A stretch of DNA of 64,000 nt from Clostridium sp. HBUAS56010 (GTDB lineage Bacteria > Bacillota > Clostridia > Lachnospirales > Lachnospiraceae): contig NZ_SULJ01000006.1 in NCBI RefSeq assembly GCF_007115105.1, positions 124,498 to 188,497 on the forward strand. Direction: 5' to 3'. Every line of letters begins with the position of its first letter. Position 1 is the first letter of the stretch. This document shows, in pieces, positions 1 to 64,000 of this stretch. Both the position numbers and the translations under genes were made by a program. The notes below the pieces were generated by a model. It saw only the letters and a list, made by a program, of their open reading frames with translations. It searched no databases and had not been told where the DNA came from.

Positions 1-85
1 CTCCTTGTCTTATCATTGGTAAATGAAACCATTACATATTTTTATGGTTTTCATTATTATACGCTATTTTGTAATATTTTGTCAA
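1..85 (-). promoter_or_regulatory. Promoter, operator and RBS of a gene lying left of the window
   Basis: On the minus strand a near-consensus promoter is visible: -35 TTGACA (complement of 80-85), an 18-bp spacer and -10 TATAAT (complement of 56-61). Just downstream lies an inverted repeat, AATGAAACCAT (22-32) and ATGGTTTTCATT (44-55), placed over the expected transcription start as a repressor site would be. The complement of 1-6 is AAGGAG, a ribosome site, so a gene must start just outside the left edge. No reading frame inside this stretch looks coding on either strand. Confidence 0.65.
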
Positions 86-151
86 CTTATCCGTATAATG
101 ACAATATTTTTATACATATCTCACAATTGACAAAATTCGACACAACAATAC

Positions 152-197
152 AAAAAAGAGCCCCTTTATATTTTAATTTAAAAAGGATCTCTTTTTG
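152..197. terminator. Bidirectional terminator-like hairpin after the uronate genes
   Basis: AAAAAAGAG and CCTTT on the left pair with AAAGG and CTCTTTTT on the right around an AT-rich loop, giving A/T runs on both sides. It lies directly after the stop of the minus-strand SDR gene and would end the uxuA operon. Confidence 0.5.
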
Positions 198-255
198 TGC
201 AATTTATCAATTTGATTTTCAGAGTCTTTCTATGCTCCCAGGGGATTTACCCGGA

Positions 256-1104
256 TTAAACGCCTGAGTAAGAAGAAAATCCGCCATCTACCGGAAGAAC
301 CACGCCTGTAATAAATCCAGCCGCCTGATTATTTAATAAGAACAGCAATGCTCCGTTTAACTCTTCTGCCTCTCCAAACCGGTTCATAGGTGTAGCAGAC
401 AGAATCTTTTTTGTCCGTTCTGTGGGAGAACCATCTTCTTGAAATAAAAGCTTTTCATTCTGTTTTGTAACAAAAAATCCAGGTGCAATGGCATTAACAC
501 GGATTCCTGTCTTTGAAAAGTGAACTGCCAGCCACTTGGTAAAATTGCTGATGGCTGCTTTTGCACTACTATAAGCAGGAATCTTTGTCAATGGTGTAAA
601 CGCGTTCATGGAAGAAACGTTTAAAATGCTGCATCCTTTCCGTCCAATCATATCTTTTGCAAAGATCTGACAGGGAAGAAGGGTTCCAAGAAAGTTTAAA
701 CGAAAGACAAATTCCACACCAGACTGATCCAGATCAAAAAATGATTTGAGATCAGATTCAATATCTCCTGGCTCAAAATATTCTTTATCTGTATTGGCAC
801 TTGGATGATTTCCACCAGCTCCGTTAATTAAGATATCGCATGGACCCAGTTCTGCTAAAACTCTGGCATGAACGGTTTCAAGACTTTCCCTCTCCAGCAC
901 ATTCGCCTGATAAGCGGTTGCGGTATGACCTTCCGTTCGAATAGATTCTGCGACTTTTTCTGCTGCGTCTATATTTAAATCAAGAACAGCAACCTTTGCT
1001 CCTGCTTTGGCAAGAGTTTTTGCAAACATTCCGCATAAAACACCGCCTGCTCCTGTTACCACTGCTACTTTTCCACTTAAATCTGTTCCAAATGCGAATT
1101 CCAT
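256..1104 (-). CDS. SDR-family D-mannonate oxidoreductase (fructuronate reductase-like)
   Basis: Short-chain dehydrogenase of about 282 residues. It shows the N-terminal nucleotide-binding glycines (TGAGGVLCG near residue 15), the NGAGG segment near residue 95 and the catalytic YSSAK tetrad motif around residue 180. It sits 15 bp downstream of uxuA on the same strand, and in Firmicutes this SDR type commonly replaces the classical UxuB, reducing fructuronate to mannonate with NAD(P)H in glucuronate breakdown. The assignment to that substrate rests on the neighbour. A TTG at 1107 is possible, but the ATG at 1104 has AAAGGAG about 9 bp upstream and is preferred. Confidence 0.85.
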   Translation of the reverse strand: MEFAFGTDLSGKVAVVTGAGGVLCGMFAKTLAKAGAKVAVLDLNIDAAEKVAESIRTEGHTATAYQANVLERESLETVHARVLAELGPCDILINGAGGNHPSANTDKEYFEPGDIESDLKSFFDLDQSGVEFVFRLNFLGTLLPCQIFAKDMIGRKGCSILNVSSMNAFTPLTKIPAYSSAKAAISNFTKWLAVHFSKTGIRVNAIAPGFFVTKQNEKLLFQEDGSPTERTKKILSATPMNRFGEAEELNGALLFLLNNQAAGFITGVVLPVDGGFSSYSGV

Positions 1105-1119
1105 CAATATTTTCTCCTT

Positions 1120-2175
1120 TTATCTGCTGGTTTTTTCAATTGCCTCCCAGAGGCCGTTCAAATAGGTAGCACCCAGGGCGCGGTCGTAAAGACCATAGCC
1201 TGCCCGTCCGGTCTCTCCCCATATCATACGACCGTGATCCGGGCGCACATAACCGTCAAAGCCATTATCAAAAAGAGCTTTTAAGATGGCAAACATATCA
1301 AGGGAACCGCACTTAGACAGATGAGCACGTTCCTCAAATCCTCTGTCATTATCAAGAACTTCTACGTTTCTGGCATGAACGAAGTGGATTCTTCCCATGG
1401 CTGCATATTTTTCTGCCATTTTTACCACATCATTTTTATTAGAACAGCCGTAAGAACCGGTGCAAAGTGTAATTCCATTATGAGGATCATCCACTAACTT
1501 TAAGAAACGGTCTACATTTTCCTCGCAGGTAATAATTCTTGGCAGACCAAAGATGCTCCAGCATGGATCGTCTGCATGAATTGCCATATTAACTCCACAT
1601 TCAGCCGCTACCGGAATGACCTTTTCCAAAAAGTATTTTAAATGATCCCACAGATCTTCTTCTGAAATCGCCTGGTATTCCTTTACCACCTGTTGTAATT
1701 CTTCTCTGGTGTAGCTGGAATCCCATCCTGGAAGAGTCAGATCCCCCTCTGTCTCCAGAGGATTTACCTGATCCACCTGATCCTGATAATATACCAGAGT
1801 GGTAGAGCCATCTTCTAATACATGGTCTAACTGAGTTCTTGTCCAGTCAAAAACAGGCATGAAATTATAGCAGATACACTGAATTCCCGCTTCTGCCACC
1901 CGTCTGATATTCTCGCAGTAATTTTCAATATACTGATCTCTCGTCGGTTTGCCAAGCTTAATGTCTTCATGGACCGGAATGCTTTCAATGACTTCAAAAG
2001 CAAGCCCTGCATCTTCTGTTTCTTTTTTTAAGTGGGCAATGGATTCCCTGCTCCATACCTCTCCAACCGGAACATCATAAACTGCTGTTACAATCGAATG
2101 CATCCCTGGAATCTGACGGATATTCTGTAATGTAACCTTGTCATCGTCTCCATACCACCGAAATGATAATTTCAT
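1120..2175 (-). CDS. uxuA: Mannonate dehydratase
   Basis: UxuA dehydrates D-mannonate to 2-keto-3-deoxygluconate in the cytosol, the step after fructuronate reduction in hexuronate catabolism. The 351-residue length is typical of the Firmicute form. Recognisable family segments include the start MKLSFRWYG, the metal-site region with HADDPCW near residue 201, the LCTGSYG segment and [12 protein letters not shown] near the C-terminus. The ATG has GGAGG 7 bp upstream. It is first in a two-gene operon with the SDR oxidoreductase and is divergent from an AraC-type regulator, the usual layout for an inducible uronate operon. Confidence 0.95.
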
Positions 2176-2213
2176 AAGAAACCTCCTCTTTTTTCATTTA
2201 TTCGTATGGGTTT

Positions 2214-2292
2214 AGTATAAGCAAAAGAAAGAGAGATTACCATGGATGAATTTGCCGATCACATTGCAAATCTTGCGGCAGTCAGTTATAAT
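2214..2292. promoter_or_regulatory. Divergent promoters between uxuA and its AraC regulator
   Basis: Plus strand: TTGCAA (2264-2269), 17-bp spacer, TATAAT (2287-2292), about 35 bp before the regulator gene. Minus strand: a good -10 TATACT (complement of 2214-2219) without a recognisable -35, which fits an activator-dependent uxuA promoter. Activation by the divergent AraC protein is inference. Confidence 0.6.
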
Positions 2293-2328
2293 GCTTGTAT
2301 CAATGAATGATTAAGAAAGGAAAGCCTT

Positions 2329-3207
2329 ATGAAAAAGGAATTGTCTACTGGTTTTAATGAACGGCAGTATATGAACTCGGGAGAATTTGAAGTGTTTTTT
2401 TATAAAGATATTCATTTAGATCATGTAATAGATCACAGCCACCCTTACTATGAGATTTACTTTTTCCTAAACGGAGATGTGACCTATGAAGTGGATGGGA
2501 ATGAATATCGTCTGCAATATGGAGATTATCTGTTGATTCCCCCCGGTGTCAAACACCATCCCGTTTTTCATTCCCAGAGAGAAACTTACCAGCGCTTCGT
2601 TCTATGGATCAGCAAGCCATATTATGAATCCATGTGTTCCTGGTCCGAAGAATTCGCCTACAGTTTCCACTATGTACAGGAAAAAAAACAGTATCGGTTC
2701 CGTACGGATTTCATCTCTTTTCAAAATATTCAGGGGCAGCTTTTAGATCTTCTGGAAGAGCTGCACGGAAAAAAAGCATTCCATAAGCTTCATGCAGAAC
2801 TACAGGTTCATTCCTTTCTTCTGCACTTAAACCGCATCACTTATGACATGCTTAACGCGGTTCCAAAGACTTATGAAAATGCTCTTTATTTAAACGTATG
2901 CGATTATATTAACAATCATCTGGAAAGTAATCTGTCCTTAGACCACCTGGCGTCTTTCTTCTATTCCAGTAAATACCACATCTCTCATGTGTTCAAGGAC
3001 AACATGGGGATCTCTATTCACCAGTATATCGTCAAAAAACGCTTAAATGCCAGTAAAAATGGAATTCTCTCCGGCATTCCCTTAAAAGAATTGTGCCATC
3101 AGTACGGATTTTCTGATTATACCAGCTTTTACCGTGCTTTTAAAAAGGAATTCGGTCTTTCTCCAAAGGAATTCCGGGAACAGAAAGGGCTGCCAGAGGG
3201 GTATTAA
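2329..3207 (+). CDS. AraC-family transcriptional regulator (cupin sensor)
   Basis: 292 residues with an N-terminal cupin-like sensor domain (about residues 20-100; HSHPYYEIYFF and the GDYLLIPPGVKHH turn are characteristic) and a C-terminal double helix-turn-helix of the AraC type (about residues 190-285, ending in FYRAFKKEFGLSPKEFR). It is divergently transcribed from uxuA, so the likely role is sensing a uronate intermediate and activating the uxuA operon. The ATG follows AAGAAAGGAAAG. The inducer cannot be read from the sequence. Confidence 0.88.
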   Translation: MKKELSTGFNERQYMNSGEFEVFFYKDIHLDHVIDHSHPYYEIYFFLNGDVTYEVDGNEYRLQYGDYLLIPPGVKHHPVFHSQRETYQRFVLWISKPYYESMCSWSEEFAYSFHYVQEKKQYRFRTDFISFQNIQGQLLDLLEELHGKKAFHKLHAELQVHSFLLHLNRITYDMLNAVPKTYENALYLNVCDYINNHLESNLSLDHLASFFYSSKYHISHVFKDNMGISIHQYIVKKRLNASKNGILSGIPLKELCHQYGFSDYTSFYRAFKKEFGLSPKEFREQKGLPEGY

Positions 3208-3213
3208 ACCATC

Positions 3214-3549
3214 TTAATGGAATACAGTCTGGATCAGAACCATGTAAAAGGCAGTTCCTGCTCCGATGCTTATCAGGGAATTGCCTTTCCAACAGTGGAG
3301 AAGGATAACCACTGCAATGGATAGAAACTCTGCTGCCCCATAAGGAAATGCAGAAAATATCGCCCCTTTTAAGCAATAAACCACCAAAAGACCAATGGTG
3401 GCATAAGGAAGCGTCTTTCCCAGGTAAAGAACGTATCTGGGGGTTTGCTTTCCTGCCGGAAATAAAAGAAATGGAAGGAAACGGGTAATAACCGTAGCCA
3501 GAATCATCACTGCTACGAGAATTCCAAATCTTATAGTCTCCTGGTTCAT
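3214..3549 (-). CDS. azlD: AzlD-family branched-chain amino acid transporter subunit
   Basis: 111-residue membrane protein with three or four hydrophobic segments, the size and order of AzlD. The motif TRFLPFLLFP near residue 22 is typical of the family. Its ATG overlaps the stop of azlC by four bases (ATGA), so the two are translationally coupled. AzlC and AzlD together form an exporter of branched-chain amino acids and analogues in Bacillus. Substrate here is by homology only. Confidence 0.85.
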   Translation of the reverse strand: MNQETIRFGILVAVMILATVITRFLPFLLFPAGKQTPRYVLYLGKTLPYATIGLLVVYCLKGAIFSAFPYGAAEFLSIAVVILLHCWKGNSLISIGAGTAFYMVLIQTVFH

Positions 3550-4301
3550 GACTGTCCCTCCTTTTTCTTTTCTCTATAATATCCTGCAGTGATCACGATT
3601 AAAATAAGAATCATCGCCGGCACAATAAACACACTTTGTCCAAATACTTTCAGACAGATGACAGAAGCTGCAATTCCCGTCAGCGCAGACTTATGCCCCT
3701 GACCGGATTTCCACTGATCTGTGAATATAACCACAAACAGAGCCGTCAGCGCAAAGTCCATACCCGCCGTATCAAAGGGAATCATTCCTCCTGCTATGGC
3801 ACCCAGCAATGCCCCTAAAACCCAATATATATGATCCAGCAGGGAAATAAAAAAATACACCAGATTTTGATTCACCCCTTCTGGTGAATTCTCATTACAT
3901 ACAACAGAAAACGTCTCATCTGTCAGGGAAAAAATCAAATATGGTTTTAATCTGCCGGAACCTTTGTACCGGTCAAGCATGGATATGCCATAAAACAAAT
4001 GCCTTGCATTGAGCATCAGGGACATAAAAAAAGCATAGAGAGGATTCACCGCTGCTATAAAAAACGTAATTCCAAGGTACTGAAGGCTTCCAGCGTATAC
4101 AAACACGCTGATGAGAAGGGGCCACCAGATTCCATACCCGTTATTCCTCATGAGAATGCCATATGCCGCTCCTAAAACCAGGTATCCTGCCATCACTGGT
4201 ATGGTCTTTTGAAACCCATGAGAAAGGGCTCTTTTCCAGGCGTCTTGTCCGTTCTTTTGTGTTTTTTGATCCTTTAAGCGGATCGGTTCCATGGTATTCA
4301 T
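3546..4301 (-). CDS. azlC: AzlC-family branched-chain amino acid exporter
   Basis: 251-residue integral membrane protein with the AzlC core (GFQKTIPVMAGYLVLGAAYG, then several transmembrane segments, NARHLFYGISML and SLTDETF). An upstream in-frame start at 4484 would give 312 residues, but the ATG at 4301 has AGAGGAGA spaced 5 bp away and the best minus-strand promoter (TTGACA complement of 4494-4499, 17 bp, TACTAT complement of 4471-4476) would begin transcription near 4464, downstream of the longer start. The transcript then has an untranslated leader of about 160 nt with no gene that I can recognise. Confidence 0.85.
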   Translation of the reverse strand: MNTMEPIRLKDQKTQKNGQDAWKRALSHGFQKTIPVMAGYLVLGAAYGILMRNNGYGIWWPLLISVFVYAGSLQYLGITFFIAAVNPLYAFFMSLMLNARHLFYGISMLDRYKGSGRLKPYLIFSLTDETFSVVCNENSPEGVNQNLVYFFISLLDHIYWVLGALLGAIAGGMIPFDTAGMDFALTALFVVIFTDQWKSGQGHKSALTGIAASVICLKVFGQSVFIVPAMILILIVITAGYYREKKKEGQS

Positions 4302-4470
4302 ACAATCTCCTCTGATTGGGCAAGTCTGAAAACTGCTTAATTCCGGGTATGCGTCCGCTGTCTCTGATTCCGGCACGGTCTTCCTGCTTCTCCAAAACAG
4401 AGTGGAAAAACCCTGGCCACTGGTATATAATTTATCTTGACACGCAACGCATAAAAACCCATTGTTTCTT

Positions 4471-4499
4471 ATAGTAACGTACAACAGTCACTTTGTCAA
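4471..4499 (-). promoter_or_regulatory. Promoter of azlCD
   Basis: Minus-strand TTGACA (complement of 4494-4499), 17-bp spacer, TACTAT (complement of 4471-4476). It decides the azlC start, because the longer reading frame would begin upstream of the predicted transcription start. Confidence 0.6.
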
Positions 4500-4514
4500 T
4501 GACAGGAGATCTCC

Positions 4515-5447
4515 ATGAATTATAAATATCTATACGAATCCTGCACGCTCTGTCCCAGAAAATGCAGGGTCAACCGACATACCATAAAAGGTCTGTGCGG
4601 TTGTACTGACACCATAAAAGCGGCACGCGCCGCACTTCATCACTGGGAGGAACCTTGTATCAGCGGCTCCAGAGGAAGCGGTACCATATTTTTCTCCGGC
4701 TGCACGCTGCGGTGTTGCTTTTGCCAGAACCACACCATCAGTCAGGAGGGGGCGGGTGAAGAACTTACAGAAGAAGAACTGGCAGACATCTTCTTAGACC
4801 TCCAGGATCAGGGTGCCCACAACTTAAATCTAGTCACTGCCACCCAGTATCTGCCCTCCATTTTAGAAGCACTGGATCTGGTGAAAGACAAGCTTACCAT
4901 TCCAGTTGTCTATAACTGCGGAGGTTATGAATCCGCTTCTATCATAAAAGCCTTAAAAGACTATGTGGACATCTGGCTTCCAGATTTAAAATATCAAAGT
5001 CCAGAGCTTTCTTTCCGATACAGCAAAGCTTCGGATTATTTTGAGTCTGCTGCAGAAGCAATTCTTCAAATGATTGACCAGACCGGCGCTCCCCGGTTTG
5101 ATTGTAAGGGGATCATAACAAAAGGGGTAATTATACGGCATATGATCCTGCCTGGCGGAAGAAAAGATTCCATCAATCTTCTCCACTGGATGAAGAACAA
5201 CCTGCCGGACGGAATGTACTACATCAGCCTTTTAAGTCAATATACCCCCTTCTTTCACAGTAAGGATTATCCGGAGATCAACCGGAGGATTACGACTTAT
5301 GAATACAATACCGTTTTAAAGGAAGCCATAAACCTCGGTCTGGATCAGGGATTTATGCAGGAAAAGAGCAGTGCAAAGGAAGAGTATACCCCTGACTTTG
5401 ACTTAGAAGGCATTAAAAAAAAGAACCAAAGCAGGTTTCAGCTCTGA
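4515..5447 (+). CDS. PflX-like radical SAM protein (COG1313)
   Basis: 310 residues with the radical SAM cluster motif CxxxCxxC as CTLRCCFC near residue 67, preceded by an N-terminal cysteine-rich stretch (CTLCPRKCRVNR ... GLCGC). This architecture is that of PflX/COG1313 proteins, relatives of pyruvate formate-lyase activating enzymes that use a 4Fe-4S cluster and S-adenosylmethionine. No glycyl radical enzyme lies nearby, so the target is unknown. ATG at 4515 follows CAGGAGA. It is a lone gene, divergent from azlC and convergent with ftsH. Confidence 0.85.
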   Translation: MNYKYLYESCTLCPRKCRVNRHTIKGLCGCTDTIKAARAALHHWEEPCISGSRGSGTIFFSGCTLRCCFCQNHTISQEGAGEELTEEELADIFLDLQDQGAHNLNLVTATQYLPSILEALDLVKDKLTIPVVYNCGGYESASIIKALKDYVDIWLPDLKYQSPELSFRYSKASDYFESAAEAILQMIDQTGAPRFDCKGIITKGVIIRHMILPGGRKDSINLLHWMKNNLPDGMYYISLLSQYTPFFHSKDYPEINRRITTYEYNTVLKEAINLGLDQGFMQEKSSAKEEYTPDFDLEGIKKKNQSRFQL

Positions 5448-5459
5448 TTCTTTCTTTCC

Positions 5460-7325
5460 TTATATCGCTTCTCTGCGGAAGATTTCCATGAATTCTTCTC
5501 CTGTAATGGTTTCCCGTTCCAGAAGGTATTCTGCGATTTCATGAAGCTTTTTTAAGTTATCTTTTAATATCTGGATGGCTTTCTGATGCTGTTCTCTGAC
5601 AATTCGTATGACTGCCTCATCAATCTTTCTTGCAGTCTCCTGGGAACAGGCAAGAGAGGTATCACCGCCTAAATACTGATTGGTCACAGTCTCTAATGCA
5701 ACCATGTCAAACTCCTCGGTCATACCATAACGGGTTACCATGGCTCTTGCGATTCTTGTCGCCTGTTCAATATCATTGGAGGCTCCGCTGGTCACGGTCT
5801 CAAAGATCAGTTCTTCCGCGGCTCTTCCTCCTGTAAATGTTGCAATCTTATTCAATGCTGCTTCTTTTGTCAGAAGGTGCCGTTCCTCTTCATCCACCTG
5901 CATGGTGTAACCAAGGGCACCTGAGGTTCTTGGAATAATGGTGATCTTATGAACTGGTGCGGAGTGGGTCTGGGAAGCTGCTACCAGGGCATGTCCTACT
6001 TCATGATAGGCAATAATCTTCTTTTCTTCCACATTGATGGAAGCGTCTTTTTTCTGGTATCCTGCGATAACCACTTCCACGCTTTCCTCCAGATCTCTCT
6101 GCATAACAGTTTTTCTTCCCATACGAACCGCTCTTAAAGCTGCTTCATTGATAATATTGGCAAGCTCTGCGCCACTGGCACCTGATGTAGCCAGTGCAAT
6201 TCCATGGAAATCCACATCATCAGACAGCTTCACGTTTTTCCCGTGTACTTTTAAGATTGCTTCTCTTCCATTTAAGTCCGGAAGTTCCACCGGGATTCTC
6301 CGGTCAAACCGGCCCGGTCTTAACAGTGCCTTATCCAGAGAATCCGGACGGTTGGTTGCTGCAAGAATCACAACGCCTTTCTTACCGTCAAATCCATCCA
6401 TCTCAGCCAACAACTGATTTAAGGTCTGTTCTCTTTCATCATTGCCGCTGAATCCGCCTCCGTCACGTTTCTTTCCTATGGTATCAATCTCATCAATGAA
6501 AACGATACAGGGTGCTTTATCATTCGCCTGTTTAAATAAATCACGGACCTTTGCAGCTCCCATACCCACAAACATCTCTACGAACTCAGAACCTGATATG
6601 GAGAAAAACGGAACATGTGCTTCTCCTGCTACCGCTCTTGCAAGAAGGGTTTTTCCTGTTCCGGGAGGTCCTACTAATAAGGCTCCTTTCGGCAAAGAAG
6701 CACCGATGTCTGCATACTTCTGAGGGTTGTGAAGAAAGTCTACGATTTCCTTTAATGCTTCTTTTGCTTCTTCCTGTCCAGCTACATCACGGAAGGTCTT
6801 TCCCGTTTCTGACTCCGCATAAATCTTTGGATTGGATTTTCCAAAAGACATGGCATTGGAACCGCCTCCCATGCGTTTTTGAAGCTGTCTGGATAAAAAG
6901 TTACCCAGAAATACAAAAATCAGAATCGGAACAATCCAGGTAAGTAAAAAAGTAAGCAGAGGAGACATCTGGGTTACGATGGTCTTTTCAAACTGGATAT
7001 TATGGGCGACCAGTTTGTCTTTTAAGGTATCATCCGGCCATGGACCTGTTTTATAAACCTTGAATACCGGTTTCCCTTCCCAGTCCTTTGTCCCTGTATC
7101 GGATTTAAACTGAATCTCGGATTCTGTTCTTGCAACCGCCTGAACTTTTCCCTCATCAATCATCTCTAAAAATGTGCTGTATGGCACCTCTGTCATTGTC
7201 TTAGACTGCATCCACGGCACTGCCATGGCATTGAATATGATCATGAGTATAATCACAATAGCATAGTAATAAACAAATGACTTATTGGGCTTTTTACCAG
7301 AATCATTATCATCTTTTAATCCCAT
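5460..7325 (-). CDS. ftsH: ATP-dependent zinc metalloprotease FtsH
   Basis: 621-residue membrane AAA protease that degrades misfolded membrane proteins and short-lived regulators. Visible in order: two N-terminal transmembrane segments (about 18-37 and 121-143) flanking the periplasm-side domain, Walker A GPPGTGKT near 218, Walker B IVFIDEID near 274, the SRH with NRPDSLD, and the zinc-binding HEVGH near 443 (family HExxH). Start ATG with AAAGGAGGAG. It begins one base after the stop of the upstream flavodoxin gene (TAA-G-ATG), indicating coupled expression. Not the usual hpt/tilS neighbourhood, so it may be a second FtsH paralogue. Confidence 0.95.
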   Translation of the reverse strand: MGLKDDNDSGKKPNKSFVYYYAIVIILMIIFNAMAVPWMQSKTMTEVPYSTFLEMIDEGKVQAVARTESEIQFKSDTGTKDWEGKPVFKVYKTGPWPDDTLKDKLVAHNIQFEKTIVTQMSPLLTFLLTWIVPILIFVFLGNFLSRQLQKRMGGGSNAMSFGKSNPKIYAESETGKTFRDVAGQEEAKEALKEIVDFLHNPQKYADIGASLPKGALLVGPPGTGKTLLARAVAGEAHVPFFSISGSEFVEMFVGMGAAKVRDLFKQANDKAPCIVFIDEIDTIGKKRDGGGFSGNDEREQTLNQLLAEMDGFDGKKGVVILAATNRPDSLDKALLRPGRFDRRIPVELPDLNGREAILKVHGKNVKLSDDVDFHGIALATSGASGAELANIINEAALRAVRMGRKTVMQRDLEESVEVVIAGYQKKDASINVEEKKIIAYHEVGHALVAASQTHSAPVHKITIIPRTSGALGYTMQVDEEERHLLTKEAALNKIATFTGGRAAEELIFETVTSGASNDIEQATRIARAMVTRYGMTEEFDMVALETVTNQYLGGDTSLACSQETARKIDEAVIRIVREQHQKAIQILKDNLKKLHEIAEYLLERETITGEEFMEIFRREAI

Positions 7326-7326
7326 C

Positions 7327-7851
7327 TTACTCCTCCTTTTCTTTCGTTACCAATGTCAGAACAGACCGGACAAACCGGCTGGCATTTTCCAAATCTTTCT
7401 CATTGGGGTGAAGCATTGCATCTTCATAAGCAGAAATTAGTGTTCTGATCTGGGGCGTATCATTTACCGCCTGCATCTGCCTGTATTTCTCCAATATAGC
7501 GGGGCCTAATTTTCCTCCGCATAAAAAGCAGCCAAGGTATTCATTATCCTCTGAAAGGAACGCAGACACCTGCCGTTCCACCTGTTTTAAATAATCACTG
7601 TTTCCCATAAGTCCGCAGGTTCCAAACAGTGCAACCCGTTTCCCGTGCAGACTGGAAAGGAAATCCATCATCTCTGTCCTGCAGGTTCCCCGGTTATTCC
7701 AGAATCCCACAAAATAGGTGTCCGCTTCCTCTTTGTTTAACTCCTCCAGACTGACAATGTCTTTGGATTTTCCTGGAAGCGTCTCAAATATTTTCATGGC
7801 TACCTTTTGAGTATTTCCGGTTTTGCTAGTATATACAACCAAATAGTCCAT
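7327..7851 (-). CDS. Flavodoxin-family protein (BilS-like)
   Basis: 174 residues beginning with a flavodoxin phosphate-binding loop (VVYTSKTGNTQKVA, residues 5-18), followed by the G-x-W-N-N-R-G-T loop near 50 and FGTCG near 96 that would line FMN. Small flavodoxins of this length are common in gut clostridia; some are named BilS because they accompany the bilirubin reductase BilR, but no bilR is in the window, so that specific role is not supported. It is the promoter-proximal gene of a pair with ftsH. Strong GGAGGG ribosome site 8 bp before the ATG. Confidence 0.75.
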   Translation of the reverse strand: MDYLVVYTSKTGNTQKVAMKIFETLPGKSKDIVSLEELNKEEADTYFVGFWNNRGTCRTEMMDFLSSLHGKRVALFGTCGLMGNSDYLKQVERQVSAFLSEDNEYLGCFLCGGKLGPAILEKYRQMQAVNDTPQIRTLISAYEDAMLHPNEKDLENASRFVRSVLTLVTKEKEE

Positions 7852-7992
7852 ATATTGAGCCCTCCTCTAAGAATAAAATATACCAAATTCGATTATTTAT
7901 CAATAGATATTTCAAATGTTAATACAATTTATGTAATTTTTAGAATTCTACTCAATTTGGACTCTATTGGCTTTTTTAGGACATAAAAGAAA

Positions 7993-8031
7993 CAGGCTGG
8001 AGTGTACGGGTTCGTACCAGTCTCCAGCCTG
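7993..8031 (-). terminator. Terminator of the hem operon
   Basis: Ten-base arms CAGGCTGGAG (7993-8002) and CTCCAGCCTG (8022-8031); read on the minus strand the stem is followed by TTTCTTTTATG. It lies 12 bp after the hemL stop. Confidence 0.8.
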
Positions 8032-8042
8032 AATCATTCTCT

Positions 8043-9320
8043 TTACAGGCAATTTACAGCCCCTTTTTTTATAATCCTACAGGTTTTTTCAATATCTTCC
8101 TCCGTATGAGCCGCACACAAAAACAGAATCTCAAACTGGGAAGGAGCCGTATAAATCCCATGATCAAGCAGATAGTGAAAATACCTGGCATATTTTGCCG
8201 TATCTGAGGTAAGAGCTGTATCATAGTCCACTACAGGAGTTTTTGAAAAGAATACGCTAAAGAGAGAACCTGCCTGATTGATGCAGGTATCTGGAAGTGT
8301 TTCCTTTAATGCACTGGTCAACTTTTTCGCCTTTTCCTCTAAAGCCGGATAGATCTCCGGATGTTCCATTAACGCTTTTACCGTAGCAATTCCGGCGGCT
8401 GTGGCGATTGGATTGCCAGAAAGAGTTCCTGCCTGATACACATTTCCCACAGGAGAAACTGTTTCCATAATCTCTCTTTTTCCCCCATACACACCCATGG
8501 GCATACCTCCGCCTGCAATCTTCCCAAGAGTGGTCATATCGGGAATCACCTTATAATATCCCTGTGCTCCCCCAATTCCCATACGGAATCCGGTAATGAC
8601 TTCATCAAAGATTAAAACAGCTCCATAACGGGTGGCGATCTCTCTCAAAAATTGGAGAAATCCGGGTTTTGGAGGAACCAGCCCCATATTGGCAGCAACC
8701 GGTTCCACCACAATGGCAGCGATCTCATCTGGAAATTTTTCAAATAAAGTCTTAACGGAATCTTCTCCATTGTACTGGGCAAGTAAGGTATGTTCTGTAA
8801 AGGAAGCGGGCACTCCGGCACTGTCTGGTGCAGAACCGGTTAATGCTCCGGAACCAGCTTTTACCAACAGTCCGTCAGAATGTCCATGATAACAGCCTTT
8901 AAACTTGATAATCTTATCTCTTCCGGTAAATCCTCTTGCTGCACGAATGGCACTCATAACCGCTTCTGTTCCTGAACTTACCATGCGCATCATCTCCATG
9001 GAAGGAATACATTCCTGAATTAATCTGCCTAAGGTCAGTTCTTTTCTGGTTGGTGCTCCAAAGGATAAACCAGACAGACAGGCTTCCCGTACCGCTTCTA
9101 TTACAGGCTCATATCCATGCCCCAGAATGCAGGGTCCCCATGAGTTTACATAATCAATATATTCATTGCCGTCTTCATCATAGATATGGGAACCGGATGC
9201 CCGTTTAATAAAAACAGGAGTGCCGCCTACGGAACCAAAAGCCCGTACCGGACTGTTAACTCCTCCAGGAAAATAATCTCTGGATTCTTCAAATAGTGTT
9301 TTTGATGTTTCAAACTTCAT
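8043..9320 (-). CDS. hemL: Glutamate-1-semialdehyde 2,1-aminomutase
   Basis: PLP enzyme converting glutamate-1-semialdehyde to 5-aminolevulinate, the second C5-pathway step after HemA. About 425 residues. Typical segments: FPGGVNSPVRAF at the N-terminus, GTEAVMSAIR, the YHGHSDGLL loop, DEVITGFRMG, and the PLP-lysine segment TTLGKIAGGGMPMG. I chose ATG at 9320 rather than an upstream frame to 9416 because GGGAGAA lies just before it and the protein then begins MKFETSKTLF as in homologues. It overlaps the end of cobA/hemD by 11 bp. In related clusters hemB usually precedes hemL; here it does not. Confidence 0.95.
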   Translation of the reverse strand: MKFETSKTLFEESRDYFPGGVNSPVRAFGSVGGTPVFIKRASGSHIYDEDGNEYIDYVNSWGPCILGHGYEPVIEAVREACLSGLSFGAPTRKELTLGRLIQECIPSMEMMRMVSSGTEAVMSAIRAARGFTGRDKIIKFKGCYHGHSDGLLVKAGSGALTGSAPDSAGVPASFTEHTLLAQYNGEDSVKTLFEKFPDEIAAIVVEPVAANMGLVPPKPGFLQFLREIATRYGAVLIFDEVITGFRMGIGGAQGYYKVIPDMTTLGKIAGGGMPMGVYGGKREIMETVSPVGNVYQAGTLSGNPIATAAGIATVKALMEHPEIYPALEEKAKKLTSALKETLPDTCINQAGSLFSVFFSKTPVVDYDTALTSDTAKYARYFHYLLDHGIYTAPSQFEILFLCAAHTEEDIEKTCRIIKKGAVNCL

Positions 9321-10860
9321 GATCACATTCTCCCTCTTCTGATTCAGATTTCCCAGACTGGTTATAATCCCTGCAAAGAACTTCTGCCAGACCGGAAATG
9401 CTGTATTCTTCTGCAATTAAATCTGCTTTTCTTCCATATCCATTTAGTTTTGCTGCTGTGATATCACCAATACACACAATCCGCTGCTTCTTTAACGCTT
9501 CCATTTCCTTCCATGTGATTCCTTCAAAAAATGCCTCTGCTCCAGAAGCACTGGCAAAAACAAGATAATCCAGCTTTTCTTTTCCATCCTTTTGTCTGAG
9601 GTGAGTTCTGTCACCGCATACCTCGTAGAGAATCACATCATCATAAGAAACCTCTGCCTGATCAAAGATCTGGTTTAATTCTCTGGAACCTTTTCGTGAT
9701 CTTGGAATCAAAACCCGGTCTTCTTTTGACAACCGTGATACCAGCCCCTGGGCTAAATCCTTTACCTGATACTGCCTTGGGGTAAAGTCAGACCGGAATC
9801 CATGTTTTAGCAGCTCATCTCCGGTTCCTTTTCCCACAGTTGCAAACTTCACAGCACCAACTGCCCGGTAATCTCTGCCCCATTCCATAAGTCCGGTAAA
9901 AAATTCCCTTACCCCGTTGGCGCTGGTAAATACAATCCAGGTATAAGCTGACAGACTCTCGTAGATGGACTTCATGCAGCTTTCTTTCCGATAAGTTTGT
10001 AGGGAAAGGGTCAGGCAATCCCATACCGCCGCACCAAGAGAAGTCAGTTCCTTTCTCAGTCTCTGGCGAAAAGAGGCAGTTCCCGTTATTCCCACCCGGC
10101 AGCCATATAACGGTGCCTGGAAAGTAGAAGAAAAATCAAGAGAGGCTACCTCGCCCACCACAATAATCGCAGGACTTTTAATCTTTGACTGTAAAACCTT
10201 TTCTTCTATATCCAATAACGTGCCGCGAACCACTCTCTGTTCCAGAAGGGTGCCGCTTTCTATGACTGCAGCGGGAGTTTCTTTTCCTTTTCCCTGCTGT
10301 ATCAGTCCCTTTACAATCAGAGAAAGATTGCCAAGACCCATGAGAAAAACCAGGGTTCCAGAGAGTTTTGCAAACGCATTAAAATCAGGAGGTAAGGTTC
10401 CTTCAGAAGACAGAGTATGTCCGGTCATCACATGAAAACTGCGGCTTAATCCCCGATGGGTTACCGGAATTCCGGCACTGGCAAGTGCTGCCACTGCAGA
10501 AGTCACTCCTGAAACCACTTCATATGGAATTCCTTCCTCCGCAAGAGCCAGAACCTCTTCTCCGCCCCGCCCGAACACAAAAGGGTCTCCGCCTTTTAAA
10601 CGGACAACATTGTGTCCCTTTTTAGCCAATTCTACCAATAACCCGTTAATCTCTTCCTGTTTCATGGAATGGGAACCTGCCCGTTTTCCTACATAGATCT
10701 TTTCACAGTGATCTGGAACCTCAAGAAGAAGACGGTCTGATAAAAGAGAATCGTAAACAACGGTATCGCAGTTTTTCAGTCTCAAAAGTCCCTTTTCCGT
10801 AATCAGTCCCGGATCACCAGGACCTGCGCCTACCAGATAGACAACTCCTGTTTTATTCAT
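9310..10860 (-). CDS. cobA/hemD: Uroporphyrinogen-III C-methyltransferase / uroporphyrinogen-III synthase fusion
   Basis: 516-residue bifunctional protein. Residues 1-245 are the SAM-dependent methyltransferase (VYLVGAGPGDPGL at 8-20, VVRLKGGDPFVFGRGGEE near 83, LASAGIPVTHRG near 130), which turns uroporphyrinogen III into precorrin-2. Residues about 255-500 are uroporphyrinogen-III synthase (VGITG start, FTSANGVREFF, FASASGAEAFF). The fusion couples ring closure to methylation and so commits flux to siroheme or cobamides rather than heme. It is the fourth gene of the operon. Confidence 0.95.
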   Translation of the reverse strand: MNKTGVVYLVGAGPGDPGLITEKGLLRLKNCDTVVYDSLLSDRLLLEVPDHCEKIYVGKRAGSHSMKQEEINGLLVELAKKGHNVVRLKGGDPFVFGRGGEEVLALAEEGIPYEVVSGVTSAVAALASAGIPVTHRGLSRSFHVMTGHTLSSEGTLPPDFNAFAKLSGTLVFLMGLGNLSLIVKGLIQQGKGKETPAAVIESGTLLEQRVVRGTLLDIEEKVLQSKIKSPAIIVVGEVASLDFSSTFQAPLYGCRVGITGTASFRQRLRKELTSLGAAVWDCLTLSLQTYRKESCMKSIYESLSAYTWIVFTSANGVREFFTGLMEWGRDYRAVGAVKFATVGKGTGDELLKHGFRSDFTPRQYQVKDLAQGLVSRLSKEDRVLIPRSRKGSRELNQIFDQAEVSYDDVILYEVCGDRTHLRQKDGKEKLDYLVFASASGAEAFFEGITWKEMEALKKQRIVCIGDITAAKLNGYGRKADLIAEEYSISGLAEVLCRDYNQSGKSESEEGECDHEV

Positions 10861-10871
10861 ATTTCCTCCTT

Positions 10872-11774
10872 TTATAAAAGACCGTCAGCGGCTTGTTCTG
10901 CCAGTTGATCCAGTTCATCTATACTTCCTGTCAGGTGAATCTTCTTTGTCTCTTCCCCTCTTTTGCTGATTCCAAAGACTTCCATCGTTTCCTCCACAAT
11001 CCTTGCATACACTCCAACAGGTTCATGACAGCCTGCATTTAACAGCCGTAATATGCTCCGCTCCAAAGAAAGACACGTTCTTGTCTCCTCGTGATCCACA
11101 AGTTTATAGACCGGTTTCAGATCTGCATTTACACAGCCTTCTACTGCCAGGATTCCCTGTCCTCCTGCGGGAATAAATGATTCACAGTCAAAACAATGGT
11201 AATGGAAACGCTGATCTTCCCAAAGCCCCAGCCGTTTCAGTCCTGCCGCCGCAAGTAGAATTCCATCGTAATTCCCCTCCTCCAGTTTTCTAAGACGGGT
11301 CTGGACATTCCCCCGTAAATTTTCACAGCGGACCGTTACGTCCGGCCAAAGACGTTTTCCTAACTCCTCAATCTGGATCTTTCTCCTTAAACTGGAGGTT
11401 CCTATGACAAATTCCTTTTTTCCGGATAAGGTGCTGCTGGAACGAGTGACTAAAACATCTCTGGGATCTTCTCTTTCAAGAACAGCCACAATATCCAGCC
11501 CCTCTTCCAGTTCCATGGGCATATCTTTTGCGCTGTGAACAGCCAGATCAATCTCACCACGCAAAAGGGCCTGCTCAAATTCCGTCACGAACACGCCCTT
11601 TCCCCCAAATTCCAGAAGAGGCTTATCAAGAATCCGGTCCCCTTCTGTTTGCTTTAATACCAGTTCTGTTTTAATCCCTTTTCCAGTTCTAGAAAGAGCG
11701 TCAGCCACCAGTCTGGTCTGAACAACCGCCAGCTCACTTCTCCTGGTTCCGATGCGTATGGTTTGTTCCTTCAT
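10872..11774 (-). CDS. hemC: Hydroxymethylbilane synthase (porphobilinogen deaminase)
   Basis: About 300 residues; polymerises four porphobilinogens to hydroxymethylbilane on a dipyrromethane cofactor. Family segments: IRIGTRRSELA at the start, VHSAKDMPMELEEGL with the conserved aspartate, IGTSSLRRKIQ, RGNVQTRL and the cofactor cysteine in LLNAGCHEPVG near residue 240. The start is ambiguous: TTG at 11783 lies only four bases after a GAGAGGAAA-type ribosome site, ATG at 11774 lies 13 bases after it. The gene overlaps the preceding dehydrogenase gene by about 40 bp, a tight operon arrangement. Confidence 0.93.
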   Translation of the reverse strand: MKEQTIRIGTRRSELAVVQTRLVADALSRTGKGIKTELVLKQTEGDRILDKPLLEFGGKGVFVTEFEQALLRGEIDLAVHSAKDMPMELEEGLDIVAVLEREDPRDVLVTRSSSTLSGKKEFVIGTSSLRRKIQIEELGKRLWPDVTVRCENLRGNVQTRLRKLEEGNYDGILLAAAGLKRLGLWEDQRFHYHCFDCESFIPAGGQGILAVEGCVNADLKPVYKLVDHEETRTCLSLERSILRLLNAGCHEPVGVYARIVEETMEVFGISKRGEETKKIHLTGSIDELDQLAEQAADGLL

Positions 11775-12405
11775 CTTCTGCAAGTTTCCTCTCTATCAGC
11801 TCATTTGCCTGTTCTCTGGTATAAGTTCCTCCCTGCCGGATTCCCTCTTCCACCATGGTTTTAAATATATCCGTCCGTACAGAAACATCTGCCACTTTCT
11901 CCTTTACAATCTCCCGGTAAGACTTCAGCTGCTGTGCCAGATCGCCAAATCCTTCTGGAACAGCCTGTTTGAATTTCCGTTTTAAGTACTGGGCAATGGT
12001 AGGGGAACTGCCTCCTGTAGAAATGCCTATGGTAATGTTCTTTTCTTTGATCAAAGCGGGAAAAATAAAACTGCATTCTTCCTGAACATCCACAACGTTA
12101 ACAGGCATGTTCCTTTCTTTGCAAAGAGAAGAGATCTTCCGGTTTAGTGCTTCATCTCCGGTGGCAGCTATGGCAAAATCCATTCCTTCCAGATCCGATG
12201 CTTCAAACTTCCGGTAATCTAGCTGAAGCTTTCCACCGGATTCATGATCAAGTTCTTCCAAAGAAGATAGAATCTCCGGAGCAACTACCTTTATCACTGG
12301 TCCGTACTCCATCAGAACACACACCTTCCGGTATGCAACCATTCCTCCTCCTGCAATCAGACAATTCTTTCCCTCCAGATCCACAAAAAACGGAAAATAA
12401 GCCAC
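11734..12405 (-). CDS. Precorrin-2 dehydrogenase (Met8/CysG N-domain type)
   Basis: 223 residues; oxidises precorrin-2 to sirohydrochlorin with NAD and in some homologues also inserts iron. The Rossmann loop AGGGMVAYRK is near residue 18, and the conserved IGISTGGSSP loop near 117. Starts at GTG (12405) directly behind AAGGAGGGG, which overlaps the hemA stop. Its presence with the CobA-HemD fusion shows the operon is aimed at siroheme or cobalamin. No sulfite reductase or cobalamin genes occur in the window to say which. Confidence 0.88.
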   Translation of the reverse strand: MAYFPFFVDLEGKNCLIAGGGMVAYRKVCVLMEYGPVIKVVAPEILSSLEELDHESGGKLQLDYRKFEASDLEGMDFAIAATGDEALNRKISSLCKERNMPVNVVDVQEECSFIFPALIKEKNITIGISTGGSSPTIAQYLKRKFKQAVPEGFGDLAQQLKSYREIVKEKVADVSVRTDIFKTMVEEGIRQGGTYTREQANELIERKLAEDEGTNHTHRNQEK

Positions 12406-12408
12406 AAC

Positions 12409-13572
12409 TTACCCCTCCTTTATCCACTGCTCCAGCCCGTCAAGGGTTCGGAGCACCACTTTTAAATCCTCACTGTTTACGTGATCCCTGATCTGAAATA
12501 ACAGAGTATCCAGACCTTTTTTTCCAAAAGCTTCCTGTAATTCATTCATACGGTGGATATAAGGATGAAAGACCACTTCCTTAATTGCTCCATCCAGATC
12601 CTCTTCCATAATCGCTTTTGCCCGGTCCAGTTCCTTTAACTTGATCTTTGTATTATTCTTAGAAAGGGTATCAAAATAATCAATATCATAAAGGGTGATC
12701 CCATAAAGTTCTTTGATCAAAGGGTCCATATCAACGGGAACTGCCACATCTATAAATAACCGCTTCCGATCCTTTGAAAGGGCATTGGAAAGTTCTTCTT
12801 TTGTCACTGTATAATGGGGGCCTGATGTGGCACTGATTACCACATCCATATCATTCATATATTCGTATCGTTCCTGATAATCCACCACCTTAATCTGGTC
12901 ACTTTTTACATTGACTGTCAGACAGGAATTATGTCTTCGTACAGTTCCGGTCACTTCCATTCCCGGCTTTGCAATAATATTCCTGGTTATGATGTTTCCT
13001 ATCTTCCCGCTCATTCCTATGATCATGACCTTTTTTCGATCTGTACCATTGTCAAAGTGAAATACTTCATTGGCAACTAAAGTGGCGATGGATAAGGGAG
13101 TCTTAGAAAGATTGGTATTGGTCTTGATCCGCTTGGCGCTGGTCACCGCTTTCTGGAACAGAACATTCATCTCATAATCAACGGCTTTGTGTTCTTTTGA
13201 CAACTGGTAAGCATCTTTTACCTGGCCAAGAATCTCATCTTCTCCAAGTACCATAGAATCAAATCCACAGGTAACTTTAAAAAGATGGGCAATTGCAGTC
13301 TCTCCACTATAAATATTTAAGTATTTTAACAGTTCTTCCAGACGGATTGTTTTATAATCTGCGATCTCCTGCTGCAGTTCTCCAATGGCATCTCTGGTTC
13401 CGGATACATAAACTTCACTGCGGTTGCAGGTACAAAGAATCACAATACCGGTGATTGATTCTTTTTGTAAAATCCGTTCCATAAATTCCTTCTTTTCTGC
13501 TTCGTGAAACGCAAATCGCTCACGAATCTCCACAGGAGCCTTTTTGTGACTCACACTCATACAGTACATCAT
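12409..13572 (-). CDS. hemA: Glutamyl-tRNA reductase
   Basis: 387 residues; NADPH-dependent reduction of glutamyl-tRNA to glutamate-1-semialdehyde, first step of the C5 route. The catalytic cysteine lies in LCTCNRSEVY near residue 47, the GEDEILGQVKDAY segment near 111, and a Rossmann segment IIGMSGKIG near 175. First gene of the operon hemA - precorrin-2 dehydrogenase - hemC - cobA/hemD - hemL. The ribosome site (AAGGCTGAAAGAAA) is weak, as expected for a feedback-controlled first enzyme. Confidence 0.95.
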   Translation of the reverse strand: MMYCMSVSHKKAPVEIRERFAFHEAEKKEFMERILQKESITGIVILCTCNRSEVYVSGTRDAIGELQQEIADYKTIRLEELLKYLNIYSGETAIAHLFKVTCGFDSMVLGEDEILGQVKDAYQLSKEHKAVDYEMNVLFQKAVTSAKRIKTNTNLSKTPLSIATLVANEVFHFDNGTDRKKVMIIGMSGKIGNIITRNIIAKPGMEVTGTVRRHNSCLTVNVKSDQIKVVDYQERYEYMNDMDVVISATSGPHYTVTKEELSNALSKDRKRLFIDVAVPVDMDPLIKELYGITLYDIDYFDTLSKNNTKIKLKELDRAKAIMEEDLDGAIKEVVFHPYIHRMNELQEAFGKKGLDTLLFQIRDHVNSEDLKVVLRTLDGLEQWIKEG

Positions 13573-13624
13573 TTTCTTTCAGCCTTCTTACTATTTTTCT
13601 CTCAATACAGATAAACTCTTCCCT

Positions 13625-13701
13625 ATTCTAACATAATTTTACAAAAAAGGGCAATGATTGTTCGCATGAACAATTGCATTTCCGGATGGTTATGATATAA
13701 T
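13625..13701. promoter_or_regulatory. Divergent promoters and shared inverted repeat between hemA and a GNAT gene
   Basis: Plus strand: TTGCAT (13674-13679), 16 bp, TATAAT (13696-13701) before the acetyltransferase gene. Minus strand: TTGCCC (complement of 13649-13654), 18 bp, TAGAAT (complement of 13625-13630) before hemA. An inverted repeat ATTGTTC-GCAT-GAACAAT (13657-13674) sits between the two -35 regions and could bind one regulator acting both ways; its protein is unknown. Confidence 0.55.
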
Positions 13702-13729
13702 AAGTAAAATTTAAAGGAGAAGAAAGCAA

Positions 13730-14224
13730 ATGATAATCAGACAGGCAGTCCCGGAAGATGCCGGAGAGTTTTTAGAACTGCTTCGACAGTTGGATCATGA
13801 AACACAATTTATGATGATGGAGCCTGGAGAACGAACTTCCACTTCTGACGACCTAAGAAACCAGATCATTAATCTGAGAAACTCTGGTTCTGTACTTTTG
13901 CTTCTTTTTGAAGGGACCCATGCCGCAGGATTTCTCTCCGCTCAGCGCAATACACCTGCACGTATGAGACACTCAGCCTATCTTGCCATGGGAATCCGAC
14001 AGGAATATAGGAGAAAAGGATATGGGGAATGCTTATTGAAAGAACTCTTTTGCTGGGCAGAAAAAGAAAATGTTACAAGACTGGAACTAACGGTTATGAC
14101 TCATAACCAGACAGCATTGCATCTGTATCAGAAAATGGGATTTCAGATAGAAGGAACTCTGATCCGTTCCATGCGCATCAGAGATTCATGGGTGGATCAA
14201 TACTCCATGGCAAAACTTTTTTAA
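13730..14224 (+). CDS. GNAT-family N-acetyltransferase
   Basis: 164 residues with the acetyl-CoA fold: the A motif around residues 83-103 (YLAMGIRQEYRRKGYGECLL, with Q/R-x-x-G-x-G/A as RRKGYG), then TVMTHNQTALHLYQKMGF typical of the RimI/spermidine-type branch. The substrate cannot be predicted. GGAGAAG ribosome site, own promoter, convergent with the amino-acid ABC operon. Confidence 0.82.
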   Translation: MIIRQAVPEDAGEFLELLRQLDHETQFMMMEPGERTSTSDDLRNQIINLRNSGSVLLLLFEGTHAAGFLSAQRNTPARMRHSAYLAMGIRQEYRRKGYGECLLKELFCWAEKENVTRLELTVMTHNQTALHLYQKMGFQIEGTLIRSMRIRDSWVDQYSMAKLF

Positions 14225-14235
14225 ACTGAAAACAG

Positions 14236-14270
14236 AGAATGCTCCCAGGGTTAACCACCGGGAGCATTCT
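14236..14270. terminator. Bidirectional terminator
   Basis: AGAATGCTCCC (14236-14246) pairs with GGGAGCATTCT (14260-14270), followed by TTTTATAAT on the plus strand and by a T-rich stretch (complement of AAAAC) on the minus strand. It separates the convergent GNAT gene and ABC operon. Confidence 0.8.
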
Positions 14271-14271
14271 T

Positions 14272-15021
14272 TTATAATACTTTACTTAAAAATAATTTTA
14301 ACCTGTCATTGCGTGGACCTGCAAAGAATTCCGCCGGATTATTCTCTTCCAGAAAATATCCGCCGTCCATGAACATAACACGGGTTGCCACTTCTCTTGC
14401 AAACCCCATCTCATGGGTAACAACCACCATGGTCATCTTCTCTTCTGCCAGTTCCCTCATAACACTTAAAACTTCCCCTACCATCTCAGGATCAAGGGCG
14501 GAAGTTGGTTCATCAAAGAGCATAACATCGGGATTCATGCACAAAGCACGAACAATGGCAATACGCTGTTTCTGACCGCCGGAAAGCTGGTTGGGATACG
14601 CATCAGCTCTATCCTTTAATCCGACTTTATCAAGTAATCTTAAAGCCTGTTCTTCTGCTTCTTTACGGCTTTGCCCCTGCAGCTTCATAGGTGCAAGAGT
14701 CAGATTATTTAAAATTGTCATATGAGGGAATAAATTAAATTGCTGAAATACCATTCCCATCTTCTGGCGGTGCTTGTCAATATCAGTCTTCTTATCCACA
14801 ATGTCCACACCTTCAAAGAGAATGTGTCCGCCAGAAGGTTCTTCCAAACGGTTTAAACAGCGAAGGAATGTACTCTTGCCTGAACCGGATGGTCCTATGA
14901 CACAGATGACATCACCCTTATAAACGTCAACAGATATATCTTTTAAAACTTCCAGATCTCCAAACTTTTTTCCAAGGTTCTGTACCTGGATCAGCGGGTT
15001 GTTTGTCTTTTCATCGCTCAC
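14272..15021 (-). CDS. Polar amino-acid ABC transporter ATP-binding protein
   Basis: 249 residues of the GlnQ/HisP type. Walker [10 protein letters not shown] near 42, Q-loop [15 protein letters not shown], signature LSGGQKQR near 146, Walker [15 protein letters not shown], switch histidine VTHEMGFA. Powers import of a polar amino acid with the permease and binding protein encoded upstream. Overlaps the permease gene by 11 bp. Glutamine or cystine specificity cannot be told from the ATPase. Confidence 0.93.
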
Positions 15022-15703
15022 TTTTCCTCAGCCTCCTCTCCAGTAACTTCACAAGGTGGGAAAATACCATAACCATGACCAGATAAATAGCAGCCACGGA
15101 AAGCAGAGGCATAAAGGCAGAATAAGTCCTGCTTTTGATAATGTCGCCGCCTTTTGTCAGATCCTGCAGTCCTATGTATCCTGCAACAGATGTTTCCTTT
15201 AAAAGTACAATAAATTCATTCGCCAGTGTGGGAACCACATTTTTAAAAGCCTGAGGCATGATAATGAACCACATGGTCTGGGCATAATTAAAGCCCAGGC
15301 TGCGTCCTGCCTCAAACTGTCCCTTCTCAATGGAACTGATTCCGCTTCGGAAAATCTCCGCCACATAGGCACCGGAGTTAATTCCGAATGCCAGAATAGC
15401 TGTAAAGACCTGTCCAAAATCATGGAACGAAAAAATTACGAAATACATGATCATAAGCTGTACAACTACTGGCGTTCCCCGGATAATTGTTAAGTATACG
15501 GTGCAGATAGCATTTAAAATTTTTAACTTATGAGTATTCTCATAAGTGGAACGAATCATTGCAACCAGAAATCCCAGCACAATTCCGATCATTACTGCAA
15601 AAAACGTAATCTTTAACGTGTTCTGCAAACCGTCCGTAATATACTTCCAACGGTCGTCCGTGATAAAATTCAGGTAAAAATCATCTTTTAGCTTTTCCCA
15701 CAT
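15011..15703 (-). CDS. Polar amino-acid ABC transporter permease
   Basis: 230-residue HisM/GlnP-type inner membrane permease: N-terminal amphipathic part, about five transmembrane helices, the [13 protein letters not shown] signature near 79 and an EAA-like loop ([23 protein letters not shown] near 130-155; shown as separate parts EAGRSLG and IIMPQAF). Middle gene of the operon with binding protein and ATPase; 17 bp separate it from the binding-protein gene. Confidence 0.92.
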
Positions 15704-15720
15704 GGCTCTCTTTCCTTCTC

Positions 15721-16497
15721 TTATTCTGCAGTAATATACTTATCTATAATCTTCTGCAGTTCTCCGGATTCCTTTAATTCCTTAATGGCTCCGTTTATCT
15801 TTTCTACTAACTCGGTATTTCCCTTTTTCACTGCAATTGCGTATTCTTCTTCGGTAAAGGCTTCGTCAAGAACCTTTAATCCAGCGTTGTCTTTTACAAA
15901 TACCTTTGCAGGTTCACGGTCAATGATGACTGCATCAATCTTACCTTGTGTCAGAGCCATAACCGCATCCATGCCCTTATTATAACGGTCCACTGTGGCA
16001 TCTTTAATATCATCTGCGTAAATATCTCCGGTGGTTCCAGTCTGAACTCCAACTTTTTTCCCTTCTAATTCATCGGGAGTCTTGATCTCACTGTCCTCTT
16101 TTACAATGATTACCTGTGCTGCTTCCGCATAAGTATCTGTAAAGTCCACATTCTTCTTGCGGTCTTCACTGACGGTCATGCCAGCCGCTGTAAAGTCTGC
16201 CTTACCAGACTGAACAGCAGGAATCAGGGAATCAAATGCCATATCCTTAATCTCCAGCTCCACGCCTATTTTATCTGCAATGGCTTTCGCAATGTCTGCA
16301 TCAATTCCTACAATCTCGTTATTATCATGAAATTCATAGGGTGGAAATTCTGCATTGGTTACCATAACCAGCTTCTCACTGGAAGTTTTGTTCTCTGCTG
16401 CCGGTGTTGTCTCTGTCTTTGCCTGTGTTCCGCCACATGCTGTTAAAATCGCTGCCATACAGATGGCTGCCGCAAGCACTATTCCATTCTTCTTCAT
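15721..16497 (-). CDS. Amino-acid ABC transporter substrate-binding lipoprotein
   Basis: 258 residues, SBP family 3 (HisJ/GlnH fold). Signal peptide with a lipobox LTAC-GG at residues about 18-21, then KLVMVTNAEFPPYEF, IVGIDADIAKAIADK, VQSGKADFTAAGMTVSEDR and VGVQTGTTGD, all diagnostic of the family. ATG at 16497 has AAGGAGG 7 bp upstream, so longer frames are not needed. First gene of the operon. The substrate is probably a polar amino acid. Confidence 0.93.
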   Translation of the reverse strand: MKKNGIVLAAAICMAAILTACGGTQAKTETTPAAENKTSSEKLVMVTNAEFPPYEFHDNNEIVGIDADIAKAIADKIGVELEIKDMAFDSLIPAVQSGKADFTAAGMTVSEDRKKNVDFTDTYAEAAQVIIVKEDSEIKTPDELEGKKVGVQTGTTGDIYADDIKDATVDRYNKGMDAVMALTQGKIDAVIIDREPAKVFVKDNAGLKVLDEAFTEEEYAIAVKKGNTELVEKINGAIKELKESGELQKIIDKYITAE

Positions 16498-16557
16498 AAT
16501 GATTCCTCCTTGATATGCACAAATTTGCATAATTATAAAATCAGGTATTAGATATAC

Positions 16558-16585
16558 ATTATATAATATTTTCGGAATTAATCAA
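16558..16585 (-). promoter_or_regulatory. Promoter of the amino-acid ABC operon
   Basis: Minus strand TTGATT (complement of 16580-16585), 16 bp, TATAAT (complement of 16558-16563). Between it and the gene is a near-palindrome ATGCACAAATTTGCAT (about 16515-16530), possibly an operator. Confidence 0.55.
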
Positions 16586-16633
16586 GTACTTCCCCGTAAG
16601 AAAAGGCTTAATTTATACAGGAAATCATTTGCC

Positions 16634-16662
16634 TTGCATGTTTTTTGCCCATCCGATATAAT
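16634..16662 (+). promoter_or_regulatory. Promoter of the YwaF-like gene
   Basis: TTGCAT (16634-16639), 17-bp spacer, TATAAT (16657-16662), about 44 bp before the start codon. Confidence 0.65.
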
Positions 16663-16705
16663 ATAATTTAAATCAGAAGCAAGAAAGAAATGAAGGTAAT
16701 AATTG

Positions 16706-17482
16706 ATGAAAGAATTTCTTTTGAAAACAGCATGGCCCATGAATCCGCCTGTACCTTATTCCCTGTTTCATATTCTGTTTACTGCCCTGGGGCTGATTGC
16801 CGTCGTTTTACTGGCTTATTATACAAAGCGAAGAATAAATAATCAAAAACTTCCCATACTGCTTTCAGGCTGCGGCATCATTCTTGCAGGAGCAGAGATA
16901 TGGAAACAGTTATTTTTATATTACATTGTCAATGGGCAGACCTACAACTGGTGGTATTTTCCATTTCAGCTTTGCAGCCTTCCCATGTATTTCTGTCTTC
17001 TGCTCCCTTTTATAAAAAGAAATAGCCGGAAAAGAAAGTTATATACCTTTATGCAGGACTTTAATCTGCTGGGAGGGGTTATGGCTCTGGCAGAACCTAC
17101 GGGATTGTTCCAGCCTTACTGGATGCTGACGCTTCACGGGCTGTTCTGGCACCTGCTGTTAATCTATATCGGACTGATTATCGCTTTTTCCCGCTGTTCC
17201 GATACAACATGGAAAGGATTTGTGGAGACTCTGCCCTTGTTTTTATTCTGCTGCATCGTTGCTTCTGTAATTAACCGTACAGCCAGGCCTTTAGGGCAGG
17301 CGGATATGTTTTATATTTCCCCATATTACCCTTCTGCCCAGATCGTTTTCCATGAGATTGCTGTGACTTATGGCATAAGAGCAGGAAATGCAGTGTATCT
17401 GTGTGCCACCTGCCTGGGAGGATTTATTTTTCACAGTATTTTCAACCGAATTCATCTGCGTTCAATCCGGATGGCATCGTAA
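16706..17482 (+). CDS. YwaF-family (TIGR02206) integral membrane protein
   Basis: About 258 residues with roughly seven hydrophobic segments. The conserved W-W-Y-F-P-F-Q-L-C-S-L-P-M-Y segment near residue 78 and GLFWHLLLIYIGL near 143 resemble the YwaF/TIGR02206 family, whose function is unknown. ATG at 16706 is preferred to TTG at 16703; AAGG lies 9 bp upstream. Followed 36 bp later by a C_GCAxxG_C_C gene on the same strand, which may be co-transcribed. Confidence 0.75.
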   Translation: MKEFLLKTAWPMNPPVPYSLFHILFTALGLIAVVLLAYYTKRRINNQKLPILLSGCGIILAGAEIWKQLFLYYIVNGQTYNWWYFPFQLCSLPMYFCLLLPFIKRNSRKRKLYTFMQDFNLLGGVMALAEPTGLFQPYWMLTLHGLFWHLLLIYIGLIIAFSRCSDTTWKGFVETLPLFLFCCIVASVINRTARPLGQADMFYISPYYPSAQIVFHEIAVTYGIRAGNAVYLCATCLGGFIFHSIFNRIHLRSIRMAS

Positions 17483-17518
17483 TGCAATTCTATTATAGCA
17501 CTGAGGAGGAAGATTCAC

Positions 17519-17947
17519 ATGACAGAAACAACAACAGAAAAAAGAGTGAAAGAGGCTTTAAACAAACATGCAATGGGTTATAACTGCGCACAGGCAGTAT
17601 CCTGTGCATTTCTTGATAAAACAGACTTAAACGAGGAAACTCTGTTTCGCATTACAGAAGGCATGGGACTTGGAATGGGGAATATGGAGGGAACCTGCGG
17701 AGCCATTGCTGTTGCTTCCATTCTTTCCGGTTTAAAAAACAGTACCGCCAATCTGGAAAGCCCTGATTCAAAAAAGAGCACATACCAGATCTCCAGACAA
17801 TGCTTATCCGATTTTAAAGAACAAAACGGCAGCGTAATCTGTAAAGATTTAAAAGGGATTGAGACTGGAACCGTTCTTCGCCCCTGCAATGACTGTATTG
17901 CAGATGCAGTGAAGATCATTCATGCAAATCTTTATGGAGCGGAATAA
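17519..17947 (+). CDS. C_GCAxxG_C_C family redox-type protein
   Basis: 142 residues with the family's spaced cysteines: YNCAQAV near residue 22, EGTCGAIAVAS near 58, CLSDF, VICKDL and PCNDCIADA near the end. These small proteins are thought to bind a metal or iron-sulfur centre; no reaction is established. GAGGAGG ribosome site before the ATG. Downstream gene starts 3 bp after its stop if the GTG start is used. Confidence 0.85.
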   Translation: MTETTTEKRVKEALNKHAMGYNCAQAVSCAFLDKTDLNEETLFRITEGMGLGMGNMEGTCGAIAVASILSGLKNSTANLESPDSKKSTYQISRQCLSDFKEQNGSVICKDLKGIETGTVLRPCNDCIADAVKIIHANLYGAE

Positions 17948-17950
17948 TCC

Positions 17951-19216
17951 GTGGCATATGAAGGCTATAATCTTATTATAGCTTCACGGCTTGTCTCAAA
18001 GCTGTCTCGTTCAACGATTGGAACCGTAAATGTTAACACCAGGGTCAGGAGGTTTATTATTTTAAATTTATTAAAGAAAACAACAACCAAACGTTTTTTA
18101 TCCCGATTGCTATTGGCAATTTTGGTCATTATCTCATATAAACTGATTATGCACATGGCTGAGGTTATAACATGGCTGAAAGCGGGTTTTAAGATTTTAA
18201 CCCCATTTTTATATGGATTTGTCATTGCATATCTGTTAAATATGCCCTGTTCCGCTTTGGAACGATATCTAAAAAAAGCAAACGGGAATTTCTTAAAGAG
18301 AAGAGCAAGAGGAATCAGTGTTCTAATTGTGTATATTTTACTAATTATTATTATTGTTGTAACAATTAACACTATCATTCCTTCACTACAGAGAAATATA
18401 TCCGATTTTATTTTGAACTTTAATACTTACTATAATAATGCAGTAGAGGCAATCAAACAGCTTCCTCTTGAAAATACCGAAGAACTGGATCTGTTTTTTA
18501 CCACACTGCTAAACAAAGTCAGCTTGAAATCTTTACTGGAAACCATTGGTTTTACCAACATTGTCACATCAATGAATGTGATTTTTGGTTTTACTTCCGT
18601 GATCTTCAACGGGATTATCGCCATTATTTCTTCTATCTACCTGTTGCTGGAAACACACAATGCGAAAAAATATGTGATTCATCTGACTGAAATCTTTTTG
18701 TCTGAACGAACGAAAAAAGTGGTATTCCGGTATAGCCAGATAATAAGTGACAGTTTTAAGAAGTTCATCTCCTGTCAGCTTCTGGATTCCTGTATTCTGG
18801 GTGTTATCACAACGATTGAATTTACCATACTGGGTTCCAGACATGCTATGGCGCTTGGGGTCATGCTTGCTGTTTTAAACATTATTCCCTATTTTGGATC
18901 TATCTTTGGAACCATCATTGCCATCCTTGTGATTGCCAGCACCAACGGCATTGGAACCGGACTTGCAACTGCAGTGGTTCTGCTTATCACCCAGCAGATC
19001 GACGCCAATGTGATCCAGCCAAAACTTATGGGCAATTCTTTTTCTTTAAGTCCTGCTTTAATTGTAATCGGCATTTCCATCGGCGGAGCTGTGGCAGGAG
19101 TATGGGGCATGATTGTCGCCATCCCTATTATAAATATTATAAAACAGATTACCGATGATATTATTAAAGCAAGGGAAAATTATCTCTTGGAATCCTCTCT
19201 GCAAAAGGAAGAATAA
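17951..19216 (+). CDS. AI-2E family transporter (membrane permease)
   Basis: Up to 421 residues with about eight transmembrane helices and the family segment VLNIIPYFGSIFGTIIA near 310, then AVVLLITQQIDANVIQPKL. The family exports autoinducer-2 or ions; function here is not known. The start is uncertain. GTG at 17951 has GGAG 11 bp upstream, but the first 35 residues look unlike a transporter N-terminus and cover a perfect hairpin (17964-17982), while a textbook AGGAGG (18047-18052) stands 6 bp before an in-frame ATT at 18059 with no ATG, GTG or TTG close by. Confidence 0.82.
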   Translation: MAYEGYNLIIASRLVSKLSRSTIGTVNVNTRVRRFIILNLLKKTTTKRFLSRLLLAILVIISYKLIMHMAEVITWLKAGFKILTPFLYGFVIAYLLNMPCSALERYLKKANGNFLKRRARGISVLIVYILLIIIIVVTINTIIPSLQRNISDFILNFNTYYNNAVEAIKQLPLENTEELDLFFTTLLNKVSLKSLLETIGFTNIVTSMNVIFGFTSVIFNGIIAIISSIYLLLETHNAKKYVIHLTEIFLSERTKKVVFRYSQIISDSFKKFISCQLLDSCILGVITTIEFTILGSRHAMALGVMLAVLNIIPYFGSIFGTIIAILVIASTNGIGTGLATAVVLLITQQIDANVIQPKLMGNSFSLSPALIVIGISIGGAVAGVWGMIVAIPIINIIKQITDDIIKARENYLLESSLQKEE

Positions 19217-19233
19217 ATTTCTTTTTAAAACAG

Positions 19234-19267
19234 CAATCAGCCGTCACATTCCTGTGGCGGCTGATTG
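19234..19267. terminator. Terminator between AI-2E gene and amidase gene
   Basis: CAATCAGCCGTCACA (19234-19248) pairs with TGTGGCGGCTGATTG (19253-19267) around a four-base loop with one G-T pair; T-rich sequence follows on the plus strand and A-rich precedes it, so it may work both ways. Confidence 0.8.
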
Positions 19268-19273
19268 TTGGTT

Positions 19274-20008
19274 TTATTCCAATTCCTTCATTTCTTTTCT
19301 TGCCTTTTTCACATCCTGCAGGAACAGCTCCCACTGATCTTCATGAGCCACAAAATATCTGGGACAATCCTTGCCTGTGGCATCATAATGACGAATGACA
19401 TCTTTTTCCGTAAGCTTCAGATTGTTACATAACCATGCGGTAAACTGAACCAGAGAACCATATGTATCTTCATTAAACTTGCCGGTTTCATCGGGATGAC
19501 AGCATTCAATGGATACCGTATTCACATTTTTCTCTTTTGAAGTGGCATATGCCATCTCATAAAGAGGAATTCCCTGAACAATCTCTCCTTCCAGCCCAAT
19601 TATAAAATGACTGCTTGCGGATATTTTTTTCTCTCCGGTCTGATCCTTTAAACTATCAAAATACGCCATGTTCTGCCTGGCGGTAGTTCCTGGATTGGCT
19701 ACATAGTGAATGACAATTTCTTTAATCTCTGTCATCTCTGTCTGAGGTCTGGAATAACGGTTCGGGGTGATGAATTCCTGACTCACCCACTCCGGCATCT
19801 TAACCTTCTTTAAATCCACATAATTGTACTGAAATATAAAACTTATCCCCATTAACAGTACAGCCAGGGCAACTGTCAGCATCAACACATTTCTTACTAT
19901 GTATATAATTCGTTTTCGTTGTTGTCTTTTTTTGTACTTTCTTCGCCGCTCTCTTTCACGATTTCGTTGTTCGAGCGTTTCATTGTTTTTCTTCGTCTGT
20001 CTTTCCAT
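19274..20008 (-). CDS. Membrane-anchored N-acetylmuramoyl-L-alanine amidase (Amidase_2)
   Basis: 244 residues: a very basic N-terminus (residues 1-35), one transmembrane helix (about 36-58) and an external amidase_2 domain. Zinc ligands are likely the histidine in IVIHYVANPG near 98 and the one in VIRHYDATGKDCPRYF near 210; SSHFIIG and VSIECCH also fit the family. It would cleave the amide between muramic acid and the stem peptide. ATG with AGGAG upstream. Single gene. Confidence 0.87.
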   Translation of the reverse strand: MERQTKKNNETLEQRNRERERRRKYKKRQQRKRIIYIVRNVLMLTVALAVLLMGISFIFQYNYVDLKKVKMPEWVSQEFITPNRYSRPQTEMTEIKEIVIHYVANPGTTARQNMAYFDSLKDQTGEKKISASSHFIIGLEGEIVQGIPLYEMAYATSKEKNVNTVSIECCHPDETGKFNEDTYGSLVQFTAWLCNNLKLTEKDVIRHYDATGKDCPRYFVAHEDQWELFLQDVKKARKEMKELE

Positions 20009-20101
20009 GCCATAAACTCCTGCTCTGCCTTTCTAACAGTTTACGTCTGTTTGTAGGAAAAAGTCAACTAAAAGACAGGATTCCTGCTGTATTCATATTT
20101 T

Positions 20102-21676
20102 TTATTCTATCTTCACAGTTTCGCACACCTCTTCTATAACATCATGAAGCTTTTTTTCAACGGATTCATCACACAAAACTACAATCTTATCTCCTGCTGT
20201 CAAGGTTGTTTCCCCTGTTGGAACAAATTCTCCATCATTTCTCATAAGCGACACCAAAAGACAAGACACCGGCCAGAAAATTTCAGAAACCTTTCTCCCT
20301 TCTGCGTGACTTCCGTGATAAATCATTCCTTCTACCAGAACTTTATTTCCTGAGCAGATATTTTTTCTCTCAGGATTTAACTTTTTAAGAAGGCGATGAA
20401 GAAGCTGATCGTAAACAGGAGCACAATGGACCATGTCCGGAATCACATAAGCAACTAATGACACAATAGACAGCGTCAGCAAGTGCGAAAATCCCCCTGT
20501 CATTTCACTAATCAGAATAATTCCCGTAATCGGGGCTCGGACGATGGCAGAAAAATATCCAGCCATCCCCAGTATAATAAAATTGCTCAATAGACCATTT
20601 AGTGAGCCTGTCATCTGATTTACAATCTGAAAATAAATATTTCCAATTACAGCTCCCAGAACCAGAAGGGGCAAAAATATTCCTCCTGGTGCACCGGAAC
20701 CAAAGCTTATCATGGAAAAACTGAATTTCAATATAAAAAGGATGCAGAGTGCACCTGCCATTATAGATTCTGATGTCAGACTTTCAACTAAGGAATGACC
20801 TCCTCCCAAGATAACAGGATAAGTAAAACCAAAGATGCCAGCAAGCAAAAACGGTATAAAAATCCGGACAGTACCATTCGAAATTTTTTGAAATAAATCC
20901 TGAGTTTTTGAAAGACAGGTATTGTAAACAATTCCCATTCCTCCAAGAATGAAACCAAATAATATTACATGGCCATAGGTGCTTAAAGGCATCATCTGAG
21001 TAATCTGAAAATGAAAGACAGGTTGTAGTCCAAAGACATTTCTCGAAACAAAATCTGCGGTAATTGAAGCTGCCATGGTTGATAGCAGTACTTCTGCCGA
21101 AAAATGTTTATGTATTTCTTCCAGGGAAAACAGGACTCCTGCAATGGGCGCATTAAAGGCGGCGGAAAGGCCTGCACTGGCTCCGCAGGTGATCAGAAGT
21201 TTTTCTTCGGTCCTTGCCCTTTTTGTTATCCGTGAAAAGCCCTTAGCTGCCATGGCTCCCAACTGAATGCTTGGACCCTCTCTGCCCAGGGACAAACCAG
21301 AACCAATCGACAAGAGTCCGCCGCTAAGTTTTGCTAAAAGTATTTTCCACCAGCAGGGATCCAGTTCTCCAATCATCTCTCCCTCCACCTGCGGTATGCC
21401 GCTTCCCGAAATAAAGGATTCCCATTTTAAAAGCCCAGCCACAACCATTGCCATTGCCGCCAGGCAGAAAAACCATATAGGAATTACCCATAAATGAGTT
21501 TTTCCATAAGCCAGTCCCGACCGAAGCATTTGATCTGCACAGGTTAATAAATATCGAAAAAGCACTACCACAGCTCCAGAAACAGCTCCTGTGGCGATTC
21601 CTTCCAATATTAGCACATAGCGAAAAGTTCGAAAATGATGTATGGTGTTTTTTATGGAATGATCTTCTTCCTGCAT
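20102..21676 (-). CDS. ClC-family chloride channel/antiporter with TrkA-C domain
   Basis: 524 residues from ATG 21676, chosen because CAGGAGG precedes it. All ClC selectivity signatures are present: GSGIPQVEG near 82, GREGPSIQ near 122 with the gating glutamate, and GAPGGIFLP near 325. The last 80 residues form a cytosolic RCK/TrkA-C-like domain (TTLTAGDKIVVLCDE), as in many bacterial H+/Cl- exchangers. Likely acid or chloride homeostasis. Presence of the external gating glutamate favours an exchanger over a channel. Confidence 0.92.
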   Translation of the reverse strand: MQEEDHSIKNTIHHFRTFRYVLILEGIATGAVSGAVVVLFRYLLTCADQMLRSGLAYGKTHLWVIPIWFFCLAAMAMVVAGLLKWESFISGSGIPQVEGEMIGELDPCWWKILLAKLSGGLLSIGSGLSLGREGPSIQLGAMAAKGFSRITKRARTEEKLLITCGASAGLSAAFNAPIAGVLFSLEEIHKHFSAEVLLSTMAASITADFVSRNVFGLQPVFHFQITQMMPLSTYGHVILFGFILGGMGIVYNTCLSKTQDLFQKISNGTVRIFIPFLLAGIFGFTYPVILGGGHSLVESLTSESIMAGALCILFILKFSFSMISFGSGAPGGIFLPLLVLGAVIGNIYFQIVNQMTGSLNGLLSNFIILGMAGYFSAIVRAPITGIILISEMTGGFSHLLTLSIVSLVAYVIPDMVHCAPVYDQLLHRLLKKLNPERKNICSGNKVLVEGMIYHGSHAEGRKVSEIFWPVSCLLVSLMRNDGEFVPTGETTLTAGDKIVVLCDESVEKKLHDVIEEVCETVKIE

Positions 21677-21843
21677 TACGAATCCTCCTGTTTCATTTAT
21701 TACTTTGGTACATTTTCTACGTAGACAATTTAAAATTATATTCCTAATTATTACAGTTTGCAAGGAAAAGCAAAAACAAAAAAGCCAGTCTCGTTTTAAT
21801 AAATAAAACAACACTGACCTGTATTCGAAAAATAATCTGTATG

Positions 21844-22065
21844 CTAAGCAACGTTTCCCACCAGTTCTTCCGGGCAGGCGGCTTCATTATGACAGATGAT
21901 TTCCACCTGTCTTCCGATGCCAATGACCATAACTCCCATAAGAGACTTGCCATCTATAACCAAATGGTTATAGATAACATCAATTTGAAAATCGCACTTT
22001 TCTGCTCTTCCAACAAATGCAACCAACTCTTCTACCGTAGAAAATGTGTACGTTATATTCCGCAT
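21844..22065 (-). CDS. HPr-like phosphocarrier-fold protein without the active histidine
   Basis: 73 residues beginning MRNITYTFSTVEELVAF; an HPr fold is suggested by the IDGKSLMGVMVIG segment (compare the KSIMGVM region of HPr) and by length. The segment where HPr carries its phosphorylated histidine (G-x-H-A-R-P) is replaced by EELVAFVGRAE, so it cannot be phosphorylated in the normal way. Such degenerate HPr proteins are common in clostridia and their role is unknown. Start at 22065 chosen for AGAGGTG six bases upstream; a longer frame to 22224 lacks this. Confidence 0.7.
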   Translation of the reverse strand: MRNITYTFSTVEELVAFVGRAEKCDFQIDVIYNHLVIDGKSLMGVMVIGIGRQVEIICHNEAACPEELVGNVA

Positions 22066-22315
22066 CTGGCACCTCTTTTCATGAACGATTTTGGTTTTTT
22101 TAATTCTATCAAGTCCAAACAAATGGGTAATCGGTTTATAATATGTAGATTTTGTATTCATCTCTATTATTTCCATAGTATAGAAATTTATTCCCCAAAA
22201 ATATGAATTTTTCATGAAAAGCACTACCCAAAATCATTATCATCGTGTATAATCATATGGTTCACTCTTTTATAGAACAAGCATTGGTGCTTTGTAATGG
22301 ATAAGCGTCAGTCCT

Positions 22316-22404
22316 GGAGAAGTATCGAAGTGGTTGTAACGAGCCGCACTCGAAATGCGGTTGTCCGCAAGGGCACGTGGGTTCGAATCCCACCTTCTCC
22401 GCCA
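22316..22404 (+). tRNA. tRNA-Ser(CGA)
   Basis: Acceptor arm GGAGAAG pairs with CTTCTCC; discriminator G and an encoded CCA (22402-22404). The anticodon stem CCGCA/TGCGG encloses the loop CTCGAAA, giving anticodon CGA, which reads UCG. A long variable arm (TTGTCCGCAAGGGCA) and the T-arm GTGGGTTCGAATCCCAC complete a class II serine tRNA. Its 3' end is repeated imperfectly at 36736-36766, so it is the probable attachment site of the island that follows. Confidence 0.93.
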
Positions 22405-22408
22405 CAAA

Positions 22409-22442
22409 CCCGCACAGGGACACGCTCTGTGGGGGTTTTCCT
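22409..22442 (+). terminator. Terminator-like hairpin after tRNA-Ser
   Basis: CCCGCACAG and CTGTGGGGG flank a short loop and are followed by TTTTCC. A closely related hairpin (CCCGCACAGGAATGCG then TTCTGTGCGGATTTTT) occurs at 34593-34627, suggesting that the original tRNA 3' flank was copied or displaced. Confidence 0.6.
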
Positions 22443-22561
22443 TTACTCTTTTTGCTCTTTGTGGGCGGCTTTTTCTCGCTTTCTTCTTTCTGCGGCTCTG
22501 CTTTTTTAGGCTGTAACGCCTTGTGACGCAAATCATGGAAACGAATGCCATTGGAAGGCCC
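22425..22561 (-). pseudogene. Tyrosine-recombinase (integrase) remnant next to tRNA-Ser
   Basis: Read on the minus strand after a stop codon at 22562-22564, a short frame encodes NGIRFHDLRHKAL, matching the H-x-L-R-H box around the second catalytic arginine of phage-type integrases. It then runs straight into a lysine-rich tail (KKAEPQKEESEKKPPTKSK) that does not belong to an integrase, so most of the gene has been deleted. An integrase beside a tRNA 3' end is what an integrated element should carry. Only about 13 residues support the family call. Confidence 0.45.
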
Positions 22562-22657
22562 TTAAAAGCGCGCATTTAACCAACCTCTACATAATCGGTT
22601 GGATTATCGGCAGTTTAATTCAAATCGTAATATTTTGCTATTGGTCGACCAAGTATT

Positions 22658-23335
22658 TTATGAAATTAATCCTTTGTCTGTCCATCGATCTATAATACCT
22701 TTATATCGTGCTTTATTTCTAATAGCATGTGGCCTTAATATAAAATGAAACGCTATATAATTTAATATCCCCCCTCCTAATTTGTGTTTTACATTACATA
22801 AATCTTTATAAAATTGTCCTGTTATTACTTTTAATTTGTGAGTTGTTTTACTATCAATTTCATTCTTATTGTGTTCCACCTTAATTTTTAATGAACCGCT
22901 TATATGTCCCCCAGACACCTTAACTAATTTTTTTAGAATTGATAAAGCTGCGCCTCCTTCGGCATTTTCATAAGTAGTAAGTGTTATGCAGGGTTTGTTT
23001 TTTAAAAGCTGTTCAACCAGCAAATGAGCTCGATCTACAAATACTTTGAATTGTCCTGAAACATTACTACCATAGGTAGGGCTACCAAAAATAACTCCGT
23101 CACTATTTTCTATTTTTTTGCTAATATCCTCTATGCCGTCTTCTTTTATATGACAAAAGCCTGTTCGATAACAACTTAAACACCCATCACAGAATCTTGG
23201 CTTTATTTCCCCCAGATTATAAAAATAAATCTGAATGGAATTATCGGTAAGCATAAGATTCTCTTTCATCATACTCAATATTTTGCCAGTAGCCCCTTTA
23301 ACCCTAGGACTTCCATTAATAATTACTATTATCAT
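22658..23335 (-). CDS. NADPH-dependent FMN reductase / iron-sulfur flavoprotein-like
   Basis: 225 residues of the flavodoxin-like fold: N-terminal INGSPRVKGATGKIL binds FMN phosphate, CDGCLSCYRTGFC near residue 54 gives the four-cysteine pattern seen in iron-sulfur flavoproteins, and GSPTYGSNVSGQFKVFVDR near 90 is the second flavin loop. Probably a cytosolic quinone, nitro or azo reductase. Divergent from a TetR-type gene with shared repeats between them, so it is likely the target of that regulator. Confidence 0.82.
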   Translation of the reverse strand: MIIVIINGSPRVKGATGKILSMMKENLMLTDNSIQIYFYNLGEIKPRFCDGCLSCYRTGFCHIKEDGIEDISKKIENSDGVIFGSPTYGSNVSGQFKVFVDRAHLLVEQLLKNKPCITLTTYENAEGGAALSILKKLVKVSGGHISGSLKIKVEHNKNEIDSKTTHKLKVITGQFYKDLCNVKHKLGGGILNYIAFHFILRPHAIRNKARYKGIIDRWTDKGLIS

Positions 23336-23389
23336 AATAAATCCTCCTATTATGTCTTGAATATATTTCCAATGTCTTGTTAATGGTGC

Positions 23390-23454
23390 GGCACATAATT
23401 GTCACATGTGAGATTAATGTCACACTTGTGCCATCCGTTTGTTTTAAGTATAAT
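23390..23454 (+). promoter_or_regulatory. Shared operator and TetR promoter
   Basis: Inverted repeat GGCACA ... TGTGCC spans about 23390-23432 and contains two TGTCACA motifs, the first inside the 10-bp palindrome TCACATGTGA (23402-23411). The right end overlaps a promoter: TTGTGC (23426-23431), 17 bp, TATAAT (23449-23454). This suits autoregulation and control of the divergent flavoprotein gene. Confidence 0.55.
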
Positions 23455-23536
23455 AGATGTGAATAACCAAGGTCAATAGTTTTGAATTAAGTGCTACATT
23501 TCAAACACAAACGTGACATTTATAAGGAGCTAATAT

Positions 23537-24100
23537 ATGACACAAAAAACGAATCCTCTTATCATAAAATCTCAAAAATGGCTGGTAGATGCTTTGTTAA
23601 GCTTAATGAAACAAAAAGCTTTTAACCAAATTACTATAAAGGAAATTGCAGAGAAGGCTGAACTTGACCGCAGAACATTCTATCGGCATTTCTCTTCTAA
23701 GGAAGATATATTAAACCATTATATTGACAATCTATACAAAGAATATCTCTCCGACCTTACCAAAGCACCTGAACTTACGGTTTACTCTATTTCAAAAATA
23801 TATTTTGAATTTTGGGAGAACCATCTTGATTTTTTATTAATTATAATTCAAAATCATTTGCATTCTTTTTTATTAAGCAAATACAATGAATATTTACCAC
23901 AGATTTACAATTCGTTTGAAACTGGGAAACCTTTATCAACAAATTCGATTCCCTTTCAATATGCTCTTGCTTTTAAATCAGGTGGTTTTTGGAACATATT
24001 ATTTGAATGGGCTAAAAATGGTGCAATGCAGAAACCTCATGAAATGGCAAATATAGTTTTTAAGCTGGTAGGGAATAACTTAATGGAATTAGCAGATTAA
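23537..24100 (+). CDS. TetR/AcrR-family transcriptional regulator
   Basis: 187 residues. The helix-turn-helix occupies about 12-60 (FNQITIKEIAEKAELDRRTFYRHF is split here as ITIKEIAEKAELDRRTFYRH). The C-terminal half resembles the Firmicute-type TetR_C domain (YALAFKSGGFWNILFEWAKNG). It probably represses itself and the divergent flavoprotein gene. AAGGAG precedes the ATG. Confidence 0.85.
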   Translation: MTQKTNPLIIKSQKWLVDALLSLMKQKAFNQITIKEIAEKAELDRRTFYRHFSSKEDILNHYIDNLYKEYLSDLTKAPELTVYSISKIYFEFWENHLDFLLIIIQNHLHSFLLSKYNEYLPQIYNSFETGKPLSTNSIPFQYALAFKSGGFWNILFEWAKNGAMQKPHEMANIVFKLVGNNLMELAD

Positions 24101-24177
24101 CGAAGCTGATAACAGGTAAAAACTACCCCAAACCCGGCTTTTGTTGCGTCATTTCGCTGACGCTCATTCCTTATTTT

Positions 24178-24201
24178 ACTTCGGGCCACTTGGCCCGAAG
24201 T
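24178..24201. repeat. Perfect 11-bp inverted repeat beside a second hairpin
   Basis: ACTTCGGGCCA-CT-TGGCCCGAAGT is a perfect palindromic hairpin. Thirty bases to its left GCGTCA-TTTCGC-TGACGC (24147-24164) forms another. Neither has a T-run on either strand, so simple termination is unlikely. Paired hairpins in mobile DNA can be transfer-origin or recombination sites; that is speculation here. Confidence 0.55.
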
Positions 24202-24212
24202 TCCCTAAACGC

Positions 24213-24332
24213 TCAAAGTGTAACAAGTTTTGCAATGTGTTTTAAGAGTTCCGAATATTGTTTCCATAGCTCTGCATAGCCACGAGTTTTATTTCCACAT
24301 ATAGGACATAAAACCCATTGAATTTCATTCAT
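24213..24332 (-). pseudogene. Truncated cysteine-rich KTR-type small protein
   Basis: A 39-residue frame with a strong GGGGGGAG ribosome site starts MNEIQWVLCPICGNKTR, the usual beginning of the cysteine-rich KTR proteins carried by clostridial conjugative elements. The second half (GYAELWKQYSELLKHIAKLVTL begins at residue 18) lacks the second Cx2C pair, so the gene has been truncated and joined to other sequence. It may still be translated. Confidence 0.55.
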
Positions 24333-24347
24333 AGCTCCCCCCATTAT

Positions 24348-25169
24348 CTAATTGTATTTTATGTGGTCTTTATCAGTCGGAATACCATTAATTACCGTTT
24401 TCCAAGTGCCGTTTTGTAACAACTCGTATTCTTCAAAAGCACAGGGCAATCCATTTGCAGTAGCTATGTTACTGCTATCCATGAGTTGAAAATGCAGATG
24501 AGGAGCAAAGGAGTTTCCAGAATGACCTACTCTGCCAATAACCTCACCTTTTTTTATATCTTGACCAACTGAAACTTGAATAGACGCTGTTTGAAGATGT
24601 ACCAATGCAGCATACACATTATCTCCGCATTCTATAATAATGTAGTTACCTGCAACCGATTGAACATCATCTGTTTTGGGGTCGAAATAATGTGCATTTT
24701 TATAAGCATTAGCCATATCGGAGCGTAAATTTGTTCGTTCACGTTCTTCATATCCGTCTTGAGCTTGAATAACAGTTCCATCGCAAGGGGAGTATACTTC
24801 CTGTTCCCAACAATAGTATTCTTTCAATGGCATTCCATGCAAAAGATATTGTGCTAAACTGCCACGATAAGCAGGAAAGCCAAACCTTTCCCAATCCACT
24901 TGGATAAAATCATACGCATATCTTGTTCCTAACTGGTTTGTTCCGTGACTTGGGATTTTTGTCCCCGGGGTGTTGGGCGAAAGCCATTCACCTCTCAGAG
25001 GAAATCCTACAATAATTGGGTCTTTCATTTCATTCATTATCCTCCGTTTATTTTTCCATTGATTAAAAGCAGGCACTATTGTGATTGCAAGCAGTAACAA
25101 CACAAAAATTATAGTCCTATTTCTTTTTCTGATTTTATTGTCATTTGCACTTTGCAGTCCTCTATTCAT
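24348..25169 (-). CDS. M23-family (LytM) metallopeptidase, membrane anchored
   Basis: 273 residues: one N-terminal transmembrane helix (about 19-37) then an external M23 domain. Metal ligands are visible as HGTNQ near 76 with the following DF, and HLHFQ near 225 (family HxH); GEVIGRVGHSGNS precedes it. The family cuts glycyl or D-amino-acid bonds in peptidoglycan. Its start overlaps the stop of the upstream TetR gene by 8 bp, so the two form a self-regulated operon. Unusual cargo for a regulator pair; it might modulate immunity to a wall-active agent. Confidence 0.85.
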   Translation of the reverse strand: MNRGLQSANDNKIRKRNRTIIFVLLLLAITIVPAFNQWKNKRRIMNEMKDPIIVGFPLRGEWLSPNTPGTKIPSHGTNQLGTRYAYDFIQVDWERFGFPAYRGSLAQYLLHGMPLKEYYCWEQEVYSPCDGTVIQAQDGYEERERTNLRSDMANAYKNAHYFDPKTDDVQSVAGNYIIIECGDNVYAALVHLQTASIQVSVGQDIKKGEVIGRVGHSGNSFAPHLHFQLMDSSNIATANGLPCAFEEYELLQNGTWKTVINGIPTDKDHIKYN

Positions 25170-25791
25170 TACTTGAAGTGTAAAACACTTTTTTTAGTTC
25201 ATCAAAATATTCATCAAGCGTTTGTAGGATTGTTTGATAATCTATTTCTTGATTCGAGCTATTGTGAATATCAGCTAATATTTGATTTGTAAATCCAATA
25301 TTAGCCCATAAAATAAATTGCTTGCATTTTTCAACATCCAATCCCTTTCGGAATTTAGTTGTATCCATTGTGTCGAATAACTGGGTACTGCATGATGATA
25401 ACTTGCTCCTTTTTTTGAGCTCCTCATTTAATTCATCAGAGTTAGTTGTGGCAGAAAGTTTGCTAAACTCAAAAATCCACGGATACAGTTTTAGAAACTT
25501 GATTTGAAGAATATATGATTGCCTTAATCTGTCAAAAATATCTTGTTGAAATAAGTCCAATTTTAAGTAATATTCTTTATCAAGCAAGTTAAAAAAATAA
25601 TCATATACGCACAGGAAAAGTTCCTGTTTCGTACCCACATAATGGAACAATAGTGGTTTGGATATTTCAGCATCTTTTGCAATTATATTTGTGGATGCTT
25701 TATCAAATCCTTTTAATGCAAATTCCTTTAAGGCCGCATTCAAAATGGCGTTACGCTTCACTGGTTCTAAAGACATTAGTTTGCTTTTCAT
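25162..25791 (-). CDS. TetR/AcrR-family transcriptional regulator
   Basis: 209 residues with an N-terminal helix-turn-helix (KRNAILNAALKEFALKGFD, then STNIIAKDAEISKPLLFHYVG) and an all-helical ligand domain. First gene of the pair with the M23 peptidase. A perfect 17-bp palindrome lies 17 bp upstream of its ATG and is the likely autoregulatory site. Confidence 0.87.
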   Translation of the reverse strand: MKSKLMSLEPVKRNAILNAALKEFALKGFDKASTNIIAKDAEISKPLLFHYVGTKQELFLCVYDYFFNLLDKEYYLKLDLFQQDIFDRLRQSYILQIKFLKLYPWIFEFSKLSATTNSDELNEELKKRSKLSSCSTQLFDTMDTTKFRKGLDVEKCKQFILWANIGFTNQILADIHNSSNQEIDYQTILQTLDEYFDELKKVFYTSSNE

Positions 25792-25807
25792 AAGTCCAGT
25801 CTCCTTT

Positions 25808-25824
25808 TTGACCTATTAGGTCAA
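25808..25824. promoter_or_regulatory. 17-bp perfect palindromic TetR operator
   Basis: TTGACCTATTAGGTCAA is perfectly symmetrical about its central T and lies between the ribosome site and the promoter region of the TetR-M23 operon. Size and symmetry match TetR-family operators. Confidence 0.7.
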
Positions 25825-25931
25825 TGGTGGTTTTTTTAGCTTTCAACTTTTCTAAAAATAAAATTGCAGAGTTAATATCCTCTAAAAGATACTATTTAAA
25901 TATCTCTAAAACCTTTTCAAATGTCATAATT

Positions 25932-26300
25932 TTAATCCATTCCTTTTAATTTTGTTATTATGATTTTTCTTTTAGCACTCCCATCATAGTGGAAGTAAAT
26001 CATTTTTAAAGGATACGGATGACCATCCTGCAGATTACTTTCAGCCACGACAGTCTGCTGCAAATCAATGGTATTGGATTTGTTCAGCCGGTTTTTATTG
26101 GCGGCATTGCTAATGATTTTCTTTTCCTCCACCGCCGTAAGATGGCGGGTATAGATGCGCAGAGTTATGCCGTCCTTTTCTCCCAAGTGGTAGAGGATTG
26201 CCTGTTCCTCGGTGGCGGTGGGGATGGGGGCTTTCTTTTTCTTGCCATTGGCGTTTCTTCCTTTCTGGTTTGGATTTGGGGTATAGCAAAAGCTGCCACA
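25932..26300 (-). pseudogene. Remnant of an uncharacterised mobile-element protein
   Basis: A minus-strand frame without a convincing start runs through NANGKKKKAPIPTATEEQ and continues as EKDGITLRIYTRHLTAVEEKK to a stop at 25932. I do not recognise the family. The 5' part (about 26241-26370) is repeated in decayed form at 35464-35590, where internal stops are present (matching peptide RRNADGKK). It is divergent from the broken GNAT gene in both copies. Confidence 0.4.
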
Positions 26301-26422
26301 TTTCGTGACGGCTTGAAGTAAAATGATTCACTTTGATAGAGAAGTGAGGTATAATTATCTTCACAATTAGAAGAACGGTATTCAAAAATACAAGTTATTT
26401 ATTATGCTTCATAGGAGACCTT

Positions 26423-26916
26423 ATGAAATTAAGAAAATACAAACCGGAGGATTGTGTTGTGTTGGCAGAGCTTTTTTTCACCACCATACACTCCATAAAT
26501 GCGAAAGATTATACCAAACCTCAGCTTGATGCTTGGGCAACAGGAAATGTAGATATATCTGCTTGGAATAAATCTTTTTTGGATCACAACACAGTTGTTG
26601 CGGAAATAAATGGTATTGTTGTCGGCTTCGGTGATATGGACGATAAAGGTTATCTTGATAGACTTTATGTCCATAGGGCTTATCAAAACAAAGGTATTGC
26701 AACCGCTGTTACAGATAGTTTGGAGCAGCAGGCCATTCTTGATGGTGTTTCTCTTTTTACCACCCATGCCTCTATTACTGCTAAGCCTTTTTTTTAAAGC
26801 GAGGCTATCGTGTCGTCCATGACAATATAGTTGTTCGTAATGATCTAAAACTTACTAATTGCATAATGGAAAAGAACTGTGTGAACGAGCAAGTGAAACA
26901 GTTAAGGGGGGGATGA
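26423..26916 (+). pseudogene. Frameshifted GNAT-family acetyltransferase
   Basis: The first frame (26423-26797) encodes a GNAT domain up to about residue 124, with RAYQNKGIATAVTDSLEQQA as the acetyl-CoA loop, and ends in a run of eight T. One more T would continue into KRGYRVVHDNIVVRNDLKL and stop at 26916, giving a normal-length protein. Either a one-base loss, a sequencing error in the homopolymer, or slippage explains this. It overlaps the next small frame by four bases (ATGA). Confidence 0.65.
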
Positions 26917-27106
26917 CTATGCGTAAAGAAATTGAAATACAAGGTTGTGTAGAAATTCCTAAAAGCCTCTCACTTGATGAGTTTTATGATAAATTTATTG
27001 CCTTTATAGAGGCAATAACTGGTCATTTGGCGGTGGAATGAACGAAATCGTTGACGGATTCTATATCAATTCCGATGGAACAAAAGGAAAACAAGTTTTA
27101 GATTAA
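26913..27106 (+). pseudogene. Frameshifted small conserved protein
   Basis: MTMRKEIEIQGCVEIPKSL leads to FIAFIEA, after which the first frame stops at 27041. A one-base shift at GCAATAAC restores NNWSFGGGMNEIVDGFYIN and a stop at 27106, giving about 64 residues. A related but degraded copy lies at 36567-36650 (KKEIEIQGFVDIPESLSFDEF). The family is unknown to me; two versions in one island suggest an ancestral tandem or duplicated module. Confidence 0.5.
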
Positions 27107-27124
27107 TCTGAGGAAAAATAATTT

Positions 27125-27256
27125 ATGGCTCATTACAAATCATGGGCAGGACTCAAAAAACAACTAAATGTTAGGGTCTTGCACCCATCAGATATACGCC
27201 CATGCGAGCGAACCATAAGAGAAACGCCCATCTTTTCAGACAGACGTTTTCGGTAA
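27125..27256 (+). CDS. Putative truncated 43-residue ORF
   Basis: MAHYKSWAGLKKQLN follows GAGGAAAA and resembles the start of small conserved proteins found in clostridial elements; the rest (VRVLHPSDIRPCERTIRE) looks unrelated, so the frame is probably a truncated gene running into foreign sequence. Low confidence that it is expressed. Confidence 0.3.
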   Translation: MAHYKSWAGLKKQLNVRVLHPSDIRPCERTIRETPIFSDRRFR

Positions 27257-27277
27257 TGTGCTGTTTAGAAATTCATT

Positions 27278-27472
27278 TTATAAATACGGAAGCATCTTCT
27301 TTACCGCCGAAATATTCGAATTATCCACATAGGCTGCCGTATGCAATCTTCTTTTTTGTCGATTCGTCTTTCCAGAAGCATTGTGTTGGTTTGCATGTGC
27401 CCGTTTTATCTTTCCGCTCTTGGTGAGCTTCACCCGCTTTTTTAAACCACTATGGGTTTTCATTTTTGGCAT
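27278..27472 (-). CDS. rpmI: Ribosomal protein bL35 paralogue outside the infC operon
   Basis: 64 residues with the bL35 signature: PKMKTHSG at the start, KKRVKLTKSGKIKRAHA, and the C-terminal AAYVDNSNISAVKKMLPYL. Length is normal. The middle (NQHNASGKTNRQKRRLH) differs from typical chromosomal L35 where HILTKKTTKRKR-like sequence is expected. Instead of standing between infC and rplT it begins inside the 3' end of a DUF1062 gene (13-bp overlap), so translation of the two is probably coupled. It lies inside a mobile island, which is unusual for a ribosomal protein. Confidence 0.85.
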   Translation of the reverse strand: MPKMKTHSGLKKRVKLTKSGKIKRAHANQHNASGKTNRQKRRLHTAAYVDNSNISAVKKMLPYL

Positions 27473-28062
27473 AACTGTATAGTTTCCTCTCCATAGTTTA
27501 ATGTGTCTGGAATATTAAATAAAAGGGTAATCTCCTTATTAAGCCTAAGTTTTCGTAACTTTTGTTTTGAAATGGTTGAAACTTTTTCATGTTCAATCAA
27601 ACTAAGAAGTTCGTTTTGAGACAACTGTAATTTACTTTTTAAAATTACAGACACTTTTACTGGAAAATAATAGTCGCTCCTTATTTGTAATTCCACTGGT
27701 TCCGTTACTTTGAAATCTTCACCTATAATTTTGTAGGTAGGAGATTCGACCTCTGCGCCATTCCCCCTGAGAAGTTCATTGTCCATTGCATAATCCTCAG
27801 CAAGTACCGCGTCATTTAAATGAAAACGTTCTAATAATTCTCTACTTATGCTATTGGGATTGACACGGGAATAAATGCTTACATTCCAAGTACTATCACA
27901 TGTTGCACACTTATAAATCAACCAAATGTCCAAAGATTTTTTTTGCGCATTCACACGAAATTGTCCAGAGCTTACATATTCGGTTTTTTTTCCACACTTT
28001 TTACAATGATAAACCGCTGGCGGCGGAGAAACACATTGAATATCCCAAACAATTTTTTTCAC
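27460..28062 (-). CDS. DUF1062 protein with two zinc-ribbon CxxC pairs
   Basis: About 200 residues. Near the N-terminus YHCKKCGKKTEY and YKCATCDSTWN give two CxxC pairs that could hold zinc, followed by the DUF1062 body (SRVNPNSISRELLERFHLND). GTG at 28062 is preferred because AAAGGA lies 7 bp upstream; a longer frame to 28119 is possible. No function is established for DUF1062. Overlap with a bL35 gene suggests a link to ribosomes or translation. Confidence 0.78.
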   Translation of the reverse strand: MKKIVWDIQCVSPPPAVYHCKKCGKKTEYVSSGQFRVNAQKKSLDIWLIYKCATCDSTWNVSIYSRVNPNSISRELLERFHLNDAVLAEDYAMDNELLRGNGAEVESPTYKIIGEDFKVTEPVELQIRSDYYFPVKVSVILKSKLQLSQNELLSLIEHEKVSTISKQKLRKLRLNKEITLLFNIPDTLNYGEETIQLCQK

Positions 28063-28216
28063 TATTCTTTCCTTTCTCGAAAGTCTCATATTACAAAGAA
28101 AAAACAGGTGGAATTTCACTAAATCCTCTCATACCAAGCCCTCCTTTCTTTATTGCTAAAATTGCATGATGTTTTCCAAGCGTAAAAGCTGGTTGCTTCT
28201 AATTTACTACATAAAA

Positions 28217-28279
28217 AAGAGACTTTCTTCAATTGAATTATCTAACTAAGATAATTCTTATTTTAGAAAAAAGTCTCTT
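28217..28279 (-). terminator. Long hairpin terminator after the AraC/GyrI gene
   Basis: Outer arms AAGAGACTTT (28217-28226) and AAAGTCTCTT (28270-28279), inner arms GAATTATCT (28235-28243) and AGATAATTC (28249-28257). On the minus strand it is followed by TTTTTTATG. It lies 24 bp beyond the stop of the regulator gene. Confidence 0.75.
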
Positions 28280-28302
28280 ATAATGCTTCTGAATTCTTGC
28301 TC

Positions 28303-29136
28303 TTATCGTATAGGTATGCACAAACTCATAACAACATAGCTGTTGTCCCAGTCAATGTGATGGTACACGTTTATTCCATATCGTTTAACCATTTCATAAT
28401 TACTTTTAGGAACCCAAATACTAAAAACTCCCTGCAACGCTTCAAAGATATCTTTTATATGCCCTGAATAATGATACACTGCCCATTTACCACCTTCAAT
28501 TTTCGTCACATTGTCCATGTCTGCGCTTGGATCAATAGTCATGCATATGTCATATATGCACTGTGATAAATCCGTGATGGATGGATCATGATAAAATCGT
28601 TCAAGTAAAAGTGTTTTTTCTTTGAAGTGGGATTTGTTTTTATCCAAAAACTTACGCCAATTTTGTGCCAATTCAATATAGTTGCCAATGTGTCGTTCGT
28701 AAAGAACGAAAAAATCATCCATTTTTTCTATACGAATGCAAGCATTATAATCTTCAAATGTTTTAAATTTAACACTTTGCCCTGCATGAAACGGAATCTC
28801 TTGGCTTGTATTCATAGTGGATTGTCTGAATTTTACTGGAGAAATATTGTGATGTTGACTAAATACAGAACTGTAATTGGAAGAGGTATAACCATAATTA
28901 GAAGCTATTTCAGTAATCGTTTTTTTGGGGTTCAACTTCATATCTATGGCGCTCTGGTCGATTTTGCAACGTTTTATAAAAGCGTAAACACTCTCTCCGG
29001 TTTCTTCTTTGAATATACGGCTAAAATGATATTTTGAAAAATGGAATTGGTTTGATATATCATCAAGAGTTAATTCTTCGTCTAAATTCCACATAATATA
29101 GTCAATAACTTGATTTATAAGTTCTTTTCGTTCCAT
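28303..29136 (-). CDS. AraC-family regulator with GyrI-like effector domain
   Basis: 277 residues. Unusually for AraC proteins the DNA-binding domain is N-terminal (about 1-105, LTLDDISNQFHFSKYHFSRIF and VKFRQS) and the GyrI/effector-binding domain is C-terminal (about 125-277, FFVLYERHIGNY, GGKWAVYHYSGHI and the ending VVMSLCIPIR). This SoxS/Rob-plus-GyrI layout typically senses small hydrophobic drugs. A GyrI-only homologue lies at 36943. Confidence 0.87.
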   Translation of the reverse strand: MERKELINQVIDYIMWNLDEELTLDDISNQFHFSKYHFSRIFKEETGESVYAFIKRCKIDQSAIDMKLNPKKTITEIASNYGYTSSNYSSVFSQHHNISPVKFRQSTMNTSQEIPFHAGQSVKFKTFEDYNACIRIEKMDDFFVLYERHIGNYIELAQNWRKFLDKNKSHFKEKTLLLERFYHDPSITDLSQCIYDICMTIDPSADMDNVTKIEGGKWAVYHYSGHIKDIFEALQGVFSIWVPKSNYEMVKRYGINVYHHIDWDNSYVVMSLCIPIR

Positions 29137-29180
29137 TCAAACACCCCTTTTTTATTAAAGAAATTATAGCATTACGTTAT

Positions 29181-29345
29181 TCAATTATCAATTGTAATAT
29201 GATGAAAATAGGCTTGCCGCAAACCGGCAAGCAGGGCAAGTGCACACACACTTGCACATTTTGAAAATTTTCTCTTGCAAATAAAAGCACTCTGATTTTG
29301 GCTATTCACTTCTGCCATACGCTCCCGTATTGTCGCTAATTCGTC
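29181..29345 (-). pseudogene. MobC-like mobilization protein remnant
   Basis: Read on the minus strand, ELATIRERMAEVNSQNQSAF resembles the conserved core of MobC relaxosome proteins (compare E-x-x-x-I-x-x-x-M-A-x-x-x-x-Q-N-x-S-A-x). It has no start and breaks into unrelated sequence after about 25 residues. Hairpins GCTTGCCG/CGGCAAGC (about 29213-29233) and GCAAGTG/CACTTGC overlap its end. Evidence for a former mobilizable element. Confidence 0.4.
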
Positions 29346-29350
29346 TTAGC

Positions 29351-30154
29351 TTACCATGATGTGAAGTCGCAAATCACGTTCTCTTTTCCTTTTGTGGGTG
29401 GCTTTTTCGATTTCTTTTCTGGAACAGCCATTACCTTGTCATATGGTGGAGTAAACGCAACAATAAGCATTGTCAAAGCTACCACACAAAACAAAATGGA
29501 AGCCCCGACAATCGGATTGTATGTCATACTCTCTTGTCCTGTGTACTGAATAATTCCAAGTCCAGCCGTAACAGGGTAAAAATCCGTCAATCTTCTTCCT
29601 GCGACAAAAATGCCACAGAACCCATAGAAAAATGCAAACCCAACACCCGTAAAGAACCCATTGCGTTTCCGGGCAAACCAAGCAATTACAGGGGCAACAG
29701 CTAAGAAATTGAAGAAACCTATCCCCACAATTTGATAAAGTGACACCCAAAGCAGCCTAGGCGTAATGTCTGTAACATGTAGTGCAGTTACCGATAAAAT
29801 AACAGTACATACAAAACTAAAAACTGCAAATAAAATGGTAAGAATACCCGTAACAATTAGTTTTCCAACAAGCATTTTCCGAAAGGAAATTGGTACGGTC
29901 AATATAGTTTTAAGCGTATTGTCTGTGTATTCCCGGTCAATTAGAAAACCACCAATCAATACAATCATAAAGGGAAACACTAAACTAAAATTATTCCATA
30001 TAACGTTATTGTAAAAAAGCTGATACATTGGAGCGTCAAAAGTACCCGTTTGAAATGCCGCCACAACCGCGGAAAAGAATACGGTTACTACCCCAATCCA
30101 AAGAATACTGTACCGTTTCAGCTTTTCAAATTCTCCAATTAGAATATTCATCAT
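29351..30154 (-). CDS. ABC-2 permease, LanG/lantibiotic-immunity type
   Basis: 267 residues with six hydrophobic segments; the DREYTDNTLKTILTVPISFRK loop near 74 (here longer than the quoted DREYTDNTLKTIL) is typical of lantibiotic-immunity permeases of the EpiG/MutG and CprC type. Last gene of the three-gene transporter. A lysine-rich C-terminal tail (KKSKKPPTKGK) is odd. ATG with GGGGGTGG upstream. Confidence 0.82.
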   Translation of the reverse strand: MMNILIGEFEKLKRYSILWIGVVTVFFSAVVAAFQTGTFDAPMYQLFYNNVIWNNFSLVFPFMIVLIGGFLIDREYTDNTLKTILTVPISFRKMLVGKLIVTGILTILFAVFSFVCTVILSVTALHVTDITPRLLWVSLYQIVGIGFFNFLAVAPVIAWFARKRNGFFTGVGFAFFYGFCGIFVAGRRLTDFYPVTAGLGIIQYTGQESMTYNPIVGASILFCVVALTMLIVAFTPPYDKVMAVPEKKSKKPPTKGKENVICDFTSW

Positions 30155-30168
30155 GTTGTTCCACCCCC

Positions 30169-30936
30169 TTAATACTCTGTACGTTTATAGAAAAACGAAG
30201 AAATCATTGTGAAAACAGTGCCATATACCCCCATTATCCCAAAACATAGCGGTGTTGTAATGGTATATGGGAGAACGTAAGATAAGGCTTCTTCTACGGG
30301 AATAATACCTAAATACCATTTTATTATGATAGGAATAGGCAGTATTGACGCTATGGAGTTGACTGCTTCGGGGTTTGTACTGAACATCATTGTGATAGCA
30401 AAACCAACGATAGCATAGGCGAAAGAAATGATAACGGAAAATATATAACTTTTGTTTTTCGCCACAATAACTACAATGACAGGGAGTGTTGCAATCAGCA
30501 CAAAGATACCAATAAGCAAACTAATAAGCAGACGATAGAGAACCCCCTCCACATTTCCTACAATCACACCGCCAATCAGAGTAGCCCCCAATCCTGCAAC
30601 GGAATATAACACCGAAAGGATTAGTAGAACGGATAGTTTTGCAAGTAATATTTTTGTCTTTGACACAGGAATTGTGAGTAGATTTTTCAAGGTATCATTA
30701 TCCCTCTCCATAAAAAAAAGCATAGAAGCGACAACACCTAATACACCGGGCAAAAGGAGCAAGTCGCCCATAAGCATATTGGCTCGAAATAACTGGTCAA
30801 ATGCCATTTTATCCTTTGCCATTAAAATGGTAAGCGGAATTGGAAACAGAAAAGCTGCTGCCAATGTAAGCTGTATGAATTTCTTCCGCTTCAATTTTTG
30901 AAATTCGCAGCGAATCAGCTTAAGCAATCCCCACAC
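30169..30936 (-). CDS. ABC-2 permease, LanE/lantibiotic-immunity type
   Basis: 255 residues with about six transmembrane helices and the sister motif MERDNDTLKNLLTIPVSKTK near 80. It pairs with the LanG-like permease to form the membrane part of the peptide transporter. The frame opens with GTG at 30936, overlapping the ATPase stop by 17 bp, with GGGGGG just before it; a TTG four codons later is an alternative start. Confidence 0.82.
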   Translation of the reverse strand: MWGLLKLIRCEFQKLKRKKFIQLTLAAAFLFPIPLTILMAKDKMAFDQLFRANMLMGDLLLLPGVLGVVASMLFFMERDNDTLKNLLTIPVSKTKILLAKLSVLLILSVLYSVAGLGATLIGGVIVGNVEGVLYRLLISLLIGIFVLIATLPVIVVIVAKNKSYIFSVIISFAYAIVGFAITMMFSTNPEAVNSIASILPIPIIIKWYLGIIPVEEALSYVLPYTITTPLCFGIMGVYGTVFTMISSFFYKRTEY

Positions 30937-31843
30937 CCCCCGTTACCTTTTTGAAGTAGTCCTCCAAAGTATCTTGACAAAGGTGTACTTCTGTAATATC
31001 AAGCCCATTTTGGAAGAATGTACGGTTTATATCCGCAACAGGCACGTCAATATCATAAAGCATAATATTATGACTATCTACAATCTTGAAATGATTCAAG
31101 TGGAATTTGCTTTCAAGTAACCGGGCAGCCTGTGCGGTATCGGAAACGGAAAAGTGAATATACCTGCTGTTTCTGCTCTCTAATTTTTCTAAACTTTCTT
31201 CTTCCAAAAGAACACCGTGATCAATAATCCCTATGTCGTCTGCCAATAGAGAGATTTCCGACAAAATATGACTTGATATAATAATGGTTTTTCCCCGTTC
31301 TGTACTAAGGTTGCGGATAAACTTACGTACCTCCGCAATTCCGATAGGGTCAAGTCCATTGATAGGCTCGTCCAAAATCAATAGTTCCGGGTCGTGCATG
31401 ATGGATAGAGCAATCGCTAACCGCTGTTTCATACCAAGGGAATACTCGGAATACAGCTTTTTATCACCATAGGAAAGTCCGACGATTTCCAATGCATGTT
31501 TTACTGCATTGCGATTTGGAACACCACGCAAACGGGCAAAAATCTTCAAATTTTCCGTACCTGTAAGGTTAGGATAGAAACCAGGGGCTTCTATCAGACA
31601 GCCTACACGGGGAAGTATTTTCTTTGCGTCCGTTTGAATATTCCTGCCGAATAATTTTGCTTCGCCGGAAGTGGGAGCAATTAGACCAAGAAGCATTTTC
31701 ATAGTCGTTGTTTTTCCTGCACCGTTGCGTCCTAACAATCCATAAATGCGCCCTTTCTGCACATGAATATTTAAGTTTACAACACTCTTTTGAGTGCCAT
31801 ATTCCTTTGTAAGATTTTTGGTTTCAATAATATAACTGTTCAA
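30920..31843 (-). CDS. ABC ATPase, LanF/BcrA/CprA type
   Basis: 307 residues. Walker A GRNGAGKTTT near 38, signature SLGMKQR near 136 (family LSxGMKQR), Walker B ELLILDEPINGLDP near 155, H-loop IISSHILSEI. The C-terminal extension (about 215-300) is as in bacitracin and lantibiotic immunity ATPases. It would energise removal of cationic antimicrobial peptides from the membrane. Upstream lies a four-fold repeat that should bind the adjacent response regulator. Confidence 0.88.
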   Translation of the reverse strand: MNSYIIETKNLTKEYGTQKSVVNLNIHVQKGRIYGLLGRNGAGKTTTMKMLLGLIAPTSGEAKLFGRNIQTDAKKILPRVGCLIEAPGFYPNLTGTENLKIFARLRGVPNRNAVKHALEIVGLSYGDKKLYSEYSLGMKQRLAIALSIMHDPELLILDEPINGLDPIGIAEVRKFIRNLSTERGKTIIISSHILSEISLLADDIGIIDHGVLLEEESLEKLESRNSRYIHFSVSDTAQAARLLESKFHLNHFKIVDSHNIMLYDIDVPVADINRTFFQNGLDITEVHLCQDTLEDYFKKVTGGVGIA

Positions 31844-31873
31844 TGAAACAACCTCCTTTGTTTTCTAATACAC

Positions 31874-31927
31874 ATTTTATCATGCCAACCTTGCATGAAC
31901 CTTGCCGCAACCTTGCATGAACCTTGC
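31874..31927 (-). promoter_or_regulatory. LanFEG promoter with four AACCTTGC repeats at 11-bp spacing
   Basis: AACCTTGC begins at 31887, 31898, 31909 and 31920, exactly one helical turn apart; read on the minus strand the unit is GCAAGGTT. They lie upstream of a minus-strand -10 TAAAAT (complement of 31874-31879) and therefore over the -35 region. This is the layout of an OmpR-family response regulator bound as two tandem dimers and contacting RNA polymerase. The two-component genes immediately upstream are the obvious source. Confidence 0.8.
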
Positions 31928-31940
31928 AATAAAAGATAAC

Positions 31941-31960
31941 TCCTTGCAAAGAGCAAGGAG
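31941..31960 (-). terminator. Terminator of the two-component operon
   Basis: CTCCTTGC and GCAAGGAG form an 8-bp stem around AAAGA; on the minus strand TTATCTTTTATT follows. It lies between the histidine kinase stop and the transporter promoter, so the two transcripts are separated. Confidence 0.65.
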
Positions 31961-31979
31961 CTAAAGAAAGAACGATATT

Positions 31980-32906
31980 CTATTGTACCGAAGAAAATTT
32001 AATTGAAAATATCGTACCTTCTCCCGGCTCACTTTCAGCGGTAATACTGCCCCCCATTTGTTCCACAAGCTGCCTTGCTATGGATAGACCAAGACCACTG
32101 CCTTTTTCGGTGCGCCCTCTATCGACTTTATAAAGCCTGTCAAAGATATGTCGCAAATCTTCTTTATCAATTCCGATCCCGTTGTCCGCTAGGGCTATCG
32201 TGATATTTGGTGTATCAGACATAACCGTAAGGGTAATTCGGCTTGCGCTGCTGTGTGCAATTACATTTTGTATCAAGTTATTAAGAACACGGGTATAACC
32301 CTCTAAATTTATATTTGCCGAAACAGGATATTCGGGAATTTCAAATTCATATTCAATGCCCGTTTCCTCTAATATCGGAATCCAATCAATGATAACATTC
32401 CTTGTCAGTTCTGCGATTTCTATTTTCTCCATTTGCATAGAAAAATCATTAGAATTGAGTTTGAACCAATCGAAAAGCGTATCAATATAATCTTTCAAAT
32501 CATGGGCTTTGCGCTGTGCAGTTTTTATATAATTTTCTTTTTCCGTACCTGTTACAATCCCTTTGCAAGCTGCGTCTAAATACCCAAGCAACGTAGTTAA
32601 AGGTGTTCGTACATCATGGGAAAGACCTGTCATAAGTTGCTTATTTGTTTCTTCCATCTGATGAAATACAGATAGTTGCTTTTCGTAGGACCCAATGATA
32701 TCGTTCAATTCATAGGCAAGAGAGGCAAGCAGTTCCCCTGTTTCAGCCAAAATACGCCTGTTTCCGTTTCCTCTTTTTACGTCCTCTAATATTTCCTGCA
32801 TTTCCGATATTTGTTTTTTTATGTGGGATCTAGTATGGATTGCATACCATAAGGAAATAACCGAAACTCCCCCCAAAGTGAGAGACAAAACAAGCTGTAA
32901 AGACAT
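31980..32906 (-). CDS. Sensor histidine kinase of the peptide-resistance system
   Basis: 308 residues: a single N-terminal transmembrane helix (about 5-23), a short linker, H-box MTGLSHDVRTPLTTLLGYLD near 93-112 with the phospho-accepting histidine, N-box NNLIQNVIAHSS near 210, and G-boxes GIGIDKED and GSGLGLSIAR. There is almost no extracellular part, so the signal may come through the transporter or the membrane, as for many bacitracin-type sensors. Starts 2 bp after the response regulator stop. Confidence 0.9.
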   Translation of the reverse strand: MSLQLVLSLTLGGVSVISLWYAIHTRSHIKKQISEMQEILEDVKRGNGNRRILAETGELLASLAYELNDIIGSYEKQLSVFHQMEETNKQLMTGLSHDVRTPLTTLLGYLDAACKGIVTGTEKENYIKTAQRKAHDLKDYIDTLFDWFKLNSNDFSMQMEKIEIAELTRNVIIDWIPILEETGIEYEFEIPEYPVSANINLEGYTRVLNNLIQNVIAHSSASRITLTVMSDTPNITIALADNGIGIDKEDLRHIFDRLYKVDRGRTEKGSGLGLSIARQLVEQMGGSITAESEPGEGTIFSIKFSSVQ

Positions 32907-32908
32907 AA

Positions 32909-33604
32909 TCAGACCTCCTTGCTAAAGCGGTAGCCGATTCCCTTTACGGTTTGCAGAAACTTAGGATTACCGGGATTGCTTTCTAATTTCTTCCGTAAAC
33001 GGCTGATAATCGCCATAATATTGCTATTATCATAAACATATTCTTCGCCCCATACTTCTTCATAAATCATTTTCTTTGTTAGTATTTTCCCTTGATTTTT
33101 CGCACAATAAAGCAATAAATCAAATTCTTTTGGCGGCAGCTCAAATGTACCAAGCTCCGTCGTAATGGCGTGACTATCTATGTCTATGGTTAGCCCCTCA
33201 TAAATAAGCTGCTGTAATTGTCTGCCGTCTTGATTAAAGCGGGTAAACCGTCTGATTAAAGACAGCACACGAGCGATTAGCTCGTCCATATCAAAGGGTT
33301 TTGTCAAATAATCGTCAGCTCCCGTCCGCAATCCCCGCACCTTTGATGCGCTATCGTTTTTGGAAGTGAGCATAAGAATAGGAATATCGCTTATTTTTCT
33401 AATCTGCTCTAAGGTTTCAAAACCGTCGATACCGGGCATCATCACGTCCAATATAATAAGCTGATAGATATTCTCTTTTAGTTTTTCCAAACCAGACTTG
33501 CCGGAATAACAGCAAGTCGCCTCTATATCTTCCTGTAAAACGCTTTGCTTGATTAAAGCGCACAATTCTTTATCATCATCTATGATTAAAACTTTAGCCG
33601 CCAT
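32909..33604 (-). CDS. OmpR-family response regulator
   Basis: 231 residues. Receiver domain 1-115 with acidic pair IIDDDKE, phospho-acceptor in LDVMMPG near 54 and the conserved lysine in LTKPFDMDE; winged helix about 130-230 (TKKMIYEEVWGEEYVYDNSN, then ISRLRKKLE). The ATG at 33604 has GGGAGG seven bases upstream. Likely binds the AACCTTGC repeats before the transporter genes. Confidence 0.92.
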   Translation of the reverse strand: MAAKVLIIDDDKELCALIKQSVLQEDIEATCCYSGKSGLEKLKENIYQLIILDVMMPGIDGFETLEQIRKISDIPILMLTSKNDSASKVRGLRTGADDYLTKPFDMDELIARVLSLIRRFTRFNQDGRQLQQLIYEGLTIDIDSHAITTELGTFELPPKEFDLLLYCAKNQGKILTKKMIYEEVWGEEYVYDNSNIMAIISRLRKKLESNPGNPKFLQTVKGIGYRFSKEV

Positions 33605-33776
33605 TGGTTTTCCTCCCATATCGTTTATCTTGTGGCTTAACGGCGCTTTTAGTGATTCGCCACGTGTTGCCCATTTTTATAGCTCCGTCAATCCGACCGG
33701 ACGTACCATGATAGAGTACCACTCTATCGGTAATATCCCTTGCGGCAGTGGCTTCTTTTGTTGTTATATAATCCAT
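33594..33776 (-). CDS. Small MerR/excisionase-like helix-turn-helix protein
   Basis: 60 residues, MDYITTKEATAARDITDRVV then GRIDGAIKMGNTWRITKSA and a basic end. The pattern matches the short winged-helix proteins of clostridial elements (usually ITTKQAAEKWGISDRRV), but the recognition-helix region AARDITDRVVLYHGT is partly degenerate. Good ribosome site GGAGAAACGAAA. It overlaps the response regulator start by 11 bp, so it may serve for coupling or regulate the operon. Confidence 0.5.
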   Translation of the reverse strand: MDYITTKEATAARDITDRVVLYHGTSGRIDGAIKMGNTWRITKSAVKPQDKRYGRKTNGG

Positions 33777-34030
33777 TTTCGTTTCTCCAATATTTCTATT
33801 ATATTTCTTTTGCCCGAAATATGAAAGGCTAATTGTGAGTTATTTTGCTCAATTATATGTCATGTATAATTACTTACTGTTATTATTTTTAATTGATCCT
33901 AACACCAAGGTTATGTCTTTTTATATATCGAAAAGTATGATACGATAAGTGCAGACTTTCTGAACTAATTAATTTAGATAAACAGCAATCTGTGAAGTAG
34001 AGAATTTTTATTAGGCGAAGGAGAAGGTAT

Positions 34031-34543
34031 ATGGAGGTATTAACGAAGAGATTAATCATCCGTAGCTTGACTGATTCAGATTTTCCTGAATTTGAAAGAA
34101 CGCTAAACGAAATCCAACGGACTTGTATGGGTGATGCAAAAGCGTTTTTTAACTGGCTGATTGCTCAGTACGTAAATATGGATATTGTAAACGACTTAAT
34201 TTCTCTTGGTATCTTTGATAAGATAACAGGTGAATTGTTGGGAACAGTTGGAGCTGGGAAACATGATGATTTAAATGAGCCTGAGATATTTTACGAATTA
34301 CTGCCGGAGCACAGAGGGTATGGATATGCGACTGAAGCCGTAAATGCTGTGACAAAGTGGGTTTTTGAAAATTATACAATTCCATATTTGATTGGAACGG
34401 CTGGAGTGGATAATATTAAATCGCAGAAAGTTTTAGAGCGTTGCGGTTATCGTTTTATTGATGAAAGAACATTGTTGGTGCATGTAGAGGGTAAGCGGTA
34501 TGATTTCAATTATTACCGATTCTATCCCACCCTCACCTTATAA
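34031..34543 (+). CDS. GNAT acetyltransferase, RimJ/RimL type
   Basis: 170 residues starting LTKRLIIRSLTDSDFPEFE, with the acetyl-CoA loop PEHRGYGYATEAVNAVTKWVF near residue 97 (R-G-x-G-x-A) and TAGVDNIKSQKVLERCGYRF near 130. Typical of acetylases acting on protein N-termini or small amines. AAGGAGAAGG precedes the ATG. Its stop is followed by a tRNA-flank-like terminator. Confidence 0.82.
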   Translation: MEVLTKRLIIRSLTDSDFPEFERTLNEIQRTCMGDAKAFFNWLIAQYVNMDIVNDLISLGIFDKITGELLGTVGAGKHDDLNEPEIFYELLPEHRGYGYATEAVNAVTKWVFENYTIPYLIGTAGVDNIKSQKVLERCGYRFIDERTLLVHVEGKRYDFNYYRFYPTLTL

Positions 34544-34592
34544 GTATAATCTGCATTTGAAACCAAAAATCTTTTTTGCACTGTTATTCCAT

Positions 34593-34627
34593 AAGCCCGC
34601 ACAGGAATGCGTTCTGTGCGGATTTTT
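34593..34627 (+). terminator. Terminator hairpin copied from the tRNA-Ser flank
   Basis: CCCGCACAG-x-CTGTGCGG followed by ATTTTTC. Sequence CCATAAGCCCGCACAGG here matches CCACAAACCCGCACAGG just after tRNA-Ser at 22402-22418, and similarity continues through the hairpin, so this is probably a displaced copy of the original tRNA downstream region. Confidence 0.6.
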
Positions 34628-34686
34628 CTTTGTTACCTTGGCGTCTCAGAAGAGCGCTTAGAGTCGTATACACAACATGAAAAAAC

Positions 34687-34706
34687 GACGGGAAATAAAT
34701 CCCGCC
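34687..34706 (-). terminator. Terminator of the Cro-regulator micro-operon
   Basis: GACGGGA (34687-34693) pairs with TCCCGCC (34700-34706) with one G-U pair; the minus strand continues with a T-run (complement of AAAAAAC). Lies 8 bp after the regulator stop. Confidence 0.65.
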
Positions 34707-34714
34707 ATTTTTTA

Positions 34715-34915
34715 TCAATTGTCTAATTCGAAGATTTCTTCAACAGGCGTTTTTAATAATTTTGCAAGCTTCATAGCCAGTTCAAGAGTTGGATTATACT
34801 TATTGTTCTCAATTGCATTAATGGTCTGACGTGTAACGCCCAATTCTTTTGCCATGTCCTCTTGTCTTAAACCAGTCTGTTTACGCAGTTCCTTGATTTT
34901 ATTTCTCATTTTCAT
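34715..34915 (-). CDS. Cro/CI-type (XRE) transcriptional regulator
   Basis: 66 residues, essentially one HTH_3 domain: IKELRKQTGLRQEDMAKELG, then TRQTINAIENNKYNPTLELA. Short regulators of this kind (YozG-like) often control a neighbouring membrane protein. Its start overlaps the 72-residue membrane protein gene by 17 bp. Predicted target is the twin inverted repeats at 35219-35286. Confidence 0.87.
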   Translation of the reverse strand: MKMRNKIKELRKQTGLRQEDMAKELGVTRQTINAIENNKYNPTLELAMKLAKLLKTPVEEIFELDN

Positions 34916-35117
34916 TCAGTTTCCATTTAAGAAATTTGCTGATTACCAGGTAAATCAGGTTTTGTGTAATAAGCAAAAAGAATGCGGGCGAATTAAAATC
35001 TTCATGCTTAATATACCCATATACGGTCCATACAAATAGAAACAAGACAGTATAAAACCACGCCCATTTCATTGCTCGTAAAGCAACAGACAATTCCATT
35101 TCGTTCATCTTTCTCAT
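34899..35117 (-). CDS. Small two-helix membrane protein
   Basis: 72 residues with two hydrophobic helices (about 16-35 and 45-62) and charged ends (MRKMNEMEL, KWKLNENEK). No named family recognised; similar proteins are regularly encoded just upstream of YozG-type regulators in Firmicutes. Ribosome site AGGAGG eight bases before the ATG, 13 bp after the stop of a 23-residue peptide gene. Confidence 0.65.
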   Translation of the reverse strand: MRKMNEMELSVALRAMKWAWFYTVLFLFVWTVYGYIKHEDFNSPAFFLLITQNLIYLVISKFLKWKLNENEK

Positions 35118-35130
35118 AGATATGCCTCCT

Positions 35131-35202
35131 TTAAATTAGTAGTTTGCCTACAGCTACAATCAATGCTGAATAAATAAAAGTACTAAGCAAGAATTTTTTC
35201 AT
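35131..35202 (-). CDS. 23-residue hydrophobic peptide
   Basis: MKKFLLSTFIYSALIVAVGK then LLI; a lysine-tagged single hydrophobic helix. It has a strong GAGGAGA ribosome site and lies directly downstream of a good promoter with two operators, and its stop is followed by AGGAGG of the next gene. Could be a membrane-active peptide (toxin or signal) controlled by the downstream Cro-type protein; that function is speculation. Confidence 0.55.
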   Translation of the reverse strand: MKKFLLSTFIYSALIVAVGKLLI

Positions 35203-35218
35203 AGTTAATCTCCTCGAT

Positions 35219-35286
35219 AAATGTCAAACATATTTTACATTTATAGTATAGCACAGCCAGCTCTAATGTCAAGAACATTTGACATT
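35219..35286 (-). promoter_or_regulatory. Micro-operon promoter flanked by two operators
   Basis: Inverted repeat 1, AATGTCAA-GAACAT-TTGACATT (35265-35286), is perfect and its TTGACA is the minus-strand -35; 16 bp further comes -10 TATACT (complement of about 35246-35251). Inverted repeat 2, AAATGT ... ACATTT (35219-35242), has the same half-site and lies over the transcript start. Binding of the downstream regulator to both would shut the promoter. Confidence 0.7.
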
Positions 35287-35463
35287 TATACTTGAATAAA
35301 TTGAGGACATCTACTTTCATTCCACTCTTCTGTAGTCAATTATTCTTTATCTATAACTACTATGTCTAGCACTCACGGATCGTCTGAACGCACTAACGGG
35401 TGTTGCAGCAAATATAGTAATCCGTATTAAAGTTGATGATGTCTGGCGCAATTATCTATTTCT

Positions 35464-35640
35464 TACCATCAGCGTTTCTTCTTATCTGTTTTGATTTTTG
35501 ATATAGGAAAAGCCGCTACTTCCGTGATGGCTTAGTATAAATAGTTCACTTTGGTACAAGGTTGAGGTATACTTGTTATAAGATAAAAAGTATATAGCTC
35601 ATGGCATTGCTTTAGCTGTTACAAAGAGTAACGTCGGCTA
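35464..35640 (+). pseudogene. Ghost copy of the remnant/GNAT junction
   Basis: This stretch is a diverged copy of 26241-26370 and beyond: it includes the 5' end of the minus-strand element gene (with internal stops) and, on the plus strand, YIAHGIALAVTKSN, matching the acetyl-CoA loop YQNKGIATAVTDSL of the broken GNAT gene. An inverted repeat GTCGGCTA/TAGCCGAC (35633-35659) marks its end. From 35287 to 35463 I see nothing else. Confidence 0.5.
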
Positions 35641-35696
35641 GATATATAATTTAGCCGACCAATGGGTGCTTACGGAATCTGAAACAAGATTTTATT

Positions 35697-35798
35697 ATGG
35701 ATACTGATAAAATAAGGACATTACTGGGGTACAAAGAAACAGATTCTCTGGATGATGCCTTGTCAAATACGATTCAATGGGAACAAAATAGTCATTAA
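35697..35798 (+). pseudogene. 3' end of a nucleotide-sugar epimerase-like gene
   Basis: MDTDKIRTLLGYKETDSLDD, then ALSNTIQWEQNSH. K-I-R-x-x-L-G-Y-x-E near the C-terminus is typical of NAD-dependent epimerase/dehydratases. Only 33 residues remain and no promoter or ribosome site is seen, so it is a fragment. Confidence 0.4.
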
Positions 35799-35847
35799 AT
35801 TGCTTAAAAAGGGTATAACCCAAAACTTAAATTCAAGTGGTGCTACT

Positions 35848-35900
35848 ATGGTAAAAACGAACAATGTCGCCTCCTAAAATCATATTCAAAACTTTAGGAG
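35848..35900 (+). promoter_or_regulatory. Chloramphenicol-inducible leader peptide and attenuator
   Basis: ATG at 35848 opens a nine-codon peptide MVKTNNVAS ending in TAA (35875-35877). Its first four residues equal those of the known cat-86 stall peptide (MVKTD). CTCCTAAA (35871-35878), overlapping the last leader codons, can pair with TTTAGGAG (35893-35900), which contains the ribosome site of the cat gene 10 bp before its ATG. A ribosome stalled by chloramphenicol in the leader would open the hairpin, the classical translation attenuation mechanism. Confidence 0.85.
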
Positions 35901-35910
35901 ACTAATAATT

Positions 35911-36558
35911 ATGAACTTTATTGAAATACCAATGGAACAATGGACCAGAAAAACTCACTACGAGCAATATAAAAACAATGTGCGGTGCTCCTTTAGCGTG
36001 ACTGTGGATATTGATATTTCCAATCTGCTCACACGATTAAAGGAACGAGGGCTAAAATCTTACCCCGCACAAATCTATATGCTCTCCACCATTGTGAATC
36101 ATTTTCCAGAGTTTCGCATGACAACCAATGAAGATGGGCATTTAGGATATTGGGATACGACGTATCCCATGTATACAGTTTTGAACTCTGACACCCAAAC
36201 ATTCTCAGCGGTGTGGACAAAGTATGATACATACTTTGAAAAATTCTATCAGGCATATTTGCGGGATTCGAAACAGTATGTCAATGGAGAACTTTTTCCG
36301 CAAAAGGACACTCCCCGGAATGTTTTTAATATATCCAGTGTACCGTGGCTGGATTTCACAGCGTTCAACATAAATGTTTTTTCCGATGGCAGCTATCTGC
36401 TACCCATAATCACCATTGGAAGATACAAAAAGCAGGACGACAAAACATTGATGCCTCTTGCTATCCAGTGCCACCATACCGTTTGCGACGGTTATCATGT
36501 AGGGAGATTCGTAGAAGCCTTACGCAACATGGCGTTGAATCCTGAACACTGGTTATAA
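35911..36558 (+). CDS. cat: Type A chloramphenicol O-acetyltransferase
   Basis: 215 residues, normal for CatA trimers. The catalytic histidine is in CHHTVCDGYHVGRFVEAL near 190 (family HHAVCDGFH), and the N-terminus WTRKTHYEQY, with FPEFRMTTNEDG and TFSAVWTKYD, are family hallmarks. It acetylates the 3-hydroxyl of chloramphenicol with acetyl-CoA. Expression is probably drug-inducible through the leader peptide just upstream. The gene lies near the right end of the decayed island, and cat genes of this type are usually plasmid- or transposon-borne. Confidence 0.94.
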   Translation: MNFIEIPMEQWTRKTHYEQYKNNVRCSFSVTVDIDISNLLTRLKERGLKSYPAQIYMLSTIVNHFPEFRMTTNEDGHLGYWDTTYPMYTVLNSDTQTFSAVWTKYDTYFEKFYQAYLRDSKQYVNGELFPQKDTPRNVFNISSVPWLDFTAFNINVFSDGSYLLPIITIGRYKKQDDKTLMPLAIQCHHTVCDGYHVGRFVEALRNMALNPEHWL

Positions 36559-36566
36559 GGTGGCAG

Positions 36567-36650
36567 TTACAATAAAAAAGAAATTGAAATACAGGGTTTT
36601 GTAGATATTCCAGAAAGTCTCTCGTTTGATGAGTTTCATGCGGGTTTTTC
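36567..36650 (+). pseudogene. Ghost of the small conserved protein
   Basis: KKEIEIQGFVDIPESLSFDE aligns with RKEIEIQGCVEIPKSLSLDE at 26919. It starts 9 bp after cat and degenerates after about 25 residues. Shows the 26-27 kb module once existed here too. Confidence 0.5.
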
Positions 36651-36735
36651 TTGGTTATATGGTATGTTAAAGTTGCTTTAATATTCTCATTGAAACTTGT
36701 CCGCAAATAACCCGAAATTGTTTTGGGAGCAATTC

Positions 36736-36766
36736 CACGTGGGGTCGAATCCCACCGTCTCCGCTA
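36736..36766 (+). repeat. Partial tRNA-Ser 3' end (att-like copy)
   Basis: Matches the tRNA-Ser 3' end at 22374-22404 in 28 of 31 positions, including the T-loop GTCGAATCCC and the CTCCGC end; the 5' part of the tRNA is absent. It marks the probable far end of the island. A hairpin terminator (AGCCTT ... AAGGCT, 36775-36801) with a T-rich tail follows, perhaps the original downstream flank. The rest of 36802-36942 shows no gene. Confidence 0.7.
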
Positions 36767-36942
36767 GAAAACCCAGCCTTGAAACGAAATGTTTTAAGGC
36801 TCTTCTTTTTATTTTTGTTAAATCTTTTGGAACGGTTGCATAAGCCAAATTAACACCTCTTGAAAAACATTTTAATTACTTATTGAAAAAATTTTTATAA
36901 GCTGTTAGTCTTGAGCTATCCCACACGAAAGGACGATATAAA

Positions 36943-37395
36943 TTGAACATTCATGTTGAACATATCCATGCCAGTAAAATAGTGTATATGCGCCGTACCG
37001 GCGCATATGGTGAGCAGAATTATAAGCTCATGCAAAATATGAAAGAATGGATACACAGTCATAATCTTTGGAATGAAAACAGCGCTGTGTACGGGATCGC
37101 CCAAGACAACGCTGCGACTACACCGCCAGAACAATGCAGATATGATGTTTGCTTTGTTACCGACAGCTCATTTAATGATACTGCTGTCCATCACGGAGAA
37201 TTGCCGTCAGGGGCATACCTTGTTTTTGAAATTCCGCACACCGCAGAAGAAGTCGGACGCTTCTGGGACTCTATTGGTGAAGCACTGCAAAAAGAGGACA
37301 AACAGATTGATGAAAGCCGCCCCATATTGGAACGCTACCAAATTGTACTTGTTGAAAAAGGACACTGCGAATTTTGCGTTCCCATCTTCCTTTAG
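36943..37395 (+). CDS. GyrI-like small-molecule-binding protein
   Basis: 150 residues that form a stand-alone GyrI/AraC effector-binding domain: YMRRTGAYGEQNYKLMQ, YDVCFVTDSSF, GAYLVFEIPHTAEEVGRFWD and CEFCVPIFL at the end. Such proteins bind hydrophobic drugs or inhibit gyrase. Starts at TTG (36943) with AAAGGA about 9 bp upstream; no in-frame ATG lies near. Homologous to the C-terminal part of the regulator at 28303. Confidence 0.8.
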   Translation: MNIHVEHIHASKIVYMRRTGAYGEQNYKLMQNMKEWIHSHNLWNENSAVYGIAQDNAATTPPEQCRYDVCFVTDSSFNDTAVHHGELPSGAYLVFEIPHTAEEVGRFWDSIGEALQKEDKQIDESRPILERYQIVLVEKGHCEFCVPIFL

Positions 37396-37480
37396 TATAC
37401 CGTAAACAGGCTCTTTGCCAGGCTGATACGTTCCTGCTTCAATATACGATACAGTTTGATACCGTTCTGTATATAAAATA

Positions 37481-37506
37481 AGGGGCTGCATCTGACAGCA
37501 GCCCCT
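37481..37506. terminator. GC-rich hairpin
   Basis: AGGGGCTGC (37481-37489) pairs with GCAGCCCCT (37498-37506). On the plus strand CACTTATTTT follows. It would end the GyrI-like gene and lies between convergent units. Confidence 0.65.
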
Positions 37507-37514
37507 CACTTATT

Positions 37515-37650
37515 TTAATAATAATAAATTTTTTTTCTTATGGCATACTCTGAAAGAAAATACTCCTCTGCAAGTTGTTCAAAAGAAATCATACTATAAA
37601 ATTTCCTGATAATTTCTCTGTTCCTTGCGTCTTTCTCTTTTCTATATCTT
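37515..37650 (-). pseudogene. CD3324-like regulator, C-terminal remnant
   Basis: Read on the minus strand: [20 protein letters not shown], then FEQLAEEYFLSEYAIRKKIY. The R-N-x-E-I-x-x-K-F and L-A-x-x-Y-x-L-S pattern matches the helix-turn-helix end of CD3324-type proteins. It has no start and its 5' end lies in the tail of the acetyltransferase gene. Confidence 0.4.
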
Positions 37651-38280
37651 TTTTAATTCTTCAATATTCCCTGCTTGTATATGTGGTAAACCATGAGATA
37701 GTTTCTCTAAAGACCAGTCCCACCACCTAAGTAAAAGTAATTCAGCGATTATTTCATTGCTAAATCTTTTCTTTATGGTTTTTGCTGGTATCCCACCTAC
37801 TACAGTATAGGATGGAACATCCTTTGTCACTACGGCACGAGTACCGATAATCGCTCCATCTCCTATGGTTACTCCCGACATAATAATAGCTTCATATCCA
37901 ATCCAAACGTCATTACCAATCGTAATGTCGCCTTTATTGTCCCATGCGGCTGCAATATCTTTTTTATCTAACCCCCATTCCTCATAAAACAGAGGAAACG
38001 TATAAGTGGACAGTGACTTCTGTGCATGGTTAGCACTGGTGAATATAAATTTTGCACCACACGCAATGGAACAAAATCTGCCTACAACCAACCTGTCTTC
38101 GTTAATTGGATAATGGTATAGCACATTCCTTCTTTGAAAATTCCTTGGGTCATTATAAAAATCATTATAGATCGTATACTCACCGATTTGAATGTTGGGA
38201 TTATCAATCACATTTTTCAAATATATGGTTTGAGAATCATTTTTTCTCGGATAAATTTTTTTACTATCTGGAATAGTCAT
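37642..38280 (-). CDS. CatB/Vat-type xenobiotic O-acetyltransferase
   Basis: 212 residues with left-handed beta-helix hexapeptides ([46 protein letters not shown]). The active-site histidine is in [16 protein letters not shown] near 82, and LLRWWDW near 190 is a family hallmark. Members acetylate streptogramin A or chloramphenicol; the choice cannot be made from sequence. It shares the family with the gene at 45205. Single gene, minus strand. Confidence 0.85.
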
Positions 38281-38521
38281 AACTTTTCTCCTATCGTTTT
38301 ATACTAATGTTTCATAGACTATCCCAGTAATTACAATGCAACGCCTCATTTTAACCACCTTTCAAAAAGAATATAATGTAAATTATAGTATATTTGCCGT
38401 AGCAAGCATAGAAATCACAAATCTGAAGATAAGTTTACGCAGCCATGGCATATGGAAACCCCTTTCTTTTCTCTAATTCTTATAGTAAAATAAATTCATA
38501 CTAAGCTGTGGGGGAAATACT

Positions 38522-38980
38522 ATGGAAAATTATAAGCCTGAAGAATTAACCGAAGCACTCCGTGCCATCAATTCCATCATTCATAAATGTGAAATTGCGC
38601 AGAAAAAGTTCCCGGAGGGAAAGTCACAGCATACGCTTCTGAAAAACAGATTAAAAACAATGTATATTTCAAAAGCATTGATTACCGAGGCACTGTCTAA
38701 AATAAAGCCATTCGCTGAACAACAATCGTTATCTGATAATAACTGCAATTCTGATCTGCTGCTTTCAAACTTGGATCATCTGCATACCACGGATTTGGGA
38801 GCCGAGCGTATTCGGAAGAATCTACATTTGGACACAGATGATGTGGTCGACTGGTGCAGAGAAAAGATCAAAGCATCAAATGCCAGCATCACAAGAAAGG
38901 GCAAGAACTGGTATATCACCGTGGACACCTGCAAAATTACTGTAAATGCCTACAGCTACACCATCATCACCGCCCACTGA
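38522..38980 (+). CDS. DUF3781 protein with an extra N-terminal helical domain
   Basis: 152 residues. The C-terminal half (about 75-152) is DUF3781: LDHLHTTDLGAERIRKNL, DDVVDWCREKI, GKNWYITVDTCKITVNAYSY. The N-terminal 65 residues (EALRAINSIIHKCEIAQKKF, SQHTLLKNRLKTMYIS) form a predicted helical pair that I know as a separate small clostridial protein, so the gene looks like a fusion. Neither part has a known function. GGGGGAAA precedes the ATG. Confidence 0.75.
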   Translation: MENYKPEELTEALRAINSIIHKCEIAQKKFPEGKSQHTLLKNRLKTMYISKALITEALSKIKPFAEQQSLSDNNCNSDLLLSNLDHLHTTDLGAERIRKNLHLDTDDVVDWCREKIKASNASITRKGKNWYITVDTCKITVNAYSYTIITAH

Positions 38981-39089
38981 CGAGGTTTTTCAATGATGTT
39001 TCTTGACACATAGAAACCACCTATTCGCTGTAAGTTGACAATTTTTAATAGACCAGAAGCCCTGTTTTCTTTTGCTATAATATTATATT

Positions 39090-39335
39090 TTAGTTTTCGT
39101 ACAGCATAGCAATCTCTTGTATTCTGCGTTTCATATCCGTGCGTATATTAGAAGGCTCTAAGCATTCACATTTATTTCCAAATACGGTCCTATCGTTCTG
39201 TTCCCCAGCCAGGGATTAAGATCTATATCGATCTGATTTACTTTAAATTCTATGTCTTTCGCTTTATCGGGTGGAATAAAGCTCTTGACTTTTGCAAGGG
39301 CATTGACCACTATATATCTAATTAGTTGTAACAAA
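39090..39335 (-). pseudogene. WYL-type regulator, decayed C-terminal end
   Basis: Minus strand: VVNALAKVKSFIPPDKAKDI leads to a frameshift near 39180, after which GNKCECLEPSNIRTDMKRRI and a stop appear. The ending resembles WYL-domain (YafY) regulators (G-x-x-C-x-x-L-x-P-x-x-I-R). The N-terminal two thirds is missing. The rest of the 38981-39422 gap holds no gene. Confidence 0.4.
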
Positions 39336-39422
39336 ATTTCAAGTAAAGACTAATGACGCCGTACATCGAGAAAACCTTATAATATTAAGCAAAACGGCTA
39401 CTCACCAAGTAGCCGTTTACAC

Positions 39423-40442
39423 TTATTTCGTTTCCTTTTCCTTGATGGGGATTAGTAAATCAATTTGCAATATAGCAGACGGAGCTTTATAAGCATCAGG
39501 CATTTTCCGCCATTTGAAATAATTCTGCGGATTAAGGTGTTCTTCCATCATGCCATCCATATCGGCTGTTTTATCTAAATTGAAATCAAACCTATTGTTA
39601 TTTTCAATCCATTGCCATAATAGGTTCCATCTATCCCATTCACCCAACATGATACCATGCGCAGCATAAAGCCCGCCGGAAAAGTGCTTTTTTGTCAACG
39701 GCGCAGAAACATCCATATTGTCAGGGATCGTGACCCAGCGTTCATAACCATGATCGTCAGCAGGCATACCGTTATTTGAACCGTTGGGACTGTTAAATCC
39801 GTAATGCCTTAAATCAGGTTTAATTTGGAACAGATTGGTTTCTGAAATATACTTCTCAAGAATTTCATCTGTTTCCAGTTCCGGCGCATTGCCGCCAATG
39901 ACGTGTGCCGATGCCACTGTTGCCGGTGGTAGGTATACAATCCTCACATCCCTATCGGTGAGCCTATTCAATTTTTCATCCGCTTGTTTTAATTCATCCA
40001 TTGTTGCGCTCTCCTTTATATAATTTTTCGATAGAGAAAGTGAATTGACAATAGACAGCACAGATGAATCCATCAGCGTGCCGATTTCCAAATGGACATG
40101 GGCTTGTCTTTGTAATTCATCGGCAAGGCTAATAAGAATATTTTTTATTATAGAGAGTGCATTTATCTCGTCATCAAGCTCACTGATGTTCTGCCTAAAT
40201 ATCTCAATGGCTTCCGTTGCTTTTGGGTTGGAAAGGATTATGCTTATTTGCTTCATAGAAACACGCAGCTTACGTAGAATAATGATTTGTTGAAGTCGTT
40301 GCAGAGCGATTTCGTCGTACACGCGATATGCGTAATTTTCCTTTCGTGAACTCTGAATAAGCCCAACTTGCTCATAATATCTGAGCATACGAGCAGATAT
40401 TCCAAAGTCTTTTGACACTTGATTGATTGTCTGCAATTCCAT
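39423..40442 (-). CDS. MerR-family regulator with GyrI-like effector domain
   Basis: 339 residues from ATG 40442 (AAGGGAGGTG upstream). MerR winged helix 1-70 (TINQVSKDFGISARMLRYYE), coiled coil about 75-120, and a long C-terminal effector-binding domain (VRIVYLPPATVASAHVIGGN, then YERWVTIPDN). This is the BmrR-like plan for drug or small-molecule sensing. Divergent from a DJ-1/PfpI gene, which it probably controls. Confidence 0.88.
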   Translation of the reverse strand: MELQTINQVSKDFGISARMLRYYEQVGLIQSSRKENYAYRVYDEIALQRLQQIIILRKLRVSMKQISIILSNPKATEAIEIFRQNISELDDEINALSIIKNILISLADELQRQAHVHLEIGTLMDSSVLSIVNSLSLSKNYIKESATMDELKQADEKLNRLTDRDVRIVYLPPATVASAHVIGGNAPELETDEILEKYISETNLFQIKPDLRHYGFNSPNGSNNGMPADDHGYERWVTIPDNMDVSAPLTKKHFSGGLYAAHGIMLGEWDRWNLLWQWIENNNRFDFNLDKTADMDGMMEEHLNPQNYFKWRKMPDAYKAPSAILQIDLLIPIKEKETK

Positions 40443-40603
40443 TGTTTCACCTCCCTTCAAAAAAAGTATAAAGTGCGACACGGTGTTAGAGTCAATGGGT
40501 AAATGAAAAATATTTGAGATTTTTTTGAAAAATTCGTTCACCAATCCCATGATACAATAAAAAAGCAAACAAAACAACATGACACATTGAGTGGAGGAAA
40601 TTT

Positions 40604-41185
40604 ATGATTACAATCTATGTTTACATTCTTGATACTTTAGCCGACTGGGAATTGGGATATGTTACTTCGGAGCTGAATTCCGGTCGTTTTTTCAAAAAGG
40701 TCGCACCGGACATATCTCTTAAAACGGTTAGCTGCTCTAAGGATCCAATCCGTACAATGGGCGGATTGACTGTTGTGCCGGATTGCTTGATTGATGATAT
40801 GGTTGTGAATGAAACAAGTGCATTGCTACTGCCGGGTGCAAATACCTGGAACAACCCTAATCATGGAGCTATCATCGAAAAAGCGAGGGAGTTCCTTTCT
40901 GCTGGTGCATTGGTGGGTGCAATCTGCGGTGCCACTGCTGCACTTGCCAATGCAGGCATTTTGGACAACCGTCCGCATACCAGTAATGGAACTGGATTTC
41001 TTGAAATGGTTTCACCTGGTTATAAGGGGCAACGTTTTTATATTGACGATTCGTCTGTCGCAGATAATAATCTCATTACCGCCGGTTCTACCGGAGGTTT
41101 GCTGTGGACAAAGCAAATCATTAAGCATTTAAACGTGTTTCAACCCGATACATTAGAAGTATGGTATGATTACTTTCACACCTGA
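40604..41185 (+). CDS. DJ-1/PfpI-family protein
   Basis: 193 residues of the class I glutamine-amidotransferase-like fold. The nucleophilic elbow is VGAICGATAALANAG near 105-119 with the conserved cysteine; ALLLPGANTW and the HTSNGTGFLEM segment also fit. Members act as deglycases, proteases or stress proteins; specificity is unknown. GTGGAGG precedes the ATG. Likely regulated by the divergent MerR protein. Confidence 0.85.
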   Translation: MITIYVYILDTLADWELGYVTSELNSGRFFKKVAPDISLKTVSCSKDPIRTMGGLTVVPDCLIDDMVVNETSALLLPGANTWNNPNHGAIIEKAREFLSAGALVGAICGATAALANAGILDNRPHTSNGTGFLEMVSPGYKGQRFYIDDSSVADNNLITAGSTGGLLWTKQIIKHLNVFQPDTLEVWYDYFHT

Positions 41186-41414
41186 AATCATGAACATTTT
41201 TTTGCGCTGATGCAGACTTTGCCATCTGACAATAAACGTTGATACCCCTTATGACATTGAGCCAATGCACGTTTGTCGGTGCTCCTTCAAGCACAACACC
41301 ATGCTACCGTTTTATGAAAAAAAGCAGGAGAATGAAAGCGCACTCTGCACTTCTTCTCTCTGACTATTTAAGTTGGGTTTAAGATGTTGAATTTTAGGGA
41401 AGTATAGTTTTTAT

Positions 41415-41448
41415 AAGTTATAACTTTCTAATATATTATTTATAACTT
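41415..41448. repeat. Inverted repeat before the DUF4143 ATPase gene
   Basis: AAGTTATAA (41415-41423) and TTATAACTT (41440-41448) are perfect 9-bp arms in a very AT-rich promoter region. The rest of the 41186-41509 gap shows no gene. Confidence 0.5.
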
Positions 41449-41509
41449 GAAATCAATCCATATCTGCGATAACATAAATATCAATTATGGCAAAGGAGGT
41501 CTTTCTTCT

Positions 41510-42724
41510 ATGATTAATCGAGAGTTATATATGAGCCGCATACGTCCTTTTATCGGAAATGAGCTTGTTAAAGTTTTAACCGGTATCCGCCGCAGCGGAA
41601 AGTCCGTTATGCTGGATTTGATCAAGGAAGAGCTGGTCGCCTCCGGTGTGAATGAAGATCAGTTTATTTCTTTTAACTTTGAAAATATGAGCAACGCACA
41701 CCTTTGTTTTGCCGAGGCACTGCATGAGGAGGTCACTCGGCGAATAAATGGTATAGACGGGAAGTCATATCTTTTTTTTGATGAAATTCAGGAAGTCGCT
41801 GGCTGGGAAAAGTGCATCAATTCCTTTCGGGTAGAATTTAATTGTGATATCTATATCACCGGCTCAAACGCCAAACTGCTTTCGGGCGAGCTGGCCACAT
41901 ACCTTGCCGGGAGATATGTAGAATTTGTAATTTATCCCTTTTCCTTTAGAGAGTTCTCGGAGCTGTATCATACCGTTTTTCCTGATTTTGATTTGAGGGC
42001 AATGTTTACCCAATACCTTACCGATGGCGGGATGCCGTACTTGAGTAACCTCCGCTATGCCGAACAGCCAAGCCGTCAATATCTGCAAGACCTCTATAAT
42101 TCCATTGTGCTGAAAGATATCGTAAAACGCAACAGCATCCGTGATGTTGACCTGCTAGAGCGTATCATCGCATACATTACAGCAAACCTCGGAACTACTT
42201 TCTCCGCTACGGCGATTTCAAAATATCTTAAAAGTGAGGGACGCACTGTTGCACCGGAGACTATCCTCAACTACATCAAGGCCTGCGAGGACGCCTTTCT
42301 ATTTTATCGTGTCCGCAGACAGGACTTGCAGGGCAAGAAGATTCTCACCGTCAATGAAAAATACTATATTGCCGACCACGGAATCAGAGAGGCTGTTTTT
42401 GGTGGAAATATGAAGGACATCAACCTCATTTTTGAGAACATCGTGTATATGGAACTCCTGCGTCGAGGGTATAAGGTTACCGTTGGAAAAGCAGGAGAAA
42501 AAAAGATTGATTTTATTGCTGAAAAGCAAACGCAAAAGCTCTACGTTCAGGTAGCTTATCTGCTGGCATCCGAGGAAACCATCCAGCGTGAATTTTGCGC
42601 ATATGATACGGTCAGGGATAATTTCCCCAAGTACGTTGTGTCTTATGATGAATTCGATATGAGCAGGGACGGATTGAAGCATATGAATATTCGTGAGTTC
42701 CTGTTGTCTGAGCAATGGAATTGA
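41510..42724 (+). CDS. AAA ATPase with DUF4143 domain
   Basis: 404 residues from ATG 41510 (AAAGGAGG upstream). Walker A GIRRSGKSVML near 23, Walker B YLFFDEIQEV near 93, sensor ITGSNAKLL, then the DUF4143 region (about 200-400) with a PD-(D/E)xK-like core KKIDFIAEKQ near 330. Widespread in bacteria, often mobile; suspected roles in defence or toxin-antitoxin biology are unproven. It stands alone. Confidence 0.87.
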   Translation: MINRELYMSRIRPFIGNELVKVLTGIRRSGKSVMLDLIKEELVASGVNEDQFISFNFENMSNAHLCFAEALHEEVTRRINGIDGKSYLFFDEIQEVAGWEKCINSFRVEFNCDIYITGSNAKLLSGELATYLAGRYVEFVIYPFSFREFSELYHTVFPDFDLRAMFTQYLTDGGMPYLSNLRYAEQPSRQYLQDLYNSIVLKDIVKRNSIRDVDLLERIIAYITANLGTTFSATAISKYLKSEGRTVAPETILNYIKACEDAFLFYRVRRQDLQGKKILTVNEKYYIADHGIREAVFGGNMKDINLIFENIVYMELLRRGYKVTVGKAGEKKIDFIAEKQTQKLYVQVAYLLASEETIQREFCAYDTVRDNFPKYVVSYDEFDMSRDGLKHMNIREFLLSEQWN

Positions 42725-42751
42725 GTCTCTGCTCTCTCCATAGAAATAAAA

Positions 42752-42787
42752 AATACCCGTCATGGTTTACTTGCAATGACGGGTATT
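42752..42787 (+). terminator. Terminator of the ATPase gene
   Basis: AATACCCGTCAT (42752-42763) pairs with ATGACGGGTATT (42776-42787), followed by CTTCT. It lies 28 bp after the stop. The remaining 42788-43057 has no recognisable gene. Confidence 0.75.
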
Positions 42788-43057
42788 CTTCTACTGTCAA
42801 ATCTATGGTATTTCATCTTGAAATTTTCGGGATAGTGTCAAGATTATATGGCAAAACAAGATGGCAGTCAATAAAGCGGATAAACATTCAGTACTAGTTT
42901 CAATTAAGATACCTTTTAATGATAGAGTTATCACTATGTTCGGCTAGAAAATCTTCAAACCCCACAATGGGATTCTATTTACTAAAAATGGATTAGTAGT
43001 TTTACATACGATCTGTCAAAAGTGATGGTAAAAAGAGTGAACTACGTCAAATATCAT

Positions 43058-43651
43058 TTATAAATTAGAGTTTTTTTGCAAATCAAGCCATTTTACACCC
43101 AGCTCTGGTGGAGTGTATGCCATCATTTTCTCTAAAAGATTATCAGGGTCACTGTCTATCAGAAGAAGCTTTTCATTCGAGGGGTTCATAAAGCCTTCCT
43201 CTATTGCTCTATGAATCATTTCAATGAGAGGATCGAAGAAATGTGCCACATTTAAAATACCTACTGGTTTCTTGTGAATCTTTAGCTGTGCCCAGCTAAG
43301 TGCTTCTAAGAGTTCTTCGTATGTTCCAACACCTCCGGGCAATGCAATAAAACCATCAGACAAGTCTGCCATTGTTTTCTTTCTCTCGTGCATATCTGCA
43401 ACTTCAATAAATTGAGTCAGATTTGCATTGGCAATTTCTTTAGGAAAAAGATCTTTCGGCATTACACCGATCACCCTGCCATTATTTTTAAGTACCTGAT
43501 TCGCTACTTCCCCCATCAGACCTATTTTAGAACCGCCATAAACCAATTCAATTTTTTTATGTGCCAGTATTTCTCCAAGCTGTGATGCCGTATTTTTGTA
43601 TGCCGGGTTGTTTCCCAAATTAGAGCCTGAATAAACGCATATTCGATTCAT
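43058..43651 (-). CDS. LOG-family (TIGR00730) Rossmann protein
   Basis: 197 residues with the family motif PGGVGTYEE near 108 and GSKIGLMGEVA near 40. LOG enzymes hydrolyse nucleoside 5'-monophosphates (cytokinin riboside phosphoribohydrolase in plants and microbes). Start ATG with AGGAGGAAA. Followed upstream by a DMT transporter gene on the same strand, 18 bp apart, so probably co-transcribed. Confidence 0.9.
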   Translation of the reverse strand: MNRICVYSGSNLGNNPAYKNTASQLGEILAHKKIELVYGGSKIGLMGEVANQVLKNNGRVIGVMPKDLFPKEIANANLTQFIEVADMHERKKTMADLSDGFIALPGGVGTYEELLEALSWAQLKIHKKPVGILNVAHFFDPLIEMIHRAIEEGFMNPSNEKLLLIDSDPDNLLEKMMAYTPPELGVKWLDLQKNSNL

Positions 43652-43669
43652 TTTTTTCCTCCTAATGAA

Positions 43670-44128
43670 TTAAAACTTTTGTATCAGGGTTACTCCTGCT
43701 ATCAGCAGAGCCACCCCAAAGATTCTTTGTGGACTGATAAGATGGATTTCATTTCCCATAAAACCGAAATGGTCAAATATGATTGATAAAATTATTTGAC
43801 CGCAAATTACCAGACTAAACATATTTGCAAAGCCTATCTGGCGGGAAGACAGTATGGTGACAAAGATATAAAAAGCTCCTAAAAGTCCTCCACAAAACAT
43901 CCACCATCGAATTCCTCTGAGTATATTTGTGCTATCTGATAATGAATAAGAACCTCTCAATACTGTATAAGCAAGCACCAGACCCAGCCCTATGGTGCCA
44001 ACTAAAAAACTGATAAAAGACGAGAGAACGGGACTGCCCACTTTTGAACGAAGCTGTCCATTGAATCCAGCTTGTAATGTCAAAGCCAGTCCAGATACCA
44101 ACGAAAGAACATAATAAAGTAATACCAT
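43670..44128 (-). CDS. YdcZ/DUF606-family (DMT) membrane protein
   Basis: 152 residues with five hydrophobic helices; start LLYYVLSLVSGLALTLQAGF and GQIILSIIFDHFG near 112 are typical of half-size DMT proteins. ATG 44128 has AAAGGAGGTG upstream. Possibly an exporter; substrate unknown. Divergent from a LysR regulator, which probably controls it and the LOG gene. Confidence 0.83.
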   Translation of the reverse strand: MVLLYYVLSLVSGLALTLQAGFNGQLRSKVGSPVLSSFISFLVGTIGLGLVLAYTVLRGSYSLSDSTNILRGIRWWMFCGGLLGAFYIFVTILSSRQIGFANMFSLVICGQIILSIIFDHFGFMGNEIHLISPQRIFGVALLIAGVTLIQKF

Positions 44129-44241
44129 ATTTACACCTCCTTTTCCATACACGATTGACTCTATTGTCTGCACCTATTATAATAAAAAACAAGATATAAG
44201 TAAAATCGCAAATCAATATAGGAGGTATATTGTAATATTAT

Positions 44242-45129
44242 ATGTTAATTAATTTAGAACTCTATCGGATTTTCTACACAACTGCCAGACTTGGAAGTAT
44301 CTCCAAAGCAGCAAAAGAATTATATACGTCACAGCCAGCAGCAAGCCAGGCAATTAAGCACCTGGAACAAAAGTTAGGCGGAGAATTGTTTTTTAGAAAT
44401 GCCAGAGGTGTTTCCCTGACTGTTGAGGGAGAGGTTTTGTATCGTTATATTGAACAGGGTTATAACTTAATACAGGCAGGAGAACGGAAGTTTTTTGAAC
44501 TTAAACAATTGACAGCAGGACAATTGAGATTAGCGGTTTGCAGTGCCGTTTGTAAATATGATTTACTGCAATATATCAGCCAATATAATCTTAACTACCC
44601 TGACGTTTCTTTATCTATCACAGATGAATCAAGTTATAAAATTATACAATTGCTGGAATCGGGCGAGATTGACATAGGAATCTTGAATCCTCACAATCTT
44701 GACAGGAGTAAATTTCATACAATAAAAACGTTAGAAATACACGACTGTTTTGTTGTTGGGGAGAAATATAAAACCTTATGTGATGCACCAATTTCTATTC
44801 ATACCCTATCACAAAATTATCCTTTTATTATGCTTCAAAAAGGCGGCAATACAAGAGCATATATTCATGAATACTTTTTATCTCACGGAATTAAGTTAGC
44901 GCCGCAGATTGAGTTGAGCAACTTGGATCTGATTGTTGAATTCACGATGGAAGGATTGGGTGTCGCTTGCGTCATAGAAGAATATGTACAAAAAGAATTT
45001 AAAAACAATACCCTATTCAAACTTAATGTCCAGGAAAAGATACCCCTTAGAAAGTTGGAAGTTGTGGTTAAAAAGGATATGCCGCTTTCCACAGCCACCA
45101 GTAGATTTATCGACTTAATCGGTGTATAA
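44242..45129 (+). CDS. LysR-family transcriptional regulator
   Basis: 295 residues: winged helix 1-60 (RIFYTTARLGSISKAAKELY, SQPAASQAIKHLE) then a type 2 periplasmic-binding-like effector domain. AGGAGG ends about 16 bp before the ATG, an unusually long gap, but an in-frame stop rules out an earlier start. Divergent from the DMT-LOG pair. Confidence 0.9.
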   Translation: MLINLELYRIFYTTARLGSISKAAKELYTSQPAASQAIKHLEQKLGGELFFRNARGVSLTVEGEVLYRYIEQGYNLIQAGERKFFELKQLTAGQLRLAVCSAVCKYDLLQYISQYNLNYPDVSLSITDESSYKIIQLLESGEIDIGILNPHNLDRSKFHTIKTLEIHDCFVVGEKYKTLCDAPISIHTLSQNYPFIMLQKGGNTRAYIHEYFLSHGIKLAPQIELSNLDLIVEFTMEGLGVACVIEEYVQKEFKNNTLFKLNVQEKIPLRKLEVVVKKDMPLSTATSRFIDLIGV

Positions 45130-45204
45130 TAGATCAACACAGTCTATTGAAATTGCCAAGAAAAAATCAAAAGAATTATTCCATAAACAAAGGAGGTGTT
45201 TCCT

Positions 45205-45840
45205 ATGCAATATGGACCTGATCCTAATGCTGTCTACCCCAATGAGGCGATTAAAAGTGTGTGCTTCATAAAAAATGTGGTAACACACCCTAATATCATC
45301 ATTGGAGATTATACCTATTACGATGACAAAAACGGTGCTGAAATGTTTGAGCAGCATGTCACACACCACTATGATTTTATTGGAGATAAACTCATCATCG
45401 GCAAATTCTGTGCCATCGCAAAAGGGATTGAATTTGTAATGAACGGTGCAAACCACCGCATGAACAGTGTGACCACCTATCCATTTAACATCATGGGAGG
45501 CGGTTGGCAAAAAGCAATGCCAGCCTTATCAGACTTACCTCTAAAAGGGGATACCGTAATCGGAAACGATGTATGGATCGGACAGAACGTTACGGTAATG
45601 CCTGGTGTCCACATTGGAGACGGGGCAATTATCGCTGCAAACTCTGTTGTATCAAAAGACATTCCTGCTTATCACATTGCAGGCGGTAACCCATGCAGAG
45701 TACTGAAAAAGAGGTTTGACGATGACCTGATCAAATATCTTCTTGCCATCCGCTGGTGGGACTGGAATGTCAAAAAGATATTTGAACACCTTGAAGTTCT
45801 CTGCAGCGGCGACCTTTCTAAAATCAGAGAAATTAAATAG
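45205..45840 (+). CDS. Vat-family streptogramin A O-acetyltransferase-like
   Basis: 211 residues from ATG 45205, placed 8 bp after AGGAGG (a GTG at 45196 overlaps that ribosome site). Starts GPDPNAVYPNEAIKSVCFIK, has hexapeptide repeats ([20 protein letters not shown]), the catalytic histidine in NGANHRMNSVTTYPF near 82, and LLAIRWWDWN near 184. Closer to true Vat proteins than the copy at 37642. Would acetylate virginiamycin M type drugs; activity untested. Confidence 0.87.
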   Translation: MQYGPDPNAVYPNEAIKSVCFIKNVVTHPNIIIGDYTYYDDKNGAEMFEQHVTHHYDFIGDKLIIGKFCAIAKGIEFVMNGANHRMNSVTTYPFNIMGGGWQKAMPALSDLPLKGDTVIGNDVWIGQNVTVMPGVHIGDGAIIAANSVVSKDIPAYHIAGGNPCRVLKKRFDDDLIKYLLAIRWWDWNVKKIFEHLEVLCSGDLSKIREIK

Positions 45841-45862
45841 CATAAAACTGCCCCATCGTAAA

Positions 45863-46483
45863 TCAGGATTTGGAGGAAACTTTATTCACCTTGCCGTTTT
45901 CAACCAGGATTGCTTCATGATTACTGATAGGCAATAGATTCAATGTAGAAGAATACGTGTCTGCTATTTTATGTGCAGTCTTTTTGAAAGGTACATTGGT
46001 ATAATGAGGTACCGTATAAAAGTCCACCAGGTTCAAACCGCCAAATCCAGTTAGCCTGGGAGCTTTTTGAGCTTCATCCATCTCTTTTATATATTCAATA
46101 TCCGGAGATACAACAATGGAACCTGCTGATTCTCCGATGTAGAGTTTCCCGGCATTTACTTCTTCAATCATGGTCTTGTCTGCTCCTGTGCGTTTTAACT
46201 CCTGCAGAAGGAAAAAAGTGTTGCCGCCTGTCACATAAATAAAATCATTGGATTTTAATTTGGTACTTATTTCGTCTGAACCTGCTGTAGATATCTCTAA
46301 GACGTCTACAGCCAGACCTAATTTTTCAAGAGCCTTTTTCCCGGCATTTACAAAAAAAGTGACATCTTCAACAATACTTGCAGTTGGTATAAATGTTACA
46401 GTCTTCCCTTTTAAATTCCCCTCAAAATCTGCTAAAAGACCGGATACATCTTTAAATGATGATGTTAAAAATAATCTTTTCAT
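45863..46483 (-). CDS. Peptidase E-like (S51) protein
   Basis: 206 residues. The nucleophile serine is in YIGESAGSIVVSPD near 115-128, and FIYVTGGNTFFLLQEL near 80 is the family's second hallmark. S51 peptidases cleave Asp-X dipeptides; relatives act as cyanophycinases. Convergent with the Vat-like gene, divergent from the WYL regulator. Confidence 0.85.
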   Translation of the reverse strand: MKRLFLTSSFKDVSGLLADFEGNLKGKTVTFIPTASIVEDVTFFVNAGKKALEKLGLAVDVLEISTAGSDEISTKLKSNDFIYVTGGNTFFLLQELKRTGADKTMIEEVNAGKLYIGESAGSIVVSPDIEYIKEMDEAQKAPRLTGFGGLNLVDFYTVPHYTNVPFKKTAHKIADTYSSTLNLLPISNHEAILVENGKVNKVSSKS

Positions 46484-46531
46484 ATCTTGTTCTTTCTCCT
46501 TTTTTATCTTTGCTGATTATAGTATAATTCA

Positions 46532-46558
46532 AAAAGGTGTCAGTTAACGATACCTTTT
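46532..46558. promoter_or_regulatory. Inverted repeat before the WYL regulator
   Basis: AAAAGGT (46532-46538) and ACCTTTT (46552-46558) flank 13 bp, between the divergent S51 and WYL genes and next to TATAAT at 46523-46528. Candidate autoregulatory site. Confidence 0.45.
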
Positions 46559-46586
46559 AATATATTTAACTGGTGAGGATTGGATT

Positions 46587-47528
46587 ATGAATAAATCAGA
46601 AAGAATTAACGATATGATGCTGTTTCTAAATGACAAGAATTCATTTCATTTAAAAGATCTAATGGCTCGGTATAACATTTCAAAAAGTACGGCACTGCGA
46701 GATGTAGAAGCCCTGGAACGAATCGGTATGCCTATCTATTCCCAGCATGGCAGAAATGGTTTTTATGGAATACTTCCAAACAAGCTTTTATCACCGATTG
46801 TGTTTCATATGGATGAAGTATTTGCATTATACTTTTCTATGCTCACCTTGCGGGCTTATGAAACCACTCCCTTTCATCTGAGTGTGGAACAATTAAAGAA
46901 AAAATTTGAAAACTGTTTGTCTGCGGAAAAGACCTCCCTGCTTCACAGGGTTGAAAAAGTTTTCCGTTTAGGCACCACCCTTCATAGCAATGAATGTCCT
47001 TTTTTAAGCGATATTTTAGGATATGCCATCGAAGAAAAGGTATGCACCCTGACCTATGAAAAAAAAGATACACAGAAGACATACTGCATTCAGTTTTTCG
47101 ACATTTCCTCCGCTTATGGACAATGGTATGCCACCGGATATAACTTTAAGACAGAAAGACCCCAGGTTTTCCGCTGTGACCGGGTTATAAATATGGAAGA
47201 ATGCCATGACATTGCTGCAAAGCCACTTTCTGAATTTATGAAACCGGCTGACCAGTTATATAAAACCTCTGATGCGGTGGACTTTGAAATCGGAATCTCT
47301 GCAAAAGGAGTTGACCTGTTTTACAAAGAACATTATCCTTCCATGAAATTTTATTCTGAAAACGGACAATATTTTATCCGGGGATTTTTCAACAAAGGGG
47401 AGGAAGACTTCATTACAACCTATTTTATCAATTATGGAGAACATATTCTCTCCGTAAAACCAGATTTATTAAGGGCACAAATTGCAGAGAGGTTACACAA
47501 GCTTACAAGCTATTTTTCTGTACTGTAA
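46587..47528 (+). CDS. WYL-domain helix-turn-helix regulator
   Basis: 313 residues: HTH_11/DeoR-like start (FHLKDLMARYNISKSTALRD, VEALERIGMPIYSQHGRNGF), then a WYL domain (about 145-215, YGQWYATGYNFKTERPQVFR with the ligand-binding core) and a C-terminal extension. WYL domains bind nucleotides or ssDNA and often regulate stress or defence genes. Confidence 0.87.
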   Translation: MNKSERINDMMLFLNDKNSFHLKDLMARYNISKSTALRDVEALERIGMPIYSQHGRNGFYGILPNKLLSPIVFHMDEVFALYFSMLTLRAYETTPFHLSVEQLKKKFENCLSAEKTSLLHRVEKVFRLGTTLHSNECPFLSDILGYAIEEKVCTLTYEKKDTQKTYCIQFFDISSAYGQWYATGYNFKTERPQVFRCDRVINMEECHDIAAKPLSEFMKPADQLYKTSDAVDFEIGISAKGVDLFYKEHYPSMKFYSENGQYFIRGFFNKGEEDFITTYFINYGEHILSVKPDLLRAQIAERLHKLTSYFSVL

Positions 47529-47573
47529 ATGACACAGACCCAGTGCATGTCTGATTCAAAATACCGGCATCAC

Positions 47574-48584
47574 TCACCTTGACAATTTATCATCCCTGAA
47601 TTCAAATGGTGTCATTCCATAAACCTTTTTAAATACCCTGGAAAAATTACTGCTGTTGCTATACCCGATCTCACTGGCAATGTCAGACACACTCTGATCC
47701 GTAGCTGCTAAAAGATTGACTGCCTTTGTCATTCGCAAAGAACGCAGAAACTGACCGATGGTGCTGTGATAATAATGGGAAAATTCCACACGCAGCTTCT
47801 GCTCATTCAAAAACACCCTCTGGCTCAGTTCCTTAATGCTTGGAGGATTGCTAAATTCCGCACATAAAATATCATGGGCCTCGTTTAATGCTTTAATATC
47901 CGAAGAATTCAGCCGGAGGATACGGCTCTTGCCAACGGCTATCTTTCCATAATTCACTTGAAGGCTGTCAATATGATTCTTACTTACTGCCACTGCCGAT
48001 GTCAGAATGGAAAGACATTCCAAGACTTTGCTTTCCAGGAAAATCGGTTGAATTAAACGAGTTTCCATATGCCCTCTTATGGTTTCAATAATCCTTATCA
48101 TTTCCTCCGGCATATAAAAGTAGGTACGGTTTTTCTCAAACTGATCCATGATCTGATTTTCTGGAGATATGGATTTTATTACGTCTCTGAAATACGGTTC
48201 GTATACGGATATTTCAATTCCGTATAGATGCTGTCCCTTTTTCCACCTCTGTGTTCCGCTGACAGCACTTTCCATTACACAAAAGGACGATGGAGTGGAA
48301 CGGATGGTTCCCTCATGTTTTAGTTCTACTTCTGTCTTTCCTTCGTAGAATAACCCGAATTTCAAAAATGTCATGTCATGAGAAAAAGGCAGCACAAAAT
48401 CTTCTGCTACCGTATAATTTCCAATACCAATGTTGTAATAGTCTGCCCGGTTATACTGCAGGCTATATCCCAGTTCCGGTCTGTTCCGGTTCTGATATAA
48501 TATATAATGATCCAAATATTCCGGTGTAAAGGTCAGATGCCTTAAAACATGATCGGAAAAATTCATATCCATATCCTTTTTCAT
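47574..48584 (-). CDS. AraC-family regulator of the siderophore importer
   Basis: 336 residues with a C-terminal AraC domain (about 235-333: SIKELSQRVFLNEQKLRVEF, SVSDIASEIGYSNSSNFSRV, MTPFEFRDDKL). The N-terminal two thirds resembles the YbtA/PchR group that senses iron-siderophore. Divergent from the iron-siderophore ABC operon. ATG follows CGGAG. Confidence 0.85.
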   Translation of the reverse strand: MKKDMDMNFSDHVLRHLTFTPEYLDHYILYQNRNRPELGYSLQYNRADYYNIGIGNYTVAEDFVLPFSHDMTFLKFGLFYEGKTEVELKHEGTIRSTPSSFCVMESAVSGTQRWKKGQHLYGIEISVYEPYFRDVIKSISPENQIMDQFEKNRTYFYMPEEMIRIIETIRGHMETRLIQPIFLESKVLECLSILTSAVAVSKNHIDSLQVNYGKIAVGKSRILRLNSSDIKALNEAHDILCAEFSNPPSIKELSQRVFLNEQKLRVEFSHYYHSTIGQFLRSLRMTKAVNLLAATDQSVSDIASEIGYSNSSNFSRVFKKVYGMTPFEFRDDKLSR

Positions 48585-48633
48585 AAATAAATACTCCGTA
48601 ACGGTGTAAAAACAATCAATTTAATTTCAACCA

Positions 48634-48691
48634 TTGAACATATCCGATCAGAATGCTATACTCGCCCTCGAGGTTAGCATAGGCTAACCTC
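48634..48691 (+). promoter_or_regulatory. Siderophore operon promoter with 22-bp operator
   Basis: TTGAAC (48634-48639), 17 bp, TATACT (48657-48662), then the inverted repeat GAGGTTAGC-ATAG-GCTAACCTC (48670-48691) over the transcription start. The AGGTTAG/CTAACCT arms are those of DtxR/IdeR iron boxes but are spaced 6 bp apart instead of 1. A repressor here would switch the importer off under iron-replete conditions. Confidence 0.7.
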
Positions 48692-48737
48692 AATTCAATG
48701 ATTGTTTTATTATACATGATAAGGAGGAATTCATCAA

Positions 48738-49745
48738 GTGATTCAGAGAATGAAAAAACATGCACTTGCAGTAGGAACTGCACTTTTCTGTGTTGCAGTC
48801 AGTTTATCAGCCTGCGGTGGACAAAATACTGACCGCTCAGAAAGCACCAGCCCTGTGAAAGCAGAAAGTACCAGTCCCGTGAAAGCAGAAAGTGAAGACA
48901 AAATAACAGTTACCGATGTCAGAGGTCAGGTGGAGATTCCAGCCAATCCACAACGGATCGTGGATTTAAGCGGAAACAGTGACATTTTACATATCTTAGG
49001 CTATAACGTGATTGGAACCGCAAATTCTGATGCCTATGACCGTACAAAGCTTCCGCCATTTTTAAAAAATGAATTAAGTGGTGCCAAGATTGTAGGATTC
49101 AGTTTCCAGGATTCCATGGATATTGAGGGAATTCTACCTCTGGAACCGGATTTAATTATTCTTTCCACCCGTCAGGAAAAGATGTATGATCAATTAAAAA
49201 CAGTTGCTCCTGCAGTCATGATTGAACTTGCACAGATTGACTGGAAAGATGACATCCGGCAAGTGGGAACCATCTTCGGTAAAAGCAAAGAAGCAGAACA
49301 ATGGATCAGCGATTATGAAGCCAAGGGAAAAGAAAAAGGGGAAGAGGTGAAGAAAACCTTCGGTGAGGATACCACCTATCTTTCAATTCTTGCCAGCGGC
49401 GGCAAGCTCTTTGTCTTTGATGCAGCAGGCTTTGGAAGCATTCTTTATGAAGACATGGGATTAAAACGTCCCTCCGGCATGCCAAAACAGGAAAATGTCA
49501 GCCTTCCAGTAATCAATTATGAAGGATTGGCAAGTATTGAAGCAGACCGGATTCTGGCAGTTGGTACAGAGGAAGATATGGCGGCGCTGAAAGCAGATCC
49601 CATCTGGAACAGCCTTCCTGCAGTAAAGGCAGGCAATGTGGTAGAATTACCTTCCAGTCCCTATTTCAGCCAGTCTTATAGCTGCATTGGAAGAAGTCTG
49701 CTTCTCGATGAGATTTCCTCTCTTTTAGGCAACACAACACCATGA
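48738..49745 (+). CDS. Iron-siderophore ABC transporter substrate-binding lipoprotein
   Basis: 335 residues. Signal peptide with lipobox LSAC-GG near residue 27; the FepB/BtuF fold shows ITVTDVRGQVEIPANPQRIV, LGYNVIGTANSD and EPDLIILSTRQ. Start is GTG at 48738, 10 bp after AAGGAGG. After the lipid cysteine the linker contains a diverged tandem duplication of ESTSPVKA (24-bp units). First gene of the operon; its stop overlaps the next start (ATGA). Confidence 0.92.
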   Translation: MIQRMKKHALAVGTALFCVAVSLSACGGQNTDRSESTSPVKAESTSPVKAESEDKITVTDVRGQVEIPANPQRIVDLSGNSDILHILGYNVIGTANSDAYDRTKLPPFLKNELSGAKIVGFSFQDSMDIEGILPLEPDLIILSTRQEKMYDQLKTVAPAVMIELAQIDWKDDIRQVGTIFGKSKEAEQWISDYEAKGKEKGEEVKKTFGEDTTYLSILASGGKLFVFDAAGFGSILYEDMGLKRPSGMPKQENVSLPVINYEGLASIEADRILAVGTEEDMAALKADPIWNSLPAVKAGNVVELPSSPYFSQSYSCIGRSLLLDEISSLLGNTTP

Positions 49746-50725
49746 AAAAAAATATAATCTTATGTCTTTTGTTGCTTCTGCTGGCAGCGGCAGGTCTTTT
49801 GACTGCCGTCTGTGCAGGGGCAAAATCCATCCCTCTGAACGTGGTGGCAGATAGCATTCTGCACTTTGACGGAGGACTGGAAGCCTTACTTGTAAGAGAT
49901 TCCAGACTGCCCCGTGCCTTATCTTCTGCTCTGGTAGGCGGAATGCTGGCTCTGGCAGGCGCTCTTATGCAGGGAATTACAAGAAATCCTTTGGCAGAAC
50001 CGTCCATTATGGGTATGACCCAGGGTGCCACTCTGGCAGTTGCCATATCAAGCGTCAGCCTGTCTGTTTACTCCACGCTGGGAAATACAGCGGCAGCTTT
50101 AATAGGAGCTTTCTTCAGCGGAATCCTGGTTCTTTTGTTCAGTTTAAAAACGGTAAGGTCCACCAACATCACCGGACTTTTAATTGCCGGCACTGCCATA
50201 AGCACATTTTTTATATCCCTGGCTTCTATTATCGCCCTGCTTGGAAACCGCTCCCAGGAGCTCGCCTTCTGGTTATCCGGCGGATTCCGTTCTGCAAAAT
50301 GGGATTCTGTATTCTGGCTGTTTGTTATAGGAAGCTGTGCTCTTCTTTTCTCCATTTTTATGGCCAGGAAAATCAATCTGGTCTCCTTAGGAGATGAAGT
50401 TGCTCTCGGTCTTGGAGTAAAACCGGCAAGAGTCCGGATTTATTGTCTGGCAATGATTGTTCCTATCTGTGCAGTCTGTGTATCCGTCGGGGGAAACATC
50501 GCCTTTGTCGGACTGGTGATTCCCCATATTATCCGCCGGGTCGTTGGGAATAACCACAGCATTTTACTTCCGTTTTCCTTTCTGGCAGGAGCCGTTCTCA
50601 TGATATGGGCAGACATCGCAGCTAAGACTCTTAACAGCCCTTACGAAATACCGGTAGGATTGTTCAGTGCGTTCATCGGTGTTCCATTCTTTATCTATTT
50701 AGTACGAAAGGAGAAGACTTCATGA
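49742..50725 (+). CDS. FecCD-family iron-siderophore permease
   Basis: 327 residues, about nine or ten helices. Family motifs: RDSRLPRALSSALVGGMLAL, GITRNPLAEPSIMG, GGNIAFVGLVIPHIIRRVVG and NSPYEIPVGLFSAFIGVPFF. Forms a heterodimer with the next gene's product. Overlaps both neighbours by four bases. Confidence 0.93.
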   Translation: MKKNIILCLLLLLLAAAGLLTAVCAGAKSIPLNVVADSILHFDGGLEALLVRDSRLPRALSSALVGGMLALAGALMQGITRNPLAEPSIMGMTQGATLAVAISSVSLSVYSTLGNTAAALIGAFFSGILVLLFSLKTVRSTNITGLLIAGTAISTFFISLASIIALLGNRSQELAFWLSGGFRSAKWDSVFWLFVIGSCALLFSIFMARKINLVSLGDEVALGLGVKPARVRIYCLAMIVPICAVCVSVGGNIAFVGLVIPHIIRRVVGNNHSILLPFSFLAGAVLMIWADIAAKTLNSPYEIPVGLFSAFIGVPFFIYLVRKEKTS

Positions 50726-51744
50726 AGCACGGCAGTTCTATGAAACCAGCCTTTATCTTCTTTCTGATTCTCCTGATTGCCACTTGTTTCTTCGGATTAT
50801 ATTATGGTTCCTACCAGATGAATCTGGAACGGATTCTTAACACAGTCCTTGGTCATGGTACGCCCAGTGAACATCTGGCAGTCTGGGGCATCCGTATTCC
50901 AAGAATTCTGGTCGCCATTTTTGTGGGCATTGCACTTTCCTGTGCAGGCTGTACCATTCAGACTGCAACGAAAAACCCTCTGGCAGAGCCAGGAATCATC
51001 GGAATCAATGCCGGCGCCACCTTAGGCGTTGTTTTGTTAATCAATGCACAGAGTTCCGCTTATTACAGTGCTATAAAGACAGGCACCCTGCTTCTTGTAC
51101 CTGTCGTTTCTTTGACCGGTGCCCTTATAAGTTCCAGTCTTATTTATCTCCTTTCCTGTAAAAAAGGAGTACTTGGTACAAACCGGCTTTTACTTGTGGG
51201 AATTGGCTTTAACATTGGCATCAATTCCATTATCACCCTGTTTCAATTAGCCATGAATAAAGGAAACTTTCAGCAGGTATTAAACTGGACCAACGGAAGC
51301 TTGTGGGGAACCGGGTTTGCCTATCTGTTTCTTATTGCTCCCGTAACGGTTGTGGTATTTATTATTCTGCTGATTAAAAGCAAGACTCTGGATCTTATGG
51401 CACTGGGAGATGCTATGGCTCTTCATTTAGGTGTTTCCGTGGAAAAAGAACGAAAACAGCTGATTCTTCTTGCTGTTATTTTAAGTTCTGTTTCGGTTGC
51501 GGTTGCCGGAAACATTGCATTTGTAGGTCTTTTGGGTCCCCACATTGCACAGCGGGTGGCGGGTGCTGCCCACCGCAGGAAACTTTTACTGGGAGGGCTG
51601 ATCAGCGGAACGTTAGTGGTCTTTTCCGATACGTTATCCCGCAATCTCTTCTCTCCCATTGAGATCCCGCTTGGGATTGTCCTGTCCCTCATCGGTGTTC
51701 CCTATTTTATCTTTTTACTGCTGAAACAAAGGAGTTCTATATGA
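50722..51744 (+). CDS. FecCD-family iron-siderophore permease, second subunit
   Basis: 340 residues with RIPRILVAIFVGIALSCAGC, TKNPLAEPGIIGINAGA, VAGNIAFVGLLGPHIAQRVA and FSPIEIPLGIVLSLIGVPYF. Typical FecD partner. ATGA overlaps at both ends indicate a single coupled operon. Confidence 0.93.
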   Translation: MKHGSSMKPAFIFFLILLIATCFFGLYYGSYQMNLERILNTVLGHGTPSEHLAVWGIRIPRILVAIFVGIALSCAGCTIQTATKNPLAEPGIIGINAGATLGVVLLINAQSSAYYSAIKTGTLLLVPVVSLTGALISSSLIYLLSCKKGVLGTNRLLLVGIGFNIGINSIITLFQLAMNKGNFQQVLNWTNGSLWGTGFAYLFLIAPVTVVVFIILLIKSKTLDLMALGDAMALHLGVSVEKERKQLILLAVILSSVSVAVAGNIAFVGLLGPHIAQRVAGAAHRRKLLLGGLISGTLVVFSDTLSRNLFSPIEIPLGIVLSLIGVPYFIFLLLKQRSSI

Positions 51745-52529
51745 ATCTGACACATGCCATTGATATCGGCCAGCTTCAGGTCGGTTATGACAAAAAAATC
51801 ATTATACCAAATCTGAACCTTTCTATTCCGGAACATCAGATCACCATTATCATCGGACCCAATGGCTGCGGAAAATCTACTTTACTGAAAACAATTGGTC
51901 AGGTCCTCCGTCCCCAGAAGGGAACCATACAGGTCAACGGCATTTCCATCAAAGAGCAGTCTCCCAAAGAACTTGCCAGGCGGATGGCAGTTCTGCCCCA
52001 ATCCCCCCAATGTCCCGATGGATTAACGGTGCGGGAGCTGGTGAGTTACGGAAGATATCCCCATCTGTCTCTTATGAGCGGACTGAAAAAGGAGGATCAT
52101 GAAATTGTAAATCAGGCGATGAAACAAACAGGTGTGGAAGAATTTGCCGATCATTTTGTTTCAGAACTTTCCGGCGGACAGAGGCAGAGAGCCTGGATCG
52201 CCTTGGCTTTGGCACAGCGGACGGATATTTTGATTCTGGATGAGCCAACCACCTACCTGGATTTAGCGAATCAGGTGGAAATCTTAAACCTGCTGCAGAC
52301 CTTAAAAAATGAACGTTCCGTAACCGTTTTAATCGTCATGCACGAGTTAAACAATGCCATGAAATACGCCGATCATCTCATTGGAATGAGAGGCGGACAT
52401 GTCCTGTTTCAGGGAAAGCCTATTGAAGTGATTCACGAGAAGAATTTAAAACAGCTCTACGATATCCAGGCAACCATTACCAAAAGTGCCAACGGAAAAT
52501 ATCCGATCTGCGTAGACTATGAGCTCTAA
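51741..52529 (+). CDS. Iron-siderophore ABC transporter ATPase
   Basis: 262 residues, FepC type. Walker A GPNGCGKST near 40, Q-loop VLPQSPQCPDGLTVRELV, signature LSGGQRQR near 143, Walker B ILILDEPTTYLDL, H-loop IVMHELNNA. Last gene of the importer; followed by a strong terminator. Confidence 0.94.
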   Translation: MNLTHAIDIGQLQVGYDKKIIIPNLNLSIPEHQITIIIGPNGCGKSTLLKTIGQVLRPQKGTIQVNGISIKEQSPKELARRMAVLPQSPQCPDGLTVRELVSYGRYPHLSLMSGLKKEDHEIVNQAMKQTGVEEFADHFVSELSGGQRQRAWIALALAQRTDILILDEPTTYLDLANQVEILNLLQTLKNERSVTVLIVMHELNNAMKYADHLIGMRGGHVLFQGKPIEVIHEKNLKQLYDIQATITKSANGKYPICVDYEL

Positions 52530-52573
52530 CCTCACAATTATTAAAATAATCTGCTATAGAATACCCGTTTTAC

Positions 52574-52620
52574 ACAAAAAAGTCCTGCATGGAATTCATC
52601 TCCATGCAGGACTTTTTTGT
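52574..52620. terminator. 20-bp perfect bidirectional terminator
   Basis: AAAAAAGTCCTGCATGGA and its complement TCCATGCAGGACTTTTTT flank a seven-base loop; with the outer AC/GT the arms are 20 bp and perfect. It ends both the siderophore operon and the convergent SDR gene. Confidence 0.92.
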
Positions 52621-52634
52621 GTAACTTAAACCGG

Positions 52635-53423
52635 TTATCTTGAAGTTGCCTCCATACCTCCATCCTGACGGATGCAGGCACCGGTAATATGTCCGGAACG
52701 GGCAGAAGCCAGGTAGATTGCAAGATCTGCAACCTCTTTCGGATCAGCATAACGTCCATCCGGATAAGCACCACTGAATGCTTTTTTCGCATCTTCTATG
52801 GAAACGTTTTCTCCTAAAAACTTCTTTTCAATGGAACGCATCATGGCAGTATCAATGGCTCCAGGGCAGATACAGTTCACACGGATATTGCTTGCAGCAG
52901 TCTCCAGAGCAACACATTTGGAAAGTCCTGCTACTGCATGTTTGGAAGATACATATGGAGCCATACCGGCTGCTCCCACAAAGCTTCCGTTAGAAGCTAT
53001 ATTAACAATAGAACCGCTCTTTTGTTTCATCATCTGACGTACTGCATATTTCATACCGTACATAGGACCAAATAGATTAATATTATAAACTTTCATAAAG
53101 TCTTCATAAGTCTGTTCTGTAATTGGTGCATTACGGCCGTCATATCCAGCATTATTCACCTGTACATCCAGACCGCCAAAGGTTTCAACGGTTTTATCCA
53201 CCATCGCCTGGACCTGATCTTCTTTCGTTACATCTACCACAAATGTGAGCAGATGGTCTGCCGGGAGATTCAACAATGGAACGAGCTTGTCCAGTTTTTC
53301 CTGCTTTGTAGAAGATATGGCAAGTTTACAGCCTTCTGCTGCAAACGCTTTTGTCAAAGCTTCACCTACACCTCCGGTTGAACCAGTAATCATAACAACC
53401 TTATCTTTTAATTCTAAATCCAT
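52635..53423 (-). CDS. SDR-family oxidoreductase
   Basis: 262 residues from ATG 53423 (GGGAGAA upstream; a longer frame to 53474 has no such site). Classical SDR: MITGSTGGVGEALT near 11-24, NNAGYD near 90, catalytic YVSSK near 158, and DGGMEAT at the C-terminus. Substrate unknown; the closest named relatives are 3-ketoacyl-ACP, glucose and steroid dehydrogenases. Single gene. Confidence 0.87.
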   Translation of the reverse strand: MDLELKDKVVMITGSTGGVGEALTKAFAAEGCKLAISSTKQEKLDKLVPLLNLPADHLLTFVVDVTKEDQVQAMVDKTVETFGGLDVQVNNAGYDGRNAPITEQTYEDFMKVYNINLFGPMYGMKYAVRQMMKQKSGSIVNIASNGSFVGAAGMAPYVSSKHAVAGLSKCVALETAASNIRVNCICPGAIDTAMMRSIEKKFLGENVSIEDAKKAFSGAYPDGRYADPKEVADLAIYLASARSGHITGACIRQDGGMEATSR

Positions 53424-53623
53424 AATATCACATTCTCCCTTCTTTTCTAATTTTAGGTACTCTCTTAAATCCAAGTACTCTGTTCCTTATTATAACACAA
53501 AATGTTAAAGAAAACCATTTTCTTTTCAGGAGAGAAAGACGGGAATCTGTATTATTTTTTCTTCACCAAATAGTATATCTTGTTAGCCCAATCAGAAGCC
53601 AAAGCTCCATTGCGTTTTGTATT

Positions 53624-54499
53624 TTACCTTATGCTCTTTGAAACAGAATTTGTCAACAGAATTTCAAACCCTTTTCCAACCACCTCTTTTGCATCCAGAA
53701 TCGTCATGAATGCCCTGGGATCTTCTTCCATCACAATACGTTTCACTCTGGCAAGCTGTGTCAGCTTAATGACACAGTAAATCATATGCTTATCCGTTCC
53801 GGTATATCCTCCCTCTCCATTTATATAAGTAATTCCTCTTTTAGGATTTACCATGATTCTGGCTGCAATCTCCCGGTACTGATCGGAAACAATGATAACG
53901 GTTTTCTTCCGGTTAAATCCTTCTATCACGTTATCAATAACAAGATTTGCAATGTATCTTGCCAGTATGGTATAAAGCGCAATATTTAATCCGAATATAA
54001 AACCTGCACAGACAATTAAAATTGCATTAAAAACCATGTCAACCGTACCAATGCTTACTCCGGCGTATTTGCTGATGATTTTTCCAAGAATATTCATGCC
54101 GCCCAAGGCTCCGTCATGGCGCAGGGCAAGACCAACACCTCCGCCCAGAATCACACTGCCAAATATAATTGCAACAATAATATTATCAATGGGAAGTACT
54201 ATTTCCTGAGTAAGATATAAAAATACAGAAATTGAACTGATTCCTACCGCACTTTTAATTGCAAACATGGGACTGATCCACTTTATTCCAATCATTACAA
54301 AAATAATGTTCAGTAAAAAAGAGAAAAATGAAATACTTGTTCCCAAAGAATAATGCAAAAGCAGCGCCACGCCATTAAACCCTGTACTCAGCAGTTTAAA
54401 TTGGGTATAAATACTGTTTGTAGCAAATGCAAATAAAAAACCTCCTACCAGAATACAGGCAAAATCTGCTGCCAGCTTCCTGTTTTTTTTATTTTTCAT
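53624..54499 (-). CDS. YitT-family membrane protein (DUF2179)
   Basis: 291 residues: five or six transmembrane helices (about 10-180, GGGVGLALRHDGALGGMNIL) and a C-terminal DUF2179 domain (GEGGYTGTDKHMIYCVIKLT, then DPRAFMTILDAKEVVGKGF). Function unknown; putative transporter or regulator. It begins 6 bp after hutD, so it is probably the last gene of the urocanate operon. The 53475-53623 gap shows no gene. Confidence 0.85.
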   Translation of the reverse strand: MKNKKNRKLAADFACILVGGFLFAFATNSIYTQFKLLSTGFNGVALLLHYSLGTSISFFSFLLNIIFVMIGIKWISPMFAIKSAVGISSISVFLYLTQEIVLPIDNIIVAIIFGSVILGGGVGLALRHDGALGGMNILGKIISKYAGVSIGTVDMVFNAILIVCAGFIFGLNIALYTILARYIANLVIDNVIEGFNRKKTVIIVSDQYREIAARIMVNPKRGITYINGEGGYTGTDKHMIYCVIKLTQLARVKRIVMEEDPRAFMTILDAKEVVGKGFEILLTNSVSKSIR

Positions 54500-54505
54500 A
54501 GCAAT

Positions 54506-55105
54506 CTAGCCCTTAGACGCAATGCAGCACAATGCCAACAGCGTATTTTCGTCCTTTCTGATGATCTTTAACCGGTTCCCTGGTTTCCTGATTTTTTGAA
54601 TCACCAGAGTTTCCTCGCCTTGGATCGGAATAACCTTCTCATAAAATGCTGCATCAAAACCTCCAGAAAAGGAATAAAGAATGTATTGGGCGCCATGTTC
54701 CAAATCAAATTCCCATGAAGTTTCTTTCATCTGCATGATCTGGACTTTCCCCTCCAGTCCCTTTTGAAACATCAGATTAAAATCTTTGCACCGACCATAG
54801 CTTGTGATGGGAACTTCACCCCCAAACTGAAACTGCTCCAGTGGTTTTAACGGAATAAGAGGTGTTTCCTTCTGCTGCTCCAATTTAATGCTTCCTTCCA
54901 GAACAGTCAGAATCCGGTTATAATTATCTAACTTCGTAAAAGAAGAGACTTCCTCCATTACACTGGCAAGGCTGATACGATATAAAAAATCCTGTTCTTC
55001 ATATTGTGCCGTTTCCGGATAAATGTAAATCTGGGTTGTGTCTCCCCCGCTCCAGGCGGTTGTTTTATAGTCTATTTTTCTTAAAATTTTTATATTGGCA
55101 TCCAT
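54506..55105 (-). CDS. hutD: HutD-family protein
   Basis: 199 residues, bicupin fold typical of HutD/YedM: DYKTTAWSGGDTTQIYIYP near the start, FLYRISLASVMEEVSSFTKL, and FEFDLEHGAQ-like middle. HutD accompanies histidine-utilization genes and is thought to bind N-formimino- or urocanate-type metabolites and limit pathway flux. Starts 2 bp after hutI. Confidence 0.85.
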   Translation of the reverse strand: MDANIKILRKIDYKTTAWSGGDTTQIYIYPETAQYEEQDFLYRISLASVMEEVSSFTKLDNYNRILTVLEGSIKLEQQKETPLIPLKPLEQFQFGGEVPITSYGRCKDFNLMFQKGLEGKVQIMQMKETSWEFDLEHGAQYILYSFSGGFDAAFYEKVIPIQGEETLVIQKIRKPGNRLKIIRKDENTLLALCCIASKG

Positions 55106-55107
55106 AA

Positions 55108-56385
55108 TCAGCTTTCTTCTTTTTCATAAACCAACTGTCCATTTTTTATCACTGTATGAACAATGTTTTTAGCAGTATGATAGATCAAAAAACGGTAATC
55201 GGGATAATCCAGCAATACAATATCGCCTTGTTTTCCTGTTTCCAGAGTTCCTATTTTATCTGCACGGTTAAGGGCAGATGCTCCATTGATGGTCAGAGCT
55301 GTAATGGCTTCTGGCAAAGTCATTTTCATCTTTAAAACTGCCAGGGAAAGCATTAAGGGAATGGAATTGGTAAAGCAGCTTCCCGGGTTAAAATCCGTTG
55401 CTAAGGCAAGCCCGCATCCCGCATCTATCATTTTCTTTGCTGGAGCAAAGGGCTTATTTAAGCAAAATGCAGTACAAGGCAGCACAGTTGCAACGGTTCC
55501 GCTTTCTGCCAGAGCAGATATGGAGGATTCCGAGATCATCAATAAATGATCTGCCGATACAGCTCCCAGTTCTGCTCCAAGCCTTCCGCCTCCCAGATCA
55601 TAAATTTCATCTGCATGAAGTTTAATCTGATAGCCCATTTTCTTTGCTTCTGTTAAGAAAATCCTGCTCTGTTCTATATCAAAAGCTTCTTCCTCACAGA
55701 AAATATCGCAAAACTCTGCAAGATCTGCTTCCTTTATTTGGGGCAATACAACCTCTGTCATATAGGTGACATACCCGGCAGGATCGTCTTTATATTCCAT
55801 TGGCACCGCATGGGCGCCCAGATAAGTAGGAACAATTTCAACCGGATGGGTTTCATTCAGCCGTTTCATTGCCCGAAGCTGTTTTTGTTCACATTCCAGA
55901 TCCAGCCCATAGCCGCTTTTCCCCTCTACCGTGGTAACGCCCTGGGAAAGCATATCGTTTAAGCGCTTTCTTCCGTCAGAAATAAGCTGGTCTTCCTCAT
56001 AGCTCCTTGTTGCATTTACCGTACTCTGAATTCCGCCGCCTTTTCTCATAATATCCAGATAGGATGCTCCGGACAGACGTTCCATAAACTCAGCCTCCCG
56101 GTATCCTCCGAAGATAAAATGGGTATGGGAGTCCACAAATCCCGGCAATGCGGCTTTTCCAGCTCCATCAATGACCTGAATGCCATCAGGAATCTGTTCT
56201 ATGCTCCAGGCTCCAAGTCTTTGCAGAACGTCTTCGTTTGTGCCCAGAAATAATATGATACCGTCCTCCATATAAATGCTGGCATGATGTATCACCTCTA
56301 ACTGATCCATCTCTTTGCCTTTTTTTATATGGCTGCCTTTTGGCGTAACAATCTGGGAGCAGTTATATAACAATACTTTGTTCAA
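55108..56385 (-). CDS. hutI: Imidazolonepropionase
   Basis: 425 residues; hydrolyses 4-imidazolone-5-propionate to N-formimino-L-glutamate. Metal ligands in PGFVDSHTHFIFGG near 77, HADEIYDLGG near 249, and ALATDFNPGS near 322. EGKSGYGLD near 153 is another family hallmark. Follows hutU by 30 bp. Confidence 0.95.
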   Translation of the reverse strand: MNKVLLYNCSQIVTPKGSHIKKGKEMDQLEVIHHASIYMEDGIILFLGTNEDVLQRLGAWSIEQIPDGIQVIDGAGKAALPGFVDSHTHFIFGGYREAEFMERLSGASYLDIMRKGGGIQSTVNATRSYEEDQLISDGRKRLNDMLSQGVTTVEGKSGYGLDLECEQKQLRAMKRLNETHPVEIVPTYLGAHAVPMEYKDDPAGYVTYMTEVVLPQIKEADLAEFCDIFCEEEAFDIEQSRIFLTEAKKMGYQIKLHADEIYDLGGGRLGAELGAVSADHLLMISESSISALAESGTVATVLPCTAFCLNKPFAPAKKMIDAGCGLALATDFNPGSCFTNSIPLMLSLAVLKMKMTLPEAITALTINGASALNRADKIGTLETGKQGDIVLLDYPDYRFLIYHTAKNIVHTVIKNGQLVYEKEES

Positions 56386-56415
56386 CGGATTCCCCTTCTT
56401 TCCACCTTTTTCTTC

Positions 56416-58425
56416 TTACTGCCGGAATGTTTTTTCTACTGCCTGTTTTACCAGTGCTTCATCAGCTACATGAGGAATGGTTATCACTGCCTTTCCCTCA
56501 TAGGTTTTATTAAATTGAACCGACGTCTCGATTGCATTTTCATTTCTCGCCCAGTTTCTTCTGGCAACACCGCCCATGACATCCCAGATCATGGCACTTT
56601 TAATAATCTCATCAATCCTCTGACTTCCATCCAATACCAGACCAAAGCCTCCGTTAATGGATTTTCCAATCCCAACACCGCCCCCATTATGCAATGCCAC
56701 CAGACTCATTCCTCTGGCTGCATTTCCAACATAGCACTGAACTGCCATGTCTGCCATAACATTACTTCCGTCTTTGATGTTGGAAGTTTCACGAAATGGG
56801 GAATCCGTACCGCTTACATCGTGATGGTCTCTGCCTAACATAATGGGACCAACTTCTTTATTTCTCACCATTTCATTAAAGCGGAGAGCAATGTTTTTCC
56901 GTCCTTCGGCGTCCTGATAAAGGATTCTTGCCCTGGTCCCTACTACAAGCTGGTTCTTTTTGGCATCCCGGATCCAGTTATAATTATCTAAATCCTGATA
57001 CCTCCGGTCTTTGTCAATGCTTTCCATCGCCGCCTGGTCTGTTTTATCCAGGTCCTCTTCTCTTCCGCTTAAACATACCCAGCGGAACGGACCATAGCCA
57101 TAATCAAACAATTGGGGACCCATAATATCTTCCACATAAGAGGGATATATAAATCCATCCTTATCATCAATTCCATTTCTTGATACTTCTTTTACACCTG
57201 CATCAAATACTGCTTTTAAAAATGCGTTTCCGTAATCAAAGAAATAAGTGCCGTTTTCCACACAGGTTTTTACTAGTTCAATATGCTTTCTTAAGGTCTT
57301 ATCCACCATTTCAATAAAACGCTTCCGGTCCTCTTTTAACAGTACCGTCCGCTCTTCAAATGTGACACCCTGCGGACAGTAACCGCCTTCATGGGCCGCA
57401 TGACAGGAAGTCTGGTCGGATAGTAAATCAATCTTAATGTGATGGTCCACTGCATATTGGAGTAAATCAACAATATTGCCGTGATAAGCAATGGAAATGG
57501 ATTGTTTTTTCTCCATATATTCTTTTGCAAGCTTATAAACAACTCCTAAATCAGAGGATGATTCCTTCACCCAGCCCTGATCCATTCTTGTTTTAATTCT
57601 AGACTTATCCACTTCTGCAACAATTCCCACTCCGCCTGCAATCTCAATGGCTTTTGGCTGTGCACCGCTCATTCCTCCAAGACCGGAGCTTACAAATAAT
57701 ACACCGCTTAAATCCTTGTCGTTGGCGATCCCAAGCTGCTGTCTGCCAGCGTTTAATAAGGTGTTGTAGGTGCCGTGGACAATGCCCTGAGGACCTATGT
57801 ACATCCAGCCGCCTGCTGTCATCTGTCCGTAATTGGCAACCCCCATCTCTTCTGCCACTTCCCAGTCAGCCGGATTATCAAACATGCCAATCATCAATGC
57901 GTTGGTTATGGTAACTCTCGGAGCATCTTTTTTAGAATAAAACAGCCCCAGAGGATGTCCTGATTCCAGAACCAGCGTCTGTTCATCGGTTAACAATTCC
58001 AGATACTGCATGGTCAGACGATACTGCATCCAGTTTTGAAAGACGCTTCCTGTCTCCCCATAGGTAACCAGTTCATAGGGATACAGCGCAACATCAAAAT
58101 CCAGATTGTTATTGATCATCACCTGAAACGCCCTGCCTTCCACGCAGTTGCCTTTGTAATCATCAATGGAGCCGCCTTTGATTCCTTCTGCCGGACGAAA
58201 GCGGTAGCCGTAAATTCTTCCATAAGTATACAGCTCCTTAAGAAACTCTGGAATGATTGTTTCATGAAGATCCCGATGAATGTAACGCAGGGCATTCTTA
58301 AGTGCCGTTACGGTCTGCTCTTTTGTCAGGCGGAAGCCTCTGGAAGGCGCCCTGCGGATTCCAGGTTCAAACACAGGCATTGGCGGCAAAGTATCAATGG
58401 TCATTTTTATATTTAATGGTGTCAT
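56416..58425 (-). CDS. hutU: Urocanate hydratase
   Basis: 669 residues (ATG 58425 with GGAAGGAGAA), the long clostridial/eukaryotic form rather than the 550-residue proteobacterial one. NAD-dependent hydration of urocanate to imidazolonepropionate. Characteristic parts: FVSSGLGGMSGAQPKAIEIA near 248, YHGNIVDLLQ, DQTSCHAAHEGGYCPQG with the active-site cysteine region near 365, and HNGGGVGIGKSINGGFGLVL near 590. Overlap-free but only 1 bp from the AcnX small subunit stop. Confidence 0.95.
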   Translation of the reverse strand: MTPLNIKMTIDTLPPMPVFEPGIRRAPSRGFRLTKEQTVTALKNALRYIHRDLHETIIPEFLKELYTYGRIYGYRFRPAEGIKGGSIDDYKGNCVEGRAFQVMINNNLDFDVALYPYELVTYGETGSVFQNWMQYRLTMQYLELLTDEQTLVLESGHPLGLFYSKKDAPRVTITNALMIGMFDNPADWEVAEEMGVANYGQMTAGGWMYIGPQGIVHGTYNTLLNAGRQQLGIANDKDLSGVLFVSSGLGGMSGAQPKAIEIAGGVGIVAEVDKSRIKTRMDQGWVKESSSDLGVVYKLAKEYMEKKQSISIAYHGNIVDLLQYAVDHHIKIDLLSDQTSCHAAHEGGYCPQGVTFEERTVLLKEDRKRFIEMVDKTLRKHIELVKTCVENGTYFFDYGNAFLKAVFDAGVKEVSRNGIDDKDGFIYPSYVEDIMGPQLFDYGYGPFRWVCLSGREEDLDKTDQAAMESIDKDRRYQDLDNYNWIRDAKKNQLVVGTRARILYQDAEGRKNIALRFNEMVRNKEVGPIMLGRDHHDVSGTDSPFRETSNIKDGSNVMADMAVQCYVGNAARGMSLVALHNGGGVGIGKSINGGFGLVLDGSQRIDEIIKSAMIWDVMGGVARRNWARNENAIETSVQFNKTYEGKAVITIPHVADEALVKQAVEKTFRQ

Positions 58426-58426
58426 G

Positions 58427-58837
58427 TCAGTGTTCTCCTTCCCATATAATCCGCCCCTCAGTTGCATTTAAGGTGATGGTATCTCCGTCTTTTATGGTTT
58501 CATAGAATCTGTCTTCTGCCTTATCCACAAGAGGGGCTTCCATAATAATTGCACTTGCAACCAGAGTGGTATCCGGATTTTTAATAATCATTCCCTTTGG
58601 TTCCATTCCTGTCATCTTTAACTGGTACATTCCGTCTGCCTGAACCACAGAACTTCCCTTTCCGTTGGGAAATACCAATATTTTATTTGCAATGCACCTG
58701 CCGTAGAGACAATGCTGTTTTTCAATTACAACTCCGGTTTTAGGGTCTACCAGATAAAAACAGAAATCATCTTTTGATATTAAAACTTCTCCGGTTACAA
58801 TTCCTTCGGATATTTTATGACACTGAAATTCCTGCAT
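58427..58837 (-). CDS. Aconitase X small (swivel) subunit
   Basis: 136 residues of the DUF126/AcnX swivel domain: GIVTGEVLISKDDFCFYLVD near 12, GRCIANKILVFPNGKGSSVV near 45 with the conserved P-x-G-K-G-S-S, and EAPLVDKAED, then DGDTITLNATEG. It closes over the catalytic subunit in a dehydratase. Its ATG overlaps the stop of the large subunit gene by one base (TAATG). Confidence 0.87.
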   Translation of the reverse strand: MQEFQCHKISEGIVTGEVLISKDDFCFYLVDPKTGVVIEKQHCLYGRCIANKILVFPNGKGSSVVQADGMYQLKMTGMEPKGMIIKNPDTTLVASAIIMEAPLVDKAEDRFYETIKDGDTITLNATEGRIIWEGEH

Positions 58838-60036
58838 TAGATTTCTCCTTTCAAAGCGGCTTTTACGGAATCTTCCAAACTGGTTATTACAAACTGCATA
58901 TCACGCCGTTTGGTATAATAGGCACATTTTGGCGAATCCGTCACTCCTTTTTTTCCATAAAGAAAATGCCAGCTTGGCTGATCCATGCAGGTATCCGCCA
59001 TTAAATGACCACCTGCCTTTTCGATTGTTTCCCGAAGTCCCATCTGGGTTGCTAAATTCCTGGTTGAGGCACTGCACATAATAAATAAGGGCACTGCCAG
59101 CTTACTTCCTTCCACCAGCTCTGCAACCTTTATGATCTGATGAATGGTCAGATGGGGACATCCAAACAAAGCAAAATCAATCTTACCGCCTGCATCTGTT
59201 AAATCTGCTCTCATCTGTTCCAGATCCTGATTGGTGATTACCACTTCTTTCTCAGGAGCTTTCCCATGGAATGCAGCTTCCACGGTTGGTGCCTCCGGCG
59301 TAAATCCTACAATGTGATAGATGGCAACATTGCCTCCGGTATTTAACTGTGCACCAAGATTCATCAGTGCTTCCTTGGAGGGATTCTCAATACCGGTAAA
59401 GACAGGAATTTTAAAGCCGGTGAACTTTGGTGTTACATATCCAAGCATCTGGTAATCAAAATCACTCTTTAAATCAGCCTCCACCCGTACCAGTACTTCC
59501 CCTTTCCGGTTCTCATCAAGCAGGTACCCATAATATGGCGTAACCCCTGTAATGGCAGAACAAAGAGCGCTTTGTGCTGCTTCCCGGTTGCTTCTGGCTC
59601 CGTACACCGAGTTCACAAATGGGGTTGCACTGGATTCAGAGAAAGAAATCACTTCCCCAAATCTTGGGACATTATGTTCTAAATAAGGGGTACAGTCATA
59701 GGTCATAATCGCACCCAGTCTGGTATATGCGGCGTGGGTTCTTTTTACAATCTCCTCATCCATCGGGGCAATGGTTGTAATCTCTTTAAATTGTTCCAGG
59801 TTAAAGCTTGGATTTACCGTAGGGGGCACCGCACATTTTGCTCCCATATTAACCAGCTTTTCTGCAAACCATAAGTCTGCCTCCTGATTGCTTAACGCTA
59901 CATGGGTTCTTGTTACAGGCACCATGTAAGGAGCATCAAAAGATTCCCCTACTGCTACCAATATCTTCATGGCTAATTGCGTACCTGCTCCCATCTTCCC
60001 ATCCAGCATATCCTGTTCTTTTTTTGTTAACTGCAT
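58837..60036 (-). CDS. Aconitase X catalytic subunit
   Basis: 399 residues, DUF521/AcnX family. Cysteines likely to hold the iron-sulfur cluster or lie in the active site: YDCTPYLEHNVPRFGE near 112, ALFGCPHLTIHQI near 291, IMCSASTRNLATQMG near 325, ADTCMDQPSW near 350. GARSNREAAQSALCSAITG near 146 is diagnostic. Characterised members dehydrate cis-3-hydroxyproline or mevalonate 5-phosphate. Nothing known links AcnX to urocanate breakdown, yet it lies in the middle of that operon with tight spacing. Confidence 0.88.
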   Translation of the reverse strand: MQLTKKEQDMLDGKMGAGTQLAMKILVAVGESFDAPYMVPVTRTHVALSNQEADLWFAEKLVNMGAKCAVPPTVNPSFNLEQFKEITTIAPMDEEIVKRTHAAYTRLGAIMTYDCTPYLEHNVPRFGEVISFSESSATPFVNSVYGARSNREAAQSALCSAITGVTPYYGYLLDENRKGEVLVRVEADLKSDFDYQMLGYVTPKFTGFKIPVFTGIENPSKEALMNLGAQLNTGGNVAIYHIVGFTPEAPTVEAAFHGKAPEKEVVITNQDLEQMRADLTDAGGKIDFALFGCPHLTIHQIIKVAELVEGSKLAVPLFIMCSASTRNLATQMGLRETIEKAGGHLMADTCMDQPSWHFLYGKKGVTDSPKCAYYTKRRDMQFVITSLEDSVKAALKGEI

Positions 60037-60049
60037 CCTATGACTCCTT

Positions 60050-61384
60050 TCATTTATAAAACCGGCTCATGGTATCTTTTACGCCTTTTATCACACTATC
60101 TTCTGTGAGTTTTCTAAGCTTTCCATGAGATACGGTGACCTCTCCGTTGACTACTACATGCTTTAACGCGGTTGGTTCCATGGAATACACAATGTTTGGG
60201 AGCATTTGTTCAAATTGTTCATTCAACGGCTGCATGGAGAAATCACTTAAATCAATGGAAACAAAATCCGCTTTCATTCCTTCTTTTATTTCTCCCACCG
60301 GCAGATCCAGAATCTTCCCCCCATTCACCGTTCCCATGGCAAAGCTCTGGTTATAATTTACACACATGGCATTGCAGGTGCTTGCTTTTTGAAGAATGGA
60401 TACCATCCGCATCTCTTCAAATACACTGATCCGGTTATTGCTGCATGCTCCGTCAGAACCAAGTCCAATAGTAACGCCTGCTTCCATCATGGCGGGAATG
60501 TTGGTAATTCCATCTGCTAAAAACATATTGCTGGAAGGGCAGTAGGCGAGAGATACCCCTTTTTTCCCAAGAAGTTTTATCTCTTCTTCCCTTAAATAAA
60601 CACCATGGACAATCATCATGTGTTCATCCACCACTCCAATGGAATTTAAGTATTCAATGACGGTCATACCATTATGTGCCAGCCTGCATTCTTCCACCTC
60701 AAAGGGTTCTTCTGCAACATGAATGTGAAATTTTGTTCCCAGTTCCTCTGCCAGCCTGTGACCTGCCATAATCATCTCTGTGGTCGCCGCATGAAGGCTG
60801 TGAGGTGCCGGAACAATGTTTACCATGTCGTCTTCTTTGTATCTGTAAAAAAGCTCTCTGGTAGAAGTAACCGCTTCTTCAATCGTCTCCACATATCCTT
60901 TTGGTGCTCCCTTCCAGTCATACATGGTTCTTGCAAGCACCAGACGGATTCCGACATCCTTTGCCGCCTGTATCACCGCTTCATCGCTTTCCATTCCAAA
61001 ATTGTGAAGATAAAAGAAATCACAGACTGTGGTCACTCCCCTTTTCATCATTTCTGAAAAAGCAAATACAGCGCCGTTATAGATATCCTCTAATGTCATC
61101 TTGTTTGAAAACTTATAAAGGGACTCATCTCTCCATTCCAAAAATGGCCGGTCTGCGCCGATGCCCCGAAGAAGACTTTGAAAACTGTGATTGTGAACAT
61201 TTACAGTTCCGGCAACCATTACCTGGTCTTTCCAACAGATGATTTCATTAATCTGCTCTTTGTATTGTGCCTCCAGTTCTGCTACGGGTTTTACTGCTTT
61301 TATGGTATCTCCCTCCACCAGTACCCCGTAATCCCGGTAAAAGCCTCCATTATAATGGAGCATTTCAGCTCTAAACAGTTTCAT
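60050..61384 (-). CDS. HutF-like amidohydrolase (formimidoylglutamate deiminase candidate)
   Basis: 444 residues, metal-dependent amidohydrolase. Ligands in VNVHNHSFQSLLRG near 60, HSLHAATTEM near 206, FHIHVAEEPFEVEE near 228, MIVHGVYL near 266 and LGSDGACSNN near 316. The segments FLEWRDESLYKF and CDFFYLHN resemble formiminoglutamate deiminase (HutF), which would deiminate formiminoglutamate to N-formylglutamate. SAH/guanine-deaminase relatives and hydantoinases remain possible. ATG overlaps the M20 stop by four bases. Confidence 0.75.
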   Translation of the reverse strand: MKLFRAEMLHYNGGFYRDYGVLVEGDTIKAVKPVAELEAQYKEQINEIICWKDQVMVAGTVNVHNHSFQSLLRGIGADRPFLEWRDESLYKFSNKMTLEDIYNGAVFAFSEMMKRGVTTVCDFFYLHNFGMESDEAVIQAAKDVGIRLVLARTMYDWKGAPKGYVETIEEAVTSTRELFYRYKEDDMVNIVPAPHSLHAATTEMIMAGHRLAEELGTKFHIHVAEEPFEVEECRLAHNGMTVIEYLNSIGVVDEHMMIVHGVYLREEEIKLLGKKGVSLAYCPSSNMFLADGITNIPAMMEAGVTIGLGSDGACSNNRISVFEEMRMVSILQKASTCNAMCVNYNQSFAMGTVNGGKILDLPVGEIKEGMKADFVSIDLSDFSMQPLNEQFEQMLPNIVYSMEPTALKHVVVNGEVTVSHGKLRKLTEDSVIKGVKDTMSRFYK

Positions 61385-62631
61385 TCAGCCATCTCCTCAT
61401 CTAAAATCTGTACTGCCCTTAACATTGCATTGGCACATGCTTCAATGTCTTCCGGAGTGGAATATTCTTCTTTGCAATGACTTTTTCCATCCATGCTCCG
61501 GACAAATATCATTCCGCTGTCAGCAATGGATGCAACATTGGAAGCGTCATGTCCTGCCATGCTGACCAACTGCACCGGCTGTATTCCTGTCTGCTCAATT
61601 CCCTGACTGACCGCACGGATCACCACATCAGACATGGGCTGTGCCGGCTGGTTTAAAATAATGCTTCTATGTACCTTTACCCCTCTTCGGGATTCAATTT
61701 CTTTTACTCTTTCATTGATCCGGTGCTGCATCTCTGATTTTTTCTCTTCATTGGAAATTCTTACATCCAGAATCATTGCGGTGTGATCCGAAATAATATT
61801 GGCTTCATTTGGCATGTTTTTTATATAGCCAATGGTTCCAACAATGTCTTTATCCTGCAATTGCAGCAATATGGCTTCTACTGCAAGCGCAACCTCACAT
61901 GCACCCAGCAATGCATCCTTTCTGCTGTCCATCATAGTGGTTCCTGCATGGTTTGCCTCGCCGGTTACGGTGATCTGCTCCCGGTAAATTCCTGTAATAA
62001 CAGAGACACAGGCAACCGGTAAATCCATTTTTTCCAACCGGTTTCCCTGTTCGATATGACATTCAAGATATGCTCCGATGTTTTCTTTCCCCGGCAGCTG
62101 CTCCCACTGTTCAATCGCTCCTCCAAGCCTTTTTATTCCGTCCACCAGATTTTCCTTCGTGTTCCTGTGGGAATAATTTTGTATCTGGTCTTTTGTAATT
62201 CTTCCTGCCAAAGCTTTGCTTCCAAGAGTAGAGACTCCATAAGGATTTGGTTCTTCTCCGGTAAAAGAAATAATGGTCAGAGGATGCTTTAATTTTATCT
62301 TTTGTTCCATGATTGTTTCTGCAACTTCTGTTGCCATCAAAACTCCAAGGGCGCCGTCGTATTTTCCTCCGTTTGGAACCGCATCGTGATGAGAGCCAAG
62401 GACAATTGCCTTTTTATGTTCACCGTTTTCCATAGGAAGCCACATATTTGCAATGGCATCCACCTTTGTTTCCCGATGAAATGTTTCTTTCCAGTAATCC
62501 ATGAGCCATTGTCTGGCAAGTAAATCCGTTTCACTTCCCAGTACCCGGTCAACGCCGCCTTCCGGATTCTCACCTATGGTTCCTAATCTTTTTACATTCT
62601 TTATTAAACGGTCAATATTTATTTTATTCAT
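61381..62631 (-). CDS. M20-family amidase (N-carbamoyl/N-formyl amino acid hydrolase type)
   Basis: About 416 residues. Zinc ligands in LGSHHDAVPNGGKYDGALG near 77, TGEEPNPYG near 127, and the H in HIEQGNRLE near 193; GEANHAGTTMMDSRKDAL near 218 is typical of N-carbamoyl-L-amino-acid hydrolases and allantoate amidohydrolases. In this operon it may hydrolyse N-formylglutamate or N-carbamoylglutamate to glutamate, replacing HutG. The start is unclear: ATG at 62631 fits homologues but has a weak ribosome site, 62655 has GGAG too close, 62685 has none. Confidence 0.85.
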   Translation of the reverse strand: MNKINIDRLIKNVKRLGTIGENPEGGVDRVLGSETDLLARQWLMDYWKETFHRETKVDAIANMWLPMENGEHKKAIVLGSHHDAVPNGGKYDGALGVLMATEVAETIMEQKIKLKHPLTIISFTGEEPNPYGVSTLGSKALAGRITKDQIQNYSHRNTKENLVDGIKRLGGAIEQWEQLPGKENIGAYLECHIEQGNRLEKMDLPVACVSVITGIYREQITVTGEANHAGTTMMDSRKDALLGACEVALAVEAILLQLQDKDIVGTIGYIKNMPNEANIISDHTAMILDVRISNEEKKSEMQHRINERVKEIESRRGVKVHRSIILNQPAQPMSDVVIRAVSQGIEQTGIQPVQLVSMAGHDASNVASIADSGMIFVRSMDGKSHCKEEYSTPEDIEACANAMLRAVQILDEEMAE

Positions 62632-62779
62632 GGTTTTCTTTTTTATTGGTTCCATTCTCCTAATCTGTTTTATGAATAATTTCATTCACATCAGGGTACA
62701 GAAAAACACTGTAAATACTTGCCTGGATCTACAGTTTTCTGCTTCCCTATTCTGGTAAAACCGCTGTCACGTCAATGGT

Positions 62780-63637
62780 CTATCTATAAAATACACCATA
62801 TTTATTGTCATAATTCTCGATCTTTTCCAGCCTTTTATCCAAATCCGGAATCTTCTTTGATACATCCCGCAAAGTCAGATTGATAAATGCCATGGGGGTG
62901 CTGTATAAATCAAAAATAGAAGTGGTAGTAATGGGGACAACAATCGAGGGAATCTCCGCCTGTATGGTGGGAGATACTCTTCGGTCTGTCATGGCATAGA
63001 TAGAAAATCCCTCTTCTTTCAGCTCTTTTAATTTATCCACCAGTGCCTTGGAATACCTTGGAAAACAGGTGGAGATAATCAGTGCTTGCTCCGGATTTTC
63101 CAGATAAAAACGATTCCAGCCACTAGAATCCGGTGTCACAATCTCCACCTGATCCCTTAATTTATCCAGCAGATATTTCATATAGGGCAATAAGGTTGCA
63201 GACATTCTGGCTGAAACAAGGAATATCTTTTCTGCCTTTACAATGTCATCCACCATCTTCTCATAAAGACCGCCTCCTAAAACACCGGTCAGCTCCCGAA
63301 TGTTGCCTGCCTCTTTCAGCAAAATATCATCTATCTTTTTTTTGCCTGATTTGGTATATTGGTAGCGCTGGGGTGCTGTCAATTCCTCTGTCACAATCTT
63401 TTGAAGATGTTTATAAAAATCACTGTATCCTTTAAATCCCATTACCATACAGAACCTGGAAACACTTCCCTGACTCACACCACAGTTTTTAGCAACTTCC
63501 TCAGCTGTCATAAAGATGATTTTCCGATATTCTTTTTCCAGATAAAAAGCCAGCTTTTTGTAGGTTGCTGATTCGCTTGCCGCTTTCGCCATCGCATGAA
63601 ACAGTTCTTCAATATTTGAGTATTCTGCTCTCTCCAT
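62780..63637 (-). CDS. MurR/RpiR-family transcriptional regulator
   Basis: 285 residues: N-terminal HTH_6 (about 1-75, MTAEEVAKNCGVSQGSVSRF) and a C-terminal SIS domain (about 125-250, FLVSARMSATLLPYMKYLL, ALIISTCFPRYSKALVDKL). RpiR regulators sense phosphosugars or, as HutR-like members, amino-acid derivatives. It is encoded between the transporter and the catabolic genes on the same strand. Confidence 0.9.
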   Translation of the reverse strand: MERAEYSNIEELFHAMAKAASESATYKKLAFYLEKEYRKIIFMTAEEVAKNCGVSQGSVSRFCMVMGFKGYSDFYKHLQKIVTEELTAPQRYQYTKSGKKKIDDILLKEAGNIRELTGVLGGGLYEKMVDDIVKAEKIFLVSARMSATLLPYMKYLLDKLRDQVEIVTPDSSGWNRFYLENPEQALIISTCFPRYSKALVDKLKELKEEGFSIYAMTDRRVSPTIQAEIPSIVVPITTTSIFDLYSTPMAFINLTLRDVSKKIPDLDKRLEKIENYDNKYGVFYR

Positions 63638-63724
63638 AGGGGGTCCTCTTTTCGTTATCCTTCATGATTCATACAGTATTGTACCATACAAATTTCTGTA
63701 TGAACATTTTCATTTTCCCGATAA

Positions 63725-64000
63725 TCAGATCCCCTCTTTCATCAGTTTCATGCTCTCTTCCCTGATTAGTTCAAATGCCCTCATTTTATACTCAATAAAT
63801 TTCGGAGAGGATTTTACCCGGTAATCCCTTGGTCTGTCTAAATCAATGTCGATGATTTCACGGACTCTGCCGGGACGGGCTGACATGACCACAACCCGGT
63901 CTGCTAAAAAGACCGCTTCTTCGACATCATGAGTTACCATCACAATGGTCTTGGGGGATTTCTGCCATACATCCAACAGCAATTCCTGCATAATTTCCCT
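63725..64000 (-). CDS. NitT/TauT-type ABC transporter ATPase (C-terminal part)
   Basis: Only the C-terminal 91 residues are inside the window; the frame stays open to 64000. The H-loop VMVTHDVEEAVFLADRVVVM and SARPGRVREIIDIDL are typical of SsuB/TauB ATPases that drive uptake of sulfonates, nitrate, pyrimidines or related small molecules. First visible gene of the urocanate operon direction; likely the importer for its substrate. Confidence 0.85.
   Translation of the reverse strand, partial: REIMQELLLDVWQKSPKTIVMVTHDVEEAVFLADRVVVMSARPGRVREIIDIDLDRPRDYRVKSSPKFIEYKMRAFELIREESMKLMKEGI

Follow-up and report, generated by a model that had tools for sequence, protein, structure and literature searches.

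Two activities have been described for enzymes of the aconitase X (AcnX) family, in whose known substrates the hydroxyl group leaves C3 and the hydrogen leaves C2 next to the carboxylate, and the subclasses IIc-IIf are without an assigned activity (PMC8184944). The type II enzyme archaeal phosphomevalonate dehydratase (TkAcnX, 7cnr/7cns) resembles the AcnX pair described here in its two subunits, the three cluster cysteines, the Glu, Ser, Lys and Tyr residues and the small-subunit Ser that acts as base. The clade of the present pair differs by a one-residue insertion past the catalytic Ser, by its hut gene context and by the phosphate-binding loop Gly48-Val49-Ser50..Asn53, which is replaced and shortened in 12 of 12 clade rows, so that a phosphomevalonate dehydratase function was rejected. 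The LhpI-type AcnX belongs to the same family, and dehydratase chemistry would be expected in both cases, but the present enzyme consists of two separate subunits, carries Ala47 at the position of Asp203 and scores 230.8 vs. 700 bits with the LhpI model; a hydroxyproline function was rejected on these grounds. In aconitase, the regiochemistry of isocitrate is opposite to that of the known AcnX substrates.

The HutF-type Hut pathway comprises HutH, HutU, HutI, HutF and HutG. It has HutU, HutI, HutD and a HutF-like putative deiminase in common with the operon described here, which contains AcnX where HutH would act and an M20 amidase instead of HutG. The Stickland phenyllactate/2-hydroxyacyl-CoA dehydratases, which convert aromatic lactates into acrylates as CoA esters by a radical mechanism, do the same kind of job as the one proposed here for AcnX, but we know of no AcnX enzyme that uses CoA esters or radicals.

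Organization of the operon

The window, i.e. the whole stretch of 64,000 nucleotides that was analyzed, contains on its minus strand an operon that is real and runs on upstream beyond the window edge. All genes named in the original prediction were found on this strand and in the order claimed, and the importer binding protein that was to be sought upstream of the window is indeed encoded there together with a permease. From upstream to downstream the genes are as follows (L002 denotes the locus that extends past the window).

L002:15049-16017: D-2-hydroxyacid dehydrogenase
L002:13921-15006: importer binding protein (TIGR01728 match below cut-off, 140.6 vs. 163.5 bits)
L002:13047-13889: importer permease, named by eye
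L002:12223-13026: importer ATPase, whole gene, reaching upstream past the window
63725..64000, minus strand: C-terminal part of this NitT/TauT-type ABC importer ATPase, named by eye
62780..63637, minus strand: RpiR-family regulator (HTH_6 and SIS)
61381..62685, minus strand: M20 hydantoinase/carbamoylase-family amidase, likely N-formyl-L-glutamate hydrolase (TIGR01879, 302 vs. 204 bits)
60050..61384, minus strand: HutF-like amidohydrolase with HutF-type motifs, likely N-formimino-L-glutamate deiminase
58837..60036, minus strand: aconitase X large subunit, Hut-linked clade (PF04412, 433 bits)
58427..58837, minus strand: aconitase X small (swivel) subunit (PF01989, 91 bits; catalytic Ser in GKGSSVVQADG)
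56416..58467 (start probably 58425), minus strand: HutU, long-type urocanate hydratase (TIGR01228, 431.7 vs. 375 bits)
55108..56385, minus strand: HutI imidazolonepropionase (TIGR01224, 447.6 vs. 298 bits)
54506..55105, minus strand: HutD (PF05962, 98.5 vs. 25 bits)
53624..54499, minus strand: YitT-family membrane protein with DUF2179

The genes of the two AcnX subunits overlap by 1 bp and those of the M20 amidase and the HutF-like protein by 4 bp, while gaps of 2 bp and 6 bp separate HutI from HutD and HutD from YitT. The dehydrogenase gene is followed after 42 bp by that of the binding protein, and the next gene on the far side of the dehydrogenase is 316 bp off. As called, HutU has 683 amino acids and overlaps the small AcnX subunit by 41 bp, which is probably a start-call artefact, since a start at the ATG of codon 15 (58425) would separate the two genes by 1 bp and yields a length close to that of HutU in locus L004. 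The GC content of the operon is not conspicuous (0.427 vs. 0.406 in the whole window). The host, a bacterium of gut type, is without the enzyme that normally opens histidine degradation.

Enzymes predicted to act downstream of urocanate

The deduced HutU and HutI proteins both exceed the cut-offs of their models, and HutU aligned with the urocanate hydratase 6uek with 583 bits over 655 residues. The HutF-like protein remained below the HutF model cut-offs (191 vs. 413 and 228 vs. 362 bits); it shares with an annotated HutF the three motifs HxHxFQ, WR and Y, which we take to be the HutF-type active-site motifs, and has His in place of the Arg of HSLR. Inspection by eye of the operon and the flanks read revealed no HutG. 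An operon on a plasmid of Niallia taxi (L083), with the gene order HutH-HutU-HutI-M20-deiminase, encodes HutI, M20 and deiminase proteins that are 44-53% identical to those of the window operon (44% for M20, 53% for the deiminase); it differs by the presence of HutH and a short-type HutU, and AcnX was not seen in the 23 kb read. The Niallia operon backs the earlier claim that HutU, HutI, the HutF-like protein and the M20 amidase could take urocanate to glutamate, with the HutF-like protein likely acting as N-formimino-L-glutamate deiminase and the M20 protein as N-formyl-L-glutamate hydrolase. Since this operon has the complete downstream set in the absence of AcnX, AcnX is dispensable for the later steps and is placed upstream of urocanate.

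The original prediction had also considered that the operon handles a modified imidazole. Candidates would be an ergothioneine-type thiourocanate, S-methyl-thiourocanate or a methylhistidine. Among the equivalog models ErtE was the nearest to the M20 amidase, and genes for a betaine-type importer and MttB-like proteins are located near AcnX in two genomes (G1049 and G1008). The model scores nevertheless disfavour this reading, to which very little probability is assigned: HutU reached 290/930 and 327/880 bits on the thiourocanate hydratase models and the M20 amidase 352/520 bits on the ErtE model, all below cut-off, and an ergothioneine-type pathway was disfavoured on the HutU values, whereas HutU and HutI pass the models of the ordinary Hut enzymes and Niallia has a related M20 gene in a HutH operon.

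The AcnX clade and its active site

The AcnX of the operon is a general member of the family according to the PF04412 and PF01989 matches and the alignment of its catalytic residues with TkAcnX, and it is assigned to a well-supported Hut-linked clade. The large subunit keeps the cluster residues Cys115/293/350 as well as Glu134, Ser135, Lys370 and Tyr374, and the base Ser of the small subunit aligned with that of TkAcnX. Clade-specific residues surround the pocket, e.g. R43, Q51, W56 and D352 of the large and Q66 and D68 of the small subunit, and the clade, as judged from the aligned sequences, is devoid of the substrate residues of either known AcnX activity. A structure prediction of the large subunit was set aside at a mean pLDDT of 35 (three sequences).

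The preferred reading is that AcnX probably represents a new subfamily converting imidazole-lactate into urocanate. We infer the substrate, the direction and the cluster type of this reaction, as well as the substrates of the deiminase, the M20 amidase and the importer. The importer would take up a 2-hydroxy acid with an imidazole group, which is most probably imidazole-lactate, or the D-2-hydroxyacid dehydrogenase of the operon would make imidazole-lactate from imidazole-pyruvate. The AcnX pair would then dehydrate imidazole-lactate to urocanate, a reaction in which an Fe-S cluster would serve as Lewis acid and the serine of the small subunit as base. HutU would yield 4-imidazolone-5-propionate, HutI N-formimino-L-glutamate, the HutF-like deiminase N-formyl-L-glutamate and the M20 amidase L-glutamate, AcnX thereby serving as the source of urocanate in place of HutH in the window strain. 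This reading as a whole is, in our judgement, about evenly poised. An extended version starts from histidine, with transamination to imidazole-pyruvate, reduction to D-imidazole-lactate by the dehydrogenase of the operon and dehydration by the Fe-S enzyme AcnX to urocanate, which would go on to glutamate; it is put forward tentatively as a HutH-free histidine route and appears somewhat doubtful.

The chemistry speaks in part against imidazole-lactate, which would need a regiochemistry opposite to that of the known AcnX substrates. Moreover, the clade retains the residues that in TkAcnX deal with the carboxylate and the hydroxyl group and act as base (PMC8184944), and by analogy the carboxylate site would favour a 3-hydroxy acid. 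AcnX might accordingly keep the C2-H/C3-OH geometry and convert 3-hydroxy-3-(imidazol-4-yl)propionate into urocanate or beta-hydroxyhistidine into imidazole-pyruvate. An enamine or imine product and hydroxy-amino acids would fit the genes of G1008, in which AcnX is followed by a RidA-like gene (by eye) and hisC and, farther on, by a BhcC-related gene (189 vs. 690 bits). Both variants leave the neighbouring D-2-hydroxyacid dehydrogenase and LarA genes unexplained, and we consider them unlikely. To our knowledge, 3-hydroxy-3-(imidazol-4-yl)propionate has no natural source, and we know of no route from imidazole-pyruvate to HutU in HutH-free genomes.

In one open-licence library no paper was found on aconitase X with urocanate, on an imidazole-lactate dehydratase giving urocanate, on imidazole lactate with histidine and a racemase, or on a nickel-pincer racemase with aconitase; the titles and abstract openings of related open-licence literature contain nothing on such an enzyme. 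The clade and the short list of candidate substrates make a third AcnX activity directly testable. If true, the dehydration of imidazole-lactate would represent this third activity and a CoA-free and radical-free aromatic-lactate dehydratase; microbes would have in imidazole-lactate a source of urocanate and glutamate, the little-studied fate of this acid would gain an enzyme, and the absence of HutH would cease to mean that a genome cannot form urocanate.

Distribution of AcnX, HutU and HutH

The AcnX clade was found in 11 genomes, of which ten were searched genome-wide and UBA2897 was judged from its locus alone. All 11 contain HutU, compared with 127 of 398 genomes in the phylum sample. The clade genomes inside this sample had HutU in five of five cases (p=0.003, relatedness left in), whereas it occurred in none of the four tested out of 14 genomes with a distant AcnX. 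Distant plasmid AcnX loci contained no hut genes, as judged by panel comparison (L065, L066) or annotation (L067, L085). The tie of the clade to urocanate metabolism is well supported. A passenger role, in which the substrate of AcnX is an unrelated hydroxy acid and the enzyme has only transport or regulation in common with the hut genes, would agree with importer and regulator types that differ from locus to locus and with the four genomes G293, G622, G657 and G807, in which HutU is located away from AcnX and neither HutU nor HutI is encoded beside it. Such a role is quite improbable, as every clade genome has HutU, linked or not, and in four cases (the window, G170, G871 and UBA2897) the run of hut genes encloses AcnX.

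The claimed absence of HutH was borne out by the lack of a PF00221 match in the whole 99.85%-complete genome of the window strain (G000). The family was also not found in G170 (79% complete) or in G871 (100% complete), which carries the same gene set, M20-deiminase-AcnX-HutI-HutU. A PF00221 gene is kept by eight of the 11 clade genomes, near AcnX in UBA2897, G136, G1008 and G1049, which argues against the imidazole-lactate reading; PF00221 includes further aromatic lyases, so that a match does not by itself establish HutH. AcnX as a strict substitute for HutH was rejected as not general. The expected company of AcnX and hutU recurred in all 11 genomes, in four of them at separate places, but an anticorrelation with hutH was confined to a tight clade, drawn after seeing the data, in which three of four members lack PF00221 (UBA2897 from its locus alone; p=0.003, relatedness left in). 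Over the ten searched clade genomes the family was missing in three, in comparison with four of 60 HutU-bearing controls (p=0.055, relatedness again left in). The controls were hand-picked from the HutU list: 47 were classed as long-type from their scores and lengths, including a few short fragments, and 13 headed the list of short-type proteins. Those without PF00221 were G1005, G1028, G843 and G779; G779 has no more than a fragment that scores below the cut-off.

Genes adjoining AcnX

A distinct subfamily of D-2-hydroxyacid dehydrogenases is encoded beside AcnX in three genomes, which between them have two types of importer. Its members are 50-56% identical to one another and 27-33% identical to a glyoxylate-reductase-like protein. 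Many models of the dehydrogenase family matched, none above an equivalog cut-off, and assignment to the family is consistent with solved relatives and with the motifs SRG, EPP and TPH, presumably those of the catalytic Arg, Glu and His. Moreover, a LarA-type isomerase gene abuts that of the large AcnX subunit in L005, and hisD overlaps that of the small subunit by 4 bp in L058. The dehydrogenase at three loci, the LarA-type protein at one and HisD at one point to imidazole-lactate. With respect to the original prediction, a conversion of imidazole-lactate into urocanate is favoured by the link to HutU, by the scores and pocket residues that set the enzyme apart from both known activities and by the 2-hydroxyacid neighbours at some loci, but the conserved active site would also allow a 3-hydroxy acid. 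The dehydrogenase is beside AcnX in only three of 11 genomes, and G657 has two AcnX copies without recognizable hut, importer or dehydrogenase genes immediately beside them. LarA group 22 exceeded its cut-off in 84 of the 398 genomes of the phylum sample and was rejected as a general marker; being so common, a single LarA adjacency is weak evidence. Among the four clade genomes of this sample besides that of the window, this group was over cut-off in G871 (about 36 kb from AcnX) and G807 (on another contig), and the remaining two had no match among the matches listed.

The dehydrogenase and LarA could also act on the product of a reverse reaction, hydro-lyases being in principle reversible, by which imported urocanate would be hydrated to imidazole-lactate in an overflow or redox branch; an importer is indeed encoded. 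This direction is very improbable, as HutU of the same operon competes for urocanate. In G293 and G622, AcnX and the dehydrogenase are accompanied by TRAP-type importer genes (by eye) without an adjoining HutU, which suggests the uptake of a hydroxy acid.

Organization of the operon

All genes that the original prediction had assigned to the operon were found on the minus strand of the window; they encode the ATPase of a NitT/TauT-type importer, an RpiR regulator, an M20 enzyme, a HutF-like enzyme, the large and small subunits of aconitase X (AcnX-L and AcnX-S), HutU, HutI, HutD and YitT. The importer ATPase gene is cut by the window end and continues on the same contig (L002, the upstream part), where the binding protein expected there was indeed located, next to the permease and the ATPase. 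The putative operon starts with a D-2-hydroxyacid dehydrogenase gene, which is followed by the genes for the binding protein, the permease and the ATPase.

Features of the putative operon
L002:15049-16017, D-2-hydroxyacid dehydrogenase, first gene
window 58837..60036, minus strand, AcnX-L
window 58427..58837, minus strand, AcnX-S
window 56416..58467, minus strand, HutU

The first four genes are separated by gaps of 20-42 bp, the ATPase and RpiR genes by 87 bp, and the RpiR and M20 genes by 94 bp. From M20 to YitT the gaps range from -4 to 30 bp, except for a listed 41-bp overlap of HutU and AcnX-S that disappears with a HutU start at 58425. A short-chain dehydrogenase gene (window 52635-53474) on the same strand, 149 bp downstream of YitT, is a possible operon member and was not counted. 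Window positions 48738-52529 encode a siderophore-type binding protein, two permeases and an ATPase, divergent from an AraC-type regulator (47574-48584; all named by eye).

A literature search in one open-licence library yielded neither a link between aconitase X and urocanate nor an imidazole-lactate dehydratase. PMC8184944 leaves AcnX subclasses IIc-IIf without function, and PMC12203737 cites the structure of the T. cruzi urocanate hydratase. We regard the AcnX protein described here as a new subfamily within a variant hut operon.

Proposed conversion of urocanate to glutamate

HutU scored above the cut-off for urocanate hydratase (431.7 of 375 bits) and under those for thiourocanate hydratases. 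Among solved structures, 6uek, a urocanate hydratase, comes closest to it (583 bits across 655 residues). HutI likewise scored above its model cut-off. The HutF-like enzyme scored below the cut-offs of the HutF models, and it shares the motifs HNHSFQ, WR and F-YLH with an annotated Rhizobium HutF, whereas His replaces Arg in the HSLR motif. The M20 enzyme scored above the cut-off for hydantoinases/carbamoylases. Among equivalog models, ErtE (N-carbamyl-L-glutamate hydrolase) comes nearest to it, with a score below the cut-off.

The gene order HutH-HutU-HutI-M20-deiminase was detected on the Niallia taxi plasmid pMEGANia (1.4 Mb, 3 annotated features; L083:5156-12311), with HutH and HutU above their model cut-offs. 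This operon is a hut variant in which M20 stands where HutG would, and no AcnX gene was seen in the 23 kb read. As the same kinds of genes occur here together with HutH, the proposed route is plausible: judged by sequence, HutU, HutI, the HutF-like enzyme and M20 plausibly complete the conversion of urocanate to glutamate. Since the downstream set of Niallia is complete without AcnX, the latter is plausibly dispensable after urocanate.

Several genomes of the phylum sample (G778:C31, G897:C53 and G967:C1) carry two to three urocanase-family genes with distinct scores within a few kb, and the additional copies could act on modified urocanates.

Distribution of the AcnX clade and its association with HutU and HutH

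The Hut-linked AcnX clade was detected in four of 299 genomes in the family search, with only distant AcnX proteins in 14 others (E <= 1e-20), in three of 391 in the class search (E <= 1e-90) and in five of 398 in the phylum search (E <= 1e-80), the latter two counts including the genome of the window (G000). A scan of named genomes added two loci, one of which (L004) has the same identities as that of G170. In total, the clade was found in 11 genomes (G000, G136, G170, G293, G622, G657, G807, G871, G1008, G1049 and Selenomonadaceae UBA2897), with two copies in G657. This rarity, along with the occurrence in G000 alone among 25 genomes of the genus, suggests horizontal spread.

The 12 clade members group together with a support of 100/100 in a phylogeny of 33 AcnX proteins. 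The three cluster Cys residues, Glu, Ser (Thr in 3/12), Lys, Tyr and the Ser base of the small subunit are conserved. According to PMC8184944, the AcnX Glu, Ser, Lys and Tyr bind the hydroxyl and carboxylate groups, and the Ser of the small subunit acts as the base. The landmarks of both known AcnX activities are missing, and clade-specific invariant residues are present. A further AcnX pair in G136, strongly diverged, lies immediately after the Hut-clade pair (L026:8173-9887); in its large subunit, Ala occupies the position of the active-site Tyr, and the branch of this subunit is very long.

The pairing of AcnX and HutU recurs. HutU is encoded in all ten searched clade genomes and in the UBA2897 locus. 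In seven cases (G000, G136, G170, G871, G1049, G1008 and UBA2897) it lies inside the fetched AcnX locus, and in the other four (G293, G622, G657 and G807) at another site. HutU is missing from all four tested genomes with distant AcnX. Urocanase_N occurs in 127 of the 398 phylum genomes and in 5/5 of those with the clade (hypergeometric p=0.003, kinship ignored).

The reported absence of HutH held for the entire 3.9-Mb assembly of G000 (99.85% complete), which lacks any PF00221 match; the same search matched 5/14 control genomes. No match was obtained in G170 (79% complete) and G871 either. PF00221 genes are present in G136, G293, G622, G657, G807, G1008 and G1049, and UBA2897 carries a partial HutH-family gene at a contig end (44% identical to Niallia HutH). 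Such genes lie near AcnX in UBA2897, G136, G1008 and G1049. Their presence in most clade genomes rules out AcnX as a strict replacement of HutH. The expected anticorrelation with hutH thus did not hold generally across the clade; in the close group combining M20, deiminase, AcnX and HutU, three of the four members lack a PF00221 match, versus 4/60 HutU-bearing controls.

The substrate of AcnX

Genes adjoining AcnX provide indications of its substrate. The D-2-hydroxyacid dehydrogenases found beside AcnX in the operon of the window, in G293 and in G622 belong to one subfamily (50-56% identical). In the latter two, AcnX is accompanied by TRAP-type importer genes (by eye), and HutU and HutI are absent from the locus; G622 contains a gene above the HutG model cut-off about 5 kb away on the opposite strand, and G293 a PF00221 gene at about 13 kb. 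In UBA2897, a LarA-type isomerase gene (NF052515, 484.7 of 400 bits) shares 4 bp with AcnX-L, assuming that translation starts at the first ATG. HisD of G807 (489.9 of 243.8 bits; L058:1744-3000) overlaps AcnX-S by 4 bp, and downstream of AcnX in G1008 lie a gene judged RidA-like by eye and HisC (362.4 of 276.6 bits). No 2-hydroxyacid- or imidazole-type neighbour of these kinds was found at the two G657 copies or in G871. Because LarA enzymes and D-2-hydroxyacid dehydrogenases use 2-hydroxy acids, and HisC and HisD imidazole-propanoids, the neighbouring genes taken together fit imidazole-lactate as substrate.

The reaction geometry would point to another compound. According to PMC8184944, solved AcnX enzymes abstract the C2 proton and eliminate the C3 hydroxyl. 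By analogy, urocanate would derive from 3-hydroxy-3-(imidazolyl)propionate. In the dehydration of imidazole-lactate, C2 would instead lose the hydroxyl and C3 the proton, and the imidazole would serve as the activating group. Isocitrate in aconitase has the same geometry. The invariant Arg43 of the clade immediately precedes the former phosphate loop; together with an insertion beside the catalytic Ser it could, speculatively, let the substrate bind turned round. Given these considerations, we regard it as probable that AcnX dehydrates an imidazole hydroxy acid at a step before HutU, and we give imidazole-lactate itself an even chance.

In G1049 and G1008 (L059 and L060), one run encodes HutU, a betaine-type importer, AcnX, two MttB-like proteins, B12-binding proteins and a GlmL-like protein; the binding protein matches OsmF with a score below the cut-off, and most labels were assigned by eye. 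This gene run may handle a histidine betaine.
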